Below are positions 1 through 64,000 of a stretch of 64,000 bases of DNA, piece by piece. The notes beneath the pieces were generated by a model. That model did not search any database. It was not told the DNA's origin and saw only the letters and a list, made by a program, of their open reading frames with translations. The position numbers were made by a program, and so were the translations under genes. Every line of letters starts with the position of its first letter. Positions within the stretch are counted from its first letter, which is position 1. The stretch comes from Bradyrhizobium rifense (GTDB taxonomy: Bacteria > Pseudomonadota > Alphaproteobacteria > Rhizobiales > Xanthobacteraceae): NCBI RefSeq assembly GCF_008123425.1, contig NZ_VSSS01000034.1:1-64000 (forward strand). Reading direction: 5' to 3'.

Positions 1-150
1 ATCCGCGCAGGCAGAAGACTGGGTTGCTCCCGGCTCTCGCCGGTCTTGAATGTGCGATTCGCCATAAGACGAATCCTACATCAACTCCCAAAAAACTTGC
101 CCAGCCTCGACGGGTCAAATCTCATGGCCGCGCGGCTCAAACCAGATCGA

Positions 151-183
151 GCCAAATTGTTGAGCAATTTCTACTGTGCATGG
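151..183. repeat. 33-nt dispersed repeat, left copy
   Basis: The stretch beginning gccaaattg and ending gtgcatgg recurs at 2573-2605 with one mismatch (t/c at the tenth base). Weaker similarity extends about 40 bases upstream of both copies (cgacgggtcaaa versus cgacgtgtcaaa). From memory, this sequence is a frequent intergenic element in Bradyrhizobium; that is recall, not a search. The rest of 1-540 shows no convincing gene. Small open frames there lack ribosome sites and family resemblance. Confidence 0.7.
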
Positions 184-550
184 CGCTGTAAGTTATGTGC
201 TCATTCGCGCTCGAGTGTCAGGTCCTGGAGTCTAAGCGGAAACGTCCTGCCCGGTCAGAGCATTGCCGGTTTTTGACCCGCGTCGACCAAGGGTTGAACA
301 GGTCAGCATCTGTGGCGCCTCGACCCGCCAGCCCTTCCACGTTCGGCATCTGGCAATGTAGATGGGTGACCAAACTGGGATGCCGTTCGATCTCTGCCCA
401 TCGTTTCGATTCCGCTCGATTCCGCGACCCCAAAAATGCTTCCACATCGTCGCTCAACGACCGCACGAGCGTCACAATGAATCATCAAAGCGCCGTTTCA
501 AGAGCAGTCAATGAAGCAGGAGCTGGGTCTACTCTGCACGGAGGGAAACC

Positions 551-2431
551 ATGGCGCTCCATTTCCGCACCATCGACGGTTCAGACAACAACCTTGCGGA
601 CCCGGCCCTCAATCAGGCCAACACAGACTTTGCACGAGTGGGGCCGGCGAATTTCGCCGATGGCTTTGACGCTATGCAACCTGGTCCCAATCCACGTGAG
701 ATCAGCAACATCGTGGTGGCGAACGGTCCGGACACCCATCTTGAGGTCAACGGCGTAGCGCTGTCCGGGATGATGTATGCATGGGGTCAGTTTGTCGACC
801 ATGACCTCGACCTGGAAAAGAGTGGAGTCAACACGGCGGATATTTCAATTCCCGTTCCGGCGGGCGACACGCTACCTCAAGGCACCGTGATTCCCGTGAC
901 GCGGGTGGCAATCGATCCGGCGACCGGCATGCCTGGACATCCCGCAACTGCCATCAACACAGTGACCGGCTGGCTCGATGGTTCGCAGGTGTATGGTTCC
1001 GACCCCGTCACCGCGGCCAGCCTGCGCACCGCGGATGGTCACATGAAGGTGTCGGCCGGGGACAATCTGCCAATCGTGATGACCGCGCAGGGACCCGCCT
1101 TTGCGGCGGGGGATGTGCGGGCGCAGGAAAATCCCGATCTGACGGCGCTGCAGACCTTGTTTGTTCGCGAACACAATTACCAGGTCGATCAATTGCAGCA
1201 GGAGCATCCGCGCTGGAGCGGCGACCAATTGTACGAGACGGCCAAGGCGATCACGACCGCGGAAATGGTCAACATCACCTATAAAGAGTTCCTGCCGCAT
1301 TTGCTGGGACCAGATGCGATTCCGGCCTATCACGGCTATGATCCGAACGTTAACGCCGGCATCACCGAGGAATTTGAAGGAGCGGCCTATCGTTTCGGTC
1401 ACTCCATCGTGTCGGCCGACATCAATGGCATAAGCAATCTGGGCGCGACCACAGCCGAACAATCGCTGGCGGACACCTTCTTCGAAGCGCCGGCGGCGTT
1501 CACTGCCAGTGGCGGCGCCGATGGACTGTTGCGGCATCTTGCCAGCGATACCGCGCAACCGCTCGATACTCATATCGTTGAGGAGCTCCGAAGTTTCCTG
1601 AGTGATCCTCCGGATGCGATCGATCTGGCCGCTACCAACATCCAACGTGCGCACGATCTGGGTCTCGGGACGCTGAACCAGACGCGGGAGGCGTTGGGAC
1701 TTGCTCCCTACAAGAGCTTCGACCAGATCAGTTCGGATTCGGCCACGGCTTCGGCGTTGAAGCAAGCTTATGGCACGGTCGATGCCGTAGACCTGTGGAC
1801 GGGCGGGCTGGCGGAGGATCATACGGCGGGAGCGGCCATCGGTCAGACCTTTGGCAGGATCATCGCTGACCAGTTTACGGCTTTGCGCGATGGGGACCGG
1901 CTGTATTTCGAGAACCAGGGTTTCGATCAGCAAACCCTGAATGAGATCAAGTCGACCACACTCTCGGACATTATCCAACGCGATACGACAGGTACGACCG
2001 CCATGCAGGCGGATGCGTTCGTATCAACCGAGCGACATTCCGGCACGCTTGGTGGGGTTGATCCGGCCGGGGCGAACGCAGTGAGCGGTCAGGCTCAGCT
2101 TGTGGTGGGATCTCCAGGCAAGGACACGCTGACCGGCGGAAGCCTGGACGACACATTGGTGGCGGCAAGTGGTCACATGACGATGACCGGCGGCGCCGGC
2201 GCTGACACGTTTATTTTCGATCTTCGCAACCTCACGGGACAACACAACACGGCGGTGATCACCGACTACGATCCCAAGGTCGATAAGTTGCAACTGCCGC
2301 CGAACGATGGCTTCGCTGCCGTCAGAGTATCCTCCGATTATCACGGCGGAACCCTTTTGCATCTCCGCAACGAAACTATCGACCTGCTCGGCGTGAACCC
2401 CAACGAATTGCACCATCACGATTGGGCATGA
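551..2431 (+). CDS. Animal-type haem peroxidase with C-terminal RTX-like calcium-binding region
   Basis: This 626-residue protein belongs to the animal haem peroxidase superfamily (myeloperoxidase/peroxinectin type). The distal site is visible as QFVDHD (His84), followed by DGSQVYGSD near residue 143, the catalytic-arginine segment FVREHN (Arg206) and the proximal-histidine segment YRFGHS (His284). The peroxidase fold runs to about residue 480. Residues about 522-556 hold glycine/aspartate-rich RTX-like turns (GKDTLTGG, GGAGADTFIFD). There is no N-terminal signal peptide, so export, if any, would be through a type I secretion signal at the C-terminus; no transporter lies nearby. The start is supported by GGAGG eight bases upstream. 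Bacterial peroxicins of this class are thought to oxidise halides or phenolics, but the substrate here is unknown. The gene stands alone between two repeat copies. Confidence 0.85.
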   Translation: MALHFRTIDGSDNNLADPALNQANTDFARVGPANFADGFDAMQPGPNPREISNIVVANGPDTHLEVNGVALSGMMYAWGQFVDHDLDLEKSGVNTADISIPVPAGDTLPQGTVIPVTRVAIDPATGMPGHPATAINTVTGWLDGSQVYGSDPVTAASLRTADGHMKVSAGDNLPIVMTAQGPAFAAGDVRAQENPDLTALQTLFVREHNYQVDQLQQEHPRWSGDQLYETAKAITTAEMVNITYKEFLPHLLGPDAIPAYHGYDPNVNAGITEEFEGAAYRFGHSIVSADINGISNLGATTAEQSLADTFFEAPAAFTASGGADGLLRHLASDTAQPLDTHIVEELRSFLSDPPDAIDLAATNIQRAHDLGLGTLNQTREALGLAPYKSFDQISSDSATASALKQAYGTVDAVDLWTGGLAEDHTAGAAIGQTFGRIIADQFTALRDGDRLYFENQGFDQQTLNEIKSTTLSDIIQRDTTGTTAMQADAFVSTERHSGTLGGVDPAGANAVSGQAQLVVGSPGKDTLTGGSLDDTLVAASGHMTMTGGAGADTFIFDLRNLTGQHNTAVITDYDPKVDKLQLPPNDGFAAVRVSSDYHGGTLLHLRNETIDLLGVNPNELHHHDWA

Positions 2432-2572
2432 GTCCAAAATGCTGCGTCGCTCAAAGCGAGCGGCGCAGCAGCGGAACAAAAGTCACACGGTGTCGCAGTC
2501 GGCGCGAGGTTGGAATCGGCTGGTGTTTTGCCCGACGTGTCAAACCTCGCTCTCGCATGGCTCCCAGCCCGG

Positions 2573-2605
2573 GCCAAATTGCTGAGCAATTTCTACTGTG
2601 CATGG
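2573..2605. repeat. 33-nt dispersed repeat, right copy
   Basis: Second copy of the element at 151-183, in the same orientation. Together they bracket the peroxidase gene. The segment 2432-2647 otherwise holds no gene that I can support. Confidence 0.7.
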
Positions 2606-2647
2606 GGTTGTTTTCGAGATTTTTGCTGGCGCGACCGGACGCCGAGG

Positions 2648-3463
2648 CTAGTTCCCCGAAAACTGCGGCTTGCGCTTCTCCATGAAGGCCTGCCGGCCCT
2701 CGCGGAAATCCGCAGAGTCCATGCAGGCTGTGCCGATCGCCTTGATCGCGTTCATGTCGCGCTGGCTTTCGTCCTTCAAGACCTGCGCGATGGTGATCTT
2801 GGCGGCCTTGATCGCAAGCGGAGCGTTCCCTGAGATCGTTTCCGCAATCAGCATGGTCTCGCCCCAGAGCTGATCGTCCGGGATCATCCGCTCGATCAGC
2901 CCGATGCGCAGCGCTTCCGCCGCGTCGATGCGCATGCCCGTGTACATCAAGAGCCGCGCCCAGGACGGGCCGACCAGCGATACCAGGTGCCGCAGGCCGT
3001 CATAGCCATAGGCGATGCCGAGCCTCGCGGCAGGAATGCCGAACTGGCTGTCATGCGCTGCAATGCGGATGTCGGCGAGCATCGCCACCTGCATGCCGCC
3101 GCCGAGACAAAAGCCCTGGATGCAGGCAATCGTCGGCTTCGGGAAGTCGGCGAGCAGCGCGCGCTGGGCGGCGCTGCGCTTGCCGTACTCCTCGGACGCC
3201 GCCGCGTTGTGGCGGGTTTTCTCGAACTGGCTGATGTCGGCGCCGGAGACGAACGCCTTGCCGCCGGCGCCGCGCATGATCACGACGCGCACCATATCGT
3301 CGTCGCGCAGGCTCGTGAGCGCCTCGCCAAATCCCTCCCACATCTCCAGCGACATCGCATTGCGCTTGTCGGGATTGTTGAAGGTGATCACACCGACGCC
3401 GTCGGTGACCTCTGTGAGGATCTTGCCGTCGGCGTAGAGAGTTTCATGGGAGAGCTCAGTCAT
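2648..3463 (-). CDS. Enoyl-CoA hydratase/isomerase (crotonase) family protein, catalytic glutamates not conserved
   Basis: A 271-residue crotonase-fold protein. The CoA-binding/oxyanion-hole segments are recognisable: NPDKRNAMS near residue 30, GKAFVSGADI near 67 and GFCLGGGMQVA near 117. In typical hydratases the last motif carries a glutamate (GGxCE); here the equivalent residue is glutamine (MQ). The second acidic residue, usually in a PExxLG segment, is also absent (GIPAARLGIAYG). Family membership is clear, but hydratase activity should not be assumed; a hydrolase, isomerase or decarboxylase-like reaction is possible. It is monocistronic on this strand, tail to tail with the peroxidase region. 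Confidence 0.85.
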   Translation of the reverse strand: MTELSHETLYADGKILTEVTDGVGVITFNNPDKRNAMSLEMWEGFGEALTSLRDDDMVRVVIMRGAGGKAFVSGADISQFEKTRHNAAASEEYGKRSAAQRALLADFPKPTIACIQGFCLGGGMQVAMLADIRIAAHDSQFGIPAARLGIAYGYDGLRHLVSLVGPSWARLLMYTGMRIDAAEALRIGLIERMIPDDQLWGETMLIAETISGNAPLAIKAAKITIAQVLKDESQRDMNAIKAIGTACMDSADFREGRQAFMEKRKPQFSGN

Positions 3464-3571
3464 CGCGCGCTCGCTTGTATGTGGCGAGGCGCAATGTGCG
3501 ACTTTGGCGAGGGCCGGGTCAACCGCGGCAGGGCAGGGGGATCTGCATTCGCCCGTGCCGCGATTGCATGC

Positions 3572-4921
3572 CTACTGCGCCATATGCGCGGTCAGCGGAT
3601 GGTTGCCGGCATTGCTGAAGAACGCGGCCTCTTCGGCGGTGGCCTCCAGCAACTGCTCGTCCTGGTTATAGACGTCGTTGCGGAACTGGATGGTCTGGTC
3701 CTTGCTCATCCAGGCCGTGAGGTAGATCCAGGCCACCGGCACCTTCTTCGCCATCGCGACCTCCTGATGCTGCCCGGTGGCGATCTCGGTGTCGATCGCG
3801 GCGCGCGTCCATTTCGGCTGGTCCTTCAGCAGCCAGGCGGCGAGATCGCGCACATTGTCGACGCGGGAGCAGCCGTGGGAATCGAAGCGGTAATCGTCGC
3901 TGAACAGATTGCGCTGGTTGGTGTCGTGCATGTAGACCGAATAGGAGTTCGGCATGTCGATCTTCACCGCGCCGAGCGCGTTGAAGGTGCCGTTCTGCTG
4001 GCGCACGGTGAAGTTCGGCGTATGCGTGCCCGACCAGTCGACCGAATGCGGATCGATCGGATTATCATGGCCGTCGAGCACCTCCATGTGCATGCGCGAC
4101 AGATAGGTCGGGTCCTTGCGCATATGCGCGGAGATCTCGGTCTTGGCGATCGAGGACGGCACCGTCCAGGTCGGGTTCAGCACCACGCCGGTGATCTGGG
4201 CCGTCAGCGTCGGCGACGGCTTTTCGGTCTTGCCGACGATGACGCGATAGCGCCGCACCACGACGTCGTTCTCGACCGCTTCGGCGAAGGCGGCGGGGAT
4301 GTTGACCACGACATAGCGCGGGCCGAAGCTGAAATTGGTGTTCTCGAGCCGCTCGAGCGACGCCTCCAGCTGGCGGATGCGCTTTTGCACCGTGACATTC
4401 ATGGCCGCGAGCGTGCGCGGCGTCATCGTGCCCGTCGGCGCAAGACCGTGCCGGGCCTGGAAGCGTTTTACGCCGTCGGCGAGATCCTGGTCGAAAGCGC
4501 CACTCGCCTTCTCGGCAGCGAGGTCGCCCGAGAGAATCAGCCGCTTGCGCAGGAGGTCGTCATTGGCGCCCTGCACGCCGAGCGCGAACTTGGCGTCCGC
4601 GGGAATCGCTGGCCAGCCGCCGCGCACCGCAAGATCGGAGTAGCTCAGCGCCGCGTCCTTGATGCGCTGGGCGGTGCCCTCGTCATAGGTCGGCTCATGC
4701 GTCAGCGCGAGCGCTGCGGCCGAGCGGCCCTCGGCGGTCGAAGCCGGTGCCGCAGTGACGGCTTTGGGGGCGGCGGCGTGAGCCGGGTTGGCGGCTGTCG
4801 GAACTGTGCCGGACGGGGTGGCCGGCCTGGGTCCTGCCTGACCCGTGGTCTCGGTCTGCGCGAGCGCGGAGGCGCTGGCGAGGAGGCCCATGGCAACGAT
4901 CACGGCATGGCATTTCGACAT
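3572..4921 (-). CDS. L,D-transpeptidase (YcbB/LdtD-like) with peptidoglycan-binding domain
   Basis: Periplasmic murein cross-linking enzyme of about 449 residues. An N-terminal signal peptide (hydrophobic VIVAMGLLASASALA) is followed by a low-complexity Ala/Pro/Thr linker, a peptidoglycan-binding repeat (KRFQARHGLAPTGTMT) and a YkuD catalytic domain ending in FDSHGCSR, whose cysteine (about residue 351) is the nucleophile that accepts the tetrapeptide acyl group to form 3-3 cross-links. The ATG at 4921 is preferred to an upstream TTG because GGGGAA precedes it. Such large proteins resemble E. coli LdtD more than the short ErfK type. No operon partner is evident. Confidence 0.9.
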   Translation of the reverse strand: MSKCHAVIVAMGLLASASALAQTETTGQAGPRPATPSGTVPTAANPAHAAAPKAVTAAPASTAEGRSAAALALTHEPTYDEGTAQRIKDAALSYSDLAVRGGWPAIPADAKFALGVQGANDDLLRKRLILSGDLAAEKASGAFDQDLADGVKRFQARHGLAPTGTMTPRTLAAMNVTVQKRIRQLEASLERLENTNFSFGPRYVVVNIPAAFAEAVENDVVVRRYRVIVGKTEKPSPTLTAQITGVVLNPTWTVPSSIAKTEISAHMRKDPTYLSRMHMEVLDGHDNPIDPHSVDWSGTHTPNFTVRQQNGTFNALGAVKIDMPNSYSVYMHDTNQRNLFSDDYRFDSHGCSRVDNVRDLAAWLLKDQPKWTRAAIDTEIATGQHQEVAMAKKVPVAWIYLTAWMSKDQTIQFRNDVYNQDEQLLEATAEEAAFFSNAGNHPLTAHMAQ

Positions 4922-5100
4922 CTGTCTGGTTTTCCCCAAGAGGACGAGGCGGCAATTCCCGGCCGCCGCGAGAAGCTAAGGCATCAGGGTTGCGGTCCCA
5001 TTAAGCACGACGCATCGAGGCCCCCCGCGCGTCCGACGCGGAGGCTCTCGATTGGGTCGCAACAAGGTTGGGACGGGTTCGCGTAAACTGCGACGAATGC

Positions 5101-5128
5101 CAAAAAAAAGGGGCGGCCATGCCGCCCC
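5101..5128 (-). terminator. Rho-independent terminator downstream of the XRE regulator
   Basis: The plus strand reads eight A residues then GGGGCGGC-CAT-GCCGCCCC. On the minus strand this is an eight-pair GC stem followed by a run of eight T, a textbook intrinsic terminator for the LysR/XRE transcript coming from the right. Confidence 0.85.
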
Positions 5129-5274
5129 AAGAATCCAAGGCCGCGCGCGTAAGGCGCGCAAGCCTCTATCCTTCCAATCAGGATTCATTCTGCCAATCAG
5201 GCCTCGCCCAATCCAGCCGCGCCCCCCGACGCGGCGGATTGAACATTGGCCGTGAAGGCCGGACCGTCGACCGA

Positions 5275-5679
5275 TCAGGCTTCGTTCGCCGCGATCGATT
5301 CCATCAGCGAGACGAGCTGACGCTGCACCGTCTGATCCTTGATCTTGCTGTAGGCGCGCAGCAGGCGGAGGCTGAAAGCCGAATCCAGGAACAGGAGGCT
5401 TTCGACTTCGCGGGCCTTGTTGTCGCCATCATAGAAGAAGGTCACGGGCACATCGAGGGCGGTGGCGATCTGCTGAAGCCGAGCCGCGCCGACGCGATTG
5501 ACGCCCTTCTCGTATTTCTGGACCTGCTGGAAGCTGACGCCGAGCTTTTCACCCAGCTCGGCCTGCGAGATCTTCATCTCGACGCGCCGCAAACGAATCC
5601 GCTTGCCCAGCTCAATGTCCGGCTTGCCGGCACTGCGCTGCTTCATTCTCTTCGCCGCTGCTTTCATTTTGGTTTTCAC
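5275..5679 (-). CDS. XRE-family helix-turn-helix transcriptional regulator
   Basis: A small DNA-binding protein (134 residues). Residues about 25-80 form a Cro/CI-type helix-turn-helix: ELGKRIRLRRVEMKIS, then SQAELGEKLGVSFQQVQKYE, with recognition helix SFQQVQKYEKG. A lysine-rich N-terminus precedes it, and the C-terminal 50 residues are helical and unassigned. Proteins of this type are abundant in Bradyrhizobium. Its start overlaps the stop of the upstream LysR gene by four bases, implying translational coupling, and a strong terminator follows at 5101-5128. Target genes are unknown. Confidence 0.9.
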   Translation of the reverse strand: MKTKMKAAAKRMKQRSAGKPDIELGKRIRLRRVEMKISQAELGEKLGVSFQQVQKYEKGVNRVGAARLQQIATALDVPVTFFYDGDNKAREVESLLFLDSAFSLRLLRAYSKIKDQTVQRQLVSLMESIAANEA

Positions 5680-6725
5680 CTTTGTTCTTCGGTTGAAAAT
5701 CCCCCGAAGAGCTGGGTCAGGGGTTCGCCCATATACGAGTCCTTGAATTCATGCGGATGCACGAATTCTTCCTTAAACCACGGGAAGCGAGCTGGATTGA
5801 AAGCTTCTATCAGCCAGTCAATCATGTGCCGCACGCGGGGAATCCGGCCGCTACCAGGGTGGTAGGACAACCAGATATCCAGCGGTCGGTTCAACTCGAC
5901 CTCCAGTGGAATCAACTTCCCGCCAAGCGCAATGGCATAGCTCGGGAATACGCCGATTCCGGCTCCATTCGCGACAGCCCAGTAGTTGGCGCTTGAGACG
6001 TTGGTCTTCATGACCAGAAGGTCACGTTCAGGAACGCCCGGGAAGAAGCTCTCAAAGGTTTCCTTGGCGGCGAGCTGGTCGGCGAATTGCAGCACCAGGC
6101 GGTGCTTGATCAATTCGAGGGCCGAGCGCGGCGTGCCGTGTTTCTCAAGGTATTTTTCCGAAGCCCAGAACATCAAATGCATGCGGCCGAGCCGCACCAG
6201 CTTGACGTCGAGTGCCGACGGTCGCGACAGATGGATGGCGACGTCGGCCTCGTGGCGGGAGACGTCGGCCGAGCGCATCGCGCAATGCAAATCGACCAGG
6301 ATATTCGGATAGGCCTGCTGGAATTCGACCAGCCGCGGGGCGAGCCAGAAGGTGCCCAATCCCTCGGTGACGGCGACGCGGACCTCGCCGGTGAGGGCGT
6401 TGGCAGTCGAATCGCTGGTGCGCAACACGTCGAAGGCGGCCGCCTCCATGCGCTCGACAGCGGAGACCACCAGCGCGCCTTCATCGGTGAGATGGGTGCC
6501 GTGGACGTCGCGTGTGAAAAGAGTGGTGCCGGTCTGGCGCTCGAAATCGTCGATCCGGCGGCGGACAGCGTTGATCGACAGCGACAAGCGTTCAGCCGCC
6601 GAGCGGAAACTGCCGCATCGAACGACTTCCAAGAAAATGCGGGCCGCATCCCAATCGGAGAGGCCGCTGATATTTGTCTTTAGGCGTTCCTCCAGTGGAA
6701 CGCCCCTTTCCGCTAAGGAGTGCAT
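5676..6725 (-). CDS. LysR-family transcriptional regulator
   Basis: A 349-residue LTTR. The winged helix-turn-helix lies at about residues 24-82 (WDAARIFLEVVRCGSFRSAA, then LSLSINAVRRRIDDFE), followed by a periplasmic-binding-like effector domain. The N-terminus carries some 20 extra residues before the usual first helix. AAGGGAC lies just upstream of the ATG. It is co-transcribed with the XRE gene (four-base overlap). Unusually for an LTTR, no divergent target gene lies directly upstream: 6726-7196 contains no gene I can support. The effector cannot be told from sequence. Confidence 0.9.
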   Translation of the reverse strand: MHSLAERGVPLEERLKTNISGLSDWDAARIFLEVVRCGSFRSAAERLSLSINAVRRRIDDFERQTGTTLFTRDVHGTHLTDEGALVVSAVERMEAAAFDVLRTSDSTANALTGEVRVAVTEGLGTFWLAPRLVEFQQAYPNILVDLHCAMRSADVSRHEADVAIHLSRPSALDVKLVRLGRMHLMFWASEKYLEKHGTPRSALELIKHRLVLQFADQLAAKETFESFFPGVPERDLLVMKTNVSSANYWAVANGAGIGVFPSYAIALGGKLIPLEVELNRPLDIWLSYHPGSGRIPRVRHMIDWLIEAFNPARFPWFKEEFVHPHEFKDSYMGEPLTQLFGGFSTEEQR

Positions 6726-7196
6726 ACAAGTCCCTTCGGGGCGCTAAACTGGCAGAATATATCGTAAACCACAACCACGACGGGTTGGGGAACGGTGAGT
6801 TTTGAACGCCATACTTACCGCGCCCGAAGTGGTATTTGAGTGTGCTTGGGGCTGGGAATCGGGCAAGTTATTGCCCGGAAGAGGGGTCAGTCGTGCGTTC
6901 CGTTGCGAGCCTTGAAGTGGCTGCGGGATTGCCGGGTCTACGTGGACCGGAGGATGACGTGCGATGTGTCGTGCGCCCTCGTGGGATGGATCGATCGCGC
7001 GGGACCAAGCGTTTGAGCTTTGACCGTTGGGACCTCCGCCACTTGGCGATGCCGTCTGAAACTGCAGTTTCGACGCAGAAACACATTGAAATCATCTTCG
7101 AAGGCACGGACTCCTCATGCTATCCTTGGCTCTCTTTGGGGGCCAAGGGGATCGTTTCAAGCACGTCTCGCAGCCCGAATTAACGGAAAGAACGCC
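6726..7196. other. Intergenic stretch without supported gene
   Basis: About 470 bases separate the LysR gene from the small downstream gene. Short open frames exist on both strands, but none has a convincing ribosome site, composition or recognisable family. Promoters for the flanking divergent genes must lie here, but I could not pick out a confident -35/-10 pair. Confidence 0.5.
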
Positions 7197-7463
7197 GTGT
7201 CGCATTCAGACGAACAGTTGCAGTCGGTGCTCGAGACGCTCGAGGAGTGCCGCAAGGTTCTCAATGAGAGCAACAGCCGTGAGTCGGCTGAGCTGCTCTC
7301 GATCGTCATCCTCGATGTCAGGATGAAGCTCAAAGGAATTGACAGTGCCGACCTCAGGGCGCTGTGCGACGAAATGCTGCGGAGCGCTGCCAGCGAACCG
7401 CTGCCCCCCTCCAAGCAGACGCAGGACCAGCCCCGGCGTCCGCTGCTCCGCGTGGTGAAGTAG
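7197..7463 (+). CDS. Small hypothetical protein (88 residues)
   Basis: I do not recognise a named family. The GTG start is chosen because GGAAAG lies six bases upstream and the frame further upstream looks non-coding. The product is predicted to be soluble, largely helical and acidic in the first 65 residues (leucine/glutamate-rich, LETLEECRKVL), with a proline/basic tail ending PRRPLLRVVK. It has no membrane segment or cysteine cluster beyond isolated residues. Hairpins follow at 7473-7498 and 7506-7541. Confidence 0.6.
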   Translation: MSHSDEQLQSVLETLEECRKVLNESNSRESAELLSIVILDVRMKLKGIDSADLRALCDEMLRSAASEPLPPSKQTQDQPRRPLLRVVK

Positions 7464-7472
7464 CCGCGCCGC

Positions 7473-7541
7473 CGAATCTCGCTTTTTGGCGAGATTCGTG
7501 CGCGTCCCGATGCCGCATCTGTGATCGCAGACGGCATCGGG
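7473..7541. repeat. Two consecutive perfect inverted repeats
   Basis: CGAATCTCGC-N6-GCGAGATTCG (7473-7498) and CCCGATGCCG-N16-CGGCATCGGG (7506-7541) are both perfect 10-bp dyads. Neither is followed by a T run, so they are not classic intrinsic terminators. They may end or stabilise the 7197-7463 transcript ahead of ccdA. Confidence 0.55.
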
Positions 7542-7671
7542 AGGAGCCTTGGTTTGATCGCGCCTCTGTTGCGCATTCCCCGGCATCGGCTACACCAGAG
7601 CCGGTTAGGCTCCGGTCGCGTGCGCATTTCCCGCGCCCAGCCCGAGGGCCCGGGATGGCTCCGACTGCATC

Positions 7672-8403
7672 ATGCAAAATGTCTCGATTACGGCGGCGCT
7701 GATTGCCGGCCTCGTCAGCTTCCTCTCGCCGTGCGTCCTGCCCCTGGTTCCGCCCTATCTGATCTATCTCACCGGCGCCACGATCGAGCATGTCGAGAGC
7801 GACGAGCCGGCCTCGGCCTCCAAGCGCGCGATCATGATGGCGGCGCTGCTATTCGTGCTCGGCTTCTCCACGGTGTTCGTGGCGCTCGGCGCCAGCGCCT
7901 CGCTGGTCGGCGGGCTGATCCGCGCCTGGTCGGCGGAGCTGTCGATCCTTGCCGGCATCGTCATCATCATCATGGGCCTGCACTTCCTCGGGCTGACGCG
8001 GATCGGCCTGTTGATGCGCGAGGGACGGCTGACCGCGCCAAAACCCGTCGGCCTGTGGGGCGCCTATGTGATGGGGCTCGCCTTCGCCTTCGGCTGGACG
8101 CCGTGCATCGGCCCGATCCTCGCCGCGATCCTGTCGATCGCCGCGGCGGAAGCGACGGTGACGAAGGGGGCGGGGCTGCTCGCGGTTTATTCCGCAGGCC
8201 TCGGCATTCCCTTCCTGATCGCAGCCCTGATGATCGAGCAGTTCTCAAGACTGTTCGCGCGCATGAAGGGCCAGCTCGTCAATGTCGAGCGTGCCATGGG
8301 CGTGCTGATGGTGATCACCGGCATCGGCTTCCTCACGGGCGCGGTCTCCAATGTGAGCATCTGGCTGCTGGAGACGTTTCCGGCACTGCAGACGATCGGC
8401 TAG
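7672..8403 (+). CDS. ccdA: Cytochrome c biogenesis protein CcdA (thiol-disulfide transmembrane transporter)
   Basis: An integral inner-membrane protein (243 residues, six predicted helices) of the CcdA/DsbD-beta family that carries reducing equivalents from cytoplasmic thioredoxin to periplasmic thiol proteins needed for haem c attachment. The two redox cysteines are in the conserved contexts FLSPCVLP (Cys21) and GWTPCIGP (Cys145), placed pseudo-symmetrically in helices 1 and 4. The length matches the stand-alone short CcdA form. The gene is not next to other ccm genes. It converges with the amidohydrolase gene, with only 9 bases between them. Confidence 0.93.
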   Translation: MQNVSITAALIAGLVSFLSPCVLPLVPPYLIYLTGATIEHVESDEPASASKRAIMMAALLFVLGFSTVFVALGASASLVGGLIRAWSAELSILAGIVIIIMGLHFLGLTRIGLLMREGRLTAPKPVGLWGAYVMGLAFAFGWTPCIGPILAAILSIAAAEATVTKGAGLLAVYSAGLGIPFLIAALMIEQFSRLFARMKGQLVNVERAMGVLMVITGIGFLTGAVSNVSIWLLETFPALQTIG

Positions 8404-8412
8404 CGCGCACGG

Positions 8413-9507
8413 CTAAGCACGCAACCTCGGAATGAGGCGCGTTGCATTCTCATGGCCGATGGCATCGAGATCCTCTGCCGAGAGGCCAAGCTTCTGCAAT
8501 TGCGCAAACTGGCCAAAGCCGAAATAGGGATAGTCAGTGCCGTAGGTGATCTGCGAGGCCGGCACGAGCTTGAGCAGCGCTGCCATGGACGGCGCGAACG
8601 TCGCATTCGCGGTGTCGTAATGAAGCCGGCGCAGCTCGCCCTCGATCCCCTCCGGCGCAAATTCCTTCAGGTCGGGCCGCGCCCCGTAAAACGAATTGAT
8701 ACGCCCGGCCATCATTGGGATCGTGCCGCCGGCGTGCGAGAACAGCCATTTGATGTCGCGATAACGGGCGAATGAGCCGCTGAGCAGCAAGCTCGTCACC
8801 GTGCGCGTGGTGTCGTGCGGGACTTCGATCACCGCCGGAAACGTGCCGACGCTGAGAGCACTGCAGCAGCTCGCGACCAGCGGATGGACATAGACGACCG
8901 CCTTGCGGCGATTGAGTTCTTCGAGCACTGGTCTGTAGGCCGCATTGCCGAGCCATTTGTCGCCGTAGCTCGTCTGCAATCCAATCCCGTCGGCCTTCAG
9001 CGTGTCGAGCGCGTATTCGATTTCCTTGAGCGTGGCGTCGATGTCCAGCATCGACAAGGTCGCGAACAGGCCGAAGCGGCCCGGGTGGTCGCGCATCATC
9101 TCCGCCGCATAGTCGTTGCAGCTCCGCGCGAGCCGGCCGGATTCCGCCGCGTCAAGGTCGAACCACACGCCGGGGGTCGAGGCGACCGACAGGATGCCGG
9201 CTCGGACCCCATTGCTGTTCATATCCTCCACCAGCTTCTCGCGGGTCCATGCGACCTGACCGGGGAAGTGTGGCTGCTTGCGCGCGTCTTCGTAGCCAAG
9301 CCAGAGCTTTTGATATTCGGGCGGATAGAAATGCAGATGGGTATCGATCAACGTTGGCTTGGTTTGTCCGAGTGCCGCAATCGACGGGAGGGTCGAGGCC
9401 ACGCCAAGTGCACCTAATCCCGCGAGAAGCCCGCGTCGCGACCATTTCGGATCGCAACAGGTGCAGCTGCGGCCATGCCCTGGCGATTTTTGATCCCTCG
9501 TGTTCAT
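8413..9507 (-). CDS. Tat-exported amidohydrolase (ACMSD-like)
   Basis: A metal-dependent amidohydrolase of the amidohydrolase_2/ACMSD group, about 364 residues. The TIM-barrel metal motif [11 protein letters not shown] follows the signal region, and later signatures are [10 protein letters not shown] (metal histidine) and YGTDYPYFG (metal aspartate). The N-terminus has a twin-arginine signal, [16 protein letters not shown], preceded by a CTCCD segment, so the folded enzyme is probably exported. The ATG at 9507 has GGAG 9-13 bases upstream, and an upstream in-frame extension looks non-coding. Decarboxylation or hydrolysis of an aromatic acid is typical for the family; the substrate is unknown. 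Confidence 0.85.
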
Positions 9508-9695
9508 CTTGCGATTCTCCGATGACGATCCGACAAAGCAAGGACCCATGCGGGCAATGGGGACTTCGCCCATCTGCAATCGTCTGTCTGGATAGACGAC
9601 CTGTCGTGATCGTCGGGGATTGGATTGCGCCGTTTTATCGCCGTTGAACGATGTCTGCACCAAGCCCATCGCGTCATGCCAGCAACTTTATGTGA

Positions 9696-9977
9696 AAACG
9701 GCTCGCCGCTAGGGCGCCGCTCGATAGCTGGGTGCTTCTGTTCGCGCGTGTCGCGATCGCGCCGCTGTTTCTCTACAGCGGCGTTGGAAAGGTGATGGCA
9801 TTCACCGCGACGGCGGGTGCAGCGACACATACCCAGACCGTACGGGGATTTGCACCAACCGCCAGAAAGATTACCTTTGTGACCATCGACATCTGGCGTG
9901 TCGAGGGCGAAAAATTCGCCGAGCATTGAGATCTTGTTGACCTTGCCGGCATGGAGAAACAGCTGGCCGGGAAATGA
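9696..9977 (+). pseudogene. Chimeric remnant: DoxX N-terminus fused to SnoaL-like C-terminus
   Basis: In a single frame the sequence reads APLDSWVLLFARVAIAPLFL then YSGVGKVMAF, which is the first transmembrane segment of a DoxX-family protein. It passes abruptly into THTQTVRGFAPTARKITF and VTIDIWRVEGEKFAEH, which resembles the C-terminal half of a SnoaL-like (ester cyclase) protein. The conserved tryptophan after EH is replaced by a stop (TGA for TGG), and the SnoaL-like reading continues beyond it (DLVDLAGMEKQLAG) to a second stop. Each half is too short to be functional. I interpret this as deletion-fused relics of two neighbouring genes. Confidence 0.6.
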
Positions 9978-10069
9978 AACTCCCTGGAATTCGAAATCAC
10001 CCGTAGCGCTTTGTGTAGCGCGTGACACCAGATAGGAAGCTGGCGGTCTTCATCGCCGATATCCTTCGT

Positions 10070-11626
10070 TCACCGGGTTTCGTCGAGCGCGCAGATGACG
10101 GTGCAGACCACGCCGCGCGGCAGGAAGTCGACCGTTGCCTCGCCGCCGAGCTGGTCGCGTGCGCTGCGCTCGATCAGGCGCGAGCCGAAGCCGCGCTGCA
10201 CCGGCGCCGTCACCGGTGGCCCGCCAGTCTCGGTCCAGATCAGCCGGAGCCGCGGCTTGGGCGTATCTTCCATAATCTCCCAGTCCAGGGTCACCCGCCC
10301 GGTTTCGTTGGATAGTGCGCCGTATTTCGCGGCGTTGGTGGCGATCTCGTGCACGATCATTGAGAGCACGACGGCAAGCCGCGGCGACAGCGGCACGGCG
10401 GGGCCGGCCATGCGGATGCGTTCGGGACCGGAAAGCAGAAAGGGCTGGAGCACGCGCGTCACTACATCCTTCAGCTCCGAGCCCTGCCACTTCTCCTGGC
10501 TGAGGAGATTATGTGCTTCGGCGAGCGCACCGAGACGGCCCTCGAATTTCGTCCGCTCGTCGCGGCTGGCGCTGCGAAACGTCTGCACCGCGATGGCCTG
10601 CATCAGCGCCAGCGTGTTCTTGACGCGATGGTTGAGCTCCTCGATCAGCAGATTGTGCAGCATGTCGCCGCGCGCAATCGTGGTCGCCATCCTGACGGCA
10701 AAGGTCAGGCCGATCAGCAGCAACACGCCGCCGATCAGGCTGGTGATCGCGATGTTGCGCCAGAGCGGTGCGATCAGCGAGCTTTCCGGAACGCCGGCGG
10801 CGACGGTCCACCCCGTGAGCTGCGATCGCGTGTAGGCGGAGGCGAGTGCGATGCCGTCGAGCGAGATCGACGAGAGGGCGGCCTCGGGTGCGCGGAACAT
10901 GGCCTCGTAGAGCGAAGGCGAAGCGCGCTTGCCGAATGTTTCGCCGGGGTTCGGCACGCGCGCGAACACGGTGCCCTTGGCGTCGAGCAGGGATGCCGTC
11001 CACTCCTGGTCAGGCCGCTGCTTCTCGACGAGATTCTGGAAGATGCTGATCGGTGGGCCGAAGCAGAGGTCGTAGATCACCTCGCCGTTGCGCAACACTG
11101 GAACTTCGACGGTGAGAACCTGCCGCTGATTGAGCGTGCCCGTGAACAGGTCGGAATATTGCGGGGCCTTGGTCGCGAACACTTTCTCGACGATCTCGAT
11201 ATTGCCGCGCGACGGCAGGCTCGCAATGTCTTCCGTCGCCGAGGAAAACAGGATCTTGCCCTTGCGGTCGGAGATCAGCACCAAGCCGCCCTTGCCGTAT
11301 TGATCGAGGAAGCCGAGCGCGATGCGGCGAAAATTCGGGAAGTCGTCGTTTTGCAGCGAGTTCGTCAGCGCAAGCACCTGCAGACTGCCGGTCATCCGCT
11401 GGACCTCGGAATCCAGCACCAGGCGCATGCTGCGCACGTTCTCCAGCACGCGCCGGGTCGCGTCGTTGCGGTCCTGCTTGTAATTGTAGAAGGCGATGCC
11501 GACCGCGAACACGATCATTGGCAGCGTCGTTCCCGCGACCAGGAGAGCGAGCCGGACCGGCAGGGTGAGCTTTGGCAAACGGGGATATCCTGGTTCCGGC
11601 GCGACGGCGCCGGACAGGCGAAGCAT
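10070..11626 (-). CDS. HWE-family sensor histidine kinase with periplasmic sensor domain
   Basis: A membrane sensor kinase (about 518 residues). One transmembrane helix near residues 20-42, a double-Cache-like extracytoplasmic domain (about 45-270, LVLISDRKGKILFSS, SLLDAKGTVFARV) and a second helix (ITSLIGGVLLLIGLTFAV) lead to an HWE dimerisation/phosphoacceptor region, ELNHRVKNTLALMQAIA, whose histidine is the expected autophosphorylation site. The ATP-binding part has HEIATNAAKYGALS and the W-x-E motif WTETGG, diagnostic of HWE kinases common in Rhizobiales. No response regulator lies next to it. The start is uncertain between the ATG at 11626 and a GTG at 11650. Confidence 0.88.
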   Translation of the reverse strand: MLRLSGAVAPEPGYPRLPKLTLPVRLALLVAGTTLPMIVFAVGIAFYNYKQDRNDATRRVLENVRSMRLVLDSEVQRMTGSLQVLALTNSLQNDDFPNFRRIALGFLDQYGKGGLVLISDRKGKILFSSATEDIASLPSRGNIEIVEKVFATKAPQYSDLFTGTLNQRQVLTVEVPVLRNGEVIYDLCFGPPISIFQNLVEKQRPDQEWTASLLDAKGTVFARVPNPGETFGKRASPSLYEAMFRAPEAALSSISLDGIALASAYTRSQLTGWTVAAGVPESSLIAPLWRNIAITSLIGGVLLLIGLTFAVRMATTIARGDMLHNLLIEELNHRVKNTLALMQAIAVQTFRSASRDERTKFEGRLGALAEAHNLLSQEKWQGSELKDVVTRVLQPFLLSGPERIRMAGPAVPLSPRLAVVLSMIVHEIATNAAKYGALSNETGRVTLDWEIMEDTPKPRLRLIWTETGGPPVTAPVQRGFGSRLIERSARDQLGGEATVDFLPRGVVCTVICALDETR

Positions 11627-11715
11627 AATGCAGCACCGGTGTTCCGCCACTGCACTTTTCGGGGGGCTTGCGCGCCGGCATCCGTGCGGCGCGCAAGTTG
11701 CAGTGCAAAAGCAGC

Positions 11716-12990
11716 CTACAGATTGGTCTCGGTGATCGCGGCGTAGACCATGCTGCGCAGCTCGCGCCGGATCGGGTAGGCGCTCGACGGCAGCACCTGC
11801 GTCATGAAGATTGTGATCAACTCCTCAGCGGGATCGATCCAGAACGAGGTTGTGGCCGCGCCGCCCCAATTGTATTCGCCGGGGCTGCCGGCGATCAGGG
11901 TTTCGGACGGGCGCATGGTCACGGCGAAACCGAGGCCGAAGCCGATGCCGTTATAGGCGGCCTCCGCGAACATCGAGCGCGACACTTCGGGCAGCGTGCG
12001 GCCACCCGGAATGTGGTTGCTCGTCATCAGCGCCAGTGTCTTCGGTCCGATCAGTCTGACGCCGCCGAGTTCGCCGCCGTTGAGCAGTGCGCGGCAGAAG
12101 GCGAGATAATCGGCCATCGTCGAGCAGAGCCCGCCGCCGCCGGAGATGAAGGAGGGCACCGACAGGAACGAACTCTTGGTCGGATCGTCCTGGAGCGTCA
12201 GGCCCTCGCGGCGCTGGCCGGCATGGAACGTGAAGCCACCACTGGGATCGGCGTTATAGCAGGCGGCGAAACGGTGCGCCTTGGAGGCCGGCACGTGGAA
12301 GTCGGTGTCGGTCATGCCGAGCGGATCGAGAATCCGCGTTTTCAGGAACTGCTCGAAGGGCATGCCGGAAATCTTGCCGACGAGATAGCCGAGCACATCG
12401 GTCGACACCGAGTAGTTCCAGGCTTCGCCCGGCGAGAATTCGAGCGGGATTTTGGCAAGGCTCTCGATCATGGTCTGCAGCGTGCCGGCTTTCTCGACCT
12501 CGCCGATCTTTTCGGCGCGATAGGCGGCATCGACATTGGAGCGCTGCTGGAAGCCGTAAGTAAGCCCCGAGGTGTGGCGCAAGAGGTCGACGATCTGCAT
12601 CGGCCGCGTCGGCGGCCTCGTCAAAAACGCCGGCGAGGTACCGGCGACGAACACGCCGAGATCCTTCCATTCCGGAATGTATTTGGCGACAGGCTCGTCG
12701 ATCGCGACCAGGCCTTGCTCGACCAGCATCATGAAAGCGACGGTGGTGAGCGGCTTGGTCATGGAATAGATGCGGTAGATGGTGTCGTCCTTGACCGGCA
12801 CCTTGCGCTCGACATCGGCAAGGCCCTGCACCGAGCTGTGGGCGATCTTGCCGCGGCGGTAGACGAGGAGATGCGTACCCGGGAAACGGCCGGCATCGAT
12901 GTAGCGGTTCTTCAGATGCGCATCGACGCGGTCGAGCGCGGCCTTGGACATGCCCACGGATTCGGGCGAGGCGGGGGTTGGGGCGAGCAT
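11716..12990 (-). CDS. Serine hydrolase of the class C beta-lactamase/esterase family
   Basis: A 424-residue penicillin-binding-protein-fold hydrolase. The catalytic SxxK motif is YSMTKP (Ser76, Lys79), and the second motif is WNYSVS with Tyr193, as in EstB-type esterases that carry Y-S-x rather than Y-x-N. There is no signal peptide, so it is likely a cytoplasmic esterase or amidase rather than a resistance enzyme. GGAGGAA precedes the ATG. It lies downstream of nothing obvious on its strand and diverges from the dioxygenase gene, with about 170 bases between them. Confidence 0.87.
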   Translation of the reverse strand: MLAPTPASPESVGMSKAALDRVDAHLKNRYIDAGRFPGTHLLVYRRGKIAHSSVQGLADVERKVPVKDDTIYRIYSMTKPLTTVAFMMLVEQGLVAIDEPVAKYIPEWKDLGVFVAGTSPAFLTRPPTRPMQIVDLLRHTSGLTYGFQQRSNVDAAYRAEKIGEVEKAGTLQTMIESLAKIPLEFSPGEAWNYSVSTDVLGYLVGKISGMPFEQFLKTRILDPLGMTDTDFHVPASKAHRFAACYNADPSGGFTFHAGQRREGLTLQDDPTKSSFLSVPSFISGGGGLCSTMADYLAFCRALLNGGELGGVRLIGPKTLALMTSNHIPGGRTLPEVSRSMFAEAAYNGIGFGLGFAVTMRPSETLIAGSPGEYNWGGAATTSFWIDPAEELITIFMTQVLPSSAYPIRRELRSMVYAAITETNL

Positions 12991-13160
12991 CGGTTCCTCC
13001 GGGCAGTTTTCTCAGGCGTTGATAGCCGAAATGACGGCCTCATTCCAAGCGGGTCGCGCTTAACGCGGGCAGGCCTACTGGTGTAGGCTCCAGTCTGGAA
13101 CGCCTCCAGGGAGCCCCAAAGATCCGATGGGGCCAACGAGAAACTCAGGGCAAACGCACC

Positions 13161-14078
13161 ATGACCCAGTTCAACGAGACCGAACTCACTGAAGCCGTCG
13201 TCAAAAGCTTCGACAACACGCCCGATACGCGTGCGAAATTCCTGCTCCAGGAATTGGTGAAGTCGCTGCACGATTACGTGAGCAAGACCGGTCTCACCTT
13301 CGAGGAATGGGAATACGCCATCGATTTCCTGACCCGCACCGGCCAGAAATGCACCGACACCCGCCAGGAGTTCATCCTGCTCTCCGACGTGCTCGGCGTC
13401 TCCATGCTGGTCGATGCCGTCAACCACCGCGACCGCGATGGTGCGACCCAGACCACGGTGCTCGGCCCGTTCTATGTCGGCGAGCACAAGATCACCGCCC
13501 ACGGCACCGATATCTCGCCGAACAATCTCACCGGCGAGCGCATGTTCGTGCAGAGCCGCGTCACCGATCTCAAGGGCAAGCCGCTGGCGAATGTCCCCGT
13601 CGACGTCTGGCATGCCGACGATGACGGCTTCTATGATTCACAGAAGGCGAATTATGATGAGGTCGGCGCCTCGGCGCGGGCGCGCTTTATTACGGACAGC
13701 GACGGCAAATTCTTCTTCCGCACGATTTTGCCGTGCAGCTACCCGATCCCGACCGACGGGCCGGTCGGCGAGATGATCGTGCAGACCAAGCGCCACCCGA
13801 TGCGCCCGGCGCATGTGCACTTCCTGGTCAACGCAAAGGGCTACGAGCCGCTGATCACCCACGTCTTCATGGACGGCGACAAATACCTCGATTCCGACGT
13901 GGTGTTCGGGGTCAAGGACGACCTCGTCGCCAAGGTCGAACCGCGCAACGACCTGGAGATGCCCGACGGCGCCAAGGCGAACGGGCAATGGCACCTGATG
14001 ACCTATGAATTCCACCTCAAGCCCGGCGGCGGCCTCGCGCCCAAGCCGCTGGGGACGAAGGCGGCGGAGCCGGCCTGA
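13161..14078 (+). CDS. Intradiol ring-cleavage dioxygenase (hydroxyquinol/catechol 1,2-dioxygenase type)
   Basis: A non-haem Fe(III) dioxygenase that cleaves a catechol or hydroxyquinol between the two hydroxyls to a (malonyl)muconate product. The helical N-terminal dimerisation domain (residues about 25-95) precedes the catalytic beta-sandwich. The four iron ligands are visible: Tyr158 (DGFYDS), Tyr194 (CSYPIP), and His218 and His220 (RPAHVHF). The length of 305 and the presence of the N-terminal domain favour the catechol/hydroxyquinol branch over protocatechuate dioxygenase. No maleylacetate reductase or muconate enzymes adjoin it, so the substrate is left open. It converges with a LysR gene. 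Confidence 0.9.
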   Translation: MTQFNETELTEAVVKSFDNTPDTRAKFLLQELVKSLHDYVSKTGLTFEEWEYAIDFLTRTGQKCTDTRQEFILLSDVLGVSMLVDAVNHRDRDGATQTTVLGPFYVGEHKITAHGTDISPNNLTGERMFVQSRVTDLKGKPLANVPVDVWHADDDGFYDSQKANYDEVGASARARFITDSDGKFFFRTILPCSYPIPTDGPVGEMIVQTKRHPMRPAHVHFLVNAKGYEPLITHVFMDGDKYLDSDVVFGVKDDLVAKVEPRNDLEMPDGAKANGQWHLMTYEFHLKPGGGLAPKPLGTKAAEPA

Positions 14079-14102
14079 CAGCCCTGCTGGGCGCACCATT
14101 TC

Positions 14103-14996
14103 TCAATTCCCGATATGGGCCGCAAGCTCCTCGGGCGTCCCCATCGGAAAGGCTTCCTTCAAAAAGTCGAGGAAGGCGGACACGCGCGCACTTAGCAACC
14201 GTCGCGATGGATAGAGCGTCCAAAGCGCGATGTCTGGTCCGTCGACATCCCCCCAATGCACCAGCGTGCCGGCGGCAAGATCGTGACTGACCAGTGACAC
14301 CGGAAGGCGTCCGGCGCCGACGCCCGCTCGGACCGCATCACGGACCATGATGAGCGACGACAGTCGAAGCACTGGATCAACCGCGATGCGCGATCTTCCC
14401 GCTGGCATCGTTACGTCCCAAGACGTGGTTTGCTCACCCGCTCCGCGCACGACCGCCGGAACAGCCAAGTCGTCCGTCGGTCGTCTCAGGTCCGGGCTCG
14501 CCACGACCACCAGCCGGTCGCGCAGAAAGATTCGTCCGACAAGACTTTCGTCCGGATCCGGATTGACCCGAATGACCAAGTCATAACCTTCCTCCACCAT
14601 GTCGACGGTCCGATCTTCCGTCGTGACCTCGAGCCGAACCTCCGGATATCTGAGCGCGAACCCGGCCGCGAGCTTCCCCATGGCCGTCTGCGAGAACAGA
14701 AGGGGCGCGCTAATCCGCAACCTGCCTTGCGGCCTGTCGCCACCGGAAGCGATCGCGGCGGCAGTCTCGTCGAGTTCGGTCAGGAGCGTGCCAGTCCGTT
14801 CGTAGAGCGCGCGTCCTTCCTGTGTGAGCTTCAGTACACGCGCTCCGCGCTCGAAAAGGCGCAGGTCGAGACGACTCTCCAGTTCTGCGACCCGGCGGGA
14901 CAGGGTCGCTTTCGGACGTCCTGCGGCACGGGCGGCTCGTCCGAACCCTCCGTGCCGGGCGACGAGATTGAAGTCAGCGAGAGCAAGGAGATCCAT
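14103..14996 (-). CDS. LysR-family transcriptional regulator
   Basis: About 297 residues with an N-terminal winged helix-turn-helix (LLALADFNLVARHGGFGRAA, then GRPKATLSRRVAELE) and a LysR substrate-binding domain. It is closest in style to the CrgA-like subgroup (EGRALYERTG, GDRPQGRLRISAP). The ATG at 14996 is preferred over a GTG nine bases upstream because of spacing to GGA. It is divergent from the NmrA-like gene across about 100 bases that contain a perfect dyad (15012-15037), so it probably regulates that gene and itself. Confidence 0.9.
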   Translation of the reverse strand: MDLLALADFNLVARHGGFGRAARAAGRPKATLSRRVAELESRLDLRLFERGARVLKLTQEGRALYERTGTLLTELDETAAAIASGGDRPQGRLRISAPLLFSQTAMGKLAAGFALRYPEVRLEVTTEDRTVDMVEEGYDLVIRVNPDPDESLVGRIFLRDRLVVVASPDLRRPTDDLAVPAVVRGAGEQTTSWDVTMPAGRSRIAVDPVLRLSSLIMVRDAVRAGVGAGRLPVSLVSHDLAAGTLVHWGDVDGPDIALWTLYPSRRLLSARVSAFLDFLKEAFPMGTPEELAAHIGN

Positions 14997-15011
14997 GTGT
15001 TCCACTCGTGA

Positions 15012-15037
15012 GACGGTCTGTCCAAATATACCGTCTA
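15012..15037. promoter_or_regulatory. Candidate LysR operator between divergent genes
   Basis: AGACGGT-N12-ACCGTCT is a perfect 7-bp dyad in the divergent intergenic region. A second, smaller dyad GATCC-N6-GGATC follows at 15041-15056. The geometry suits a LysR recognition site plus activation site, but binding is inferred only from position and symmetry. Confidence 0.45.
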
Positions 15038-15099
15038 TCGATCCGAATGTGGATCACTAACTTCCGGGGTGTCTTCTGACCCAACCCGGAGTGAGCCTC

Positions 15100-15984
15100 A
15101 TGACCATCCTCGTTACCGGCGCGACCGGCAATGTCGGCCGCCAAGTCGTTGAACAACTCGTCAAGCGCGGAGCCGATGTCCGCGCCATCGTCCGCGATCC
15201 TGCGAAAGCCAACCTGCCGTCGGGCGTCACCGTCGTGCGGGGCGACCTGCTCGACGTCGATTCCCTTCGCAGCGCACTCTCCGGCGTTTCTACCGTGTTC
15301 CTGCTCAATGCCGTGGTGCCCGATGAGTTTACCCAGGCGCTGATCGCGCTCAATCTGGCTCGCGAGGCGGGCGTCGAGCGGATCGTCTACCTGTCGGTGA
15401 TCCACAGCGATCTCTACGTGAACGTGCCGCACTTCGCGGGCAAGTTCGGCGTCGAGCGGATGATCGAGCAGATGGGATTGAACGCCACCATCCTGCGGCC
15501 GGCCTACTTCATGAACAACGATCTCACGATCAAGGACGTCGTGCTCGGACACGGTGTCTATCCGATGCCGATCGGCAGCAAGGGGCTTGCCATGATCGAC
15601 GTGCGCGACATCGGCGAGATCGCTGCCATCGAACTGATCCGTCGCGAGCAGGCCGCGGGGCCATCCCCGGTTAGCCGGATCAATCTCGTCGGTCCGGACA
15701 CCCTGACCGGCATGGATATCGCTGCCATCTGGTCGGAGGTGTTGGGTCGCACGATCGCCTATGGCGGCGATGACACCGGCGCGTTCGAGCAGAACCTCAA
15801 GCAGTTCATGCCGGGCTGGATGGCTTTCGACATGCGGCTGATGAGCGAGCGCTTTCTCACCAATGGAATGATCCCCGAGGCCGACGACGCCGCGCGTCTG
15901 ACCGCGCTCCTGGGCCGTCCTCTGCGCTCCTATCGCGATTTCGCCTCCGAGATCGCAGCCTCGGCCGCAGCAGGCCGGCACTGA
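15100..15984 (+). CDS. NmrA-like/atypical SDR NAD(P)-binding protein
   Basis: A 294-residue Rossmann-fold protein starting TILVTGATGNVGRQVVEQLV, with the glycine-rich GxxGxxG motif at residues 7-13. The central segment ERIVYLSVIHSD and the NmrA-like organisation indicate a quinone-oxidoreductase-like (QOR2) or regulator-type atypical SDR; the usual YxxxK pair is not evident. The ATG at 15100 has GGAG eight bases upstream, better than the earlier in-frame GTG. Transcribed divergently from a LysR gene that probably controls it, perhaps as part of a redox or electrophile response. Confidence 0.85.
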   Translation: MTILVTGATGNVGRQVVEQLVKRGADVRAIVRDPAKANLPSGVTVVRGDLLDVDSLRSALSGVSTVFLLNAVVPDEFTQALIALNLAREAGVERIVYLSVIHSDLYVNVPHFAGKFGVERMIEQMGLNATILRPAYFMNNDLTIKDVVLGHGVYPMPIGSKGLAMIDVRDIGEIAAIELIRREQAAGPSPVSRINLVGPDTLTGMDIAAIWSEVLGRTIAYGGDDTGAFEQNLKQFMPGWMAFDMRLMSERFLTNGMIPEADDAARLTALLGRPLRSYRDFASEIAASAAAGRH

Positions 15985-16050
15985 TCATCACCACGAACAT
16001 CAATCACGGGGCGGCCTTTGGGAGGCGTCCCGCTTTCCGAGGTCGCTTCC

Positions 16051-16719
16051 ATGCAAACTTCCGAAACCAACACGATACAAACCGCCCAGCCGAAGATACT
16101 GGTCCTTGGAGCGACCGGCGGCACCGGCCGCCTGATCGTCAGCCAGGCGGTGGCGCGGGGTTACGACGTCACCGTGCTGGCGCGTTCTGCCGAGAAGGCG
16201 CGTGATCTGAAGGGGGCGAAGTTCGTCGCCGGAGACGCTCGTGACGAAACCGCGTTGCGCCAAGCGCTCCAAGGCCGGGACGCCGTCGTCAGCGCACTCG
16301 GCACCGCTGCAAGCCCGTTCCGCGAGGTGACGCTTTTGTCGACGGCGACGCGCGCGCTCGTGAACGCAATGAAGGCCGAGCATGTCTCGCGTCTGGTTTG
16401 CATCACGGGCATGGGCGCCGGTGACAGTGCCGGGCACGGCGGCTTTCTGTTCGACAAACTGTTGTTCCCGCTTCTCCTGCGCAACGTCTACGCCGACAAG
16501 GATCGGCAGGAAGCGATTGTCAGGGACAGCGGCCTCGATTGGGTTCTGGTTCGCCCCGCCGTCCTGAATGACAAGAGCAGCCGCGGCGCGATCCGGGCCA
16601 TCACGGATCTCTCCGGCTTCCATGGTGGAAGCATAGCGCGAGAAGACGTCGCAAGATTTGTCCTGGACCAGCTGGGTGACGATGCCTGGCTGCACCGTTC
16701 GCCGTTGATCTCATGGTGA
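16051..16719 (+). CDS. NAD(P)H-binding atypical SDR
   Basis: A 222-residue Rossmann protein (ILVLGATGGTGRLIVSQAVA) related to BVR-B/YhfK-type NAD(P)H-binding proteins. GxxGxxG lies near residues 17-23. The segment SRLVCITGMGAGDSAGHGG takes the place of the catalytic region in classical SDRs. GAGG precedes the ATG at 16051. It follows the NmrA-like gene on the same strand, with 66 bases between, so the pair probably forms one LysR-controlled unit. Substrate unknown. Confidence 0.82.
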   Translation: MQTSETNTIQTAQPKILVLGATGGTGRLIVSQAVARGYDVTVLARSAEKARDLKGAKFVAGDARDETALRQALQGRDAVVSALGTAASPFREVTLLSTATRALVNAMKAEHVSRLVCITGMGAGDSAGHGGFLFDKLLFPLLLRNVYADKDRQEAIVRDSGLDWVLVRPAVLNDKSSRGAIRAITDLSGFHGGSIAREDVARFVLDQLGDDAWLHRSPLISW

Positions 16720-16778
16720 AAGGCCATGCGGGGACAGAATCCGTTTCTCATGGTGTGAATCGCGCCTGCCTAATTTAG

Positions 16779-16910
16779 GTGCGTCGCACAAAATCTAGGC
16801 GAATCGCAAATTTGACATGCGCGCCGGGGCTGCGGCAACCGGGCGCACACGATCTAACTCATTAATTTGAAAAGACTTTCTAGGTCCTTTGGCTTGGCAC
16901 GAAGCTTGAA
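16779..16910 (+). promoter_or_regulatory. nrt control region: tandem dyads and sigma-54-like promoter
   Basis: Two short dyads, GTGCGTCGCAC (16779-16789) and GCGAATCGC (16799-16807), lie 117 and 97 bases upstream of a -24/-12 element TTGGCACGAAGCTTGAA (GG at 16896-16897, TTGA at 16906-16909). The element matches the sigma-54 consensus TGGCACG-N4-TTGC except that the -12 GC is GA. The same arrangement, at identical distances, occurs ahead of narK (20224-20354). The dyads are plausible enhancer sites for an NtrC-type activator; that assignment is inference. Confidence 0.65.
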
Positions 16911-16919
16911 TTGTTCAAG

Positions 16920-17092
16920 CCGACGCCATTGATGCCGTCCCGCGAGACTTCTCATCCGATTTGCTGACGCCACCAGGCGGGGGTTCCCCCGTCGCGCGTT
17001 GGCATGCGCCAAAGCCGGCGCCACGGACGGACGGGCTGCTCGCGCGCACTGACGCCAACAATTCTGCAACGATGCAAAGGACGACACCGCCT
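16920..17092 (+). promoter_or_regulatory. nrtA leader RNA with two hexaloop hairpins (candidate NasT/ANTAR target)
   Basis: The predicted transcript begins with a stem GACGCC/GCCGTC (one C-C mismatch) closing the hexaloop ATTGAT (16922-16939). Near its end is TGC-AACGAT-GCA (17065-17076). Both loops have A at position 1 and G at position 4, the signature recognised by ANTAR antiterminators such as NasT/NasR. Between them are a GC hairpin (CGGGGG-tt-CCCCCG) and TTGGC-atgc-GCCAA. No T-rich terminator tail is visible, so the mechanism is tentative. Confidence 0.5.
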
Positions 17093-18403
17093 ATGACCAA
17101 GCGCACCCGCCAGCTCTCGGGCCTGAGCCGCCGTCAATTGTTGAAGGCGACCGGCTCTACCGCCGCTCTTCTCGCCGCCGCCAAGCTGAATTTCCCCGCC
17201 GGCGCCTTCGCGCAGGATGCAGGCCCCGAGGTCAAGGGCGCCAAGCTCGGCTTCATCGCGCTGACCGATGCGACCCCGCTGTTCGTGGCCAAGGAGAAGG
17301 GCATCTTCGCCAAATACGGCATGCCCGATGTCGAGGTGCAGAAGCAGGCCTCCTGGGGCACCACGCGCGATAACCTCGTGCTCGGTTCGGAAGGCAACGG
17401 CATCGACGGCGCCCATATCCTGACCCCGATGCCGTATCTGATCTCTTCCGGCAAGGTGACGCAGAACAACCAGCCGACGCCGATGTACATCCTGGCGCGG
17501 TTGAACCTGAACGGTCAGTGCATCTCGGTCTCCAAGGAATATGCCGACGTCAAGGTCGGCATCGACACCGCGCCTTTCAAGGCTGCGCTGGAGAAGAAGA
17601 AGGCCGGCGGCAAGGCCGTGAAGGCGGCGATGACCTTCCCCGGCGGCACGCATGATCTCTGGATCCGCTACTGGCTCGCTGCCGGCGGCATCGATCCGGA
17701 CAAGGATATCGAAACCATCGTGGTGCCGCCGCCGCAGATGGTCGCCAACATGAAGGTTGGCACCATGGACTGCTTCTGCGTCTGCGAGCCCTGGAACCTG
17801 CAGCTCATCCACCAGGAGATCGGCTACACCGCGATCACCACCGGCGAGCTCTGGGACAAGCATCCCGAAAAGTCGTTCGGCATGCGTGCGGCCTGGGTCG
17901 ACAAATATCCGAAGGCGGCGAAGGCGCTGCTGATGGCGGTAATGGAAGCCCAGCAATGGGCCGAGAAGGCCGAGAACCGCGAGGAAGCCGCGGTGATCTG
18001 CGCCAAGCGCCAGTGGATCAACTGCCCGGTCGAGGACATCACCGACCGCATGAAGGGCAAATTCGACTACGGCACCGGCCGCGTCGTCGAAAACTCGCCG
18101 CAGCAGATGCGCTTCTGGAAGGACCAGGCCTCCTATCCTTTCCAGAGCCACGACCTCTGGTTCCTCACCGAGGATATCCGCTGGGGCAAATACGAGCCCG
18201 GCTTCGACACCAAGGCGCTGATCGCCAAGGTCAACCGCGAAGACCTCTGGAAGGATGCGGCCAAGACGCTCGGCGTTGCAAGCGCCGACATCCCCACCTC
18301 CACCTCGCGCGGCAAGGAGACCTTCTTCGACGGCAAGGTGTTCGATCCCGAAAATCCGGCTGCCTATCTGAAGTCGCTCGCGATCAAGCGCGTCGAAGTC
18401 TGA
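17093..18403 (+). CDS. nrtA: Nitrate ABC transporter substrate-binding protein
   Basis: An extracytoplasmic nitrate/nitrite-binding protein of the NrtA/CmpA family, about 436 residues. A Tat-type signal (SRRQLLKATGSTAALLAAAK, cleavage after GAFAQ) is followed by a binding domain: KLGFIALTDATPLFVAKEKG at about residue 48, TTRDNLVLGSEGNGIDGAH, and later FPGGTHDLWIRYWL and FCVCEPWNLQ, all typical of nitrate-binding NrtA. The ATG at 17093 is chosen because AAGGA precedes it and the upstream reading frame belongs to the leader. First gene of nrtABC, which feeds nitrate to the assimilatory reductase NasC encoded downstream. Confidence 0.93.
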   Translation: MTKRTRQLSGLSRRQLLKATGSTAALLAAAKLNFPAGAFAQDAGPEVKGAKLGFIALTDATPLFVAKEKGIFAKYGMPDVEVQKQASWGTTRDNLVLGSEGNGIDGAHILTPMPYLISSGKVTQNNQPTPMYILARLNLNGQCISVSKEYADVKVGIDTAPFKAALEKKKAGGKAVKAAMTFPGGTHDLWIRYWLAAGGIDPDKDIETIVVPPPQMVANMKVGTMDCFCVCEPWNLQLIHQEIGYTAITTGELWDKHPEKSFGMRAAWVDKYPKAAKALLMAVMEAQQWAEKAENREEAAVICAKRQWINCPVEDITDRMKGKFDYGTGRVVENSPQQMRFWKDQASYPFQSHDLWFLTEDIRWGKYEPGFDTKALIAKVNREDLWKDAAKTLGVASADIPTSTSRGKETFFDGKVFDPENPAAYLKSLAIKRVEV

Positions 18404-18460
18404 TGGAGCCTGCGGCCGCCCCAGGGCGGCCGCATCCTTTGAAGCCGGAGAGGGATTTCG

Positions 18461-19357
18461 ATGAACATGCCTGCCACGAAGATTGAGGTCGAGACTGCGG
18501 CGCCCGCTTCCATTGCCGCGCCGGTCGTCGCGATGACGCCGAAGCGCCCGCCGCGCGCGGAAACATACGCACGCATCGCGCGGGAGACGGCTGTGCGGGT
18601 CATTCCGCCGCTCGTCGTGATCGCGCTTCTGTTGCTGGTGTGGGAGCTGGTCTGCCGCCGCGCAGGCTCCGCGCTGCCGCCGCCGTCAAAGGTGTTCAAG
18701 GACACCAAGGAGCTGATCTTCGATCCGTTCTTCGACCATGGCGGCATCGACAAGGGCCTGTTCTGGCATCTCTCCGCCAGCCTCCAGCGCGTTGCGCTCG
18801 GCTATTCGCTCTCCGCGATCGCCGGCATCGCGCTCGGCGTGCTGGTCGGGCAATCGGTCTGGGCGATGCGCGGGCTAGATCCGCTGTTTCAGGTCTTGCG
18901 CACCATTCCGCCGCTGGCCTGGCTGCCGCTGTCGCTTGCCGCGTTCCGCGACGGCCAGCCGTCGGCGATCTTCGTCATCTTCATCACCTCGATCTGGCCG
19001 ATCATCATCAACACCGCGGTCGGCATCCGCAACATCCCGCAGGACTATCGCAACGTCGCTGCCGTGGTGCAGCTCAATCCGCTGGAGTTCTTCGCCAAGA
19101 TCATGATCCCGGCGGCGGCGCCCTACATCTTCACGGGACTTCGCATCGGCATCGGCCTGTCCTGGCTCGCCATCATCGCGGCGGAAATGCTGATCGGTGG
19201 CGTCGGCATTGGCTTCTTCATCTGGGACGCCTGGAATTCCTCGCATATCAGCGAGATCATTCTGGCGCTGTTCTATGTCGGCATCGTCGGCTTCGTGCTC
19301 GACCGCGTGATCGCGGGCCTCGGCAAGATCGTCACCCGCGGCACGGCGCAGGGATGA
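18461..19357 (+). CDS. nrtB: Nitrate ABC transporter permease
   Basis: An inner-membrane permease (298 residues) with a hydrophilic N-terminus of about 45 residues followed by five or six membrane helices. The cytoplasmic coupling loop (EAA-like) is QDYRNVAAVVQLNPLEFFAK followed by IMIPAAAPYIFTGLRIGIGL, typical of the NrtB/SsuC/TauC family. It lies 57 bases after nrtA and 13 bases before nrtC, with GGAG just upstream of the ATG. It forms the membrane channel of the nitrate importer. Confidence 0.93.
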   Translation: MNMPATKIEVETAAPASIAAPVVAMTPKRPPRAETYARIARETAVRVIPPLVVIALLLLVWELVCRRAGSALPPPSKVFKDTKELIFDPFFDHGGIDKGLFWHLSASLQRVALGYSLSAIAGIALGVLVGQSVWAMRGLDPLFQVLRTIPPLAWLPLSLAAFRDGQPSAIFVIFITSIWPIIINTAVGIRNIPQDYRNVAAVVQLNPLEFFAKIMIPAAAPYIFTGLRIGIGLSWLAIIAAEMLIGGVGIGFFIWDAWNSSHISEIILALFYVGIVGFVLDRVIAGLGKIVTRGTAQG

Positions 19358-19370
19358 GAGGAGAGCACAC

Positions 19371-20165
19371 ATGACCGCCTATCTGAAGCTCGACCACATC
19401 GACAAGATCTTTACCCGCGGCGCTGCCACGACCGAGGTGCTGAAGGACATCAACCTGACGATCGAGAAGGGCGAATACGTCTCGATCATCGGCCATTCCG
19501 GCTGCGGCAAGTCGACCCTGCTCAACATCATCGCAGGCCTCACCACCGCCACCACCGGCGGCGTCTTGCTGGAGAACCGCGAGGTGAATTCGCCGGGGCC
19601 CGATCGCGCGGTGGTGTTCCAGAACCACAGCCTGCTGCCGTGGCTGACCGTGTACGAGAACGTCAAGCTCGGCGTCGACAAGGTCTTTGCCAAGACCAAG
19701 ACGAGGGCCGAGCGCGACGCCTGGGTGATGCACAATCTCAACCTCGTGCAGATGGCCCATGCCCGGGACAAGCGCCCCTCCGAGATCTCCGGCGGCATGA
19801 AGCAGCGCGTCGGCATTGCCCGCGCGCTCGCAATGGAGCCGAAGGTGCTGCTGCTCGATGAGCCCTTCGGCGCGCTCGACGCGCTGACCCGCGCCCATCT
19901 GCAGGATTCGGTGATGGCGCTGCATCAGAAGCTCGGCAACACCATTCTGATGATCACCCACGACGTCGACGAGGCCGTGCTGCTGTCCGACCGCATCGTG
20001 ATGATGACGAACGGGCCCTCCGCGCGCATCGGCGAGGTGCTGGAGGTGCCGCTCGCACGCCCGCGCAAGCGGCTCGAGCTCGCGACCAATGCGACGTATC
20101 TGAAGTGCCGGCAGCGCGTGCTCGAATTCCTCTACGAGCGTCATCGCTTCGTCGAGGCCGCGTAA
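19371..20165 (+). CDS. nrtC: Nitrate ABC transporter ATP-binding protein
   Basis: A 264-residue ABC ATPase: Walker A GHSGCGKST (41-49), Q-loop VVFQNHSLLPW, signature SGGMKQR, Walker B LLLDEPFGALD and switch ITHDVDEA. It is a short NrtD-like ATPase, without the NrtA-like C-terminal regulatory domain found in cyanobacterial NrtC, so allosteric inhibition by nitrate through such a domain is not expected. Last gene of the nrtABC unit. The 337-base gap after it carries the narK control region. Confidence 0.93.
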   Translation: MTAYLKLDHIDKIFTRGAATTEVLKDINLTIEKGEYVSIIGHSGCGKSTLLNIIAGLTTATTGGVLLENREVNSPGPDRAVVFQNHSLLPWLTVYENVKLGVDKVFAKTKTRAERDAWVMHNLNLVQMAHARDKRPSEISGGMKQRVGIARALAMEPKVLLLDEPFGALDALTRAHLQDSVMALHQKLGNTILMITHDVDEAVLLSDRIVMMTNGPSARIGEVLEVPLARPRKRLELATNATYLKCRQRVLEFLYERHRFVEAA

Positions 20166-20223
20166 CGCATCGTTAACGCGTGAAAACGTTGCGCCTAATT
20201 TTGAATCATCAAGCTCAATCCTT

Positions 20224-20354
20224 GTGCGTCGCACAGGGATTGAGCGAATCGCAAAATTTGCGTGCGAAATCAGCCTGCAAATATTTCGGTCAATTCGAAT
20301 AAGCTGCTGAATTCCCTGTATTTCCCGATCGCGCGCAGTTGGCACGGAAGTTGA
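20224..20354 (+). promoter_or_regulatory. narK control region: tandem dyads and sigma-54-like promoter
   Basis: The dyads GTGCGTCGCAC (20224-20234) and GCGAATCGC (20244-20252) are identical in sequence and spacing to those before nrtA. The -24/-12 element is TTGGCACGGAAGTTGAA with GG at 20341-20342 and TTGA at 20351-20354, again 117 bases from the first dyad. The intervening DNA is not conserved, so the shared parts look selected. It probably receives the same activator as nrtABC. Confidence 0.65.
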
Positions 20355-20364
20355 ATTACCTTGT

Positions 20365-20502
20365 TCGACGCCAACGACGACGTCCCTCAACATCATCAAT
20401 CAGCATCGTGAACTCGCCACCGGGGCCTGGCCTCGGAGCGCGCCTCCGTGGCCGGAGGCAGAGCCTGCAACGACGCAGCGGTGAGCCTAGAAGGGATATG
20501 CA
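20365..20502 (+). promoter_or_regulatory. narK leader RNA with two hexaloop hairpins and alternative GC hairpins
   Basis: Hairpin 1 is GACGCC-AACGAC-GACGTC (20367-20384, one mismatch). Hairpin 2 is CTGC-AACGAC-GCAG (20465-20478). Both carry the same A-A-C-G-A-C hexaloop with A1 and G4. Between them, CGGAG/CTCCG (20434-20448) and GCCTCCG/CGGAGGC (20442-20459) share bases and cannot form together, as expected of an attenuator switch. The start of narK lies 24 bases after hairpin 2. Confidence 0.5.
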
Positions 20503-21894
20503 ATGACCAAGAGTCCGTCTCTAAGTCAGACTTGGATTTCTGACTGGCGCCCCGAAGACGAGGCGTTCTGGAATGCGGGTGGCAAAGCCGTCGCCCGGCG
20601 TAATCTGATCTGGTCGATCGTCGCCGAGCATATCGGCTTCTCGGTCTGGCTGATCTGGAGCATCGTCACCACCAAGCTGCCGCAGGCTGGATTCCACTAC
20701 TCCACCGACGAGCTGTTTCAGCTCATCGCGGTGCCGGGGTTGATCGGTGCATTGATGCGTTTTCCCTACACGTTCGCGGTTACGACCTTCGGCGGCCGCA
20801 ACTGGACCATTTTCAGCGCAGCCGTGCTGTTCATCCCGACGCTGTCGCTCGCCTATTTCGTGAGCCAGCCCGATACGCCGTTCTGGCTGATGCTGCTGGT
20901 GGCCTCCACCGCCGGCCTCGGCGGCGGCAATTTCGCCTCCAGCATGACCAACATCTCCTTCTTCTTCCCTGACCGGATGAAGGGATGGGCGCTCGGCCTC
21001 AACGCCGCCGGCGGCAATATCGGCGTCTCCAGCGTGCAGCTGCTGACGCCGATCCTGATGACGCTCGCAGTCATCAATCTGTTCCAGGCCACGCCCGTCG
21101 ACGGTGTCTTCCTCCAGAACGCCGGCCTGATGTGGGTGCTGCCGATCGCGATCGCGGTGTTCGGCGCGGTGTTCTTCATGAACAACCTCACCACGGCCAA
21201 GTCGTCGATCAAGAACCAGCTCGCGGTGGTCAAGCGCAAGCACACCTGGATCATGGCCTATCTCTATATCGGCACGTTCGGATCCTTCATCGGCTACTCC
21301 GCTGCGTTTCCGCTGCTGATCAAGACTCAGTTTCCGACGGTGACGATCGGAATCGCGTTCCTCGGGCCTCTGGTCGGCTCGTTGTCGCGACCGCTCGGCG
21401 GCCTGCTCGCCGACAAGATCGGCGGCTCGGTCCTCACCTTCTGGAATTTCATGGCGATGGCTGCTGCGACGATCGGCGTGCTCTATTTCGTCGGGCACAA
21501 GGACTTCACCGGCTTCCTGTCGATGTTCCTGATCCTGTTCGTCACGACAGGCATCGGCAATGGCTCGACCTATCGCATGATCCCCTCGATCTTCCGTGAG
21601 CAGAACCTGTTCAAGGTGCGTGGCAAGGGCGACTCGGAGCGCGCAGTCGCGTTGAAGACCGCAAGCATCGAGAGCGGCGCAGCGGTCGGCTTCATCGGCG
21701 CGGTCGGGGCGGTCGGCGGCTATCTGATCCCGAGCGGCTTCGGCAAGTCGATCGCGATGACGGGCGGCCCGCAGCTCGCGCTCGCGATCTATCTCGGCTT
21801 CTACGCCTCCTGCCTCGCTCTGACCTGGTGGTTCTACCTGCGTCGCAGTCCGCAGGCTGAAGGCGCGCCAAGCCTTGCTGAGGCGCGGGTGTGA
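20503..21894 (+). CDS. narK: Nitrate/nitrite MFS transporter, NarK/NasA type
   Basis: A 463-residue, 12-helix major facilitator of the nitrate-nitrite porter family. The family signature is GGGNFASSMTNISFFFPDRM with NAAGGNIGVS in the fifth-helix region, and the second glycine-rich nitrate signature is GTYRMIPSIFRE. In B. japonicum the equivalent NarK is reported to export nitrite and sits at the head of narK-bjgb-flp-nasC. Here the same order holds. It could import nitrate, export nitrite or exchange them; sequence alone does not decide. AAGGGATATGCA precedes the ATG. Confidence 0.92.
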   Translation: MTKSPSLSQTWISDWRPEDEAFWNAGGKAVARRNLIWSIVAEHIGFSVWLIWSIVTTKLPQAGFHYSTDELFQLIAVPGLIGALMRFPYTFAVTTFGGRNWTIFSAAVLFIPTLSLAYFVSQPDTPFWLMLLVASTAGLGGGNFASSMTNISFFFPDRMKGWALGLNAAGGNIGVSSVQLLTPILMTLAVINLFQATPVDGVFLQNAGLMWVLPIAIAVFGAVFFMNNLTTAKSSIKNQLAVVKRKHTWIMAYLYIGTFGSFIGYSAAFPLLIKTQFPTVTIGIAFLGPLVGSLSRPLGGLLADKIGGSVLTFWNFMAMAAATIGVLYFVGHKDFTGFLSMFLILFVTTGIGNGSTYRMIPSIFREQNLFKVRGKGDSERAVALKTASIESGAAVGFIGAVGAVGGYLIPSGFGKSIAMTGGPQLALAIYLGFYASCLALTWWFYLRRSPQAEGAPSLAEARV

Positions 21895-21910
21895 CACTTG
21901 GTACGAAACT

Positions 21911-21935
21911 CGCTTCTCCCCGTACGCGGGGAGAG
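21911..21935 (+). repeat. Intercistronic hairpin between narK and the haemoglobin gene
   Basis: CTTCTCCCCG-tacg-CGGGGAGAGG (about 21914-21934) is a strong GC stem in the 122-base gap between narK and bjgb. It has no T run. It resembles genus-wide palindromic repeats (also at 49673-49702) and may act as an mRNA-processing or stability element. Confidence 0.5.
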
Positions 21936-22016
21936 GTCTCGCTGATGACGTTTGACCCATGAACCTTGTTCGCAACGGCGCGGACCAAGGCAAACCGAAA
22001 CAGGCAGGAGAACATC

Positions 22017-22445
22017 ATGACGCCCGAACAGATCACCCTTGTCCAGCAGAGCTTTTCCAAGGTCGCGCCGATTTCAGAAGCAGCCGCCGTGCTGTTCTAC
22101 GATCGCCTGTTCGAGGTGGCGCCGTCCGTGCGCGCGATGTTTCCCGAGGACATGACCGAGCAGCGCAAGAAGCTGATGGGCATGCTCGCGGCTGTCGTCA
22201 GCGGCCTGTCGAATCTCGAAACAATTCTTCCCGCGGCCTCGGCGCTCGCCAAGCGCCACGTCGCCTACGGCGCCAAGGCCGAGCACTATCCGGTGGTCGG
22301 TGCGACCTTGCTGTGGACCCTGGAGAAGGGGCTTGGCGAGGCCTGGACGCCCGAACTCGCAACCGCCTGGACCGACGCCTATGGCGTGCTGTCCGGCTAC
22401 ATGATTTCCGAGGCCTACGGCGCACAGTCGCAGGCCGCCGAATAG
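22017..22445 (+). CDS. bjgb: Single-domain bacterial haemoglobin (Bjgb)
   Basis: A 142-residue globin without a reductase domain, similar to Vitreoscilla haemoglobin and the globin part of Hmp. Expected haem-pocket residues are present: B10 Tyr28 (FYDRLF), CD1 Phe42 (AMFPED), E7 Gln49 and proximal F8 His81 (KRHVAYGAKAEHY). Established work on the B. japonicum homologue assigns it to NO detoxification during nitrate assimilation. The ATG at 22017 follows AGGAG. Electrons probably come from the FAD protein encoded 10 bases downstream. Confidence 0.92.
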   Translation: MTPEQITLVQQSFSKVAPISEAAAVLFYDRLFEVAPSVRAMFPEDMTEQRKKLMGMLAAVVSGLSNLETILPAASALAKRHVAYGAKAEHYPVVGATLLWTLEKGLGEAWTPELATAWTDAYGVLSGYMISEAYGAQSQAAE

Positions 22446-22455
22446 GAGATGCCTT

Positions 22456-23673
22456 GTGAGTGAGCCACTGGTCATCGTCGGTAACGGTATGGCGGCTGCG
22501 CGTCTGGTCGATGAACTCGCCAAGACTGCGCTCGGCCGCTACGCGGTTGCCGTCATCGGCGATGAGCCGCGGCTCGCTTACAACCGCGTGCTGCTCTCCT
22601 CCGTGCTGGCCGGCGAGACCGGCTCGCACGAGATCGAGCTCCGCCCGGCGGACTGGTGGCGTCATCGCGGCGTCACCGTGCGCTACGGCTATCGCGTCAC
22701 CGAAATCGACACCGGCCGCCGCGAGCTCAAGATCGCCGGTGAAGAGAGCATGGAGTATTCCAAGCTCGTGCTCGCCACGGGATCGACGCCGCTGCGGCTC
22801 AACGTGCCCGGCGCCGATCTTGCTGGCGTGCACACGTTTCGCGATACGCGGGACGTCGATCTGCTGCTGACGCTGGCGGCCGGCAAGAAACGCGTCGTCG
22901 TGGTCGGTGGTGGTTTGCTCGGGTTAGAGGCGGCCTACGGTCTTGCAAAGGCCGGTGCGCCAGTGACGCTGCTGCATCTGATGGACCGGCTGATGGAGCG
23001 CCAGCTCGATGCGCCGGCCGCTGACCTGCTCAAGACGCTGGTCGAGCGCAAGGGCATCCGCATCCTGCTCAACGCCAGCACCAAGTGCATCCACGGCGAT
23101 GGCCGCGTCGAGGCCGTCGAGCTCGCCGACGGAAGCCGCATCGAAGCCGACGCCGTGATCTTCGCCGCCGGCATCAGGCCCAACATCGCGCTGGCCAGGG
23201 AGGCCGGCATCGCGGTCAATCGCGGCGTGGTCGTCAACGATGTGATGCAGACGGCGTCGTCCGACATCTACGCGCTCGGCGAATGCGCCGAGCATCGCGG
23301 CACCTGCTATGGCCTGGTCGAACCCGCCTATGAGCAGGCGTGCGTGCTGGCGCGGCATCTCGGCGGCAAGCCTGCGTCCTACCCGGGCAGCGTGGTCTCG
23401 ACCAATCTGAAAGTGTCCGGCGTCAGCGTGTTCTCCGCCGGCGACTTCATGGGCGGGGAGGGCAGCGAGAGTCTCGTGCTCACCGACCTGAGGCGGGGTA
23501 CCTACAAAAAGCTCGTGATCGCCGACGGCCGGCTCACTGGCGCCGTGCTGATCGGTGATACCATCGATGCGCTCTGGTATCTCGAGTTGATCCGCACCCG
23601 CGAGAAGATCGCCGGGATCCGCGCCGACATGATGTTCGGCCGCGCGCTCGCGCGTCCGTCCAAAGCGGCTTGA
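22456..23673 (+). CDS. flp: FAD-dependent NAD(P)H oxidoreductase (Flp)
   Basis: A 405-residue pyridine-nucleotide-disulfide-fold flavoprotein resembling the N-terminal half of NirB and rubredoxin reductases. The FAD-binding motif is VIVGNGMAAARLV (residues 7-19), the NADH Rossmann motif is VVVVGGGLLGLEAA near 151, and the second FAD contact is DIYALGECAEHRG. There are no redox cysteine pairs. The start is GTG with AGGAG upstream. In B. japonicum this product is described as electron donor to NasC and/or Bjgb; the 10-11-base spacing to both neighbours here supports one complex or chain. Confidence 0.9.
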   Translation: MSEPLVIVGNGMAAARLVDELAKTALGRYAVAVIGDEPRLAYNRVLLSSVLAGETGSHEIELRPADWWRHRGVTVRYGYRVTEIDTGRRELKIAGEESMEYSKLVLATGSTPLRLNVPGADLAGVHTFRDTRDVDLLLTLAAGKKRVVVVGGGLLGLEAAYGLAKAGAPVTLLHLMDRLMERQLDAPAADLLKTLVERKGIRILLNASTKCIHGDGRVEAVELADGSRIEADAVIFAAGIRPNIALAREAGIAVNRGVVVNDVMQTASSDIYALGECAEHRGTCYGLVEPAYEQACVLARHLGGKPASYPGSVVSTNLKVSGVSVFSAGDFMGGEGSESLVLTDLRRGTYKKLVIADGRLTGAVLIGDTIDALWYLELIRTREKIAGIRADMMFGRALARPSKAA

Positions 23674-23689
23674 TGGAGGCGGCTTGACG

Positions 23690-26395
23690 ATGACCGCGAT
23701 CGACCCAAACCTCCGCGCCACCAAGACGACCTGTCCCTATTGCGGCGTCGGCTGCGGCGTGCTCGCAACGCCCGACGGCGCGGGTGGTGCTGCGATCGCG
23801 GGTGATCCCGATCATCCCGCCAATTTCGGCCGGCTGTGCTCGAAGGGCTCTGCGCTCGGCGAGACCGTTGGGCTCGAGAGCCGGCTGCTGTATCCGATGA
23901 TCCGCTGCAAGGGCGTGCTCGAACGCGTCGCCTGGAGCGATGCGCTCGATCACGTCGCTCACCGCATGAAGCACATCATTGCGCGCGATGGTGCCGATGC
24001 GGTCGCGTTCTATCTGTCCGGCCAGTTGCTGACCGAGGACTATTACGTCGCCAACAAGCTGATGAAGGGCTTCGTCGGCACGGCCAATGTCGACACCAAT
24101 TCGCGGCTCTGCATGTCGTCCTCGGTCGCTGGCCACCGCCGCGCCTTCGGCGCCGACACCGTGCCCGGCTGCTACGAGGATCTCGACCAGGCCGACCTGC
24201 TGGTCTTTGTCGGCTCGAACGCGGCCTGGTGCCACCCGGTGCTGTTCCAGCGCATGGTGAAGAACCGGCAGGAGCGCGGCGCGCGGATGATCGTGATTGA
24301 TCCGCGCCGCACTGATACCGCGAGCGACGTTGATCTGTTCCTGGGCCTCAAGCCCGGCACCGATACCGCGCTGTTCTCCGGCCTGTTCGTCCATCTCGCC
24401 GACAGCGGTGCACTGGACCAGAAGTATATCGCTCAGAACACGTCGGGCTTTGATGATGCGCTGGCGCGCGCGCGCAGCATCGCCGGCAGCGTCACCGCGA
24501 CCGCGCTGGCGACTGGACTGTCCGAGCAGGACGTCGCCGCCTTCTTCAAGATGTTCCGCGACACCGAGCGTGTCGTCACGCTCTATTCGCAGGGCGTGAA
24601 CCAGTCGGCGCAGGGCACCGACAAGGTCAACGCGATCCTGAACTGCCATCTCGCCACGGGCCGCATCGGCAAGCTCGGTGCCTCACCGTTCTCGCTCACC
24701 GGCCAGCCCAACGCGATGGGCGGCCGCGAGGTCGGCGGGCTCGCCAACCAGCTCGCCGCCCATATGAACTTCACGCCGCCCGACATCGACCGCGTCAGGC
24801 GGTTCTGGAAGGCGCCGCGCATCGCGACCCATGAGGGTTTGAAGGCGGTGCAGCTGTTCGAAGCGATCAACCGCGGCGAGGTCAAGGCGCTCTGGGTGAT
24901 GGGCACCAATCCGGCGGTCTCGCTGCCCGATGCGGATTTCGTGCGCGAGGCGCTGAAGAAGCTCGAGCTGTTCGTCGTGTCCGAGAATGTGCTCTCCAAC
25001 GACACGGTCGAGGCGGGGCCGCATGTGCTGCTGCCGGCGCTGGCCTGGGGCGAGAAGTCGGGCACGGTGACCAATTCCGAGCGCCGCATCTCGCGTCAGC
25101 GTTCGTTCCTCCCCGCACCCGGCGAGGCGCGTCCCGATTGGTGGATCCTCAGCGAGACCGCAAAACGCCTCGGCTTCGGCGACAGTTTTAATTACAGATC
25201 CGCGGCCGATATCTTCCGCGAACACGCCGCACTCTCGGCGTTCGAGAACAATGGCAGCCGCGATTTCGACATTGGCGCGCTGACGTCGCTGTCCGACGAA
25301 GACTTTGACGCCTTGAAGCCCGTGCAATGGCCGGCGCGCGAGGGCGAGGCGCCGGGCGAGCGCTTCTTCGCAGCTGGCGGCTTCTTCACCAATGACGGCA
25401 AGGGCCGCTTCGTCGCGCCGGAGGTGCCGGCGCTGCGCAGCGAGACCGGGCCGTCGCGCCCCCTGCGGCTCAACACCGGCCGCATCCGCGACCAGTGGCA
25501 CACCATGACGCGCACGGGGCTGAGCAAGCGGCTCGGCGCGCATCTGCCCGAGCCATTCGTCGAGATCCATCCCGCCGACGCCAACAAATACAGCATCGCC
25601 CATGACGGCTTCGCCCGCATCACCACCGATTACGGTCAGTGCATCCTGAAGGTCGTCGTCAGCGACCGGCAGCAGCGCGGCATGCTGTTCGCGCCGATCC
25701 ACTGGAGCGCGATGAACGGCTCGCATGGCCGGGTCGGCGCGCTGGCCGCGCCGTTCACCGATCCGTTCTCCGGACAGCCGGAGTCGAAGGCGACGCCGGC
25801 CGCGATCGCGCCGTATGAATACGTCTTCCGCGGCTTTGCGCTGTCGCGAAAGCAGCTCGACCTCCCGCCGAACCTGCTGTGGACCCGCGTCACGGTCTCA
25901 GGCGGCTTCGGCTATCTCTTCGCCGACAATGCGGATCTGTCGCGCTGGCCGGCCTGGCTCGATGGCCTTGCCGGCGAAGACGTCGCCGACTATCGCGATT
26001 TCGGCGGCGGCGTTTATCGTGCGGCCTCGTTCGCGGGCGATCGCATCGAGACCTGCCTGTTCGTCGGCCCCGCGCACGATGCCGGCGACTGGGAGGTGGT
26101 GAAGAGCGTGTTCGCGGCCGATCGCGTCACCGACGATCAGCGCCGCATGCTGCTATCGGGCAAGTCCAGCGAAGGCGCCGCCTCGACCGGCCCGATCGTC
26201 TGCGCCTGCTTCGGCGTCGGCCGCGGCACCATCTGCGACACCATCGCAAGCGGTGCCTGCACCGCCGCCGAGATCGGCGTCAAGCTCAAGGCCGGCACCA
26301 ATTGCGGATCCTGCATCCCCGAACTGAAGCGCTTGATCGCGACGACCGAGGTGACACCGGCGAAGCAGGCGAAGCTCGCGGGCGCGGCGAGCTAA
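23690..26395 (+). CDS. nasC: Assimilatory nitrate reductase catalytic subunit
   Basis: A cytoplasmic Mo-bis-MGD nitrate reductase of about 901 residues. The N-terminal [4Fe-4S] site is Cys15, Cys18, Cys22 and Cys50 (CPYCGVGC, RLCSKGS). Molybdopterin-binding segments include SSVAGHRRAFGADTVPGCYE and LFVGSNAAWCHP, and the C-terminal dinucleotide-binding domain includes LRLNTGRIRDQWHTMTRTG. The last 70 residues form a BFD-like [2Fe-2S] domain (VCACFGVGRGTICDTI, TNCGSC), as in NasA/NarB-type enzymes with an added ferredoxin-like module. The ATG at 23690 is preferred to the upstream TTG because GGAGG lies nine bases before it. Reduces nitrate to nitrite. The assimilatory nitrite reductase is not in the window. 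Confidence 0.94.
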   Translation: MTAIDPNLRATKTTCPYCGVGCGVLATPDGAGGAAIAGDPDHPANFGRLCSKGSALGETVGLESRLLYPMIRCKGVLERVAWSDALDHVAHRMKHIIARDGADAVAFYLSGQLLTEDYYVANKLMKGFVGTANVDTNSRLCMSSSVAGHRRAFGADTVPGCYEDLDQADLLVFVGSNAAWCHPVLFQRMVKNRQERGARMIVIDPRRTDTASDVDLFLGLKPGTDTALFSGLFVHLADSGALDQKYIAQNTSGFDDALARARSIAGSVTATALATGLSEQDVAAFFKMFRDTERVVTLYSQGVNQSAQGTDKVNAILNCHLATGRIGKLGASPFSLTGQPNAMGGREVGGLANQLAAHMNFTPPDIDRVRRFWKAPRIATHEGLKAVQLFEAINRGEVKALWVMGTNPAVSLPDADFVREALKKLELFVVSENVLSNDTVEAGPHVLLPALAWGEKSGTVTNSERRISRQRSFLPAPGEARPDWWILSETAKRLGFGDSFNYRSAADIFREHAALSAFENNGSRDFDIGALTSLSDEDFDALKPVQWPAREGEAPGERFFAAGGFFTNDGKGRFVAPEVPALRSETGPSRPLRLNTGRIRDQWHTMTRTGLSKRLGAHLPEPFVEIHPADANKYSIAHDGFARITTDYGQCILKVVVSDRQQRGMLFAPIHWSAMNGSHGRVGALAAPFTDPFSGQPESKATPAAIAPYEYVFRGFALSRKQLDLPPNLLWTRVTVSGGFGYLFADNADLSRWPAWLDGLAGEDVADYRDFGGGVYRAASFAGDRIETCLFVGPAHDAGDWEVVKSVFAADRVTDDQRRMLLSGKSSEGAASTGPIVCACFGVGRGTICDTIASGACTAAEIGVKLKAGTNCGSCIPELKRLIATTEVTPAKQAKLAGAAS

Positions 26396-26408
26396 GCGAG
26401 CGAGGTCT

Positions 26409-26551
26409 CGTGCCCCGGACGCTGCGCGGCACGCAGTGATGCGGCTGCAGAGCCGGGGCCCATCTAACAGCGGAGTGTCTGGCCTTCCTGGGTCCCCGCT
26501 CTGCGCAGCAACGCTGATGCGTTGCAGCGCGTCCGGGACACGAGAGTGGTA
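26409..26551. repeat. Large imperfect inverted repeat (genus-type intergenic element)
   Basis: CTCGTGCCCCGGACGCTGCG at the left end pairs imperfectly with GCGTCCGGGACACGAG at the right end, and internal arms GAGCCGGGGCCCA / TGGGTCCCCGCTC also pair. No gene lies within. It resembles palindromic repeats dispersed in Bradyrhizobium genomes and follows nasC, where it could block antisense or readthrough transcription. Confidence 0.6.
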
Positions 26552-26647
26552 TGGGCTGATACGCAGCCATGCCGCTGCCCCAATCGACGCGCCCGCGATT
26601 GTGCCCTATGTTGCCGCGCTCCCGCCTCAACAATCATAAAAGCCAAA

Positions 26648-27544
26648 ATGTACCTGGAAACGCCGCCGCGCCTGATCGAAACCAAGATCTTTTCCGCCAT
26701 GCCCGACAATTTTCGCCGCAAGGGCGTGCGGACGGATTGGGCTGACGCCAATCGGCCGGGCGTGCTGACCGATAGCTTCATCGAAGGCCCGTCGTTCGAC
26801 AGGGACGGCAATCTCTACGTCGTCGACATTCCCTTCGGTCGCATCTTCCGCATCGCACCGGATGGGACGTGGTCGCTCGTCGTCGAATACGAGGGCTGGC
26901 CGAACGGGCTGAAGATCGCGGCTGACGGCCGCATCCTGGTGGCCGATTACATGCACGGCATCATGGAGCTCGACGCCAAGGCCGGTCGCATCAAGCCCGT
27001 CCTGACCGCGCGCAATTCAGAATCGTTCCGCGGCTGCAACGATCTGCATCTCGCCTCGAATGGCGACATCTATTTCACCGACCAGGGTCAGACCGGCCTG
27101 CACGACGCAAGCGGCCGCGTCTACAAGCTGGCGCCGAACGGCCGGCTCGATTGTTTGATCGACACCGGCATCAGCCCGAACGGACTGGTGCTTGACCCGA
27201 CCGAGACCGTGTTGTTCGTCGCGATGACGCGCGACAATGCGGTGTGGCGGCTCCCATTCATGAAAGATGGCAGCGTGTCGAAGGTCGGCCGCTTCTGCTC
27301 GCTGTTCGGCACATCAGGCCCCGACGGCATGAGCATGGATGCGAGCGGCCGCCTGTTCGTCGGCCACGCCTCGCTCGGCCATGTCTTCGTGTTCGCACCG
27401 AATGGTGAACTGATCGCGCGGATCAAGTCCTGCGCGGGGCCGAATTGCACCAATGTCGCCATCGGTGGCGCGAGCAAAGATCGGCTCTATATCACGGAGT
27501 CAGCGACCGGCAGTGTGCTGGTCGCGGACATCGGTGGTCTCTAG
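26648..27544 (+). CDS. SMP-30/gluconolactonase-family protein
   Basis: About 298 residues forming a six-bladed beta-propeller of the SMP-30/LRE type, which typically hydrolyses sugar lactones with a divalent metal. Recognisable segments: FIEGPSFDRDGNLYVVDIPF (metal Glu in EGP), WPNGLKIAADGRILVADYMH, CNDLHLASNGDIYFTDQG (metal Asn in CND) and GISPNGLVLDPTETVLFVAM. The ATG at 26648 begins where family similarity begins; longer in-frame starts run through the repeat. It is followed after 19 bases by an aldo/keto reductase, suggesting a lactone or carbonyl detoxification pair. Confidence 0.87.
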   Translation: MYLETPPRLIETKIFSAMPDNFRRKGVRTDWADANRPGVLTDSFIEGPSFDRDGNLYVVDIPFGRIFRIAPDGTWSLVVEYEGWPNGLKIAADGRILVADYMHGIMELDAKAGRIKPVLTARNSESFRGCNDLHLASNGDIYFTDQGQTGLHDASGRVYKLAPNGRLDCLIDTGISPNGLVLDPTETVLFVAMTRDNAVWRLPFMKDGSVSKVGRFCSLFGTSGPDGMSMDASGRLFVGHASLGHVFVFAPNGELIARIKSCAGPNCTNVAIGGASKDRLYITESATGSVLVADIGGL

Positions 27545-27563
27545 AGCATTTGAAGGAACAAAC

Positions 27564-28403
27564 ATGAACACAAAACCCTTCGGCCAGACCGGCGCCAATG
27601 TTTCCGTGGTCGGACAGGGCACCTGGTATCTCGACCATGGCGATCGCAAGCGCGCGGTCGCGGCGCTGCAGCGCGGGCTCGATCTTGGTATGACCCATAT
27701 CGATACCGCCGAGATGTATGGCGATGCCGAGCTCGTCATTGCCGATGCGATCGCCGGCCGTCGCGAAGAGGTGTTCCTGGTCTCAAAGGTGCTGCCGAGC
27801 AACGCCTCGCGTCGCGGCACCATCACCGCCTGCGAGCGCTCGCTGAAGCGGCTGAAGACGGATCGTCTCGATTGCTATCTGCTGCACTGGCGCGGGTCGT
27901 ATGACCTTGCAGACACCGTCGCTGCATTCGAAGATCTGGTGAAGGCCGGCAAGATCAAATCCTGGGGCGTCTCCAATTTCGACGCTGACGATCTCGACGA
28001 GATTCTCGATGTCTCCGGCAAAGGCCGCATCGCCTGCAATCAGGTGCTCTATCATCTGAAGGAACGTGCGATCGAGCACGCCGTCATCCCCTGGTGTGAG
28101 AAGCACGGCGTCGCCGTCGTCGCCTATTCACCGTTCGGTCACGATGATTTTCCCGATGAGCGCAGCAAGGGCGGTGCGGTGCTGGCGCGCATCGCGGAGG
28201 CGCGTCGCGCGACGCCGCGTCAGATCGCGCTGAGCTTCCTCACCCGTGCGACTACGGTGTTCGCTATCCCGAAGGCGTCGTCCGCGGAACATGCCGGCGA
28301 AAATGCGGCTGCCGGCGATCTCGTGCTGACGAAAGAGGAGATTTCGGCGCTGGATGCGGCGTTTCCGCGCGGTCCGAAACCGCGTGGCCTGCCCATGCTG
28401 TAG
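27564..28403 (+). CDS. Aldo/keto reductase
   Basis: A 279-residue TIM-barrel NAD(P)H oxidoreductase. The catalytic tetrad is recognisable as Asp/Tyr in GMTHIDTAEMYGDAE, Lys in EVFLVSKVLPSN and His in DCYLLHWRG; cofactor segments KIKSWGVSNFDADDL and IPKASSAEHAGENA follow. The ATG at 27564 has AAGGAA upstream. Most similar in style to the YeaE/MPH-type group. It probably forms a transcript with the preceding lactonase gene; substrate not predictable. Confidence 0.9.
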   Translation: MNTKPFGQTGANVSVVGQGTWYLDHGDRKRAVAALQRGLDLGMTHIDTAEMYGDAELVIADAIAGRREEVFLVSKVLPSNASRRGTITACERSLKRLKTDRLDCYLLHWRGSYDLADTVAAFEDLVKAGKIKSWGVSNFDADDLDEILDVSGKGRIACNQVLYHLKERAIEHAVIPWCEKHGVAVVAYSPFGHDDFPDERSKGGAVLARIAEARRATPRQIALSFLTRATTVFAIPKASSAEHAGENAAAGDLVLTKEEISALDAAFPRGPKPRGLPML

Positions 28404-28588
28404 TGCACAAAAGCCTATTATTAATGGAGTATTGACGCGCGCGGACGTGAGCGCATATCGGCATCCTGTTTTCGGAAGTTGTGAAAGGGACGCATTTGTC
28501 GTTTTTTACGGCCGTCCCCGATTCGTATTTCCCAGGTTCAGCCGTGACACCGCCGCCCGCCGCAGCCGCAAGGCTCGACAGTATTTCC

Positions 28589-29530
28589 ATGCCCATGCCG
28601 GAGAAGAAGCAGCAGACGCGCCGCGCGCCTGCGCGCGTCGATCATCCCTTCAAGGGCATCGCGCTGGTGCTGCTGTCGACGGTGTTTCTCGGCTGCTCCG
28701 ACGTCACCGCGAAATACCTCTCGACCAGTCTGCCGTCGATCGAGATCACCTGGATCCGTTTCGTCACCTTCGCGCTGATGTTCACGCCGGTGATGCTGCC
28801 GGGCTCGCCGCTGCATGCGATGCGCACCGAACGTCTCGGGCTGCAATTGATGCGTGGTGTCGCACTGCTCGGCTCCTCGCTGTTCTTCATCACCGGCCTG
28901 CGCTTTCTCCCCATCGCGGAAGCCTCCGCCACCGGCTTCGTCTCGCCGCTGTTCGTCACCGCGCTCTCGATCATCTTTCTCAGCGAGCAGGTCGGCATGC
29001 GCCGCTGGATCGCGACGGCGATCGGGCTGATGGGCGTGATGATCATTCTGCGGCCGGGCTCGAGCGCGTTCCATGTTGCCGCCTTCTTCCCGATCGTCTC
29101 GGCGTTCTGCTGGGCCGCCGCGCTGATCATGACGCGCCTGATGAGCGGGCGCGAAGCCGTGGTCACCACGATGGCGTACTCGGCGCTCACTGGCGTTGCG
29201 ATCCTCAGCGTGATGGTGCCGTTCGTCTGGGTGACGCCGACCTGGACAGGCATCGGGCTCGGCATCCTGATCGGTCTTGCCTCCACGATCGGCCAGTGGA
29301 TCGTCGTGCTCGCCTATCGCTACGGCGATGCCTCGGTGCTGGCGCCGTTCTCCTACACGCAGTTGCTGTGGGTCAGCATTCTGGGCTTCTTCCTGTTCGG
29401 CGAGTTGCCGGATGTCTGGACCGTCACGGGTGCGGCCTTCATCGTCGCCAGCGGCCTCTACATCGCCCATCGCGAGCGCATCCGCCGCGCCCAGCTGCTG
29501 GTGTTGGAAGAGCGTTCTCCGAACCCCTGA
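28589..29530 (+). CDS. EamA/DMT-family transporter
   Basis: A ten-helix drug/metabolite transporter of about 313 residues: two EamA repeats, the first beginning PFKGIALVLLSTVFLGCSDV and the second in AAFFPIVSAFCWAAALIMTR. The C-terminus after the last helix is short and basic (AHRERIRRA). The start is uncertain: in-frame ATGs occur at 28589 and 28595, and a GTG at 28481 is possible, but none has a strong ribosome site. Substrate unknown; members export amino acids or other small metabolites. Confidence 0.85.
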   Translation: MPMPEKKQQTRRAPARVDHPFKGIALVLLSTVFLGCSDVTAKYLSTSLPSIEITWIRFVTFALMFTPVMLPGSPLHAMRTERLGLQLMRGVALLGSSLFFITGLRFLPIAEASATGFVSPLFVTALSIIFLSEQVGMRRWIATAIGLMGVMIILRPGSSAFHVAAFFPIVSAFCWAAALIMTRLMSGREAVVTTMAYSALTGVAILSVMVPFVWVTPTWTGIGLGILIGLASTIGQWIVVLAYRYGDASVLAPFSYTQLLWVSILGFFLFGELPDVWTVTGAAFIVASGLYIAHRERIRRAQLLVLEERSPNP

Positions 29531-29590
29531 CGCAAGTCCAGGCGTCCCTGTTCATGCTATCAACGGCTCCAACGATATGGGAGGAGCCGA

Positions 29591-30670
29591 ATGCGCGCTG
29601 CGATTTTCAGGAACGGTGAGATTGTCGTCGACCGGATGGCCGAGCCGAAGCCGGGTCCCGGCCAGGTGCTGGTCAAGACGCTCGCCTGCGGCATCTGCGG
29701 CTCCGACCTGCACGCGCGCCAGCACGCGCCACGAATGGTGGAGATGGCGAAGAAGACCGGGCGACCACCGATGGATCTGTCGCGCGACGTCGTCTTCGGC
29801 CACGAGTTCTGTTGCGAGATCGTCGACTATGGCTCCGGCACGACGCGCAAGCTCAAGCCGGGCACGCATGTGTGCTCGCTGCCCGCACTGCTGACGCCGG
29901 AAGGCATCAAGGGCATCGGCTATTCCAACGACTTTGTCGGCGGTTATGCGGAGCAGATGCTGCTCAGCGAGCCGCTGCTGCTGGAGGTGCCGAACGGCCT
30001 TGCGCCGGAACATGCCGCGCTGACCGAGCCGCTCGCGGTCGGTGTCCACGCGGTTGAAAAAGCCAACATCCGCGGCGGCGAGGTGCCGCTCGTGATCGGC
30101 TGCGGTCCGGTCGGCCTCGCGGTGATCGCCGCGCTCAGGATCAGGGGCCTCCATCCGATCGTCGCCGCCGACTACTCGCCGGCGCGGCGTGCGCTCGCAG
30201 CTCAGCTTGGCGCCGATATCGTCGTCGATCCCAAGGTGTCGCAGCCCTATGCGACCTGGGCCGAGCACGCGCAGATGTCGGAGGCGGAGAAGGCGGCGCG
30301 ACCGCCGCTCAAGGCCATGCTGCCGGCACTGAAGCCCGCGGTCATCTTCGAGTGCGTCGGCGTGCCCGGCCTGCTGCAGCAGGTGTTCGAAGGCGCACCG
30401 CGCGATGCCAAGATCGTCGTGGTCGGCGTCTGCATGGAGAGCGACAAAAGCGAACCCATGCTGGGCATCATGAAGGAGCTCAACGTCCAGTACGTGCTGG
30501 GCTACACGCCGGAGGAGTTTTTGGCGTCGCTGCGCCTGATCGCCGAAGGGCAGGTGGATGCGGCGGCGATGGTGACGGCGGAAGTGGGCATCGACGGTGT
30601 CGCCAAGGCATTTGCCGATCTCGCCAATCCCGAGGCGCACACCAAGATCATCGTGCAGCCGTGGAAATAG
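29591..30670 (+). CDS. Zinc-binding alcohol dehydrogenase family protein
   Basis: A 359-residue medium-chain dehydrogenase/reductase. The catalytic zinc site is indicated by ACGICGSDLHA (Cys, residues about 36-46) and VFGHEFCCEI (His-Glu), and the NAD(P) motif by VIGCGPVGLAVIAAL (about residue 172). The four-cysteine structural zinc lobe of classical alcohol dehydrogenases is missing, as in the quinone-reductase-like and sorbitol/threonine branches. GGAGGAG precedes the ATG. Its last 23 bases overlap the end of the convergent TAXI gene. Confidence 0.88.
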   Translation: MRAAIFRNGEIVVDRMAEPKPGPGQVLVKTLACGICGSDLHARQHAPRMVEMAKKTGRPPMDLSRDVVFGHEFCCEIVDYGSGTTRKLKPGTHVCSLPALLTPEGIKGIGYSNDFVGGYAEQMLLSEPLLLEVPNGLAPEHAALTEPLAVGVHAVEKANIRGGEVPLVIGCGPVGLAVIAALRIRGLHPIVAADYSPARRALAAQLGADIVVDPKVSQPYATWAEHAQMSEAEKAARPPLKAMLPALKPAVIFECVGVPGLLQQVFEGAPRDAKIVVVGVCMESDKSEPMLGIMKELNVQYVLGYTPEEFLASLRLIAEGQVDAAAMVTAEVGIDGVAKAFADLANPEAHTKIIVQPWK

Positions 30671-32075
30671 GGAACGGCTGAAGCACGGCGCCATCGGACT
30701 TTTGTGTGACATCGGCGTGGCTCATCTGGGCGATCACGGCCCGGCGGTCGACGATGGCCTGATGGAATTGCGCCAGCACAAGGCCGAAGGCGGCGAGGTC
30801 GCCGTCCTCGATGGCCCCGTCTTCGTGACAGACCAGTGTCTCACGCAGGATGTCGTCGGCCGCGCTTTGCATCGCCGCGAGATCGTCCACTGACGTCGTT
30901 TCGCGCACATTCGTGATCGCAGTCAGCAGCCGGTCGCGATGCAGCGCGTTCTCGCTGCGCTCCTCGCGCCGCAGATAATGCCGCAGCCATGCGGCAACCG
31001 AGCCGAGGCCGGAGAGCAGCAGCACCACGCCCCAGATGTAGTCGCTGTACTTGTCCATGAAGCTGCGTTCGTTGCCGTCGATATAGGCGGCGGCTCCCGC
31101 ATGTGCCGGCAGCGCGGCATCCTTGTCGGTGTCGGGCTTCTGGATATGGCTCGCCCCGGGCAGCTCCTTGACCAGCGACGGCTTGATCGTAAACAGCTCG
31201 CGGGTGAAGGCAGCCACCGCGTCTTCAGACAGCGCGCTTGGGGCCACGATGAGATGATTGACGGCGATGGTCTCGATCTTGTCGTCGGGCCGCTGCGGTG
31301 TCGCCGCAAATGCGCCGGCCGGGATTTCCTCGGACTCATAGAGCGGGTGCCGCTCGGCAATGGCCTCGGAGACGTCGACCGGGAGGAACTTCGGATCGCC
31401 GCGCAGGCGCGTGGTGGCGGCAATCGTCTCGGCGATGACCTTGTCGTCGAGCGCGCCCACCATCATGAAGGCATCGAGCGTGGTGTCCTGGGTCATCTCG
31501 GAGATGCGGTCGGTGCCGAACTGGGTGGTCGTCACCTTCTGCGGATTGACGCCGGACTCGGCCAGGATGACGCGCAGCAGATTGGGATTGGCATCGCCGA
31601 GTCCGACGATGCCGATGCGGCGGCCGCCGAGCGAAGCGATGTCCGTGACCTTCGACTTAGCCGCGCCCTTGCGCCCCGTCGGCGCCCACAGCACCACAAA
31701 GTTCCGGCGCAGGATCGCGACCGAATTGGCGTCGGCTGGCATAGCGAGATCGCCGCGCGCGACCGCGAGGTCGGCCTTGCCGCCGCCGAGCAGATTGAGG
31801 CTTTGCAGCGTGCCGTCTGTCTCGATCGGCGTCAGCCGCACGGTGCCGCTTTTCGCCTCGATCGCCTTGGCGATGGCCAACACCAGCGCCTGGTCGTCGC
31901 TACCGGCAGGTCCAACGGCGATGCGCAGCGTCGCCGGCTGCCAGAGCCAATAGGCAAGCGCGAGCGCGACCGTCAGAAGCGACAGGAGGCTCGCCACCGC
32001 GAGCCACGGGCCGAGGCGATTGCGGCGGCGGGACGGGGCGCCCCTCGTTACGCTCAGATCGCTCGGCACGGGCAT
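30648..32075 (-). CDS. TAXI-family TRAP solute-binding protein, membrane-anchored with cytoplasmic tail
   Basis: A 475-residue protein of the TAXI (NMT1-like) family. Helix 1 (residues about 23-45) anchors the binding domain (LRIAVGPAGSDDQALVLAIA, VGLGDANPNLLRVILAESG) outside the membrane. A second helix (YIWGVVLLLSGLGSVAAWL, near 350) leads to a cytoplasmic tail of about 105 residues. Ordinary TAXI proteins of TRAP importers are free periplasmic proteins of about 320 residues, and no TRAP permease is nearby, so a sensory role is possible. GAGGAAAG precedes the ATG. It follows ppk2 by 51 bases. Confidence 0.85.
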   Translation of the reverse strand: MPVPSDLSVTRGAPSRRRNRLGPWLAVASLLSLLTVALALAYWLWQPATLRIAVGPAGSDDQALVLAIAKAIEAKSGTVRLTPIETDGTLQSLNLLGGGKADLAVARGDLAMPADANSVAILRRNFVVLWAPTGRKGAAKSKVTDIASLGGRRIGIVGLGDANPNLLRVILAESGVNPQKVTTTQFGTDRISEMTQDTTLDAFMMVGALDDKVIAETIAATTRLRGDPKFLPVDVSEAIAERHPLYESEEIPAGAFAATPQRPDDKIETIAVNHLIVAPSALSEDAVAAFTRELFTIKPSLVKELPGASHIQKPDTDKDAALPAHAGAAAYIDGNERSFMDKYSDYIWGVVLLLSGLGSVAAWLRHYLRREERSENALHRDRLLTAITNVRETTSVDDLAAMQSAADDILRETLVCHEDGAIEDGDLAAFGLVLAQFHQAIVDRRAVIAQMSHADVTQKSDGAVLQPFPISTAAR

Positions 32076-32126
32076 CGCGCTTTCCTCATCGGCAAGCTGG
32101 CCCGCCGGTCAACGCGGCGGGTGCCG

Positions 32127-33047
32127 TCAGTATTTCGAAGGCACGTACATCTCCGGCGGGATCGGACCGCGGTGATAGTCGGGATTGCGCACGCGTGGCG
32201 GCAGCACCACGGGCGTGTGGCCGACCTCCTGGTAGGGGATCTGGGTCAGGAGATGCGCGATGCAGTTGAGTCGCGCGCGCTTCTTGTCGACGGCGTCGAC
32301 GATCCACCATGGCGAGTCCGGCAGGTGCGTGTGCTCCAGCATCGTCTCCTTTGCCTTGGTGTAGGCTTCCCAGCGGCTGCGGGCCTCGACGTCCATCGGG
32401 CTCAGCTTCCACTGCTTGAGCGGAACCTTGATGCGCATGGTGAAGCGGAACTGCTGCTCGTCGTCGGTGATGGAGAACCAGTACTTGACGAGGATGATGC
32501 CGGAGCGGATCAGCATCCGCTCGAACTCGGGAACCGTCTTGAAGAACTCCTGATACTGCTCGTCGGTGCAGAAGCCCATCACGCGCTCGACGCCGGCCCG
32601 ATTGTACCAGCTGCGGTCGAACAGCACCATCTCGCCGCCCGCGGGCAGATGCGAGACGTAGCGCTGGAAATACCATTGGGTGCGCTCGCGCTCGCTCGGC
32701 GCCGGAAGCGCTGCGACGCGGCAGATGCGGGGATTGAGGCGTTGGGTGATGCGCTTGATGACGCCGCCCTTGCCGGCGGAGTCGCGGCCTTCGAACAGCA
32801 CGACGACCTTCTTCTTCTCGCCCTGCACCCAGTCCTGCAGCTTGACCAGCTCGCTCTGGAGCCGGAGCAGCTCCCGGAAATAGAGCCTTCGGTCAACCGT
32901 CGGGTGGATCGCGTCGGTCTCGTCCAGCAGTTCGTCGAAGCGGCTGTCGTCGAGCTCAAGCTCCAGCTCTTCGTCGAGATCGTCGGTCATTTCCCGGATG
33001 ATGCGCTCGCGTTTGGCCATTTCAGGGGTGCGGTCGGATGCGGTCAT
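32127..33047 (-). CDS. ppk2: Polyphosphate kinase 2
   Basis: A 306-residue PPK2-family kinase transferring phosphate between polyphosphate and nucleotides. Walker A is FEGRDSAGKGG (residues 85-95), Walker B is VLFDRSWYNRAGVERVMGF (from 141), and the lid region contains KQWKLSPMDVEARSRWEAYT. A single PPK2 domain with a charged N-terminal extension fits class I (NDP-phosphorylating) enzymes; class cannot be fixed by eye. The ATG at 33047 has GAAGGA upstream; a longer frame into the Lrp region is rejected. Likely co-transcribed with the TAXI gene downstream. Confidence 0.92.
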   Translation of the reverse strand: MTASDRTPEMAKRERIIREMTDDLDEELELELDDSRFDELLDETDAIHPTVDRRLYFRELLRLQSELVKLQDWVQGEKKKVVVLFEGRDSAGKGGVIKRITQRLNPRICRVAALPAPSERERTQWYFQRYVSHLPAGGEMVLFDRSWYNRAGVERVMGFCTDEQYQEFFKTVPEFERMLIRSGIILVKYWFSITDDEQQFRFTMRIKVPLKQWKLSPMDVEARSRWEAYTKAKETMLEHTHLPDSPWWIVDAVDKKRARLNCIAHLLTQIPYQEVGHTPVVLPPRVRNPDYHRGPIPPEMYVPSKY

Positions 33048-33165
33048 GGATCCTTCTCTCGGCTCAGATGCCTGTCGCCCACGACCATTGACGGGGTTTA
33101 TTGCGTCCATGTGACACGGGCGGCCGGCCGGGCCGACCGGCCCGAAAATGGCCCGGCAGGGGCCG

Positions 33166-33627
33166 TCAGACCGGCAGCGCGATCGAATATTTGACCTGGC
33201 TGAGCGCAAAGCTCGACTCGATCGAGGCGATGCCGTCGAGCCGGGTCAGCTTGGTCTTGAGGAAGGTCTCGTAGGAGGCGAGGTCGGCTGCCACCACGCG
33301 CAGGAGGTAGTCGCGGTTGCCGGTCATCAGATAGCATTCCAGCACCTCGTCCCATTTCGAGATGGCGCGGGCGAAACGATTCAGATCCTCCTCCTTCTGC
33401 CGCGCCAGCTTGATCGAGATGAAGACGCTGACATGCAGCCCCAGCGCCTTCTGGTCCACGGTCGCGATGTAGCGCGAGATGACGCCGCGTTCCTCCAGCA
33501 GCTTGACCCTGCGATGGCAGGGCGAGACCGACAATCCGACCTTGTCGGCGAGCTCCTGCATGGTCAGCCGGCTGTCGGTCTGCAGAGAGCTGAGAATCTT
33601 GCGGTCGATGGCGTCAAGCTCAGGCAT
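33166..33627 (-). CDS. Lrp/AsnC-family transcriptional regulator
   Basis: A 153-residue feast/famine regulator: N-terminal helix-turn-helix (LDAIDRKILSSLQTDSRLTM, GLSVSPCHRRVKLLEERGVI) and a C-terminal RAM ligand-binding domain (VSVFISIKL, YLMTGNRDYLLRV). The ATG at 33627 matches the usual Lrp start. It is divergent from the 2-oxoacid dehydrogenase E1 gene, with about 135 bases between, a typical arrangement for a local amino-acid-responsive regulator of a catabolic dehydrogenase. Confidence 0.92.
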   Translation of the reverse strand: MPELDAIDRKILSSLQTDSRLTMQELADKVGLSVSPCHRRVKLLEERGVISRYIATVDQKALGLHVSVFISIKLARQKEEDLNRFARAISKWDEVLECYLMTGNRDYLLRVVAADLASYETFLKTKLTRLDGIASIESSFALSQVKYSIALPV

Positions 33628-33762
33628 TGGGATGGAACCTGTGTTTGGTCGGGTTTCATTGGTAAAATATCCCAATATTTGGAGGTATGGCGCGAAAAAT
33701 TGAGAAATCTGGCGACGCCCGCAGGCGTATCATCGCTTGACCTGTTTTCCGGGAGCATTGCC

Positions 33763-36126
33763 ATGCCCGTTGATTCCGCCCGTCTCGACACATTGACCGC
33801 GCTGGCCCGCAAGGCGCTGTGGCTGTCGTCGTGGACCATCCACCACGCCAACCATGTTCGCTCGAACACGGATGGACTGAAGGTCGGAGGACATCAGGCC
33901 TCCTCGGCCTCGCTCGCCACTATCATGTCGGCGCTGTATTTTAGCGTGTTGCGGCCTGAGGACCGCGTCGCGGTGAAGCCGCATGCGAGCCCGGTGTTTC
34001 ACGCCATCCAGTATCTGTTCGGCCGGCAGAGCCGCGAGAAGCTGGAGAATTTCCGCGGCTTCAAGGGCGCGCAGTCCTATCCCTCCCGCACCAAGGACGT
34101 CGACGACGTCGATTTCTCGACCGGGTCGGTCGGCCTCGGCGTCGCGCAGACGCTGTTTGCCTCGCTGGTGCAGGACTACGTCAAGGCGCATGGCTGGATG
34201 AAGGATCGCCGCGAAGGGCGGATGATCGCGCTGGTCGGCGACGCCGAGATGGACGAGGGCAACATCTTCGAAGCCTTGGCCGAAGGCTGGAAGCACGGCC
34301 TGCGCAACACCTGGTGGGTGGTTGACTACAATCGCCAGTCGCTCGATGCCGTCGTGCGCGAAGGTCTCTGGGAAAAGTTCGAGACCATGTTCCGCAATTT
34401 CGGCTGGGATGTGGTCATCGTGAAATACGGCCGCCTGATGCGCGAGGCCTTTGCCGAGCCCGGCGGCGAGGCGCTGAAGCGCTGGATCGACAATTGCCCG
34501 AACGCGCTCTATGCGGCGCTGTGCTTCCAGGGCGGCGCTGCCTTCCGCAAGCATTTGCACGACGAGATCGGCGACCAGGGCCCGATCACGAAGTTGATCG
34601 ACAAGCGCAGCGACGAGGAGTTGCTGGCGCTGATGTCGAATCTCGGCGGTCACGACATGGCGAGCATGCTGGACGCCTTTGAGTCCATCGACCACGACCG
34701 CCCGGTCTGCTTCATCGCCTACACCATCAAGGGCGTCGGCCTGCCGTTCCAGGGCCACAAGGATAACCATGCCGGCCTGATGACGGTCGCGCAGATGGAG
34801 AAATATCGCGAGAGCCAGAACATCCGTCCCGGGCACGAATGGGACAAGTATGAAGGCCTGACGCAAGACGCCGCCGATCTCGACGCCTTCCTCGCGCGCG
34901 TGCCGTTCAACACGGACGGCCGCCGGCTCACCGCGCCGGTCGTCGAGGTGCCGCAGCAACTCGCCTTCAAGCCGTCGCCGCAGATGTCGACGCAACAGGG
35001 CTTTGGCCTCGTGCTGAACGAGATCGCGCGCGGCGACAGCGAGCTGGCACAACGGATCGTTACCACGTCGCCCGACGTCACCGTCTCGACCAATCTCGGC
35101 CCGTGGGTGAATCGGCGCGGCCTGTTCGCGCGTGGTGAGAAGGCGGATTTATTCCGCAGCGAGAAAATTCCATCCACCTTCAACTGGGACTTCTCGCCCA
35201 AGGGCCAGCATCTCGAGCTTGGCATCGCCGAGATGAACCTGTTCATCATGCTCTCGGCGCTCGGCCTGTCGCACCAGATCAACGGCGCGCGGCTGCTGCC
35301 GGTCGGCACGCTCTATGATCCCTTCATCGAGCGCGGCCTCGATGCGCTGAACTATGCCTGCTACCAGGATGCACGCTTCATGGTGGCGGCGACGCCATCA
35401 GGCATCACGCTCGCGCCCGAGGGCGGCGCGCACCAGTCGATCGCGACGCCGCTGATCGGCATGGCGCAGGACGGGCTCGCCTCGTTCGAGCCGGCCTTTG
35501 TCGACGAACTCGCCGTCATCATGGGTTGGGGTTTTGACCACATGCAGCGCGATCCCGGCGAAGGCGGCTCGGTCTATTTGCGGCTGTCGACGCGCTCAAT
35601 CGAGCAGGCACAGCGGATCATGACGCCGGAACTGCAGCAGGGCATCACCGACGGCGCCTATTGGCTGCGCAAGCCGGGCCCGAATGCCGAACTCGTGATC
35701 GCCTATACCGGCGCGGTCGCGCCCGAAGCGATCGAGGCGACCGGCTTCATCGGCGAGAGCCGCCGCGACATCGGATTGCTGGCGATCACCTCGGCGGATC
35801 GCCTGCATGCGGGTTGGACTGCCGCGCGAAAATTGCGGCGCGACCGGCGTGGCGTGCAGCATCTCAGCCACATCGAAAAACTGCTGGCGCCTCTGCCGCG
35901 CGACTGCGGCATCGTGACCGTGATCGACGGCCACCCGGCCTCACTCGGCTGGCTCGGCAGTGTCCGCGGCCATCGCGTCGAGGCGCTCGGCGTCGAGCAG
36001 TTCGGCCAGACCGGCACCATCGCTGACCTCTATCGGCACTATGGCATCGACGCGAATGCCATCATCGACGCGGCGGAAAGCCTCACCACCGGCGCGCCGA
36101 TCGTCCATCGCAAGATGGCGGTGTAG
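33763..36126 (+). CDS. Homodimeric 2-oxoacid dehydrogenase E1 (AceE-like; MdeB type)
   Basis: A 787-residue thiamine-diphosphate enzyme of the AceE/transketolase superfamily. It carries the TPP signature VGDAEMDEG at residues 158-166, closing in VVDYNR at 186-191 (GD-x-N). It has the pyrimidine and C-terminal domains but is about 100 residues shorter than E. coli AceE. The divergent Lrp regulator recalls Pseudomonas putida mdeR-mdeB, where an AceE-like E1 handles 2-oxobutyrate from methionine breakdown. No E2 or E3 gene and no methionine gamma-lyase adjoins it, so it would borrow E2/E3. Could also be a pyruvate dehydrogenase E1. Confidence 0.87.
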   Translation: MPVDSARLDTLTALARKALWLSSWTIHHANHVRSNTDGLKVGGHQASSASLATIMSALYFSVLRPEDRVAVKPHASPVFHAIQYLFGRQSREKLENFRGFKGAQSYPSRTKDVDDVDFSTGSVGLGVAQTLFASLVQDYVKAHGWMKDRREGRMIALVGDAEMDEGNIFEALAEGWKHGLRNTWWVVDYNRQSLDAVVREGLWEKFETMFRNFGWDVVIVKYGRLMREAFAEPGGEALKRWIDNCPNALYAALCFQGGAAFRKHLHDEIGDQGPITKLIDKRSDEELLALMSNLGGHDMASMLDAFESIDHDRPVCFIAYTIKGVGLPFQGHKDNHAGLMTVAQMEKYRESQNIRPGHEWDKYEGLTQDAADLDAFLARVPFNTDGRRLTAPVVEVPQQLAFKPSPQMSTQQGFGLVLNEIARGDSELAQRIVTTSPDVTVSTNLGPWVNRRGLFARGEKADLFRSEKIPSTFNWDFSPKGQHLELGIAEMNLFIMLSALGLSHQINGARLLPVGTLYDPFIERGLDALNYACYQDARFMVAATPSGITLAPEGGAHQSIATPLIGMAQDGLASFEPAFVDELAVIMGWGFDHMQRDPGEGGSVYLRLSTRSIEQAQRIMTPELQQGITDGAYWLRKPGPNAELVIAYTGAVAPEAIEATGFIGESRRDIGLLAITSADRLHAGWTAARKLRRDRRGVQHLSHIEKLLAPLPRDCGIVTVIDGHPASLGWLGSVRGHRVEALGVEQFGQTGTIADLYRHYGIDANAIIDAAESLTTGAPIVHRKMAV

Positions 36127-36329
36127 TCGAGGTAACCAGGCCGTGATTCCGAGGCGATCATGCGCCCCCCGGAATGACGGCTGTGCCACCTTGCCACGTT
36201 CCCGCCATCGGCTCATATAACCTCCGTCCGCCGCAACGCTGGCCCCGCATATGGCGGGTTCAATTGCCGGCGCTTTCGTGCAAGGATGCCTGCCGAAACG
36301 CCCCCCAAGCCCCCAAGAAGAGGTTAACG

Positions 36330-37760
36330 ATGGTCAATCGCATGCAATTCTACATCGACGGCGCCTGGGTCGATCCCGCCGTCAAGAAGTCCACCCCGGT
36401 CGTCAATCCGGCGACGGAAGAGGCGATGTACGAGATTGCGCTCGGCTCCAAGGCTGACGTGGACAAGGCTGTCGCCGCCGCCAAGCGCGCCTTTGCAACG
36501 TTCTCCCAGACCAGCCGTGACGAGCGCGTCGCGCTGCTCACCAAAGTCATCGAAGTCTACAAGGGCCGTCTCAAGGAGATTGGCGCTGCCGTGTCCGACG
36601 AAATGGGCGCGCCGCTGCCGATGGCTGAAAAGCTCCAGGCCGGCGCCGGCCTTGGCCATCTCATGACCACGCTCGACGTGCTCAAGAACTATCATTTCGA
36701 GGAGCCGATCGGCACTGCCATGGTGCTGCGCGAGCCGGTCGGTGTGGTCGGCATGATCACGCCCTGGAACTGGCCGCTCAACCAGATCGCCTGCAAGGTC
36801 GCGCCCGCGCTCGCCGCCGGCTGCACCATGATCCTGAAGCCGTCGGAGTTCACGCCCACGTCGGCGCTGATTTTCGCGGAAATTCTCCATGAAGCCGGCG
36901 TGCCGAAGGGCGTGTTCAACCTCGTCAACGGCCTCGGCCCCGAGGTCGGCGCCGCCATGAGCGAGCACCCCGACATCGACATGATCTCCTTCACCGGCTC
37001 GACCCGCGCCGGCATCGACGTTGCGAAGCGCGCGGCGCCGACCGTGAAGCGCGTCAGCCAGGAGCTCGGCGGCAAGTCGCCGAACGTCATCCTCGAAGGC
37101 GCCGACCTGACCAAGGCGGTGACCGGCGGCGTGATGCACATGTTCAACAACTCCGGCCAGTCCTGCAACGCGCCCTCGCGCATGATCGTGCCGCTGTCGA
37201 AGATGAAGGAAGTCGCCGCGATCGCGAAGGCTGTCGCCGACAAGACCAAGGCGGGCGATCCGCGCGCCGAAGGCACCACCATCGGCCCGGTCGTCAACCG
37301 CGGCCAGTGGGACAAGATCCAGGCGCTGATCAAGAAGGGCATCGACGAGGGCGCAACGCTCGTCGCCGGCGGACCGGGCCTACCCGAAGGCGTCAACAAG
37401 GGCTTCTACGTCCGCCCGACCATCTTCGCCGACGTCACCCCCGAGATGACGATCGCCCGTGAAGAAATCTTCGGACCGGTGCTGACCATCCTCGGCGCCA
37501 AGGACGAAGCCGAGGCCGTGCACATCGCCAACGACACGCCGTATGGCCTCGCTGGCTATGTCTCCGGCGCTTCGGTCGAGGACGCCAAGCGCGTCGGTCG
37601 CCAGATCCGCGCCGGCAACGTCAATCTCCAGGGCGTGCCCAACGACCGCACTGCTCCGTTCGGCGGCTACAAGCAGTCCGGCAACGGCCGCGAGTGGGGC
37701 AAGTATGGCCTCGAGGACTTCCTCGAAGTGAAGGCCGTCGCCGGCTTCAACGCGGCGTAG
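36330..37760 (+). CDS. NAD(P)-dependent aldehyde dehydrogenase
   Basis: A 476-residue ALDH-superfamily enzyme. Catalytic Cys279 is in NNSGQSCNAPSR and the general base Glu245 in QELGGKSPN. The cofactor segment GMITPWNWPLNQIACKVAPA and the glycine motif FTGSTRAGIDVAKRA are intact. The ATG at 36330 is chosen because AAGAGG lies upstream and homologous sequence starts there. A strong terminator at 37784-37816 ends the unit, so it is monocistronic. Its position beside lactonase and uronate-dehydrogenase-like genes would suit a semialdehyde dehydrogenase of sugar-acid catabolism, but the specificity is not readable. Confidence 0.92.
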   Translation: MVNRMQFYIDGAWVDPAVKKSTPVVNPATEEAMYEIALGSKADVDKAVAAAKRAFATFSQTSRDERVALLTKVIEVYKGRLKEIGAAVSDEMGAPLPMAEKLQAGAGLGHLMTTLDVLKNYHFEEPIGTAMVLREPVGVVGMITPWNWPLNQIACKVAPALAAGCTMILKPSEFTPTSALIFAEILHEAGVPKGVFNLVNGLGPEVGAAMSEHPDIDMISFTGSTRAGIDVAKRAAPTVKRVSQELGGKSPNVILEGADLTKAVTGGVMHMFNNSGQSCNAPSRMIVPLSKMKEVAAIAKAVADKTKAGDPRAEGTTIGPVVNRGQWDKIQALIKKGIDEGATLVAGGPGLPEGVNKGFYVRPTIFADVTPEMTIAREEIFGPVLTILGAKDEAEAVHIANDTPYGLAGYVSGASVEDAKRVGRQIRAGNVNLQGVPNDRTAPFGGYKQSGNGREWGKYGLEDFLEVKAVAGFNAA

Positions 37761-37783
37761 GTTTTAGCGCCTGAACAGAATGA

Positions 37784-37816
37784 CGCCGGAGCGGGAAACC
37801 ACTCCGGCGTTTTTTT
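37784..37816 (+). terminator. Rho-independent terminator after the aldehyde dehydrogenase
   Basis: CGCCGGAG-N10-CTCCGGCG followed by seven T. Perfect 8-bp GC-rich stem with U tract, 24 bases after the stop codon. Confidence 0.9.
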
Positions 37817-37843
37817 GTGGTGTCTCGACAAACGCGCGGTGCC

Positions 37844-37935
37844 GTAGGGTGGGCAAAGCGAAGCGTGCCCACGTCTTCGCGACCGCGACGGCGTGATGGT
37901 GGGCACGTCGCTTTCGCTCCTTTGCCCACCCTACG
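37844..37935. repeat. Palindromic intergenic repeat (GTAGGGTGGGCAAAG type)
   Basis: GTAGGGTGGGCAAAGCGAAG at the left and CTTTGCCCACCCTAC at the right are inverted copies, with inner arms GTGCCCAC / GTGGGCAC. I know this family as a very frequent dispersed palindrome in Bradyrhizobium (recall, not search). It lies between converging genes and contains no reading frame of interest. Confidence 0.75.
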
Positions 37936-37959
37936 AGACCGTCGCCCGCCGTTGTAAGG

Positions 37960-38928
37960 CTATCCCCCCACCGCACCCTGCGTATTCACATACAGCGCGT
38001 AGATCGACTGGCTCGCGGCCATGAACAGGCGGTTGCGCTTGACGCCGCCGAAGCAGAGATTGGCGCAGCGCTCGGGCAGCGCGATGCGGCCGATCATGAC
38101 GCCATCGGGCGCGAACACGACCACGCCGTCGAGCTCGGGATCGCCCATGCCCCAGCCGCACCAGAGATTGCCGTCGATGTCGCAGCGCATGCCGTCGGGC
38201 GTGCCAGGACCGGCATCGATATGGACGCGCTTGTTGGAAATCGTGGTGCCATCCGCCGAGACGTCATAGGCGAGAATTTTGCGGTTCGGCACGCCGCGCG
38301 ATTCCACGACATAGAGAATCTTCTCATCCGGCGAGAAGCACAGCCCGTTCGGCCCCAGCACGCCTTCCGCGACGACGGTCGCCTTGCCGGTCGCGGGATC
38401 GAGCCGGTAGACATTCGGCTCGATCTCGGGCTCGGCCTTGTAGCCCTCGTAATTGCCGAGCAGGCCGAAGGTCGGATCGGTGAACCAGATCGAGCCGTCC
38501 GATTTAACAACGACATCGTTCGGCGAGTTCAACCGCTTGCCGTTGAATTGATCCATCAGCACGGTGATGCTGCCGTCATATTCGGTGCGCACCACGCGGC
38601 GCCCGCCGTGCTCGCAGGTGACGAGCCGGCCCTGCCTGTCACGCGTATTGCCGTTGGCGAAATTGGAAGGTTTCCGGAACACCGACACCGCGCCGGTCTC
38701 TTCCTCCCATTTGATGATGCGCTGGTTCGGAATGTCGCTGCACAGCAGGTACCGCCCGTCGCCGAACCACACCGGGCCCTCGGCCCAGCGCAGGCCGGTC
38801 GCCAGCCGCTCGACGGCCGACAATTTCAACCAGTATTTTTCGAAGCGGGGGTCCAGTGCTTTTATCGCCGGATCGGGGTAATAGGTCGCCGGCTGCCAGC
38901 CTTGAGTGCGGGACGGTGCATCGTTCAT
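37960..38928 (-). CDS. SMP-30/gluconolactonase-family lactonase
   Basis: A 322-residue six-bladed beta-propeller lactonase. Metal and propeller motifs: LRWAEGPVWFGDGRYLLCSD (metal Glu), NGNTRDRQGRLVTCEHGGRR, LNSPNDVVVKSDGSIWFTDP (metal Asn-Asp), GPNGLCFSPDEKILYVVES and GTPDGMRCDIDGNLWCG. These match the gluconolactonase/6-phosphogluconolactonase-like branch well. The ATG at 38928 has GAGA upstream; a TTG six bases earlier is less likely. It is divergent from the uronate-dehydrogenase-like gene across 91 bases, so a shared uronate-lactone pathway is likely. Confidence 0.9.
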   Translation of the reverse strand: MNDAPSRTQGWQPATYYPDPAIKALDPRFEKYWLKLSAVERLATGLRWAEGPVWFGDGRYLLCSDIPNQRIIKWEEETGAVSVFRKPSNFANGNTRDRQGRLVTCEHGGRRVVRTEYDGSITVLMDQFNGKRLNSPNDVVVKSDGSIWFTDPTFGLLGNYEGYKAEPEIEPNVYRLDPATGKATVVAEGVLGPNGLCFSPDEKILYVVESRGVPNRKILAYDVSADGTTISNKRVHIDAGPGTPDGMRCDIDGNLWCGWGMGDPELDGVVVFAPDGVMIGRIALPERCANLCFGGVKRNRLFMAASQSIYALYVNTQGAVGG

Positions 38929-39019
38929 GTGCAATTCTCGTTGTTACGTTCCCTCTGCCCAAGTCTGCTATCATTAGAGACCTGTGACCGCAAATCGGTC
39001 GCCAAATACGAGGAAAGAC

Positions 39020-39844
39020 ATGCCGCGCATCTTGATGTCAGGAGCTTCGGGCGGAATCGGAACGCGCCTGCGGAAATTGCTGCCGCCGATCTATCCGGAC
39101 CTGCTGCTCTCTGACATCCGCCCGCCCGCCGATCTCGGAGCGAACGAGCAGTTCAAGGCGGCGGACCTGTCCGACCTCGCGCAAGTCGAGGCGATCTGCG
39201 AGGGCGTCGACGGCATCCTCCATTTCGGCGGCTATTCGGTCGAGGGCCCGTGGGACGACATCCTCCAGGCCAACATCATCGGCGGCTATAATCTATTCGA
39301 GGCGGCATATCGCAAGGGCGTCAAGCGCGTGGTGTTCGCGTCCTCGAACCATGCCGTCGGATTCTATCCGCGCCACCACAAGATCGGGACCGACGTCACG
39401 CCGCGCCCCGACGGCCGCTACGGCGTCAGCAAGGTGTTCGGCGAGGCACTCGGTGCGCTCTATGCCGATAAGCATGGCCTGAAAGTGACTTGCCTCCGCA
39501 TCGGCAATTTCGGTGACGTGCCGCTGGACCTTCGCCGGATTTCGATCTGGCTGAAGCCTGAAGACCTGGTGCAGCTCTGCCAGATCGGGCTTGAGCATCC
39601 CGATATCCATTTCGAAGTGTTCTACGGTGCCTCGCTGAACGAGCGCGCCTGGTGGGACAACCACCGCGCCTACGAATTCGGCTATCGCCCGACCGGCCGT
39701 TCCGAGGATCACGTAGCACACGCCATGGCCGAGCAGGCCAAGCTCAAGCCGGATCCGGTCGGCGACCACTACCAGGGCGGCGCGTTCTGCAGCAACGAGT
39801 TTGACGGCGACACGAGCCGGATCATCGATTGGAATAAGCGGTAA
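39020..39844 (+). CDS. NAD-dependent epimerase/dehydratase family protein, uronate-dehydrogenase-like
   Basis: A 274-residue extended SDR: MSGASGGIGTRL gives GxxGxxG at residues 8-14, and the catalytic triad is Ser109 (FASSNHAVGFYPR), Tyr134 and Lys138 (YGVSK). Length and the SSNHAVGFYPR segment resemble Agrobacterium uronate dehydrogenase (Udh), which oxidises galacturonate/glucuronate to the aldarolactone. AGGAAAG precedes the ATG. The divergent SMP-30 gene would open the lactone. A hairpin GCCGTCATGG-N14-CCATGACGGC follows at 39850-39883. Confidence 0.85.
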   Translation: MPRILMSGASGGIGTRLRKLLPPIYPDLLLSDIRPPADLGANEQFKAADLSDLAQVEAICEGVDGILHFGGYSVEGPWDDILQANIIGGYNLFEAAYRKGVKRVVFASSNHAVGFYPRHHKIGTDVTPRPDGRYGVSKVFGEALGALYADKHGLKVTCLRIGNFGDVPLDLRRISIWLKPEDLVQLCQIGLEHPDIHFEVFYGASLNERAWWDNHRAYEFGYRPTGRSEDHVAHAMAEQAKLKPDPVGDHYQGGAFCSNEFDGDTSRIIDWNKR

Positions 39845-39993
39845 TGCTTGCCGTCATGGTCGGCCTGTCCCGGCCATGACGGCCCATTGACTTGGATCAA
39901 CGTTGCTGCAGTCGTTTGGCTTTCGATCGGTGTGATCGGAATTCGGTAACGTCACCCTGATCAAAGCTCAGGGCGGCGGCGAGAGCCACGACA

Positions 39994-40407
39994 ATGAAAA
40001 TCAAATTGTCTGTCTTCGCGATGCTCGCGACGATCGGGTCAGGACCGTCGCAAGCCGCAACGCTCAGCGACGCGGAAGCGACGTTTCTCGACCAGCTCGT
40101 CACCGCATCCGCGGTGCTCGAACAGCGATGCATCGGCTACGAGGTCGATGGCGCGGGCGGCGTTCGGCTCGGCGCCCGGCTTCTCGGCAGCCCCAATGCG
40201 GCGATGGCGATGATCGACGCCTTTTCTGCGGCGATAAAGGCCCACGACGGCGAGAGCTACGATCCCGGCAAGTTTCGTCCCGAGGTGTTCGAGGCGGCCA
40301 GCAAGACGATCAAGCGCGTCTTGGCGGATTTGATCAAAGACCCGAAAGGGGCTTGCGCCGACTATGGTGATGCCAGCGTGGATCGCGGCCTGTTGCGGCG
40401 GTACTGA
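39994..40407 (+). CDS. Hypothetical exported protein
   Basis: I do not recognise a family. 137 residues with a clear N-terminal signal peptide (KIKLSVFAMLATIGSGPSQA, cleavage after SQA), then a helical domain with two cysteines (EQRCIGYEV and GACADYGDA) that could form one disulfide. Predicted periplasmic. It stands alone and converges with a DUF1236-like gene, with a shared bidirectional terminator between them. Confidence 0.75.
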   Translation: MKIKLSVFAMLATIGSGPSQAATLSDAEATFLDQLVTASAVLEQRCIGYEVDGAGGVRLGARLLGSPNAAMAMIDAFSAAIKAHDGESYDPGKFRPEVFEAASKTIKRVLADLIKDPKGACADYGDASVDRGLLRRY

Positions 40408-40442
40408 ACTGGGACTTGAGGAATTTAGATCTCCACAAACGA

Positions 40443-40468
40443 AAGGGCCGTCTCGAGAGACGGCCCTT
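40443..40468. terminator. Bidirectional terminator hairpin between convergent genes
   Basis: AAGGGCCGTCT-cgag-AGACGGCCCTT is a perfect 11-bp stem between the stops of the two converging genes. The flanks are TTGTCG on the plus side and, on the minus side, TTTCGTTTGTGG. T runs are weak, so efficiency is uncertain. Confidence 0.65.
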
Positions 40469-40472
40469 GTCG

Positions 40473-40889
40473 TTATTCGACTATCTCAACGATCCGGTGT
40501 GTTCGTGGTTCGACCAGGACCGTGCGACCGTTGACCACCGTATAACGATACTCGCGGGCGCCGTATTCGGGTGGCACCTCGTAATAGGTCACGCCCTCTT
40601 CCGGAAGAACCGCCCCAACTCTCACATCCTCGCGATACTGATATGAGGGGCGTCGCTGTTCGACCACGTAGGAGTGAAAGCGCGGACGCTGATCGACACC
40701 AAGGACTCCGGCCACGCCGCCAACGACGCCGCCGACTACGCCACCCACAACTGCACCGACGGGGCCTGCCGCTCGCTCACCATCCCGCGCACCGCGTTCG
40801 ACGCCTCCGGGGACGCCCTGGGCCTGGGTCGTTACGGGAAGCAGGACGGCGACGGCAACAGCGGCGGCTCCGACAAAACGGCAAATCAT
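40473..40889 (-). CDS. DUF1236-type small exported protein
   Basis: About 138 residues: signal peptide (FVGAAAVAVAVLLPVTTQA), a glycine/valine-rich repeat (VVGGVVGGVVGGVAGVLG) that may form a membrane or glycine-zipper segment, and a C-terminal part with YYEVPPEYGAREYRYTVVNG and a final RTHRIVEIVE, typical of DUF1236 proteins abundant in Bradyrhizobiaceae. The ATG at 40889 has AGGAG upstream. The role of this family is not known; a cell-envelope location is inferred. Confidence 0.8.
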   Translation of the reverse strand: MICRFVGAAAVAVAVLLPVTTQAQGVPGGVERGARDGERAAGPVGAVVGGVVGGVVGGVAGVLGVDQRPRFHSYVVEQRRPSYQYREDVRVGAVLPEEGVTYYEVPPEYGAREYRYTVVNGRTVLVEPRTHRIVEIVE

Positions 40890-41117
40890 GGCAGCTCCTA
40901 TGGTGGGGGATTGGTGAGATACCAAGTAACAAGCCGACAATAGGTTCCCAAAGATTGCGGACATGCGGCGTTATCGCCGGAGCGGTCGCGATGTCCGAAA
41001 CCTCGCGACCACTAGCGCTCAACCCTTCAGCAGCAAAAGGCCTGCGATAAAATTGCCGGTCAAATCCTTCAGATGGCCGATCGAGTAAGCTGCATCACCG
41101 CTCGAAGCAGATCTCAG

Positions 41118-41819
41118 CTACGAGTGAGCGCTCGACCGTTCAGCTTCCTCTCCCGCGATCCTTGCCAGATAATCCGACTTGCTGAACTGCATGTGATCCA
41201 CGCACAGCTGCGCCAGTGCCCAGCTGTCGCGGCCCTTCAACAGCTCGATCATCAGCTCGTGCTGGCGGCGCGACTGCGCGAGGCCGTCGCGGTCGGCGAG
41301 GTTCTTGGCGCGCATCGGCAGCGTCAGGCTCATGTAGTCCTGGAGCGAGCGCACCAGATAGGGATTGCCGCAGGCTGCGAACAGCGCGACGTGGAAGGCG
41401 TCGTTGGCCTCGTGGATGCCGCGCAGGTCGCGGATGTCGGCCTTCGCGCAATAGTCGCGTTGCAAGGCGGTCAGTTCGTCGATCAGGCCTTGCGGCGCGG
41501 GCAGGGGGATCATCAGCGCGGCCTGCCGCGTCAGCATCTCCCTGACTTCGTAGATCTGCCGGACCTCCTCGGCGGAATAGAACCGCACGGTGGCGCCGAC
41601 ATTCTTCTCGCGGCGGACGATGCCGCGGCGTTCGGCGTCCACCAGCGCCTGGCGCACGAAGTGTCTGGAGGTGCCGTAGCGCGACATCAGCGCATCCTCG
41701 GTGAGGCGCGCACCCGGCGGCAGGCGGCCGAAGATGATGTCCTCCTCCAGCCGCGCGACGACGTCGTCCGGATCGTCGCGCCGGACCGGCATGGCGTCTG
41801 TGGTGTGAATGTCGGACAT
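41118..41819 (-). CDS. GntR-family (FadR/FCD subfamily) transcriptional regulator
   Basis: A 233-residue regulator. Winged helix-turn-helix at about residues 15-80 (LEEDIIFGRLPPGARLTEDA, RYGTSRHFVRQALVDAERRG) and an all-helical FCD effector domain with the metal/ligand histidines (ANDAFHVALFAACGNP, RRQHELMIELL, DHMQFSKSDYL). The ATG at 41819 has GAGGG upstream. Divergent from the IlvD/Edd dehydratase and TRAP genes; the intergenic dyad at 41874-41949 is the likely operator. Presumably a sugar-acid-responsive repressor of that operon. Confidence 0.92.
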   Translation of the reverse strand: MSDIHTTDAMPVRRDDPDDVVARLEEDIIFGRLPPGARLTEDALMSRYGTSRHFVRQALVDAERRGIVRREKNVGATVRFYSAEEVRQIYEVREMLTRQAALMIPLPAPQGLIDELTALQRDYCAKADIRDLRGIHEANDAFHVALFAACGNPYLVRSLQDYMSLTLPMRAKNLADRDGLAQSRRQHELMIELLKGRDSWALAQLCVDHMQFSKSDYLARIAGEEAERSSAHS

Positions 41820-41873
41820 GCCCTCAGCCTCCGGCGTCTCGCCGGTTCGCCTTGTGGAGCAGGCAGAGGCCGG

Positions 41874-41949
41874 ATTGTCAATAATTTGTGTCCGATAGCG
41901 GCGTCTGAGGCCAGAAAGAGCGCCGATGAGGCCCAATCTTATTGACAAT
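41874..41949. promoter_or_regulatory. Candidate GntR operator pair in the divergent promoter region
   Basis: ATTGTCAATAA (41874-41884) and its exact reverse complement TTATTGACAAT (41939-41949) face each other 65 bases apart between the GntR gene and the dehydratase gene. Each half contains the TTGTC/GACAA core typical of FCD-type regulators. Looping or two-site repression of both promoters is plausible. Confidence 0.55.
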
Positions 41950-41995
41950 CGGGGGGCAGGCTGTAGCACAATGGCAACTGAGACGGAGTGGCATG

Positions 41996-43714
41996 ATGAC
42001 GAGTGGTTTGCGCAAGGGTCTGACGAGCTATGGCGATGCCGGCTTCTCGCTGTTCCTGCGCAAGGCGTTCATCAAGGCCATGGGCTATTCCGACGACGCG
42101 CTGGAGCGCCCGATCGTCGGCATCACCAACACCTACAGCGACTACAATCCCTGCCACGGCAACGTCCCGCAGATCATCGAGGCCGCCAAGCGCGGCGTGA
42201 TGCTGTCGGGGGCGATGCCGTTCGTGTTTCCGACCATCTCGATCGCCGAGAGCTTTGCGCATCCGACCTCGATGTATCTGCGCAATCTGATGGCGATGGA
42301 CACCGAGGAGATGATCCGGGCCCAACCGATGGATTCGGTGATCGTGATCGGCGGCTGCGACAAGACACTGCCCGCGCAGGTGATGGCCGCGATCAGCGCC
42401 GACCTGCCGACCGTGGTCATTCCCGTCGGCCCGATGGTTGTCGGCCATCACAAGGGCGAGGTGCTGGGCGCCTGCACCGATTGCCGCCGTCTCTGGGGCA
42501 AGTATCGCGCCGGCGAGATTGACGATGTCGAAATCGAAGCGGTGAACGGCCGCCTTGCGCCGTCGGTCGGCACTTGCATGGTGATGGGTACGGCCTCGAC
42601 CATGGCCTGCATGATCGAAGCCATGGGCCTGTCGCTGCCGATGAGTGCGACGATCCCCGCGCCGCATGCCGAGCGTTTCCGTCTGGCCGAGGCGAGCGGC
42701 CGGGTTGCGGCCGAAATGGCCAAGACCAAGGGCCCGAAGCCGAGCGAGTTCCTGACGCCGGCCTCCTTCAAGAACGCGCAGGTCGTGCTGCAGGCGATCG
42801 GCGGCTCGACCAACGGCCTGATCCATCTGACCGCGATGGCGCATCGCTCGCCGCACCGGCTCGATCTCGAAGCGTTCGACCAGATCGGCCGCGAGGTGCC
42901 GGTGCTGGTCGATCTCAAGCCGTCGGGCGAGCATTACATGGAGCATTTCCATCACGCCGGTGGTGTGCCGAAACTGCTGGCGCAGCTTGGCGATCTCGTC
43001 GATCTCGACGCGAAGACGATCTCGGGCCAGACACTGCGCGATGTCGTCGCGAATGCGGAGGACGTGCCCGGCCAGGACGCGATCCGCTCGCGCGATAATC
43101 CGATCAAGAAGGAAGGCGGCCTTGCCGTCCTGCACGGCAACCTCGCGCCGCGTGGTGCTGTGATCAAGCAGTCGGCGGCGAGCCCCAAGCTCTTGCAGCA
43201 CACGGGGCGCGCGGTGGTGTTCGAATCCGTCGAGGACATGACCTTGCGGGTGGACGATCCCGAGCTCGACGTCACCGCCGATGACGTGCTGGTGCTGCGC
43301 AATGCCGGCCCCAAGGGTGCGCCGGGTATGCCCGAGGCGGGTTATCTGCCGATCCCGAAGAAGCTCGCGCGTGGCGGCACCAAGGACATGGTGCGCATTT
43401 CGGATGCGCGCATGAGCGGCACCGCATTCGGCACCATCGTGCTGCACATCACGCCGGAATCGGCTGTCGGCGGGCCACTGGCGCTGGTGAAAAACGGCGA
43501 CAAGATCAGCCTCGATGTGGCCAAGCGCAGCATCGAGCTCTTGGTCGATGCCGCCGAGCTCGAGCGCCGGCGCGCCGCCCTGAAGCCGGCCACGGCGCCG
43601 GACGAAGTCAAGCGTGGCTACGCCTGGCTCTTCGACAAGACCATCTTGCAGGCCGACGAGGGCTGCGACTTCGACTTTATGCAGAGGACTGGACCAAAGA
43701 CTGAAAAGGGCTGA
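41996..43714 (+). CDS. IlvD/Edd-family dehydratase (probable sugar-acid dehydratase)
   Basis: A 572-residue iron-sulfur dehydratase. The three cluster cysteines are Cys53 (YNPCHGN), Cys121 (GGCDKTLP) and Cys194 (VGTCMVMGTAST). The C-terminal swivel domain includes GGLAVLHGNLAPRGAVIKQSA and RISDARMSGTAFG. Genomic setting (GntR regulator, TRAP importer, uronate-type enzymes nearby) favours a sugar-acid dehydratase such as arabinonate/galactonate type over dihydroxy-acid dehydratase for branched-chain synthesis. The second of two adjacent ATGs (41996) has better spacing to GGAG. First gene of the dehydratase-dctPQM operon. Confidence 0.9.
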   Translation: MTSGLRKGLTSYGDAGFSLFLRKAFIKAMGYSDDALERPIVGITNTYSDYNPCHGNVPQIIEAAKRGVMLSGAMPFVFPTISIAESFAHPTSMYLRNLMAMDTEEMIRAQPMDSVIVIGGCDKTLPAQVMAAISADLPTVVIPVGPMVVGHHKGEVLGACTDCRRLWGKYRAGEIDDVEIEAVNGRLAPSVGTCMVMGTASTMACMIEAMGLSLPMSATIPAPHAERFRLAEASGRVAAEMAKTKGPKPSEFLTPASFKNAQVVLQAIGGSTNGLIHLTAMAHRSPHRLDLEAFDQIGREVPVLVDLKPSGEHYMEHFHHAGGVPKLLAQLGDLVDLDAKTISGQTLRDVVANAEDVPGQDAIRSRDNPIKKEGGLAVLHGNLAPRGAVIKQSAASPKLLQHTGRAVVFESVEDMTLRVDDPELDVTADDVLVLRNAGPKGAPGMPEAGYLPIPKKLARGGTKDMVRISDARMSGTAFGTIVLHITPESAVGGPLALVKNGDKISLDVAKRSIELLVDAAELERRRAALKPATAPDEVKRGYAWLFDKTILQADEGCDFDFMQRTGPKTEKG

Positions 43715-43776
43715 CAACCACTCGAACGAGCGCCCAGACCGCTAAAAGCGGCGGGCGATAAAAACAGGGGGAGACG

Positions 43777-44784
43777 ATGATTGTACGATCCATGCCAGGA
43801 TTCTTACGCGGCTTGGTGGCTACGGCCGCCATGCTGTTCGTCACGGGCGCCGGGGCCCAGGAGGTGAAGCACTATCGCTTCGCCTATGACCAGCCCCGCA
43901 ACACCGGCTACTCGATCGCCGGCGACCTCTTTGCCGACAAGCTCAAGGAATTGAGCAAAGGCACCATGATCATCGACCAGTATCCGGGCGCGCAGCTGGG
44001 CCAAGAGCCGCAACTGCTCCAGCTCGTGAAGGCCGGCGATATCGAGTTCGCGATCATTTCCTCGGCCAACACCGCGACGATCTCCCCGCAGGCCGGCGTG
44101 ATGTCGCTGCACTTCCTGTTCCGCGACGAGAACCACGTGATCAAGGGGCTGGCCGATCCCCGTGTGTTCGAGGCGCTCAAGACCATGATCGACGAGACCA
44201 CGCAGGGCCTGCATGTGATCGCGACCGGATCGCAGGGCGTGCGCCACATGTACTCCAAGAAGGAGATTCACAATGTCGGCGACATCAAGGGGCTGAAGAT
44301 CCGCGTGCAGGCGACCGCGACCGAGGATGCCATGTTCCCGGCCTATGGCGCCCAGACCGTGCACATGCCGTTCGGCAGCGTTTACACAAGCTTGCAAACC
44401 GGCGTCGTCGACGTCGCCGAGAACAGCATCAACGTCTATCTCGTCAACAAGCATTACGAGGTGGCGCCGGTGCTGAACATTACCGAGCACGAAGCCAACA
44501 ATGCGCTGGTGTACATCTCCGACAAGCTCTGGCAGAGCCTCTCGGCGGAGCAGAAGCAGTGGGTGCAGACGGCGGCCAACGAGATCAGCTCGAAGGAGCC
44601 GGCCAAGGCGTTCGATCTCGAGCGCAGCGCGGCCGAAAAGCTCAAGAAGATGGGCGTGAAGGTTGTCGATAACGTCGACAAGAAGAGCTTTACGGCGATC
44701 GCCGACCCCTATCTCGACAAGCTCGCCAAGGAGCTCGGCCCGCACGCCGAGAAGATCAAGAACCTGATCCGGTCGATTAATTAG
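43777..44784 (+). CDS. TRAP transporter substrate-binding protein (DctP type)
   Basis: A 335-residue periplasmic binding protein with a signal peptide (LRGLVATAAMLFVTGAGAQ). DctP-family features: FAYDQPRNTGYSIAGDLFAD, FPGAQLG-like YPGAQLGQEPQLLQLVKAGD, the ligand-arginine strand GLKIRVQAT, and the segment HMPFGSVYTSLQTGVVDVAE. Its substrate is probably the sugar acid processed by the upstream dehydratase. GGGGGAGA precedes the ATG; 62 bases after the dehydratase stop. Confidence 0.92.
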   Translation: MIVRSMPGFLRGLVATAAMLFVTGAGAQEVKHYRFAYDQPRNTGYSIAGDLFADKLKELSKGTMIIDQYPGAQLGQEPQLLQLVKAGDIEFAIISSANTATISPQAGVMSLHFLFRDENHVIKGLADPRVFEALKTMIDETTQGLHVIATGSQGVRHMYSKKEIHNVGDIKGLKIRVQATATEDAMFPAYGAQTVHMPFGSVYTSLQTGVVDVAENSINVYLVNKHYEVAPVLNITEHEANNALVYISDKLWQSLSAEQKQWVQTAANEISSKEPAKAFDLERSAAEKLKKMGVKVVDNVDKKSFTAIADPYLDKLAKELGPHAEKIKNLIRSIN

Positions 44785-44906
44785 GTCGTCTGCGGCCATC
44801 CTTCGAGACGCCCGCCACAGGCGGGCGTCTCGAACCATGCAGGCCGAGCAAGTTCGGCAGCTTCCCAGCTGTCGCATGCGGCAGCTCCGGGACGACGAGG
44901 ACATTG

Positions 44907-45485
44907 ATGGCCATCGCCGACAAGCTCGTGTTGCAACGCCAACGCCACCTGAAATGGCGCTGGCTCGACTGGCTCGAGCTCGCGCTCATGATCCTGTGCG
45001 GTGTGCTGTGCTTCGGCTTCTCGCTGTCGGTCACGGCCGACATCGTTACCCGCACCATCGGCCATCCCTGGCTATGGCTCCAGGAAGTCACATCGACGCT
45101 GTTCATCTATGCGATCTTCATCGGGACGGCGGTCGCGACCCGTCGCAACGATCACCTCTATCTGACGGCGATCTCCGAGGCGATGCATGGCGTCCCCAGG
45201 ATCATCGTCGAAGTCATCATCCGCCTCATCGTCCTCGGCGTCGCCTTCTGCCTGATCTGGTACGGCTACCAGAACTATCTGCGCGGCTTCGGCAGCTTCC
45301 GCCTGCCGTCGGGCACGCCGATCGCCTCGCTTTACGCCATTATTCCAGTGTCCGGCATCCTGATCGGACTGTTCACCATCGAGCAGCTCGTCAACGGCCT
45401 GCGCAACGGCTTTGACCATCCGGAGCCGCTGGACGAGGATGCCGCGCCGGTCGTGACCGAGGCGCAAATGAGGGCGCAGCCGTGA
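44907..45485 (+). CDS. TRAP transporter small permease (DctQ type)
   Basis: A 192-residue membrane protein with four predicted helices (LALMILCGVLCFGFSLSVTA, LWLQEVTSTLFIYAIFIGTA, IRLIVLGVAFCLIWYGYQNY, ASLYAIIPVSGILIGLFTIE). The DctQ motif WLQEVTSTLFIYAIFIGTAV is intact. The ATG at 44907 has GAGG six bases upstream. The stop overlaps the GTG start of the large permease by four bases. Confidence 0.92.
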   Translation: MAIADKLVLQRQRHLKWRWLDWLELALMILCGVLCFGFSLSVTADIVTRTIGHPWLWLQEVTSTLFIYAIFIGTAVATRRNDHLYLTAISEAMHGVPRIIVEVIIRLIVLGVAFCLIWYGYQNYLRGFGSFRLPSGTPIASLYAIIPVSGILIGLFTIEQLVNGLRNGFDHPEPLDEDAAPVVTEAQMRAQP

Positions 45486-46822
45486 GCGCACCCGTTGTCC
45501 TGGCGTTGATGTCGATCTGCTTCCTGTCGTTCGGCTATCTCGGCGTGCCCGTGCCGTTTTCGCTGATGGCCGGCGTGTTCATCGGCGCGGTCCTGTCCGA
45601 CGTCTCGCTCGCCGCGATCATCCAGAAGATCTTTGACGGCGTCGATTCCGAGGCGCTGCTGGCGATCCCGTTCTTCCTGCTGGTCGGCGAGCTCATGAGC
45701 TCGGCCAATGTGGTGGTTCGAATAGCAAATCTCTCGGTATCGCTGGTGGGGCATATCAGGGGCGGGCTGTCGCAGGTCGTCGTCGTCTTCAGCATGTTCT
45801 TCTCGGAAATGTCGGGTTCGACCACCGCCGACGTCGCCGTGATGAGCCGCGCACTCGGCGGCCCGATGAAGCGCGAAGGCTACGAGCCCGCCTTCATCGC
45901 CGCCATCATCGCATCCGCGTCGACCATTGCGGCGCTGGTGCCACCGAGCATCACCGCGGTGGTCTATGGCGCAGTCGGCAACGTCTCGATCGCCGGCCTG
46001 TTCATGGCGGGCGTGGTGCCCGGCCTGATGATCGGCTTCGGCCTGATGATCTATTGTTATTTCTTCGGCCCCTCCGGCTTGCGCAAGCCGCGCGCGCCGC
46101 TGCGGCAGATCGTGTTCGCCGCCGGCGACGCCGCGCTGCCGCTGATGATCCCGGTCATCCTGCTCGGCGGCATCCTGACCGGCTGGTTCACGCCGACGGA
46201 AGCCGGCGTTGTTGCGGTGGTCTGGATCATCCTGGTCGTGATCCCCGCGCTCAACCGCGGGCATTTCCGGAAGATCCCGTATGATTTCTGCCTTGCCGGG
46301 CTGATCTTCTCGCTGCCGCTGATCACCATCGGTGCCGCCAACGCCTTCGGCTGGATGCTCGCCTATTTGCGCGGCGCCAGCTACATCGCCGACATGATCA
46401 CCTCGATTGCGGGCAACGATCCGCATCTGATCATGCTGCTGATGGTGCTGCTGTTCACCGTGGTCGGCGACTTCATCGAGCCGGTGCCGACCATCATCAT
46501 CTTCATGCCGCTGGTCAACACGCTGACGGAAGCGGGCGACATCAACGGCGTCCATATGGGCGTGGTGCTGATCGCGACGCTCGCCTTTGGCCTGATCACG
46601 CCGCCTTATGGTCTGGTGCTGCTGATGGCGTCGAAATTCGTCGGCGTCAGCTTTGCGAAGGCGTTACGCGCGGCGCTGCCGATCTATGTCGTGTTCTTCG
46701 CGACCATCGCGTTTGCGATCTATTTCCCGAGCGTCGTGCTGTGGCTGCCGCAGCATGTGCTGCCGGAATCGGTCGGCTGCTTCAAATCGCCGGCGGGGAC
46801 CGGCTACATCTGTCCCAAGTGA
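45482..46822 (+). CDS. TRAP transporter large permease (DctM type)
   Basis: A 446-residue membrane protein with about 12 helices, the ion-coupled translocation subunit. DctM motifs: PFFLLVGELMSSANVVVRIA, GSTTADVAVMSRAL, GGILTGWFTPTEAGVVAVVW and ITPPYGLVLLMASKFVGVSF. GTG start, translationally coupled to the small permease. It ends the plus-strand operon and converges almost directly (5 bases) with the phosphatase gene. Confidence 0.93.
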   Translation: MSAPVVLALMSICFLSFGYLGVPVPFSLMAGVFIGAVLSDVSLAAIIQKIFDGVDSEALLAIPFFLLVGELMSSANVVVRIANLSVSLVGHIRGGLSQVVVVFSMFFSEMSGSTTADVAVMSRALGGPMKREGYEPAFIAAIIASASTIAALVPPSITAVVYGAVGNVSIAGLFMAGVVPGLMIGFGLMIYCYFFGPSGLRKPRAPLRQIVFAAGDAALPLMIPVILLGGILTGWFTPTEAGVVAVVWIILVVIPALNRGHFRKIPYDFCLAGLIFSLPLITIGAANAFGWMLAYLRGASYIADMITSIAGNDPHLIMLLMVLLFTVVGDFIEPVPTIIIFMPLVNTLTEAGDINGVHMGVVLIATLAFGLITPPYGLVLLMASKFVGVSFAKALRAALPIYVVFFATIAFAIYFPSVVLWLPQHVLPESVGCFKSPAGTGYICPK

Positions 46823-46827
46823 TCTTC

Positions 46828-47409
46828 CTAAGTGACGATCTGCTCAACGCGCCACTGCGCGTCCTCGCGGACGTAGTGGAACGGTGCGCCGTGGCTGTTC
46901 TTGAAGTAGCTGCCGGTGAGCGCGTTCGCCATGCCCTGCATCACGGCGTCATGGCAGACGAACAGCAGATGGTCGCCGGGATAGCGGTCGAGCCAACCGG
47001 CCACGCAGCGCAGTGAGCGTTCGGCCATGGCGTCCCAGTTCTCGCCGTCGGCGGGCAGGATCGAGACGAGTCCCGTCGCGGAAGCGACGCCGTGCTTGAT
47101 CATGAGGTCGCGGACGGGCAGGCCCTCGAAGCTTCCGAAATCGAACTCGATGATGCCCTCGTCGATCGTGAGCGGCACCGAGATTGCTTCCGCGATGATC
47201 TCGGCGGTTTTCGCCGCGCGCACCAGCGGGCTCGCGACGATGCGGCTGACGCCGGCCCCGCGTAACAGGTCCGCGGCCTCGTGCGCTTGCCGGAGGCCAT
47301 CCTCGTTCAGCGGATTGTCGGTCCGGCCTTGAAAGAGTCCCTGCCGGTTCCAGTCGGTCGCGCCGTGACGCAGGCCGCAGAACGAGCGTGACGGCGTGGG
47401 CGCGCTCAC
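46828..47409 (-). CDS. Histidine phosphatase (phosphoglycerate-mutase-like) family protein
   Basis: A 193-residue histidine-phosphatase-fold protein. The phosphohistidine motif is LRHGATDWNRQG (RHG at residues about 14-16), the acidic residue lies in IIEFDFGSFEG, and the second catalytic histidine in LLFVCHDAVMQG. GTG start, overlapping the crotonase stop by four bases (GTGA), so it is translated from the crotonase transcript. The substrate is unknown; small members act on phosphorylated sugars, cobalamin intermediates or proteins. Confidence 0.87.
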   Translation of the reverse strand: MSAPTPSRSFCGLRHGATDWNRQGLFQGRTDNPLNEDGLRQAHEAADLLRGAGVSRIVASPLVRAAKTAEIIAEAISVPLTIDEGIIEFDFGSFEGLPVRDLMIKHGVASATGLVSILPADGENWDAMAERSLRCVAGWLDRYPGDHLLFVCHDAVMQGMANALTGSYFKNSHGAPFHYVREDAQWRVEQIVT

Positions 47410-48200
47410 TTGCTCTTGCTCGTGAACTTCTTCACGGCAACACGAAAATCTTCCGTGTTCATCGCCATGATGATTTTGTGCTCCTCGGCATCGAGCTGCT
47501 GTTTTACCGGCGTGGTGGTGGCCGCATAGACCAGCGACTTGGTGCCGGCGATGGCCGCCGGCGGGTTCTGCGCCAGCCGTTCGGCCAGCTGCCGCGTCGC
47601 CGCCTTTAGCTCGGTTGCGGGAACGGTCTTGGCGACTAGGCCCCATTCAAGGGCTTGCTGCGCCGTAAAATTGTCCTCGGCCAGAAAGATCTGCAGCGCC
47701 CGGCGCGAGCCAACGGTGCCGACGATCCCGACCGTCGATCCGCCATCCGGCGAGACGCCGATCTTGGCATAGGCGGGCGTGAACTTGGCGTCCTCGGCGG
47801 CGATGCAGAGGTCGGTGACGAAGGCCAGCCCCATGCCGGCGCCGGCGGCCGAGCCATGCACGCTCGACAGCGAGATCTTCGGCATGCGCCGGATGATCTC
47901 GATGAAGGAATGATAGTGCTTGAGCAGCTCGCCGACCACCGGCGTCACCGTGTTGGCTTCAGCCGCAGCGCCAATCGTCTGCAGATCGCCGCCGGCCGAG
48001 AAGGCGCGGCCTTCGCCTTCGAGGACCACGACTCTGATCGCGTCATTGCCCTCGATGTAGGTCGCGAGCTGCTCGAGCTTCTGCGCGATCGCAAGGTTGA
48101 TCGAGTTGAACGCGGTCGGGCGGTTGAGCGTAATGGTCGCAATCGGGCCGTCGATCCGCAGCAGCGCGGGGTCATCGGGTTGGGAGATGGGAGCTGGCAT
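47406..48200 (-). CDS. Enoyl-CoA hydratase/isomerase family protein
   Basis: A 264-residue crotonase. LNRPTAFNSINLAIAQKL (CoA binding), GRAFSAGGDLQTIG (first oxyanion-hole strand) and HGSAAGAGMGLAFVTDL (second). The catalytic segment reads YAKIGVSPDGGST, with aspartate in the place of the usual second glutamate, as in PaaG-type isomerases. The ATG at 48200 is favoured by GGGGA upstream; one codon set further up (48218) is possible. Leads a two-gene unit with the phosphatase. Confidence 0.87.
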   Translation of the reverse strand: MPAPISQPDDPALLRIDGPIATITLNRPTAFNSINLAIAQKLEQLATYIEGNDAIRVVVLEGEGRAFSAGGDLQTIGAAAEANTVTPVVGELLKHYHSFIEIIRRMPKISLSSVHGSAAGAGMGLAFVTDLCIAAEDAKFTPAYAKIGVSPDGGSTVGIVGTVGSRRALQIFLAEDNFTAQQALEWGLVAKTVPATELKAATRQLAERLAQNPPAAIAGTKSLVYAATTTPVKQQLDAEEHKIIMAMNTEDFRVAVKKFTSKSK

Positions 48201-48445
48201 TTGAGGAATCCCCGGCATGAGGTCTGTTGCTGCAACTAGATCGCAGAAGGCGAGGGGTGACAATCCCCCGCCGCCAATGCCTCGCCTACGGCCCCTTGCG
48301 CAAGCCGGAATGATCGGCTCAAATGGGGCCGCCTTCGTTTAGGGACGGACACGAGCGCCGGCTCCTCCTAGGCTAGCCAAGCCAGTATGAGCGAGAGAGG
48401 AGACGACATGGGTGACGCTCGTGTCTTGCGGAAATGGGCTGTCCA

Positions 48446-49666
48446 ATGACGGACGGTCCGGTGATCATCGTCGGTGCCGGCCATGGCGGCTACCAGGTCG
48501 CGGCATCCCTGCGGCAGGCAGGTTTTTCGGATCGCATCCGCCTGATCAATGACGAGGCGCATCTGCCCTATCAGCGGCCGCCGCTGTCAAAGGCCTACAT
48601 CAAGGGTTCCGCCGGGCCGGAGAGCCTGATGTTCCGGCCGGAGAAATTTTACCACGATCAGACCATCGAGCTGATCGCGGGCCGTGCCGTGTCGATCGAC
48701 CGCGCGGGGCGCAAGCTTCTGCTCGCATCCGGCGAGACGCTGCCTTACGGCCATCTGGTGCTGGCAACCGGCGCGCGCAACCGGCTGCTCGATCTGCCCA
48801 ACGCCAATCTCCCCGACGTGAAATATCTGCGCATCCTCGACGAGAGCGAGGCGCTGCGAAAGATCATTCCGTCGAAGACGCGCGTTGTGGTCATCGGCGC
48901 CGGCTTCATTGGCCTCGAATTCGCCGCGACCGCGCGGATCAAGGGGCTCGAGGTCGACGTGCTCGAGCTTGCGCCGCGGGTGATGGCGCGCGCGGTGACG
49001 GCGGAGGTCTCGGAGTATTTTGAGGCGCGGCATCGCGAGGCCGGCATCCGCATTCACCTTGGTGTGCAGGCAACGTCGATCGAGGCCGAGAACGGCAAGG
49101 TCACCGGCGTCTCCTTGAGTGACGGACGGCATCTGCCCGCCGACCTCGTCGTGGTCGGTGTCGGCGTGCTGCCGAATATCGAGCTCGCGGCCGAGGCGGG
49201 GCTGCCGGTCGCGGCCGGCATCATCGTCGACGAATATCTCTCGACGGCTGATCCCAATATCTCTGCGATCGGCGATTGTGCGCTGTTTGCGAGCCCGCGC
49301 TTCGGCGGCTCGCTGCGGCTGGAATCGGTGCAGAACGCCACCGATCACGCCCGCTGCCTGGCGGCGCGCCTGACCGGCGACAAGAAGGTCTATGACGGCC
49401 ATCCCTGGTTCTGGAGCGACCAGGGCGACGACAAGCTCCAGATCGCAGGTCTCACCACCGGCTACGACCGCGTCGTGCTGCGCGGCGATCCCGCGAAAAA
49501 GGCGTTTTCCGTGTTCTGCTACCACGGCGACAAGCTGCTCGGCATCGAATCGATCAACCGCGCCGGCGATCACATGTTCGGCCGAAGGTTGCAGGCCATG
49601 AACCGCTCGATCACGCCGGAGCAGGCCGCGGATGAGAGCTTTGACCTGAAGAGCGCGCTGGCTTGA
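48446..49666 (+). CDS. FAD-dependent oxidoreductase, ferredoxin/rubredoxin-reductase type
   Basis: A 406-residue flavoprotein: VIIVGAGHGGYQVAASLRQA (FAD, residues about 5-24), RPPLSKAYIKG (a hallmark of ferredoxin reductases such as those serving P450 or Rieske oxygenases), RVVVIGAGFIGLEFAATARI (NADH) and ISAIGDCALFASPRFGG (second FAD contact), with a C-terminal reductase domain (YDGHPWFWSDQGDDKLQIAG). No ferredoxin or oxygenase gene adjoins it. Divergent from the crotonase gene. Confidence 0.9.
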   Translation: MTDGPVIIVGAGHGGYQVAASLRQAGFSDRIRLINDEAHLPYQRPPLSKAYIKGSAGPESLMFRPEKFYHDQTIELIAGRAVSIDRAGRKLLLASGETLPYGHLVLATGARNRLLDLPNANLPDVKYLRILDESEALRKIIPSKTRVVVIGAGFIGLEFAATARIKGLEVDVLELAPRVMARAVTAEVSEYFEARHREAGIRIHLGVQATSIEAENGKVTGVSLSDGRHLPADLVVVGVGVLPNIELAAEAGLPVAAGIIVDEYLSTADPNISAIGDCALFASPRFGGSLRLESVQNATDHARCLAARLTGDKKVYDGHPWFWSDQGDDKLQIAGLTTGYDRVVLRGDPAKKAFSVFCYHGDKLLGIESINRAGDHMFGRRLQAMNRSITPEQAADESFDLKSALA

Positions 49667-49672
49667 GTCTCT

Positions 49673-49813
49673 CTCCCTCTCCCCGTTCTTACGGGGAGAG
49701 GGTAGGGGTGAGGGGCTCTCACCGCGTATGAGACTGTCGTGAGACCTGTACCCCCTCACCCGGATTGCATCTGCGATGCAATCCGACCTCTCCCCGCAAG
49801 CGGGGCGAGGTGA
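49673..49813. repeat. Compound palindromic repeat (CCTCTCCCC type)
   Basis: CCCTCTCCCCGT-tctt-ACGGGGAGAGGG is followed by ACCCCCTCACCCGGATTGCA, an inner GGATTGCATC / GATGCAATCC dyad, and a second CCTCTCCCCGC-aa-GCGGGGCGAGG. This composite is a common intergenic element in Bradyrhizobium and relatives (recall). It fills the gap between converging genes; no gene seen in it. Confidence 0.75.
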
Positions 49814-49828
49814 AGACAGCGCTCCGCC

Positions 49829-50737
49829 CTACAGAATCGCTGCCACTTCCGCGGCCGTCGGCATCGACGGCCCGGCCCCCATGCGCTGCACGCTGATCGA
49901 GGCGGCGGCGTTGGCGAAGGCGAGGGCGGCGCGCAGCGGCACGCCATCAGCGAGCTGCGACGCGAGCGCGCCGACAAAGCAATCGCCGGCGCCGGTGGTG
50001 TCGATCGCCTTCACCACGCGGCCGGGTACGGAAAATTCCTCGCTGGAAGCGAGCGCGAGCACGCCGCGCTTGCCGAGCGTGACGCAAATCGTCTGGTCCT
50101 CGCGCGCCTGAAGTTTTCGCGCGACCGCGATGATCTTTGCGGTCTCGTCGTCGTCGGTGAGCTCGGTGCCTGCGAGGAAGCCGAGCTCCGTCTCGTTCAG
50201 CACCAGGATATCGACCAGCGCGAGAAGCTCGGGCGACATCTTTTGCGCCGGGGCAGGATTGAGCACTGTGGTGGCGCCGGCCGTGTGCGCGCGCTGGAAG
50301 AACGCGGCAATGGTCGGCAGCGGAATCTCGAATTGGCTGACGGCGACATCGCCCTTCGCCAGCGGCGCATCCGCGACGTCATCCGCGCTGACCAGTGCGT
50401 TGCTGCCGGGAATGACGACGATGGTGTTGTCGGAGGCCGCGACCGTGATGATCGCGGTGCCGGTGTGTGTCTCGGGCGTCTCCTTGATCGAGCCGGGATC
50501 GATGCCCTGCGCGTTAAGGAACGTCCTCAGTTCAGCCCCGAACGAATCCGTGCCCAGCCGCCCGATCAGCGTGGTCTTCGCGCCGAGCCGTGACGCGGCC
50601 ACGGCCTGGTTCGCACCCTTGCCGCCCGGAAAATACAGCACCTGCTTTCCGGCGACGGTCTCGCCGACCCTGGGATGGCGATCGGCGGTCGCCACCACAT
50701 CCATGTTGATGCTGCCGGCGACGAAGACACGCCCCAT
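49829..50737 (-). CDS. rbsK: Ribokinase (PfkB family)
   Basis: A 302-residue sugar kinase phosphorylating ribose or a related pentose at O5. The PfkB signatures are FPGGKGANQAVAASRLGAKT (residues about 36-55) and the ATP/anion-hole motif DTTGAGDCFVGALA with catalytic Asp (near 250). NPAP in TTVLNPAP is typical of ribokinases. GAGGT lies upstream of the ATG. It is the second gene of a two-kinase unit, 18 bases after the PfkB gene. No ribose transporter adjoins it. Confidence 0.87.
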   Translation of the reverse strand: MGRVFVAGSINMDVVATADRHPRVGETVAGKQVLYFPGGKGANQAVAASRLGAKTTLIGRLGTDSFGAELRTFLNAQGIDPGSIKETPETHTGTAIITVAASDNTIVVIPGSNALVSADDVADAPLAKGDVAVSQFEIPLPTIAAFFQRAHTAGATTVLNPAPAQKMSPELLALVDILVLNETELGFLAGTELTDDDETAKIIAVARKLQAREDQTICVTLGKRGVLALASSEEFSVPGRVVKAIDTTGAGDCFVGALASQLADGVPLRAALAFANAAASISVQRMGAGPSMPTAAEVAAIL

Positions 50738-50755
50738 GACAAACCTCTTCGAAGT

Positions 50756-51649
50756 CTAAACTCGGACTTCGAACTCGTGCCTGACTTTGGCGATGTCCAC
50801 AAGGGTCGGAAGTCCCGCCTCGTTGCCGAGGCGCTGGATCTTGAAGGTCGAGGCGGCGCGGGCAAAATCAAAATGCTCGCGCCAGCTTTTGCCGGGATGG
50901 GCCAGATAGGAATAGACATAGGCGCCGTGGAAGACGTCGCCGGCGCCGTTGGTGTCGATCACGCGCTCGCGCGGGATCGGCATCGCCGGCATGGTCTCGA
51001 CCGCACCGGTTTCGTTGTACCAGAGCAGGCCCTTCTCACCCATGGTGATGCCGCCGATCTTGCAGCCGCGGCCCTTGAGGTAGTCGAGCATCTTTTCCGG
51101 CGTGAGATCCATCTGTTCGCAGAGGCGCTCGGCGACGATCGCGACGTCGATGTATTCAAGCAGTTCATGCGTGTTGGTGCGCAGGCCGCCGCCGTCGAGC
51201 GAGGTCAAAATGCCGGCCTCGCGGCAGACCTTTGCGTAGTGGATCGCGGCATCGGGCTGATGCCCGTCGATATGCAGCGCGCGGCAGCCGCCGAGATTGA
51301 GGATCGGGAACGGATGGATGTGCTCGTCGTCGCGGCAGCGGACGATGGCGCGCTTGCCGTCCTTCGGCATGATGAAGGAGAGCGAGGACTGGTTCACCTT
51401 CCGCCCGTGCAACGAGATCGCGTATTTCGCGCACATGTCCATGAACATGCGGCCGAGCCAGTCGTTCGCAGCGGTGGCGACGAGATCGGGCACGATGCCG
51501 AGCTTGGCGCAGCAGAACGCCGCCGTGACCGCGTTGCCGCCGAAAGAGACCGCGTAGTCGGTTGCCACGTGCTTTTCGTCGCCGGTCGGCATGTGGTCGG
51601 TGATGAAGACGACGTCGATATAGGTCTGTCCGATAAAGAGAGCCTGCAT
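50756..51649 (-). CDS. PfkB-family carbohydrate kinase
   Basis: A 297-residue kinase with PfkB signature DTNGAGDVFHGAYVYS (catalytic Asp in GAGD) and N-terminal YAVSFGGNAVTAAFCCAKLG. It differs from ribokinase in lacking GGKGANQA and having VFITDHMPTGDEKHVA near the start, features of fructokinase/sulfofructose-kinase-like members. Upstream partner of rbsK. Having two PfkB kinases in one unit suggests two phosphorylations in one sugar or nucleoside route, but nothing beside them fixes the substrate. Confidence 0.85.
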   Translation of the reverse strand: MQALFIGQTYIDVVFITDHMPTGDEKHVATDYAVSFGGNAVTAAFCCAKLGIVPDLVATAANDWLGRMFMDMCAKYAISLHGRKVNQSSLSFIMPKDGKRAIVRCRDDEHIHPFPILNLGGCRALHIDGHQPDAAIHYAKVCREAGILTSLDGGGLRTNTHELLEYIDVAIVAERLCEQMDLTPEKMLDYLKGRGCKIGGITMGEKGLLWYNETGAVETMPAMPIPRERVIDTNGAGDVFHGAYVYSYLAHPGKSWREHFDFARAASTFKIQRLGNEAGLPTLVDIAKVRHEFEVRV

Positions 51650-51858
51650 TGCTTGTCCGTGATGCGCTTTGGTGGTCCCGGCCGGCGGGTTTACTCTAAC
51701 ACCGGTTCCGTGTCCGGGACGCTGAAATTATTCGCAAAACAACCCCGAGGCGCTTGAGGCCGGCATGGGGCCGGAATACGACCATGTCAGGCCCATGCCA
51801 AGCCCGGACAAATGCCGTTTTTCGGCCGGTTGTTCCTGGTCCATAAAGAGGGGGGAAT

Positions 51859-52707
51859 ATGATCACCGGCCTCGATCACATCGTTGCTCTGGTCAGGGAT
51901 ATCGGTGCGGCCAAGGCGGCCTATCAGACGCTCCTAGGCCGCGCGCCGGCCTGGCAGAATTCCGGCGAGGGCGCCGATCGCGTGCTGTTCACCCTCGACA
52001 ACTTGACCCTCGAATTGATGGCGCCGAGCGGCTTCACCGCCACCGCGGACCGCATGCGCGCGCTGCTCGACGACCAGGAGGGGGTGCTCGCCAGCCTGTG
52101 CTTTCGCGTCGCAGACATGAGCAAGATGCACCGGCGGCTGGACCGGGTGGCGCTGAAGCCGGATCCCGTTGCCGAGGTCGAGAGCAGTGACGCCGCGACC
52201 GGCGCGGCCCTGCACTGGAAGCGCACGCGGGCCGCGACCGAGCTCACGCGCGGCGTGCGCATGTTCTTCCTCGAGCTGGCCGAGGAGCGTCCGAAGTCGG
52301 TTGCGATCGATGTCGCGCCGATCGACGGGCTCGACCACATCGTGATCACCACCGAGGATTCCGATCGCGCCGCCGCGCTCTATGGCGCCCGGCTCGGGCT
52401 CGATCTGGCGCTCGACCGCTCGCATCACGATTGGGGGCAGCTGATGTTCTTCCGCTGCGGCGATCTCATCGTCGAAGTGGTCCGCCGACCCGTGGCGGGC
52501 GGGGATTCCCTGCACGACCGGCTCTGGGGCCTGAGCTGGCGCGTCGCCGACATCGACGCCACCCGCGCCCGCCTGCTCGCCGCTGGTCTCGACGTCACCG
52601 AAGTCCGCAACGGCCGCAAGCCGGGCACGCGCATCATGACCGTGCGGAACGGCACCTGTGGGATCCAGACCGTGCTGCTGGAGCGTTCGCCGAAGCCGGT
52701 GGAATAG
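51859..52707 (+). CDS. VOC (glyoxalase/dioxygenase fold) family protein, two domains
   Basis: A 282-residue protein with two vicinal-oxygen-chelate modules, one starting ITGLDHIVALVRDIGAAKAA and the second IDGLDHIVITTEDSDRAAAL. The metal-ligand histidines LDHIV are present in both, and RCGDLIVEVVRRP supplies a possible acidic ligand. The first half resembles the Glyoxalase_3 type that lacks enzymatic assignment. The ATG follows GGGGGAAT. Stand-alone; a TetR gene lies downstream beyond a repeat. Confidence 0.82.
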   Translation: MITGLDHIVALVRDIGAAKAAYQTLLGRAPAWQNSGEGADRVLFTLDNLTLELMAPSGFTATADRMRALLDDQEGVLASLCFRVADMSKMHRRLDRVALKPDPVAEVESSDAATGAALHWKRTRAATELTRGVRMFFLELAEERPKSVAIDVAPIDGLDHIVITTEDSDRAAALYGARLGLDLALDRSHHDWGQLMFFRCGDLIVEVVRRPVAGGDSLHDRLWGLSWRVADIDATRARLLAAGLDVTEVRNGRKPGTRIMTVRNGTCGIQTVLLERSPKPVE

Positions 52708-52724
52708 GCTCCGTTCTCTCCACG

Positions 52725-52818
52725 CGTCATTTGCGAGCGAAGCGAAGCAATCCAGAATCCCGCCGCGGTGACCGTCTGGATTGCTTCGTCGCAAGGGCTC
52801 CTCGCAATGACGGCGGGG
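52725..52818. repeat. Palindromic intergenic repeat (GTCATTGCGAGCGAAGCGAAGCAATCC type)
   Basis: GCGTCATTTGCGAGCGAAGC and AAGCAATCCAGA on the left mirror TCTGGATTGCTT and CTCCTCGCAATGAC on the right. This element, familiar to me from many Rhizobiales genomes, can fold into one long stem. It separates the VOC and TetR genes. Confidence 0.75.
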
Positions 52819-52861
52819 GCGTGGTACATGGCATACCGTAAGCACCCAGCGAGCACCCGGT

Positions 52862-53575
52862 TTGGCGAAGGCAACGGCAAAGCGAACTCCGAAATGGCAG
52901 CGCGATCCCGAGGGGATGCGGCTGCGCATTCTCGAGGCGGCCAAGCAGGAGTTTTCCGCTCATGGGCTCGCCGGCGCGCGCGTCGACCGCATCGCAGTTA
53001 AGGCCGGCGCCAACAAGCGCATGCTGTACTATCACGTCGGCAACAAGGACGACCTCTATCTCGCGGTGCTGGAAGGCGCCTATGACAAGATCCGCAGCGA
53101 GGAGCGGGGGCTCGATCTCGAACATCTCGATCCGCCCGAGGCCATCAAGCGGCTGATCGAGTTCACCTGGGGCTACTTCCTGCGCAATCCCGAGTTCCTG
53201 TCGCTGCTCCAGACCGAGAACCTTGCGCGCGCCAAGCATTTGAAGCGCTCGACCAAGGTCAAGTCGATGCACTCGCCCTTCGTCGAGATGATCCGCACCG
53301 TGGTGCGGCGCGGCGTCGAGAGCGGCGATTTCCAGGTCGCGGTCGATCCGGTGCAGCTCTACATCTCGATCGCGGGCCTCTGCTTCTTCTACCTCTCGAA
53401 CTCGGCGACACTGAGCGTGATCTTCGGCCGCGACCTGCTCGCCAAGGACGCCAAGGACGAGCGGCTTGCCCACATGGTCGGCCTCGTGCTGGCCGCGTTG
53501 ACGGGACAGTCCGCTGCGCTGTTCGAGATCGCCAAGGCGCCGAAGTCGCGCGCTGCGGTGGCGCAGACGGTGTAG
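52862..53575 (+). CDS. TetR-family transcriptional regulator
   Basis: A 237-residue regulator. DNA-binding domain at residues about 19-66 (RLRILEAAKQEFSAHGLAGA, VDRIAVKAGANKRMLYYHVG, NKDDLYLAVLEGAYDKI) and a C-terminal TetR_C-like ligand domain (FTWGYFLRNPEFLSLLQTEN). The start is taken as TTG at 52862, the only codon giving full length; its ribosome site is weak. It points toward the ABC operon at 53.9 kb, about 300 bases away, and might regulate it, but a repeat lies in between. Confidence 0.87.
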   Translation: MAKATAKRTPKWQRDPEGMRLRILEAAKQEFSAHGLAGARVDRIAVKAGANKRMLYYHVGNKDDLYLAVLEGAYDKIRSEERGLDLEHLDPPEAIKRLIEFTWGYFLRNPEFLSLLQTENLARAKHLKRSTKVKSMHSPFVEMIRTVVRRGVESGDFQVAVDPVQLYISIAGLCFFYLSNSATLSVIFGRDLLAKDAKDERLAHMVGLVLAALTGQSAALFEIAKAPKSRAAVAQTV

Positions 53576-53627
53576 GCCGTAGTGCGCGCATTGGTGGATG
53601 TAGCGCCCGCCGTTTCCACAATCTCCG

Positions 53628-53729
53628 CCGTCGTTGCCCGCGAAGGCGGGCAATCCAGTATTCCAGAGACGCTGGTGGGATACGGAGAAGCGGCGGCGTA
53701 CTGGATTCCCCACTTTCGCGGGGAATGAC
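53628..53729. repeat. Palindromic intergenic repeat (GGCAATCCAGTATTCCAGAG type)
   Basis: GTTGCCCGCGAAGGCGGGCA and GCAATCCAGTA on the left oppose TACTGGATTCCCC and CTTTCGCGGGGAATGAC on the right, a long imperfect palindrome typical of the genus. The remaining 140 bases up to the ABC operon must hold its promoter; I see no confident sigma-70 or sigma-54 element. Confidence 0.7.
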
Positions 53730-53872
53730 ACCAAGGGTGGCGAGACGGTCCACCCCTTCACGCACCTTTCGCGCCCCAAAACCGGCACAAAACGTCACGG
53801 GGAAACCTCTGGACAGTATTTATCCAACGGGTTAATTTCTCCCCGAACGAAAAAGAATGCCGGGAGTGAGGC

Positions 53873-54682
53873 GTGGCTGAGCTGAAGCCGCAAGGTGCGG
53901 TGTCCAAGATGCTGAATGCGGCCTGGATCAGGCCGTTTGTATTCTTGGTTTTCATCGTCGTGGCTTGGGATCTCGCGATCCGGCTGTTTAGGATTCCCGC
54001 CTACCAAATCCCGTCACCCGCTGATGTCGTTGCGGTGCTGTGGACCGACTGGCCGGAGCTGCTGCGGCAGTCCTGGCCGACCACCTATGCGACCGTTTGC
54101 GGCTTCATGCTCTCGGCGCTATTCGGTATCCCCGTTGCCATGCTGATCGCGGGCTCGAAGACGGTGGAGAGCTACGTCTATCCGCTCTTGGTATTCTCCC
54201 AATCCGTGCCGAAGATCGCCATCGCGCCTTTGTTCGTGGTCTGGTTCGGCTTCGGCATTATCCCGAAGGTGATCTCGGCGTTCCTGCTCGGCTTCTTCCC
54301 CGTCGTGGTCTCGGCGGTGCAGGGCTTCAAGTCGGTCGACCCTGACATGGTCGATCTCGCCCGCGCCATGCAGGGCAGCCGCTTTCAGGTGTTTTGCGCG
54401 GTGAACCTGCCGCATGCGCTGCCGGCGATCTTCTCCGGCCTGAAAGTCTCGGTGACGCTCGCCGTGGTCGGCGCGGTCGTCGGTGAGTTCGTCGGCTCCA
54501 ACTCCGGCATCGGATACGTGATGCAGCGCTCGATCGGCACCTTCGACCTGCCGACGATGTTCGCGGCCCTCGTGATCCTCGCGCTGCTCGGCGTCATCCT
54601 GTTCTGGATCGTCGACCGGATCGAGAAGCTGGTCATTCCCTGGCATGTCAGCCAGCGCGAAGACGTGATTTTCGCCTCTTAA
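53873..54682 (+). CDS. ABC transporter permease (NitT/TauT family)
   Basis: A 269-residue inner-membrane permease with about six helices. N-terminal helix IRPFVFLVFIVVAWDLAIRL; the EAA-like loop is DPDMVDLARAMQGSRFQVF followed by NLPHALPAIFSGLKVSVTLA. This is the SsuC/TauC/ThiX-like fold used with NMT1-type binding proteins. GTG start with GGGAG upstream. First gene of a seven-gene plus-strand run (permease, binding protein, ATPase, four catabolic enzymes). Confidence 0.9.
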   Translation: MAELKPQGAVSKMLNAAWIRPFVFLVFIVVAWDLAIRLFRIPAYQIPSPADVVAVLWTDWPELLRQSWPTTYATVCGFMLSALFGIPVAMLIAGSKTVESYVYPLLVFSQSVPKIAIAPLFVVWFGFGIIPKVISAFLLGFFPVVVSAVQGFKSVDPDMVDLARAMQGSRFQVFCAVNLPHALPAIFSGLKVSVTLAVVGAVVGEFVGSNSGIGYVMQRSIGTFDLPTMFAALVILALLGVILFWIVDRIEKLVIPWHVSQREDVIFAS

Positions 54683-54731
54683 CTTAAGCAACGGCCACCA
54701 ACGGCCGAAACATAACGAAGGGAGAGTGACG

Positions 54732-55724
54732 ATGAAGCGATGGATTGGGGCTGCATCTGTGGCGCTGATGGCGTTTGCAGTGTCGCCGGCGCGGGCGGCC
54801 GACAAGGTCGTGCTGATGCTCAACTGGTACGTCTATGGCGAGCACGCGCCGTTCTATTACGGCAAGGCCAAGGGCATTTACGCTGCCGAGGGCATCGACC
54901 TCGAGATCCAGGAAGGCCGCGGTTCGGCTGCGACCACGCAAGCCGTGGCTGCCAAGACCGCCGATTTCGGCTATGTCGACGTTCCCACCATGATGCGCGC
55001 CGCGATCAAGGGCGCGCCTGTGATCGCGACCGGCGTGCTGCTGCAGACCAGCCCGATGTCCGCGATGGGCTTCGTCGACAAGAACATCAGGAAGCCGGAA
55101 GACATCAAGGGCAAGACGGTGGCGATCACGCCGGCCGATTCCATGACCCAGATCTGGCCGCTGTTCCTGAAGAAGACCGGCCTGAAGGAGAGTGACTTCA
55201 CGACGGTCGCCGGTGATGGCCAGACCAAGCTCAACGCCGTCATCAACGGCCAGGCTGATCTGCTGCTCGGCTACGTCATGGACCAGTCGATGAAGATCAA
55301 GGACGCCACCGGCAAGGACGTCTATCCGATCAAGTTCGCCGACTACGGCATCAACATGGTCTCCTCCGGCATCATCGCCAACTCCGACTATGTGAAGGCC
55401 AATGCCGATCTCGTTCGCCGCTTCATGTCGGCGACGACCAAGGCGGTCGAAGCCGCCGAGAAGGAGCCGAAGGCCGCCGCGCAGTCGATCCTCGATGCCA
55501 ACCCGAAGGGCGGCAAGATCGACACGCTGACGCAGGGCTTTGAGCTGACCATTCCGCTGTACCGGACCGTCGAGACCAAGGGCAAGCGGCCGTTCCAGGT
55601 CACCGATCAGAACATGACGGATAGCGTCAACCTGATGGTCGAATATGGCGGGCTCGACGCCAAGGCCAAGGAGAACCCGAAGGCCTTCTACACCAACGAT
55701 TACCTTCCGAAGAGTGGCACGTGA
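54732..55724 (+). CDS. ABC transporter substrate-binding protein (NMT1/THI5-like)
   Basis: A 330-residue periplasmic protein. Signal peptide RWIGAASVALMAFAVSPARA, then VLMLNWYVYGEHAPFYYGKA (the NMT1 hallmark of LNW...H...), the segment GSAATTQAVAAKTADFGYVD, and KGKTVAITPADSMTQIWPLF. NMT1 proteins usually bind pyrimidine precursors, sulfonates, riboflavin or aromatic compounds, so the ligand need not be a plain sugar. The ATG at 54732 has GGAG upstream. Its stop overlaps the ATPase start. Confidence 0.9.
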   Translation: MKRWIGAASVALMAFAVSPARAADKVVLMLNWYVYGEHAPFYYGKAKGIYAAEGIDLEIQEGRGSAATTQAVAAKTADFGYVDVPTMMRAAIKGAPVIATGVLLQTSPMSAMGFVDKNIRKPEDIKGKTVAITPADSMTQIWPLFLKKTGLKESDFTTVAGDGQTKLNAVINGQADLLLGYVMDQSMKIKDATGKDVYPIKFADYGINMVSSGIIANSDYVKANADLVRRFMSATTKAVEAAEKEPKAAAQSILDANPKGGKIDTLTQGFELTIPLYRTVETKGKRPFQVTDQNMTDSVNLMVEYGGLDAKAKENPKAFYTNDYLPKSGT

Positions 55725-56569
55725 AACCAGCGACGATCGTGAGTGAAGCCGTGCAGCCGGCCGCGCATCTGAGACTGGTGAGCGACCGGGCTGCCGGCGA
55801 TACGTCGGGCATCACGCTGTCCGGCGTGTCCAAGACGTACCGGACGCGTGACGGCGACGTGCCGTCGCTGCGGCCGCTCGACTTCCACATCAATGACGGC
55901 GAGTTCTTCGTCGTGGTCGGCCCCAGCGGCTGCGGCAAGTCCACGCTGCTCAAGCTGATCTCGGGGTTGCTGCCGCCGACATCAGGCGAAGTTCTGGTCG
56001 AGGGCGAGAAGGTGACGAAGCCACATGGCAATGTCGGCATCGTCTTCCAGAACGCGCTGCTGCTGCCCTGGCGCAACATCCTGTCCAACGTGATGCTGCC
56101 GATCGACATGAAGCGGCTGCCGCGGGACGAATATCTCGTGCGCGCCAAGGCGTTGCTCAAACTGGTCGGGCTCGAAGGGTTCGAGAAGAAGCTGCCCTGG
56201 CAGCTCTCCGGCGGGATGCAGCAGCGCGCGTCGATCTGCCGTGCGCTGGTGCACGATCCCAAGATCATGCTGATGGACGAGCCGTTCGGCGCACTCGATG
56301 CGCTGACACGCGAGCGCATGAATGTCGAGCTGATGCGGATCCAGCGCGAGACCAGGAAGACGGTGCTGTTGATCACGCATTCGATTCCGGAGGCTGTGTT
56401 CCTCGCCGACCGCGTGCTGGTCATGACCGAGCGGCCCGGCGCGGTCGCAGCGATCTACGACGTGCCGATGCCGCGCCCGCGTTCGCTCGACGTGATGGCC
56501 GATCCTGTTTTCACCGAGCTTGTACAACGAATCCGCAAGCATTTCTTCTCGCAAGGTACGCTGGACTAG
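55721..56569 (+). CDS. ABC transporter ATP-binding protein (NitT/TauT family)
   Basis: A 282-residue ATPase with an N-terminal extension of about 30 residues. Walker A GPSGCGKST (near residue 67), Q-loop IVFQNALLLPWR, signature LSGGMQQRAS, Walker B ILMDEPFGALD-like IMLMDEPFGALDAL and H-loop ITHSIPEA. GTG start overlapping the binding-protein stop by four bases (GTGA). Powers the importer of this operon. Confidence 0.92.
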   Translation: MKPATIVSEAVQPAAHLRLVSDRAAGDTSGITLSGVSKTYRTRDGDVPSLRPLDFHINDGEFFVVVGPSGCGKSTLLKLISGLLPPTSGEVLVEGEKVTKPHGNVGIVFQNALLLPWRNILSNVMLPIDMKRLPRDEYLVRAKALLKLVGLEGFEKKLPWQLSGGMQQRASICRALVHDPKIMLMDEPFGALDALTRERMNVELMRIQRETRKTVLLITHSIPEAVFLADRVLVMTERPGAVAAIYDVPMPRPRSLDVMADPVFTELVQRIRKHFFSQGTLD

Positions 56570-56572
56570 ACC

Positions 56573-57979
56573 ATGGCGCCGCGCCTGAAGCTGCGAGACA
56601 TCGCCTTCTTCGAACGTCCCGTGCATTTCGCGCGGCCGTTCCGCTTTGGCGCTGTTACCATCAATGCGACGCCGCAGCTGTTCGTGCGGGTCGAGATCGA
56701 GGTCGAGGGCAAGGGAACCGCCGTTGGCGCCAGCGCCGAACTGCTGGTGCCGAAATGGTTCGACAAGCGATCGGAGCTGTCGCCGGCGCAGACGGTTGAT
56801 GGACTGCGGCGTTCCCTGGAGATCGCACGTGGGCTTTATCTGGCGCGGACTGGATTCCAGACAGCGTTCGATCTGCATGCCTCCTGCATCGGGGCCCAGA
56901 TCGCGACGTGCGCGAAAAAGAACATTCCAGCGCTGGCCGCGGCCTATGGTCCAGCAGAGATCGACAAGGCGATCCTCGATGCGCTGCTGCGTGGCGTCGA
57001 GACCAATTTTTTCGACGGGATGGCCGGGAATATCGCCGGCATCGATGCGCGTCTCTCGCCTGATTTGAACGACGGCGATATCACGCGATTTCTTGTCCTT
57101 GCCAATCAGCACCGATCGGAACGCGTAGCGATCCGCCATACCGTCGGCCTCGACGACAAGGTCGAGGGCAACGGCGGCGTAGCCGATCCGAAGGAAAACG
57201 CTGGTGCACGCTATTTCAAGCTGAAGCTCGGCGGGGATCCCGATGTCGATGCCGCTCGGCTAACCCGTATCGGCCGGGAGCTGGCGACGCTGCCTTATGA
57301 TTACAAGGTGACGCTTGATGGCAATGAACAGTACGCGGACCTGACGGCGCTTGCGGCGCTGGTCAACCTGTTGGAGCGCGACGACGCGCTAAAGCCGATC
57401 TTTCGCAAGCTGATCTATATCGAACAGCCCATGCCGCGCGACGTCACGCGTCAATCGCCGCTCGGTGACACTCTGCGTCGTCGCGGTTTCATCATCGACG
57501 AGGCGGACGATTCATATGACGCCTGGCCGGCCGCCCACAAGCTTGGTTACAGCGGCATCTCGTCGAAATCCTGCAAAGGTATCTACAAGTCGATCGTGAA
57601 CTTCACCCGCATCGCCAAACTGGACGAAGAGGGAGCGGAGTGTTTCATCACGGGTGAAGATCTGACCTGCCAGCCCGGTCTCGCTCTGCAACAGGATTTG
57701 GCACTCGGCGCGCTGCTGTGCCTCGAACATGCCGAGCGCAACGGCCATCACTATGTCGACGGTTTTGGCGACACGCCCGTCGTTGAAGCGAAGGCCTTTG
57801 CGGCCGCGCATCCCGATCTCTACGCCGATGCCGGGCAGGGCATCCGTCTCTCGATTCACGACGGCGGTCTCCTGACGGGATCGCTCAACGTGGCGGGCTT
57901 TGCGACGTCGGTCCATCCGGACTGGTCGGCACTCCGCCCACTCGAACAGCCAACATCACTCTGGGAGCAATCGGCATGA
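56573..57979 (+). CDS. Enolase-superfamily (mandelate racemase/MLE-like) protein
   Basis: A 468-residue protein with the enolase-superfamily plan: an N-terminal capping domain (residues about 1-125) and a TIM barrel. Candidate active-site residues are Lys216/Lys218 (YFKLKLGG), metal ligands Asp249 (TLDGNEQ), Glu284 (YIEQPMP) and Asp309/Glu310 (IIDEADD), and a C-terminal Lys332/Lys335 (SSKSCKG). It is some 70-90 residues longer than common mandelate-racemase enzymes. Expected chemistry is proton abstraction next to a carboxylate (acid-sugar dehydration or epimerisation). It starts 3 bases after the ATPase stop. Not a subgroup I recognise. Confidence 0.8.
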   Translation: MAPRLKLRDIAFFERPVHFARPFRFGAVTINATPQLFVRVEIEVEGKGTAVGASAELLVPKWFDKRSELSPAQTVDGLRRSLEIARGLYLARTGFQTAFDLHASCIGAQIATCAKKNIPALAAAYGPAEIDKAILDALLRGVETNFFDGMAGNIAGIDARLSPDLNDGDITRFLVLANQHRSERVAIRHTVGLDDKVEGNGGVADPKENAGARYFKLKLGGDPDVDAARLTRIGRELATLPYDYKVTLDGNEQYADLTALAALVNLLERDDALKPIFRKLIYIEQPMPRDVTRQSPLGDTLRRRGFIIDEADDSYDAWPAAHKLGYSGISSKSCKGIYKSIVNFTRIAKLDEEGAECFITGEDLTCQPGLALQQDLALGALLCLEHAERNGHHYVDGFGDTPVVEAKAFAAAHPDLYADAGQGIRLSIHDGGLLTGSLNVAGFATSVHPDWSALRPLEQPTSLWEQSA

Positions 57980-59127
57980 CCACCCAACGCCTCGGCCTTA
58001 TCATGAACGGCGTCACCGGCCGCATGGGGCTCAACCAGCATCTGATCCGCTCGATCGTTGCGATCCGCGACCAGGGCGGCGTTCGCCTGAAGAACGGTGA
58101 CCGCATCATGCCGGATCCGATCCTGGTCGGCCGCAGCGCCGAGAAGGTGGAGGGGCTTGCCAAGCGCTTCAACATCACGCGCTGGACCACCGATCTCGAT
58201 GCCGCGCTCGCCGACAAGAACGACACCATGTTCTTCGATGCCGCGACGACGCAGGCGCGGCCGGGTCTGCTGACCCAGGCCATCAATGCCGGCAAGCACG
58301 TCTATTGCGAGAAGCCGATCGCGACGAACTTTGGAGAAGCGCTTGAAGTCGTGAAGCTCGCCAATGCCAAGGGCGTCAAGCACGGCACCGTGCAGGACAA
58401 GCTGTTTTTGCCCGGCCTGAAGAAGATCGCCTTCCTGCGCGACTCCGGCTTCTTCGGTCGCATTCTCTCGGTCCGCGGCGAGTTCGGCTATTGGGTGTTC
58501 GAAGGCGGCTGGCAGGAAGCACAGCGGCCGTCCTGGAACTATCGCGACGAGGACGGCGGCGGCATCATTCTGGACATGGTCTGTCACTGGCGTTACGTGC
58601 TCGACAACCTCTTCGGTAATGTCCAGAGCGTGGTCTGCATCGGCAACACCGACATTCCCGAGCGTTTTGACGAGCAAGGCAAGAAGTACAAGGCGACCGC
58701 GGATGACTCGGCTTACGCGACCTTCCAGCTCGAGGGCGGCGTCATCGCCCACATCAACATGTCCTGGGTCACGCGTGTCTATCGCGACGACCTCGTCACC
58801 TTCCAGGTCGACGGCACCCACGGCTCGGCGGTCGCAGGCCTCTCCGACTGCATGATCCAGGCGCGGCAGGCAACGCCGCGGCCGGTGTGGAATCCCGACG
58901 AGAAGCGGTTGCATGATTTCTACGGCGACTGGCAAAAGCTGCCGGACAACGTCACCTACGACAACGGCTTCAAGGAGCAGTGGGAGATGTTCATCCGCCA
59001 CGTCTACGAGGATGCGCCCTACAAGTTCACGCTGCTCGAAGGCGTCAAGGGCGTGCAGCTCGCCGAATGTGCGCTGAAGAGCTGGAAGGAGCGGCGCTGG
59101 ATCGACGTCGCCCCGATCAAGGCCTGA
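57976..59127 (+). CDS. Gfo/Idh/MocA-family NAD(P)-dependent oxidoreductase
   Basis: A 383-residue sugar-type dehydrogenase. The Rossmann start is atypical (LIMNGVTGRMGLNQHLIRSI), while the family motif CEKPIA (Glu112-Lys113-Pro114), which supplies the catalytic lysine, is clear. The C-terminal half has the substrate-binding beta-sheet domain (LDMVCHWRYVLDNLFG, AHINMSWVTRVYRDD). It overlaps the enolase-superfamily gene by four bases, so the two are translated together. Likely oxidises a hydroxyl of the imported carbohydrate to a keto group with NAD(P). Confidence 0.9.
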   Translation: MTTQRLGLIMNGVTGRMGLNQHLIRSIVAIRDQGGVRLKNGDRIMPDPILVGRSAEKVEGLAKRFNITRWTTDLDAALADKNDTMFFDAATTQARPGLLTQAINAGKHVYCEKPIATNFGEALEVVKLANAKGVKHGTVQDKLFLPGLKKIAFLRDSGFFGRILSVRGEFGYWVFEGGWQEAQRPSWNYRDEDGGGIILDMVCHWRYVLDNLFGNVQSVVCIGNTDIPERFDEQGKKYKATADDSAYATFQLEGGVIAHINMSWVTRVYRDDLVTFQVDGTHGSAVAGLSDCMIQARQATPRPVWNPDEKRLHDFYGDWQKLPDNVTYDNGFKEQWEMFIRHVYEDAPYKFTLLEGVKGVQLAECALKSWKERRWIDVAPIKA

Positions 59128-59138
59128 GGGAGGGAGAC

Positions 59139-60344
59139 ATGAACAGGCCCGTCCAGCCCAATCCTATTCCTTCAATGTCGTCCTTGTCGCTCAAGCTGCC
59201 GAAAGCCGATCGCTCGATCGAGACCTACCGGCTCGCGGCCTCGCGAACGTTCCCCGCAAAGCTCGAGGGACCGCTGAACCGCATCGCGTTCTCGGCCGTG
59301 CATACTGTCGTCGATCCCTTTGCGGACAACGACCCCTGGCTCTCGGCCGCCGTCGACTGGGACAAGACCCTTGCCTTCCGCGAGCACGTCTGGGACCTCG
59401 GCCTCGGCGTTGCGGAGGCCATGGACACCGCGCAGCGCGGCATGGGGCTAGACTGGCCGACCTCGCTGGAGCTGATCACGCGTTCGGTGGCGGCTGCCAA
59501 GCGGCGCAATGCGCTGGTGTTCTCCGGCGCCGGCACGGACCATCTCGCCGTGGACGACGCCAAGACCATCGACGATGTGATCCGCGCCTATGAGGAGCAG
59601 CTCTCTGCGGTCGAGAAGGTCGGCGGCCGCATCATCCTGATGGCGTCGCGCGCGCTGGCAAAAATCGGTCGCGGCGCTGACGACTACGCGAAGGTCTACA
59701 ACCGCGTGCTGTCGCAGGTCCGTGAGCCCGTGATCATCCACTGGCTCGGCGACATGTTCGATCCTGCCCTGACGGGATACTGGGGCACCAGGGATCTCGA
59801 CAAGGCGATGGACATTGCGGTGGCCATCATCAACAACAACGCCGCCAAGGTCGATGGCGTCAAGGTCTCGCTGCTCGACAAGCAGCGCGAGATCGACATG
59901 CGCCGTCGCCTCGACAAGCGCATCAAGATGTACACCGGCGATGATTTCAATTACGCGGAGCTGATTGCCGGCGACGAACAGGGCTTTTCGCACGCGCTGC
60001 TCGGCATCTTCGATGCGATCGCGCCGGCAGCGTCCTACGCACTGTCGCGGCTGGCTGCCGGCGACGAGGCCGGCTTCCACGATGTGCTGGGGCCGACCGT
60101 CCCGCTGTCGCGTCACATCTTCAAGGCGCCGACGCGCTTCTACAAGACCGGCGTCGTCTTCATGGCGTATCTCAACGGCCACCAGGATCATTTCACCATG
60201 GTCGGGGGGCAGGAGAGCACGCGCTCGACGCTGCATCTGGCCGAGCTGTTCCGGCTCGCCGATCAAGCCGGTCTGCTCGCCAATCCTGAACTGGCAACGC
60301 GGCGGATGAAGACCGTGCTGGCCTCGCACGGACTGGAAGACTGA
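59139..60344 (+). CDS. DUF993 protein (dihydrodipicolinate-synthase-like aldolase fold)
   Basis: A 401-residue protein of the DUF993 family, distantly related to the DapA/NanA class I aldolases. A TIM barrel is suggested, with the probable Schiff-base lysine Lys242 in GVKVSLLDK, positioned like the GIK lysine of DapA. Other conserved segments are AVDWDKTLAFREHVWDLGLG, LVFSGAGTDHL and VREPVIIHWLGDMFDP. AGGGAG precedes the ATG. By analogy it may perform a retro-aldol or dehydration step on a keto-acid or keto-sugar made by its neighbours. No function is established that I know of. Confidence 0.82.
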   Translation: MNRPVQPNPIPSMSSLSLKLPKADRSIETYRLAASRTFPAKLEGPLNRIAFSAVHTVVDPFADNDPWLSAAVDWDKTLAFREHVWDLGLGVAEAMDTAQRGMGLDWPTSLELITRSVAAAKRRNALVFSGAGTDHLAVDDAKTIDDVIRAYEEQLSAVEKVGGRIILMASRALAKIGRGADDYAKVYNRVLSQVREPVIIHWLGDMFDPALTGYWGTRDLDKAMDIAVAIINNNAAKVDGVKVSLLDKQREIDMRRRLDKRIKMYTGDDFNYAELIAGDEQGFSHALLGIFDAIAPAASYALSRLAAGDEAGFHDVLGPTVPLSRHIFKAPTRFYKTGVVFMAYLNGHQDHFTMVGGQESTRSTLHLAELFRLADQAGLLANPELATRRMKTVLASHGLED

Positions 60345-61207
60345 TGCGCGATTTTTCGTCCGACCACAGCTGGCTGTCGCTGAACACGGCAACTGTCCGC
60401 AAGCAGGGTGATCTCCTTCAGATCATCGACGCTTGCGCCAGGCACGGCATCCGTGCCATCGATCCCTGGCGCGATCAGGTCGCCGCCGTCGGTCTCGATC
60501 GTGCAGTGCGGGCGGTACGTGATGCCGGGCTCGAGCTCTCAGGCTATTGCCGTGGCGGCATGTTCACGTCGGATGCATCACGCCGAGGCGAAGTGCGTGA
60601 CGACAACCGCCGCTGCGTCGATGAAGCCAAGGCGCTGGGGGCGCCCTGCGTCGTGCTCGTCGTCGGTGGCCTGCCGCAATATTCGCGGCCTGGCAGCGAA
60701 GCGTCGAAGGATATCGTGGCGGCGCGCGGGCAGATCGAGGAAGCCCTCGCCGACATGCTCGACTACGCCAAGCAGGCGGAACTGCCGCTGGCGATCGAGC
60801 CGCTGCATCCCGCTTACGCGGCGGACCGCGCTTGCGTGAACACCACAAAGCAGGCGCTCGACATCTGTGATCGTCTCGACCCAGCCCGCAGCGGGATGCT
60901 CGGTGTCGCGCTCGACGTCTATCACATCTGGTGGGACCCGGAGCTGATGGATCAGATCGCACGGGCCGGCAAGGATCGCCTGCTCGCGTTCCATGTCTGC
61001 GACTGGCTGGTGCCGACCAGGGACATCCTCAACGACCGCGGCATGATGGGCGACGGCGTCATCGATATCAAATCCGCGCGCGCTGCCGTCGAGGCGCAAG
61101 GTTTTGCCGGCTATTCGGAGATCGAAATTTTCTCGAATGACTGGTGGGGCAGGCCGATGGACGAGGTGCTGCGCACCTGCATCGAGCGGCACAAGACGGT
61201 GGTGTAG
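60344..61207 (+). CDS. Sugar phosphate isomerase/epimerase (xylose-isomerase-like TIM barrel)
   Basis: A 287-residue AP-endonuclease-2-type TIM barrel. Metal-binding residues are suggested by AIEPLHPAYAADRACVN (Glu, His), VALDVYHIWWDPEL (Asp, His), LLAFHVCDWLVPTRD (His) and YSEIEIFSNDWW (Glu). The start codon overlaps the DUF993 stop (TGATG). Probably interconverts keto and aldose or epimeric intermediates. The last 43 codons recur, diverged, at 62427-62558. Confidence 0.88.
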   Translation: MRDFSSDHSWLSLNTATVRKQGDLLQIIDACARHGIRAIDPWRDQVAAVGLDRAVRAVRDAGLELSGYCRGGMFTSDASRRGEVRDDNRRCVDEAKALGAPCVVLVVGGLPQYSRPGSEASKDIVAARGQIEEALADMLDYAKQAELPLAIEPLHPAYAADRACVNTTKQALDICDRLDPARSGMLGVALDVYHIWWDPELMDQIARAGKDRLLAFHVCDWLVPTRDILNDRGMMGDGVIDIKSARAAVEAQGFAGYSEIEIFSNDWWGRPMDEVLRTCIERHKTVV

Positions 61208-61365
61208 CTCCCGCGAGCGTGGTCTTCAAGAACGTCGTCTCAGCGAACTATTAACCACTTTCAAGTTGCGTGCTGATAAGTCGATGGACAACCTATTGTT
61301 GTGAATCTTTTAAGAGGTACCAGCATACTTAGACACAATGTAAGATTGTGTTGCGGAATGTTGAA

Positions 61366-62334
61366 ATGCCCTCTTCGGACCTCGCAACTGAGGACCGCGA
61401 TCTAGCGTCGCGTTGCGATCAGGACCTTATGTTGCGCCCCTCAGGGCGCGGTGAGCGCGCAATCTGGCTCATCATAGGCGGAAGTCTGGCTGGTCTGCTC
61501 TTCGCCTGCCATCTCCTCAACTTCAGGATCGCGCTTGGAAGCGGGCTCCTGACGGTCGCCGCAAATGTAATTTTGCTCGTTGGCGGTGTTGTGATCGAAA
61601 AGCACGGCTGGCCGAGGCTGTCCGCATGGCTCAGGGCGACAGCCCTAATGACCTTCGTGACCATTCTCCTGACAGCCCTTAGCTATGTCCTTGCGAGCAC
61701 AAACCTGCCTCTGCGCGATACAGCCCTTATCTCACTGGATCAGGCGATCGGGATCGATTGGCGAAGCTTCGTCAACTTCATGATGAAACAACAAGTGTTG
61801 ATGATTGTTCTCAACGCTGCCTATGTCAGTCTCCACGCTCAATATCCCTTGCTGTTGCCGCTACTCTTTCTGCTCGGCCAGCACGATGAAGGAATGCAAT
61901 TCGCTCTCGTCTGGACGATTAGGTTGGCCGCTACGGTTCTCATTTTTCCACTCGCGCCTGCTCTGGGCGGTTATCTTCACTATCAGCTGGATCCCAAGGA
62001 TGTTCCCGAAGTTCGCGTTTTCGGCGCATGGTTGTTCGCGCCGCCCTTCCAGGCCGTTCGGGACGGCAGTTTGAATGTTCTTGACCTTTCAAAGCTCGAC
62101 GGCATCATCACGTTTCCGAGCTTTCATGCTGCCGCGGCGGTTCTGATGGGGTGGCGCTGGTTTGCGGTGCCACTGTTGCGGTGGCCGATGCTCCTGCTGA
62201 ACATTCTGATGCTGGTATCGGCTGTTCCGGTTGGTGGCCACTACATTGTCGACGTAATTGCCGGAAGCCTGCTGGCAATCCTCGCGATCATCGCAACCTC
62301 GCGCCTGCATCCCGTTTCGGAAGGGAAATCGTGA
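61366..62334 (+). CDS. PAP2-family membrane phosphatase (inositolphosphotransferase-like)
   Basis: A 322-residue membrane protein with about six helices and PAP2 catalytic motifs FPSFHAAAAV (Ser252, His254) and GGHYIVDVIAG (His292, Asp296). The arrangement, with N-terminal helices and FPSFH rather than SGH, resembles the Aur1/Ipt1-like bacterial group. GGAA lies seven bases before the ATG at 61366. The gene is visibly less GC-rich and less codon-biased than its neighbours and lies between two copies of the epimerase 3' end, which suggests acquisition by recombination. Probable substrate: a lipid phosphate or undecaprenyl-type phosphate. Confidence 0.85.
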   Translation: MPSSDLATEDRDLASRCDQDLMLRPSGRGERAIWLIIGGSLAGLLFACHLLNFRIALGSGLLTVAANVILLVGGVVIEKHGWPRLSAWLRATALMTFVTILLTALSYVLASTNLPLRDTALISLDQAIGIDWRSFVNFMMKQQVLMIVLNAAYVSLHAQYPLLLPLLFLLGQHDEGMQFALVWTIRLAATVLIFPLAPALGGYLHYQLDPKDVPEVRVFGAWLFAPPFQAVRDGSLNVLDLSKLDGIITFPSFHAAAAVLMGWRWFAVPLLRWPMLLLNILMLVSAVPVGGHYIVDVIAGSLLAILAIIATSRLHPVSEGKS

Positions 62335-62426
62335 CCTTTGGCGAGGGTGGTATTGCAGGCATGCCGTTGGCTGCGGCCGGCGTGCGCTCTGCGTGGCCGG
62401 GTTCTCGATCATACCTTCCTCGACCA

Positions 62427-62558
62427 GCGCGCGCTGCCGTCGAGGCGCAGCGCTATGCCGGCTATTCCGAGATCGAGATCTTCTCCAACGATTGGTGGAG
62501 CAAGCCGATCGGCGAGGTGCTGCGCACCTGCATCGAACGGCACCGGACGGTGGTGTAG
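62427..62558 (+). pseudogene. Truncated second copy of the sugar isomerase/epimerase 3' end
   Basis: Reads 43 codons ending in stop that match the C-terminus of the 60344-61207 product at 36 of 43 positions with no gap (shared ARAAVEAQ, AGYSEIEIFSNDWW, EVLRTCIER). Similarity continues about 25 bases past the stop (CCGCGAGCG). No upstream portion of the gene is present, so it is a fragment. The divergence means it came from a paralogue or an old duplication, not a recent copy. Confidence 0.85.
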
Positions 62559-62868
62559 GTTCCGCGAGCGGCGTCCTCATAGGCTTGCGAGCCTTGCGGC
62601 GCGTTGAAGCGCACCTTCTGCTCGCTGTTCAGCGTGACAAAAGACTCGTCCAGGGTTGATTGTCTCCTACATCCGTTTCGAATTGCTTGGGGGCAAACCT
62701 CGGCCCTGTAGGACGCCAAGCTATTAATGATGCTGAGGCCTGTAGCTTTTCCGCGTCGCGATACGATACTGCAGGGCAGGCCTCCCGTTGCAGCATGGGC
62801 CAATCTTCGCTTCAATCGTCTCTCACAGTCCGCGGGCGGCATAGCCAGAAACAAGTCATAGAGGATCC
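62559..62868. other. Intergenic stretch, no gene supported
   Basis: About 310 bases between the isomerase fragment and the phosphofructokinase gene. A minus-strand open frame covers it but crosses the isomerase relic antisense, has no recognisable domain and is rejected. The region is less GC-rich than its surroundings. No clear promoter motif. Confidence 0.5.
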
Positions 62869-64000
62869 ATGCCATCAATCGTCATCGCCCAGGGCGGCGG
62901 CCCCACCGCCGTGATCAACCAGACCTTGTGTGGCGCCATCCTTGCCGCGCGCAGGCATGATCCGTCCGTGCGCATTCTGGGCGCGCGCTATGGTGTGCGA
63001 GGCCTCACGCAGGGGAACGTCGTCGACCTAACCACCATGCCCGAGGCCGAACTCCGCCGCCTCGGCAACACGCCCAATTCGGCTCTCGGATCGACACGCG
63101 ACAAACCAGATGCTGGCGCATGCTCTGATATCCTCGCGGCTCTGGACCGGCTAGGCGCCCGCGCCTTCGTCTATATTGGCGGCAACGACACCGCCGGAAC
63201 GCTCGAACTGCTGCGGCAGCAGTCAAGTGGCGACTGCCATTTCGTGCATGCCCCCAAGACCATCGATAACGACCTGATGGAGAACGATCACGTCCCCGGC
63301 TTCATCTCGGCAGCCGCCTTCGTCGCCAATGCCCTTGTCAGCATAGATCTCGATTTTCGCGCCATGCCCGGCATCTATGTAGCCATCGTCATGGGCCGCC
63401 ATGCCGGTTTCCTCTCCGCCGCGGCCGCAGGCTGGCAGCAATCGCCCGACGATGCTCCGCATCTGATCTACACGCCGGAAAAGCCGTTCTCGGTGGTTCA
63501 GTTCCTCGACGACGTCGACGCGGTTTACACGCGGCTGGGCCGCTGTATCGTCTCGATGTCCGAGGGAGTGCAGGACGAAGCCGGCCGGCCTCTCGCCGAG
63601 GTGCTGGCGGGCGCGGCCGTCGAGCGCGACGCCCATGGCAATCTGCAATTGACGGGCGGTGATCTCGGCATCGAGATCCAAAAGGCGCTGAAATCGCGTT
63701 TTCCCAAGGCAAGGGCGCGTGTCGACACGCTGGGCTATCTGCCACGCGGATATATCGGCGTGATCGACGAAACCGACCGCAAGGAGGCTTTCGACGCTGG
63801 CGCATTTGCCACGCAAAGCGCCTTAACCGGCAGCGGCTCGGTGGTGCTGCATTATGACGGTGAGCGTATCGAACCCCTGCTCGTGCCGCTCGATCGCGTG
63901 GCTGGCAAAACACGCCATATGCCCGACGATTTCCTTGTCGGCAGCAATACCGTTTCGGAAGAAGGACGGCGCTATTTTCGGCGGCTTCTACCCAAGCGGC
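62869..64000 (+). CDS. 6-phosphofructokinase, pyrophosphate-dependent type (3' end beyond window)
   Basis: 377 codons visible, running off the right edge. PFK-A fold: GGGPTAVINQ (residues 9-18), GARYGVRGL, and the phosphodonor motif GGNDT (104-108), whose Asp107 occupies the place of the glycine of ATP-dependent enzymes; PKTIDND has Lys131 where ATP enzymes have glycine. Both residues mark PPi-dependent phosphofructokinases. IVMGRHAGFL and ISMSEGVQDEAG complete the substrate site. GAGGA lies four bases before the ATG. It would allow reversible fructose-6-phosphate/fructose-1,6-bisphosphate conversion, consistent with bradyrhizobia generally lacking an ATP-PFK. Confidence 0.9.
   Translation, partial: MPSIVIAQGGGPTAVINQTLCGAILAARRHDPSVRILGARYGVRGLTQGNVVDLTTMPEAELRRLGNTPNSALGSTRDKPDAGACSDILAALDRLGARAFVYIGGNDTAGTLELLRQQSSGDCHFVHAPKTIDNDLMENDHVPGFISAAAFVANALVSIDLDFRAMPGIYVAIVMGRHAGFLSAAAAGWQQSPDDAPHLIYTPEKPFSVVQFLDDVDAVYTRLGRCIVSMSEGVQDEAGRPLAEVLAGAAVERDAHGNLQLTGGDLGIEIQKALKSRFPKARARVDTLGYLPRGYIGVIDETDRKEAFDAGAFATQSALTGSGSVVLHYDGERIEPLLVPLDRVAGKTRHMPDDFLVGSNTVSEEGRRYFRRLLPKR

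Follow-up and report, generated by a model that had tools for sequence, protein, structure and literature searches.

We favor, with modest confidence, the view that seven adjacent genes of Bradyrhizobium rifense belong to a TetR-controlled regulon for the kinase-free uptake and breakdown of a polyhydroxylated compound. Its likeliest form is a sugar acid of the aldonate or uronate type, or the sugar that yields such an acid. The window, a stretch of 64,000 nucleotides, shows a packed gene row, a predicted operator-like site, dehydrogenase and isomerase-like proteins with intact catalytic residues, an enolase-superfamily residue set, and a candidate catalytic lysine in a DUF993 protein. By analogy, the operon is best read as an oxidative, kinase-free route of the Weimberg/Dahms kind with unusual enzymes.

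The seven open reading frames lie head to tail on the forward strand at 53873-61207, with no kinase, aminotransferase, or amidase among them. They begin with an ABC importer consisting of an SsuC/TauC-like permease (53873-54682; Pfam BPD_transp_1), an NMT1/THI5-like periplasmic binding protein (54726-55724; Pfam NMT1, 153.9 bits), and an ATPase (55721-56569; Pfam ABC_tran). These are followed by an enolase-superfamily protein (ENO, 56573-57979), a Gfo/Idh/MocA dehydrogenase identified by Pfam and near PDB entry 3oqb (GFO, 57976-59127), a DUF993 protein by Pfam, with a DHDPS/NAL fold (59139-60344, with an ATG at 59139), and a xylose-isomerase-like TIM barrel (XI, 60344-61207; Pfam AP_endonuc_2). 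The intergenic distances, in gene order, are 43, -4, +3, -4, +11, and -1 nucleotides. The sequence-only reading had described a single kinase-free operon with these families, and this description holds: all genes share a strand, gaps do not exceed 43 nucleotides, several genes overlap, and the families are supported by Pfam matches or, for ENO, by a profile match and predicted fold. Its gene set was incomplete, however, as it overlooked a TetR-family regulator gene (52862-53575, forward strand) and a predicted operator (53819-53835). Promoter-like sites numbered 3 versus 1.3 in shuffled sequences, and terminator-like sites 4 versus 6.0, counts that give no useful signal. A riboswitch search of positions 51700-63000 found no Rfam family at the gathering score.

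A conserved operator-like site suggests control by the TetR-family protein. This regulator has a RutR-like C-terminal domain (Pfam TetR_C_29) and is related to RutR in NCBIfam, but it scores 56.3 bits against the RutR cut-off of 368 and has other gene neighbors. Its start is uncertain (TTG at 52862), and its homologue is upstream in most loci and downstream or on the opposite strand in some. The imperfect palindrome TTTATCCAACGGGTTAA at 53819-53835, which we take to resemble a RutR box, is the predicted operator. It starts 54 nucleotides before the first start codon (53873) and is kept in all 32 close loci, always 49-66 nucleotides upstream of the first gene. Of 60 sampled genomes of the presumed same genus, 56 have at least one site matching the operator pattern, while a reversed control gave 2 matches in total. 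A near-identical palindrome, differing by one or two bases, lies ahead of an importer of the CUT1 carbohydrate type, unlinked to the operon, in all 21 second sites examined (21 of the 23 genomes with an ACCGG-type second site), which supports the earlier suggestion of a carbohydrate-like substrate. Within the genome itself, allowing up to three mismatches to the window's operator gave 5 sites versus 6 for the control, and therefore only the exact site and the conserved second site were used. The pattern GTAACCANNTGGTTAC with up to two mismatches had no match in this genome and 10 on each strand for its reversed control. For a cross-clade pattern applied to 93 loci, 74 sites were intergenic and 18 intragenic, whereas its reversed control had 9 and 25, respectively. 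This comparison is partly circular, because sites from some of these loci were already known when the pattern was drawn up, and a few matches are remote from the cluster. In three genomes of a family placed beside Comamonadaceae in the DUF993 tree, the operator pattern occurs at the cluster every time; two of these genomes have one or two further weak sites, and no wider regulon emerged in the three.

The co-occurrence of these genes across 80 loci shows that their arrangement is not due to chance. The loci are the best 80 of at least 548 relatives, and 17 of them are shorter than 15 kb. Near kin are over-represented, with 28 loci assigned to Bradyrhizobium or Tardiphaga. Counts derive from tblastn and gene calling, with presence scored by tblastn anywhere in the fetched locus and, for the TetR homologue, at 40% identity or more. 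The sequence-only reading had proposed a neighborhood analysis of DUF993, and among these 80 loci it places GFO and XI beside DUF993 in 77 each, TetR in 64, ENO in 58, and the NMT1 binding protein in 45. No ENO match came from 22 loci, some of them short, and ENO is therefore not essential to the GFO-DUF993-XI core. In the DUF993 tree, a subfamily of 58 rows, 54 of them with GFO nearby, has support of 97/96; the GFO label requires seven changes, and two GFO rows, both on long branches, fall outside the subfamily.

The importer beside DUF993 varies, and ENO follows it. Relatives carry NMT1 ABC, TctABC, or CUT1 importers, the last two instead of or in addition to the first, and the NMT1 importer is thus not the defining trait that it had seemed from the window. 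Among the 63 loci of at least 15 kb in the best 80, ENO accompanies the NMT1 importer in all 41 cases and TctABC in 8 of 9. It occurs in 1 of the 12 loci where neither was detected (at thresholds that leave room for other kinds of importer) and is missing from the single locus that has CUT1 alone. This co-occurrence links ENO to uptake. The nearest solved chains of the binding protein are 4nmy, THI5 (4h6d, 4h65), and 3ix1, several of which are pyrimidine-related by name. The SsuABC/TauABC cut-offs of NCBIfam are higher than the scores of the binding protein (60.2 of 163.5 bits, SsuA family), the ATPase (228.8 of 357, TauB), and the permease (89.0 of 347 for SsuC and 84.8 of 342 for TauC), and the permease is below the cut-off of every model among the 17 matches listed.

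ENO fits the muconate-lactonizing (K/K) subgroup by predicted fold and residues. It has no Pfam or NCBIfam match at E<=1e-3, and its superfamily identity comes from a profile match and a model (pLDDT 92.2) with the N-terminal capping domain and barrel. The fold matches listed (Z 29.7-32.1) are mostly muconate-lactonizing, dipeptide epimerase, and N-acylamino acid racemase chains. ENO shares fold (Z about 30-32) and residues with this subgroup, but it is about 80-110 residues longer than most of these chains and only 11-19% identical in the rows listed. Residues K216, K218, D249, N251, E284, D309, E310, K332, and K335 are invariant in 32 of 32 sequences and form the set K-x-K, D-x-N, E, D/E, K. 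By analogy, we take these to be the K-x-K motif, three acidic metal ligands, and the second lysine. Enolase-superfamily enzymes such as ENO need a carboxylate substrate.

The dehydrogenase and the isomerase-like protein retain residues typical of their families. GFO has Rossmann and C-terminal domains and an E-K-P motif (Pfam), and with K113, D200, and H204 invariant in 25 of 25 sequences it keeps the Gfo/Idh/MocA catalytic residues. It is very close to 3oqb (883.5 bits). Its best-scoring named NCBIfam models are inositol (70.3 of 355 bits) and levoglucosan (53.2 of 650) dehydrogenases, and it is below all NCBIfam cut-offs; the best-scoring named solved chain is scyllo-inositol/L-glucose dehydrogenase. 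XI matches AP_endonuc_2 at 129 bits, and its solved relatives include 3ju2, 3qc0, and 7vpf. E152, D191, and E261 are invariant in 28 of 28 sequences and H217 is found in at least 90%; these four residues are assigned, by analogy, to the divalent-metal site of AP_endonuc_2 isomerases.

The DUF993 protein has a DHDPS-type barrel with an altered active site. It matches PF06187 at 631.9 bits (cut-off 24) over profile positions 1-382 of 382, and it shares 62-63% identity with its nearest solved structure, 4dnh, which is 'hypothetical protein SMc04132' of Sinorhizobium meliloti, released in 2012. The model (pLDDT 89.1) is a (beta/alpha)8 barrel, and the chains ranked below 4dnh score Z 28.9-29.8 over about 290 residues. 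K241 (strand 237-242) and H200 (strand 197-201) are invariant in 32 of 32 sequences. K241 occupies the Schiff-base position at the end of strand 6 and is aligned with the DapA lysine, in a weak alignment; profile comparison with DHDPS is also weak (probability 1.3%), the strong match being by fold alone. Another DHDPS-like protein showed no usable relation to DUF993. H200 sits in strand 5 where aldolases have the catalytic Tyr, and DUF993 is therefore not classed as a standard aldolase. The carbon-carbon cleavage assigned to it earlier is unproven in view of this His, and a member of the DHDPS-fold family with Gln at the Tyr position is a dehydratase (PMC9795676).

These enzymes can be arranged in a plausible route. 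The acid would enter through the NMT1 importer, and ENO would abstract the proton next to the carboxylate, by dehydration or epimerization, so that the acid joins the core route. GFO would oxidize a hydroxyl with NAD(P), XI with its divalent metal may isomerize or epimerize the keto product, and DUF993 would bind a keto acid as a Schiff base and, by cleavage or dehydration, turn it into small acids for central metabolism. The parent sugar would enter through the unlinked CUT1 importer behind its near-identical operator, and TetR would act as a repressor until a pathway intermediate releases it. The operon, operator, and second importer thus pose one question, namely what compound is recognized by both binding proteins and also relieves TetR. 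Such a route may contribute to carbon nutrition in soil or near roots. Non-phosphorylative sugar-acid routes are described in PMC9795676 as kinase-free and as relying on Gfo/Idh/MocA dehydrogenases, dehydratases of the enolase superfamily, and enzymes with the DHDPS/NAL fold. The operon shares this layout with the Weimberg and Dahms pathways as presented there, but it differs in having a muconate-lactonizing-type ENO, a DUF993 protein with His at the Tyr position, and an additional isomerase-like barrel. Of the earlier claim that the combination is uncharacterized, the novelty of the particular enzyme families stands, while the kinase-free layout was already known from the same text.

The neighbors of the core fit a sugar-acid route, but some observations point to other substrates. 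TctABC importers are of an acid type, KduI/IolB and GH39 genes adjoin an ENO homologue in Rhizobium, and 3 of the best 80 loci contain a gene of the 3-hydroxyisobutyrate-dehydrogenase family, which we take to be the family of tartronate semialdehyde reductase. Glycerate kinase adjoins the core in Erwinia and is found in other DUF993 clusters; the Erwinia or Sinorhizobium type occurs in 0 of the best 80 loci, and this clue therefore stems from more distant clusters. A cyclitol or keto-glycoside is a rather unlikely substrate. GFO would then oxidize a ring hydroxyl, XI would enolize or eliminate, DUF993 would open or cleave the keto product, and ENO would take an acidic relative of the substrate. 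The inositol, levoglucosan, and scyllo-inositol/L-glucose dehydrogenases that are the best-scoring named matches of GFO are consistent with this, and in a Sinorhizobium cluster a CUT1 importer and a total of four Gfo/Idh genes are grouped with DUF993, ENO, and XI. Like the myo-inositol (iol) system, the operon has a Gfo/Idh dehydrogenase and a xylose-isomerase-like barrel, and the KduI/IolB homologue near the Rhizobium ENO homologue adds to the likeness. However, GFO is below the IolG cut-off, no IolB, IolC, or IolD family gene is among the seven (Pfam), the importer is different, and the annotation tables read for relatives' neighborhoods name no IolC or IolD. The association of ENO with acid-type importers and the need of its family for a carboxylate also argue against a cyclitol.

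An amino-acid-like or heterocyclic substrate is improbable, although several observations that fit it count against a sugar acid. The NMT1 importer would take up an N-heterocycle, ureide, or betaine, ENO would epimerize it, and the other enzymes would remove the carbon skeleton. Pyrimidine-related proteins are among the relatives of the binding protein, and for the muconate-lactonizing-subgroup proteins named in the match lists the substrates are muconates, dipeptides, and N-acylamino acids rather than sugar acids. An amidase and an amidohydrolase adjoin ENO in one genome, Chelatococcus has a ureidoglycolate lyase and a Zn-dependent hydrolase downstream, and an amidase and hpxZ are about 7 kb from the cluster in Pseudoroseomonas. 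The likeness of TetR to RutR (56.3 bits) points the same way but is far below the cut-off, sugar-type importers replace or join the NMT1 importer, and aminotransferases and amidases are absent from the seven genes. It is very improbable that the importer and ENO on the one hand and the GFO-DUF993-XI core on the other have unrelated functions and are co-located through shared induction only. Some loci do have the core but neither ENO nor the NMT1 importer, homologues of ENO are also seen apart from the core, and ENO has the highest dN within the operon in four of four comparisons. One scoring of ENO covered at most four candidates per genome. Against this, ENO accompanies DUF993 in every one of the 41 NMT1-importer loci noted above, and the genes overlap behind a single operator-like site.

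It is possible but doubtful that DUF993 represents a separate His-for-Tyr class of DHDPS-fold lyases and that ENO acts on a sugar acid, in an undescribed kinase-free route widespread in Proteobacteria, governed by a single TetR operator and served by two importer types. We know of no earlier muconate-lactonizing-type enolase-superfamily enzyme that acts on a sugar acid. The earlier statement that DUF993 is without a described reaction agrees with the open-access literature searched, in which no paper on DUF993 was found and searches with the PDB codes and PF06187 gave nothing related. Searches for the enzyme combination mostly gave nothing relevant, one of them leading to the review PMC9795676, and a search on RutR gave general TetR literature. 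The solved relatives of the three core proteins carry general names only: 3oqb is named merely 'oxidoreductase', 3ju2 and 3qc0 are 'uncharacterized protein' and 'sugar isomerase', and 4dnh is a hypothetical protein. Locus tags of S. meliloti turn up in papers on the PHB regulon (a table row), zinc resistance, and malic enzyme.

The genes at 53873-61207 make up a catabolic unit that is real and conserved, and probably also co-regulated. Seven head-to-tail genes were recovered at these coordinates, with gaps of 43, -4, +3, -4, +11, and -1 nt, and Pfam assigned the families of all but the enolase-superfamily member, which was placed by its profile and predicted fold, bearing out the operon described in the sequence-only reading. 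The first three encode an ABC importer whose binding protein is of the NMT1 type, and the others an enolase-superfamily protein (ENO, 56573-57979), a Gfo/Idh/MocA dehydrogenase (GFO, 57976-59127), DUF993 (PF06187, 59139-60344), and a xylose-isomerase-like AP_endonuc_2 barrel (XI, 60344-61207). A TetR gene lies upstream (52862-53575). The host genome is 9.95 Mb, and among the matches listed the named organisms with the closest DUF993 proteins belong to Bradyrhizobium.

GFO, DUF993, and XI form the core of the cluster. Among the best 80 of 548 DUF993 loci, GFO and XI are each found in 77 and TetR in 64; ENO is present in 58, and 45 have the NMT1 binding protein. The presence of ENO varies with the importer: in the 63 of these best 80 loci that span at least 15 kb, ENO occurs in 41 of 41 with NMT1, eight of nine with TctABC, one of 12 with neither, and not in the single locus with CUT1 alone. 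In the phylum sample of 398 genomes, DUF993 is found in 36 and ENO in 15, 14 of which are among the 36. The DUF993 tree contains a 58-row subfamily with GFO in 54 rows (support 97/96); over the whole tree the GFO label changes seven times, and two long-branched GFO rows fall outside the subfamily. One neighbourhood on a Sinorhizobium plasmid unites TetR, GFO, DUF993, ENO, and XI with a CUT1 importer and three additional Gfo/Idh genes. In two Rhizobium loci (L104, 5359-11386, and L131) the ENO homologue lies apart from the core, with no DUF993 within the stretch, and its partners are a peptide-type importer, KduI/IolB, GH39, another barrel, and a 2-hydroxyacid dehydrogenase. Eight loci (L106, L107, L109, and L116-L120) combine DUF993 and XI with an SDR, and many of them add acyl-CoA dehydrogenase, CoA-transferase, enoyl-CoA hydratase, or glycerate kinase, the last in at least three that also have the first two; these clusters perhaps represent a second, different DUF993 pathway.

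ENO homologues with 31-32% identity are also found on two haloarchaeal plasmids (L112, L113). The gene-rich DNA around them includes Gfo/Idh genes on both and, on L113 alone, genes resembling sugar isomerases. A second DHDPS-like protein of about 350 aa (c39) shares loci with ENO or GFO (L063, L132, L045, L061, L066, L071, L086), and at L132 it accompanies ENO in a genome in which DUF993 was not found. A contig labelled Frankia sp. RB7 (L001) has GFO, DUF993, and XI 93-99% identical and ENO 80% identical to those of the window, and the assembly is probably mislabelled or contaminated.

A TetR operator is predicted at 53819-53835. The spacer between TetR and the first operon gene has a single conserved block, with core TTTATCCAACGGGTTAA, and is otherwise unconserved. 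Among the best 80 of 548 loci, 32 have a TetR with 78% identity or more, and every one of these carries the block at a distance of 49-66 nt from the start of the operon. The gene that follows it is the permease at 31 loci and GFO at the remaining one. Searching 93 loci with the palindromic form of the block, TTAACCANCNGGTTAA, at up to three mismatches gave 74 intergenic and 18 intragenic sites in a partly circular test, compared to nine and 25 for the reversed control. Sites of this type also lie near three clusters pairing DUF993 with other enzymes (L117, L119, L120). With a narrower pattern, 56 of 60 genomes of the genus have at least one site, and the reversed control gave two matches in total. 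A relaxed pattern finds two exact sites in the host genome. The second differs from the first at two bases and lies 27 nt 5' of the gene for a CUT1-type carbohydrate binding protein, which is accompanied by two permease genes, so the predicted regulon holds two importers, one of them carbohydrate-type. The ACCGG-type second site precedes the same CUT1 importer in all 21 genomes examined of the 23 carrying it.

The enzymes have conserved residues at their predicted active sites. ENO residues K216, K218, D249, N251, E284, D309, E310, K332, and K335 are kept in 32 of 32 homologues. A profile search links it, with E-values of 2e-7 to 1e-2, to dipeptide epimerases, chloromuconate cycloisomerases, and N-acylamino acid racemases. 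Its predicted structure (pLDDT 92) superposes on muconate lactonizing enzymes with Z scores of 30-32. Despite its invariant catalytic residues, ENO has the highest dN of the eight genes in four of four comparisons; the excess ranges from 18-fold over GFO in one (0.127 versus 0.007) to a marginal difference from XI in another (0.059 versus 0.056). GFO keeps K113, D200, and H204 in 25 of 25 and matches PDB 3oqb at 883.5 bits. XI keeps E152, D191, and E261 in 28 of 28, and its relatives of solved structure are 3ju2, 3qc0, and 7vpf. The DUF993 model (pLDDT 89) best matches 4dnh (Z 55), followed by DHDPS-family chains, which align over about 290 residues with Z near 29. K241 on strand 6 is invariant, and H200 occupies the position of the catalytic Tyr. 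Cleavage by DUF993 is not assured, because a dehydratase of the DHDPS family has Gln in place of the same Tyr, according to PMC9795676. The open-access literature searched had no mention of DUF993 and nothing relevant on 4dnh, 3oqb, 3ju2, 3qc0, or PF06187.

The operon looks as if it functions like an oxidative non-phosphorylative sugar pathway. Such pathways use a dehydrogenase, an enolase-superfamily dehydratase, and a DHDPS-fold enzyme without a kinase (PMC9795676), and the operon has the same kinase-free layout, although its ENO subgroup and its lyase are unusual. Uptake would occur through the NMT1 importer for an acid or the CUT1 importer for a sugar. ENO would abstract the proton adjacent to a carboxylate, GFO would carry out an oxidation, XI an isomerization, and DUF993 a Schiff-base lyase or dehydratase step, with small acids released at the end. 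Fold and residues indicate the reaction classes, and we infer the order of steps and the substrate. A sugar acid is favoured because of the acid-type importers, the pairing of an ENO homologue with KduI/IolB and GH39, a 3-hydroxyisobutyrate-dehydrogenase-family gene in three of the best 80 of 548 loci, and glycerate kinase in Erwinia and other DUF993 clusters. On the other hand, glycerate kinase is found in none of the best 80 of 548 DUF993 loci, several relatives of the NMT1 binding protein are pyrimidine-related by name, some related clusters have amidase or ureide genes nearby, and no member of the muconate-lactonizing (MLE) subgroup is known to act on sugar acids.

The DNA flanking the operon has several other features. 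A 153-nt direct repeat (86% identical; 61076-61228 and 62427-62579) duplicates the 3' end of XI beyond a PAP2-family gene (61348-62334). The copies are separated by 1.2 kb of DNA that was not found in the best 80 of 548 loci, except for a 42-47-nt fragment in four; the arrangement resembles a scar left by recombination or insertion. Farther downstream is a phosphofructokinase-like gene (62869-64000), a stretch that follows XI in two of the best 80 of 548 loci. Two PfkB-like sugar kinases lie upstream on the opposite strand (49829-51649). Genes for a regulator, an IlvD/EDD-like dehydratase, and a TRAP transporter at 41118-46822 are likely another sugar-acid cluster; the names of these kinase, regulator, dehydratase, and transporter genes come from reading translations.
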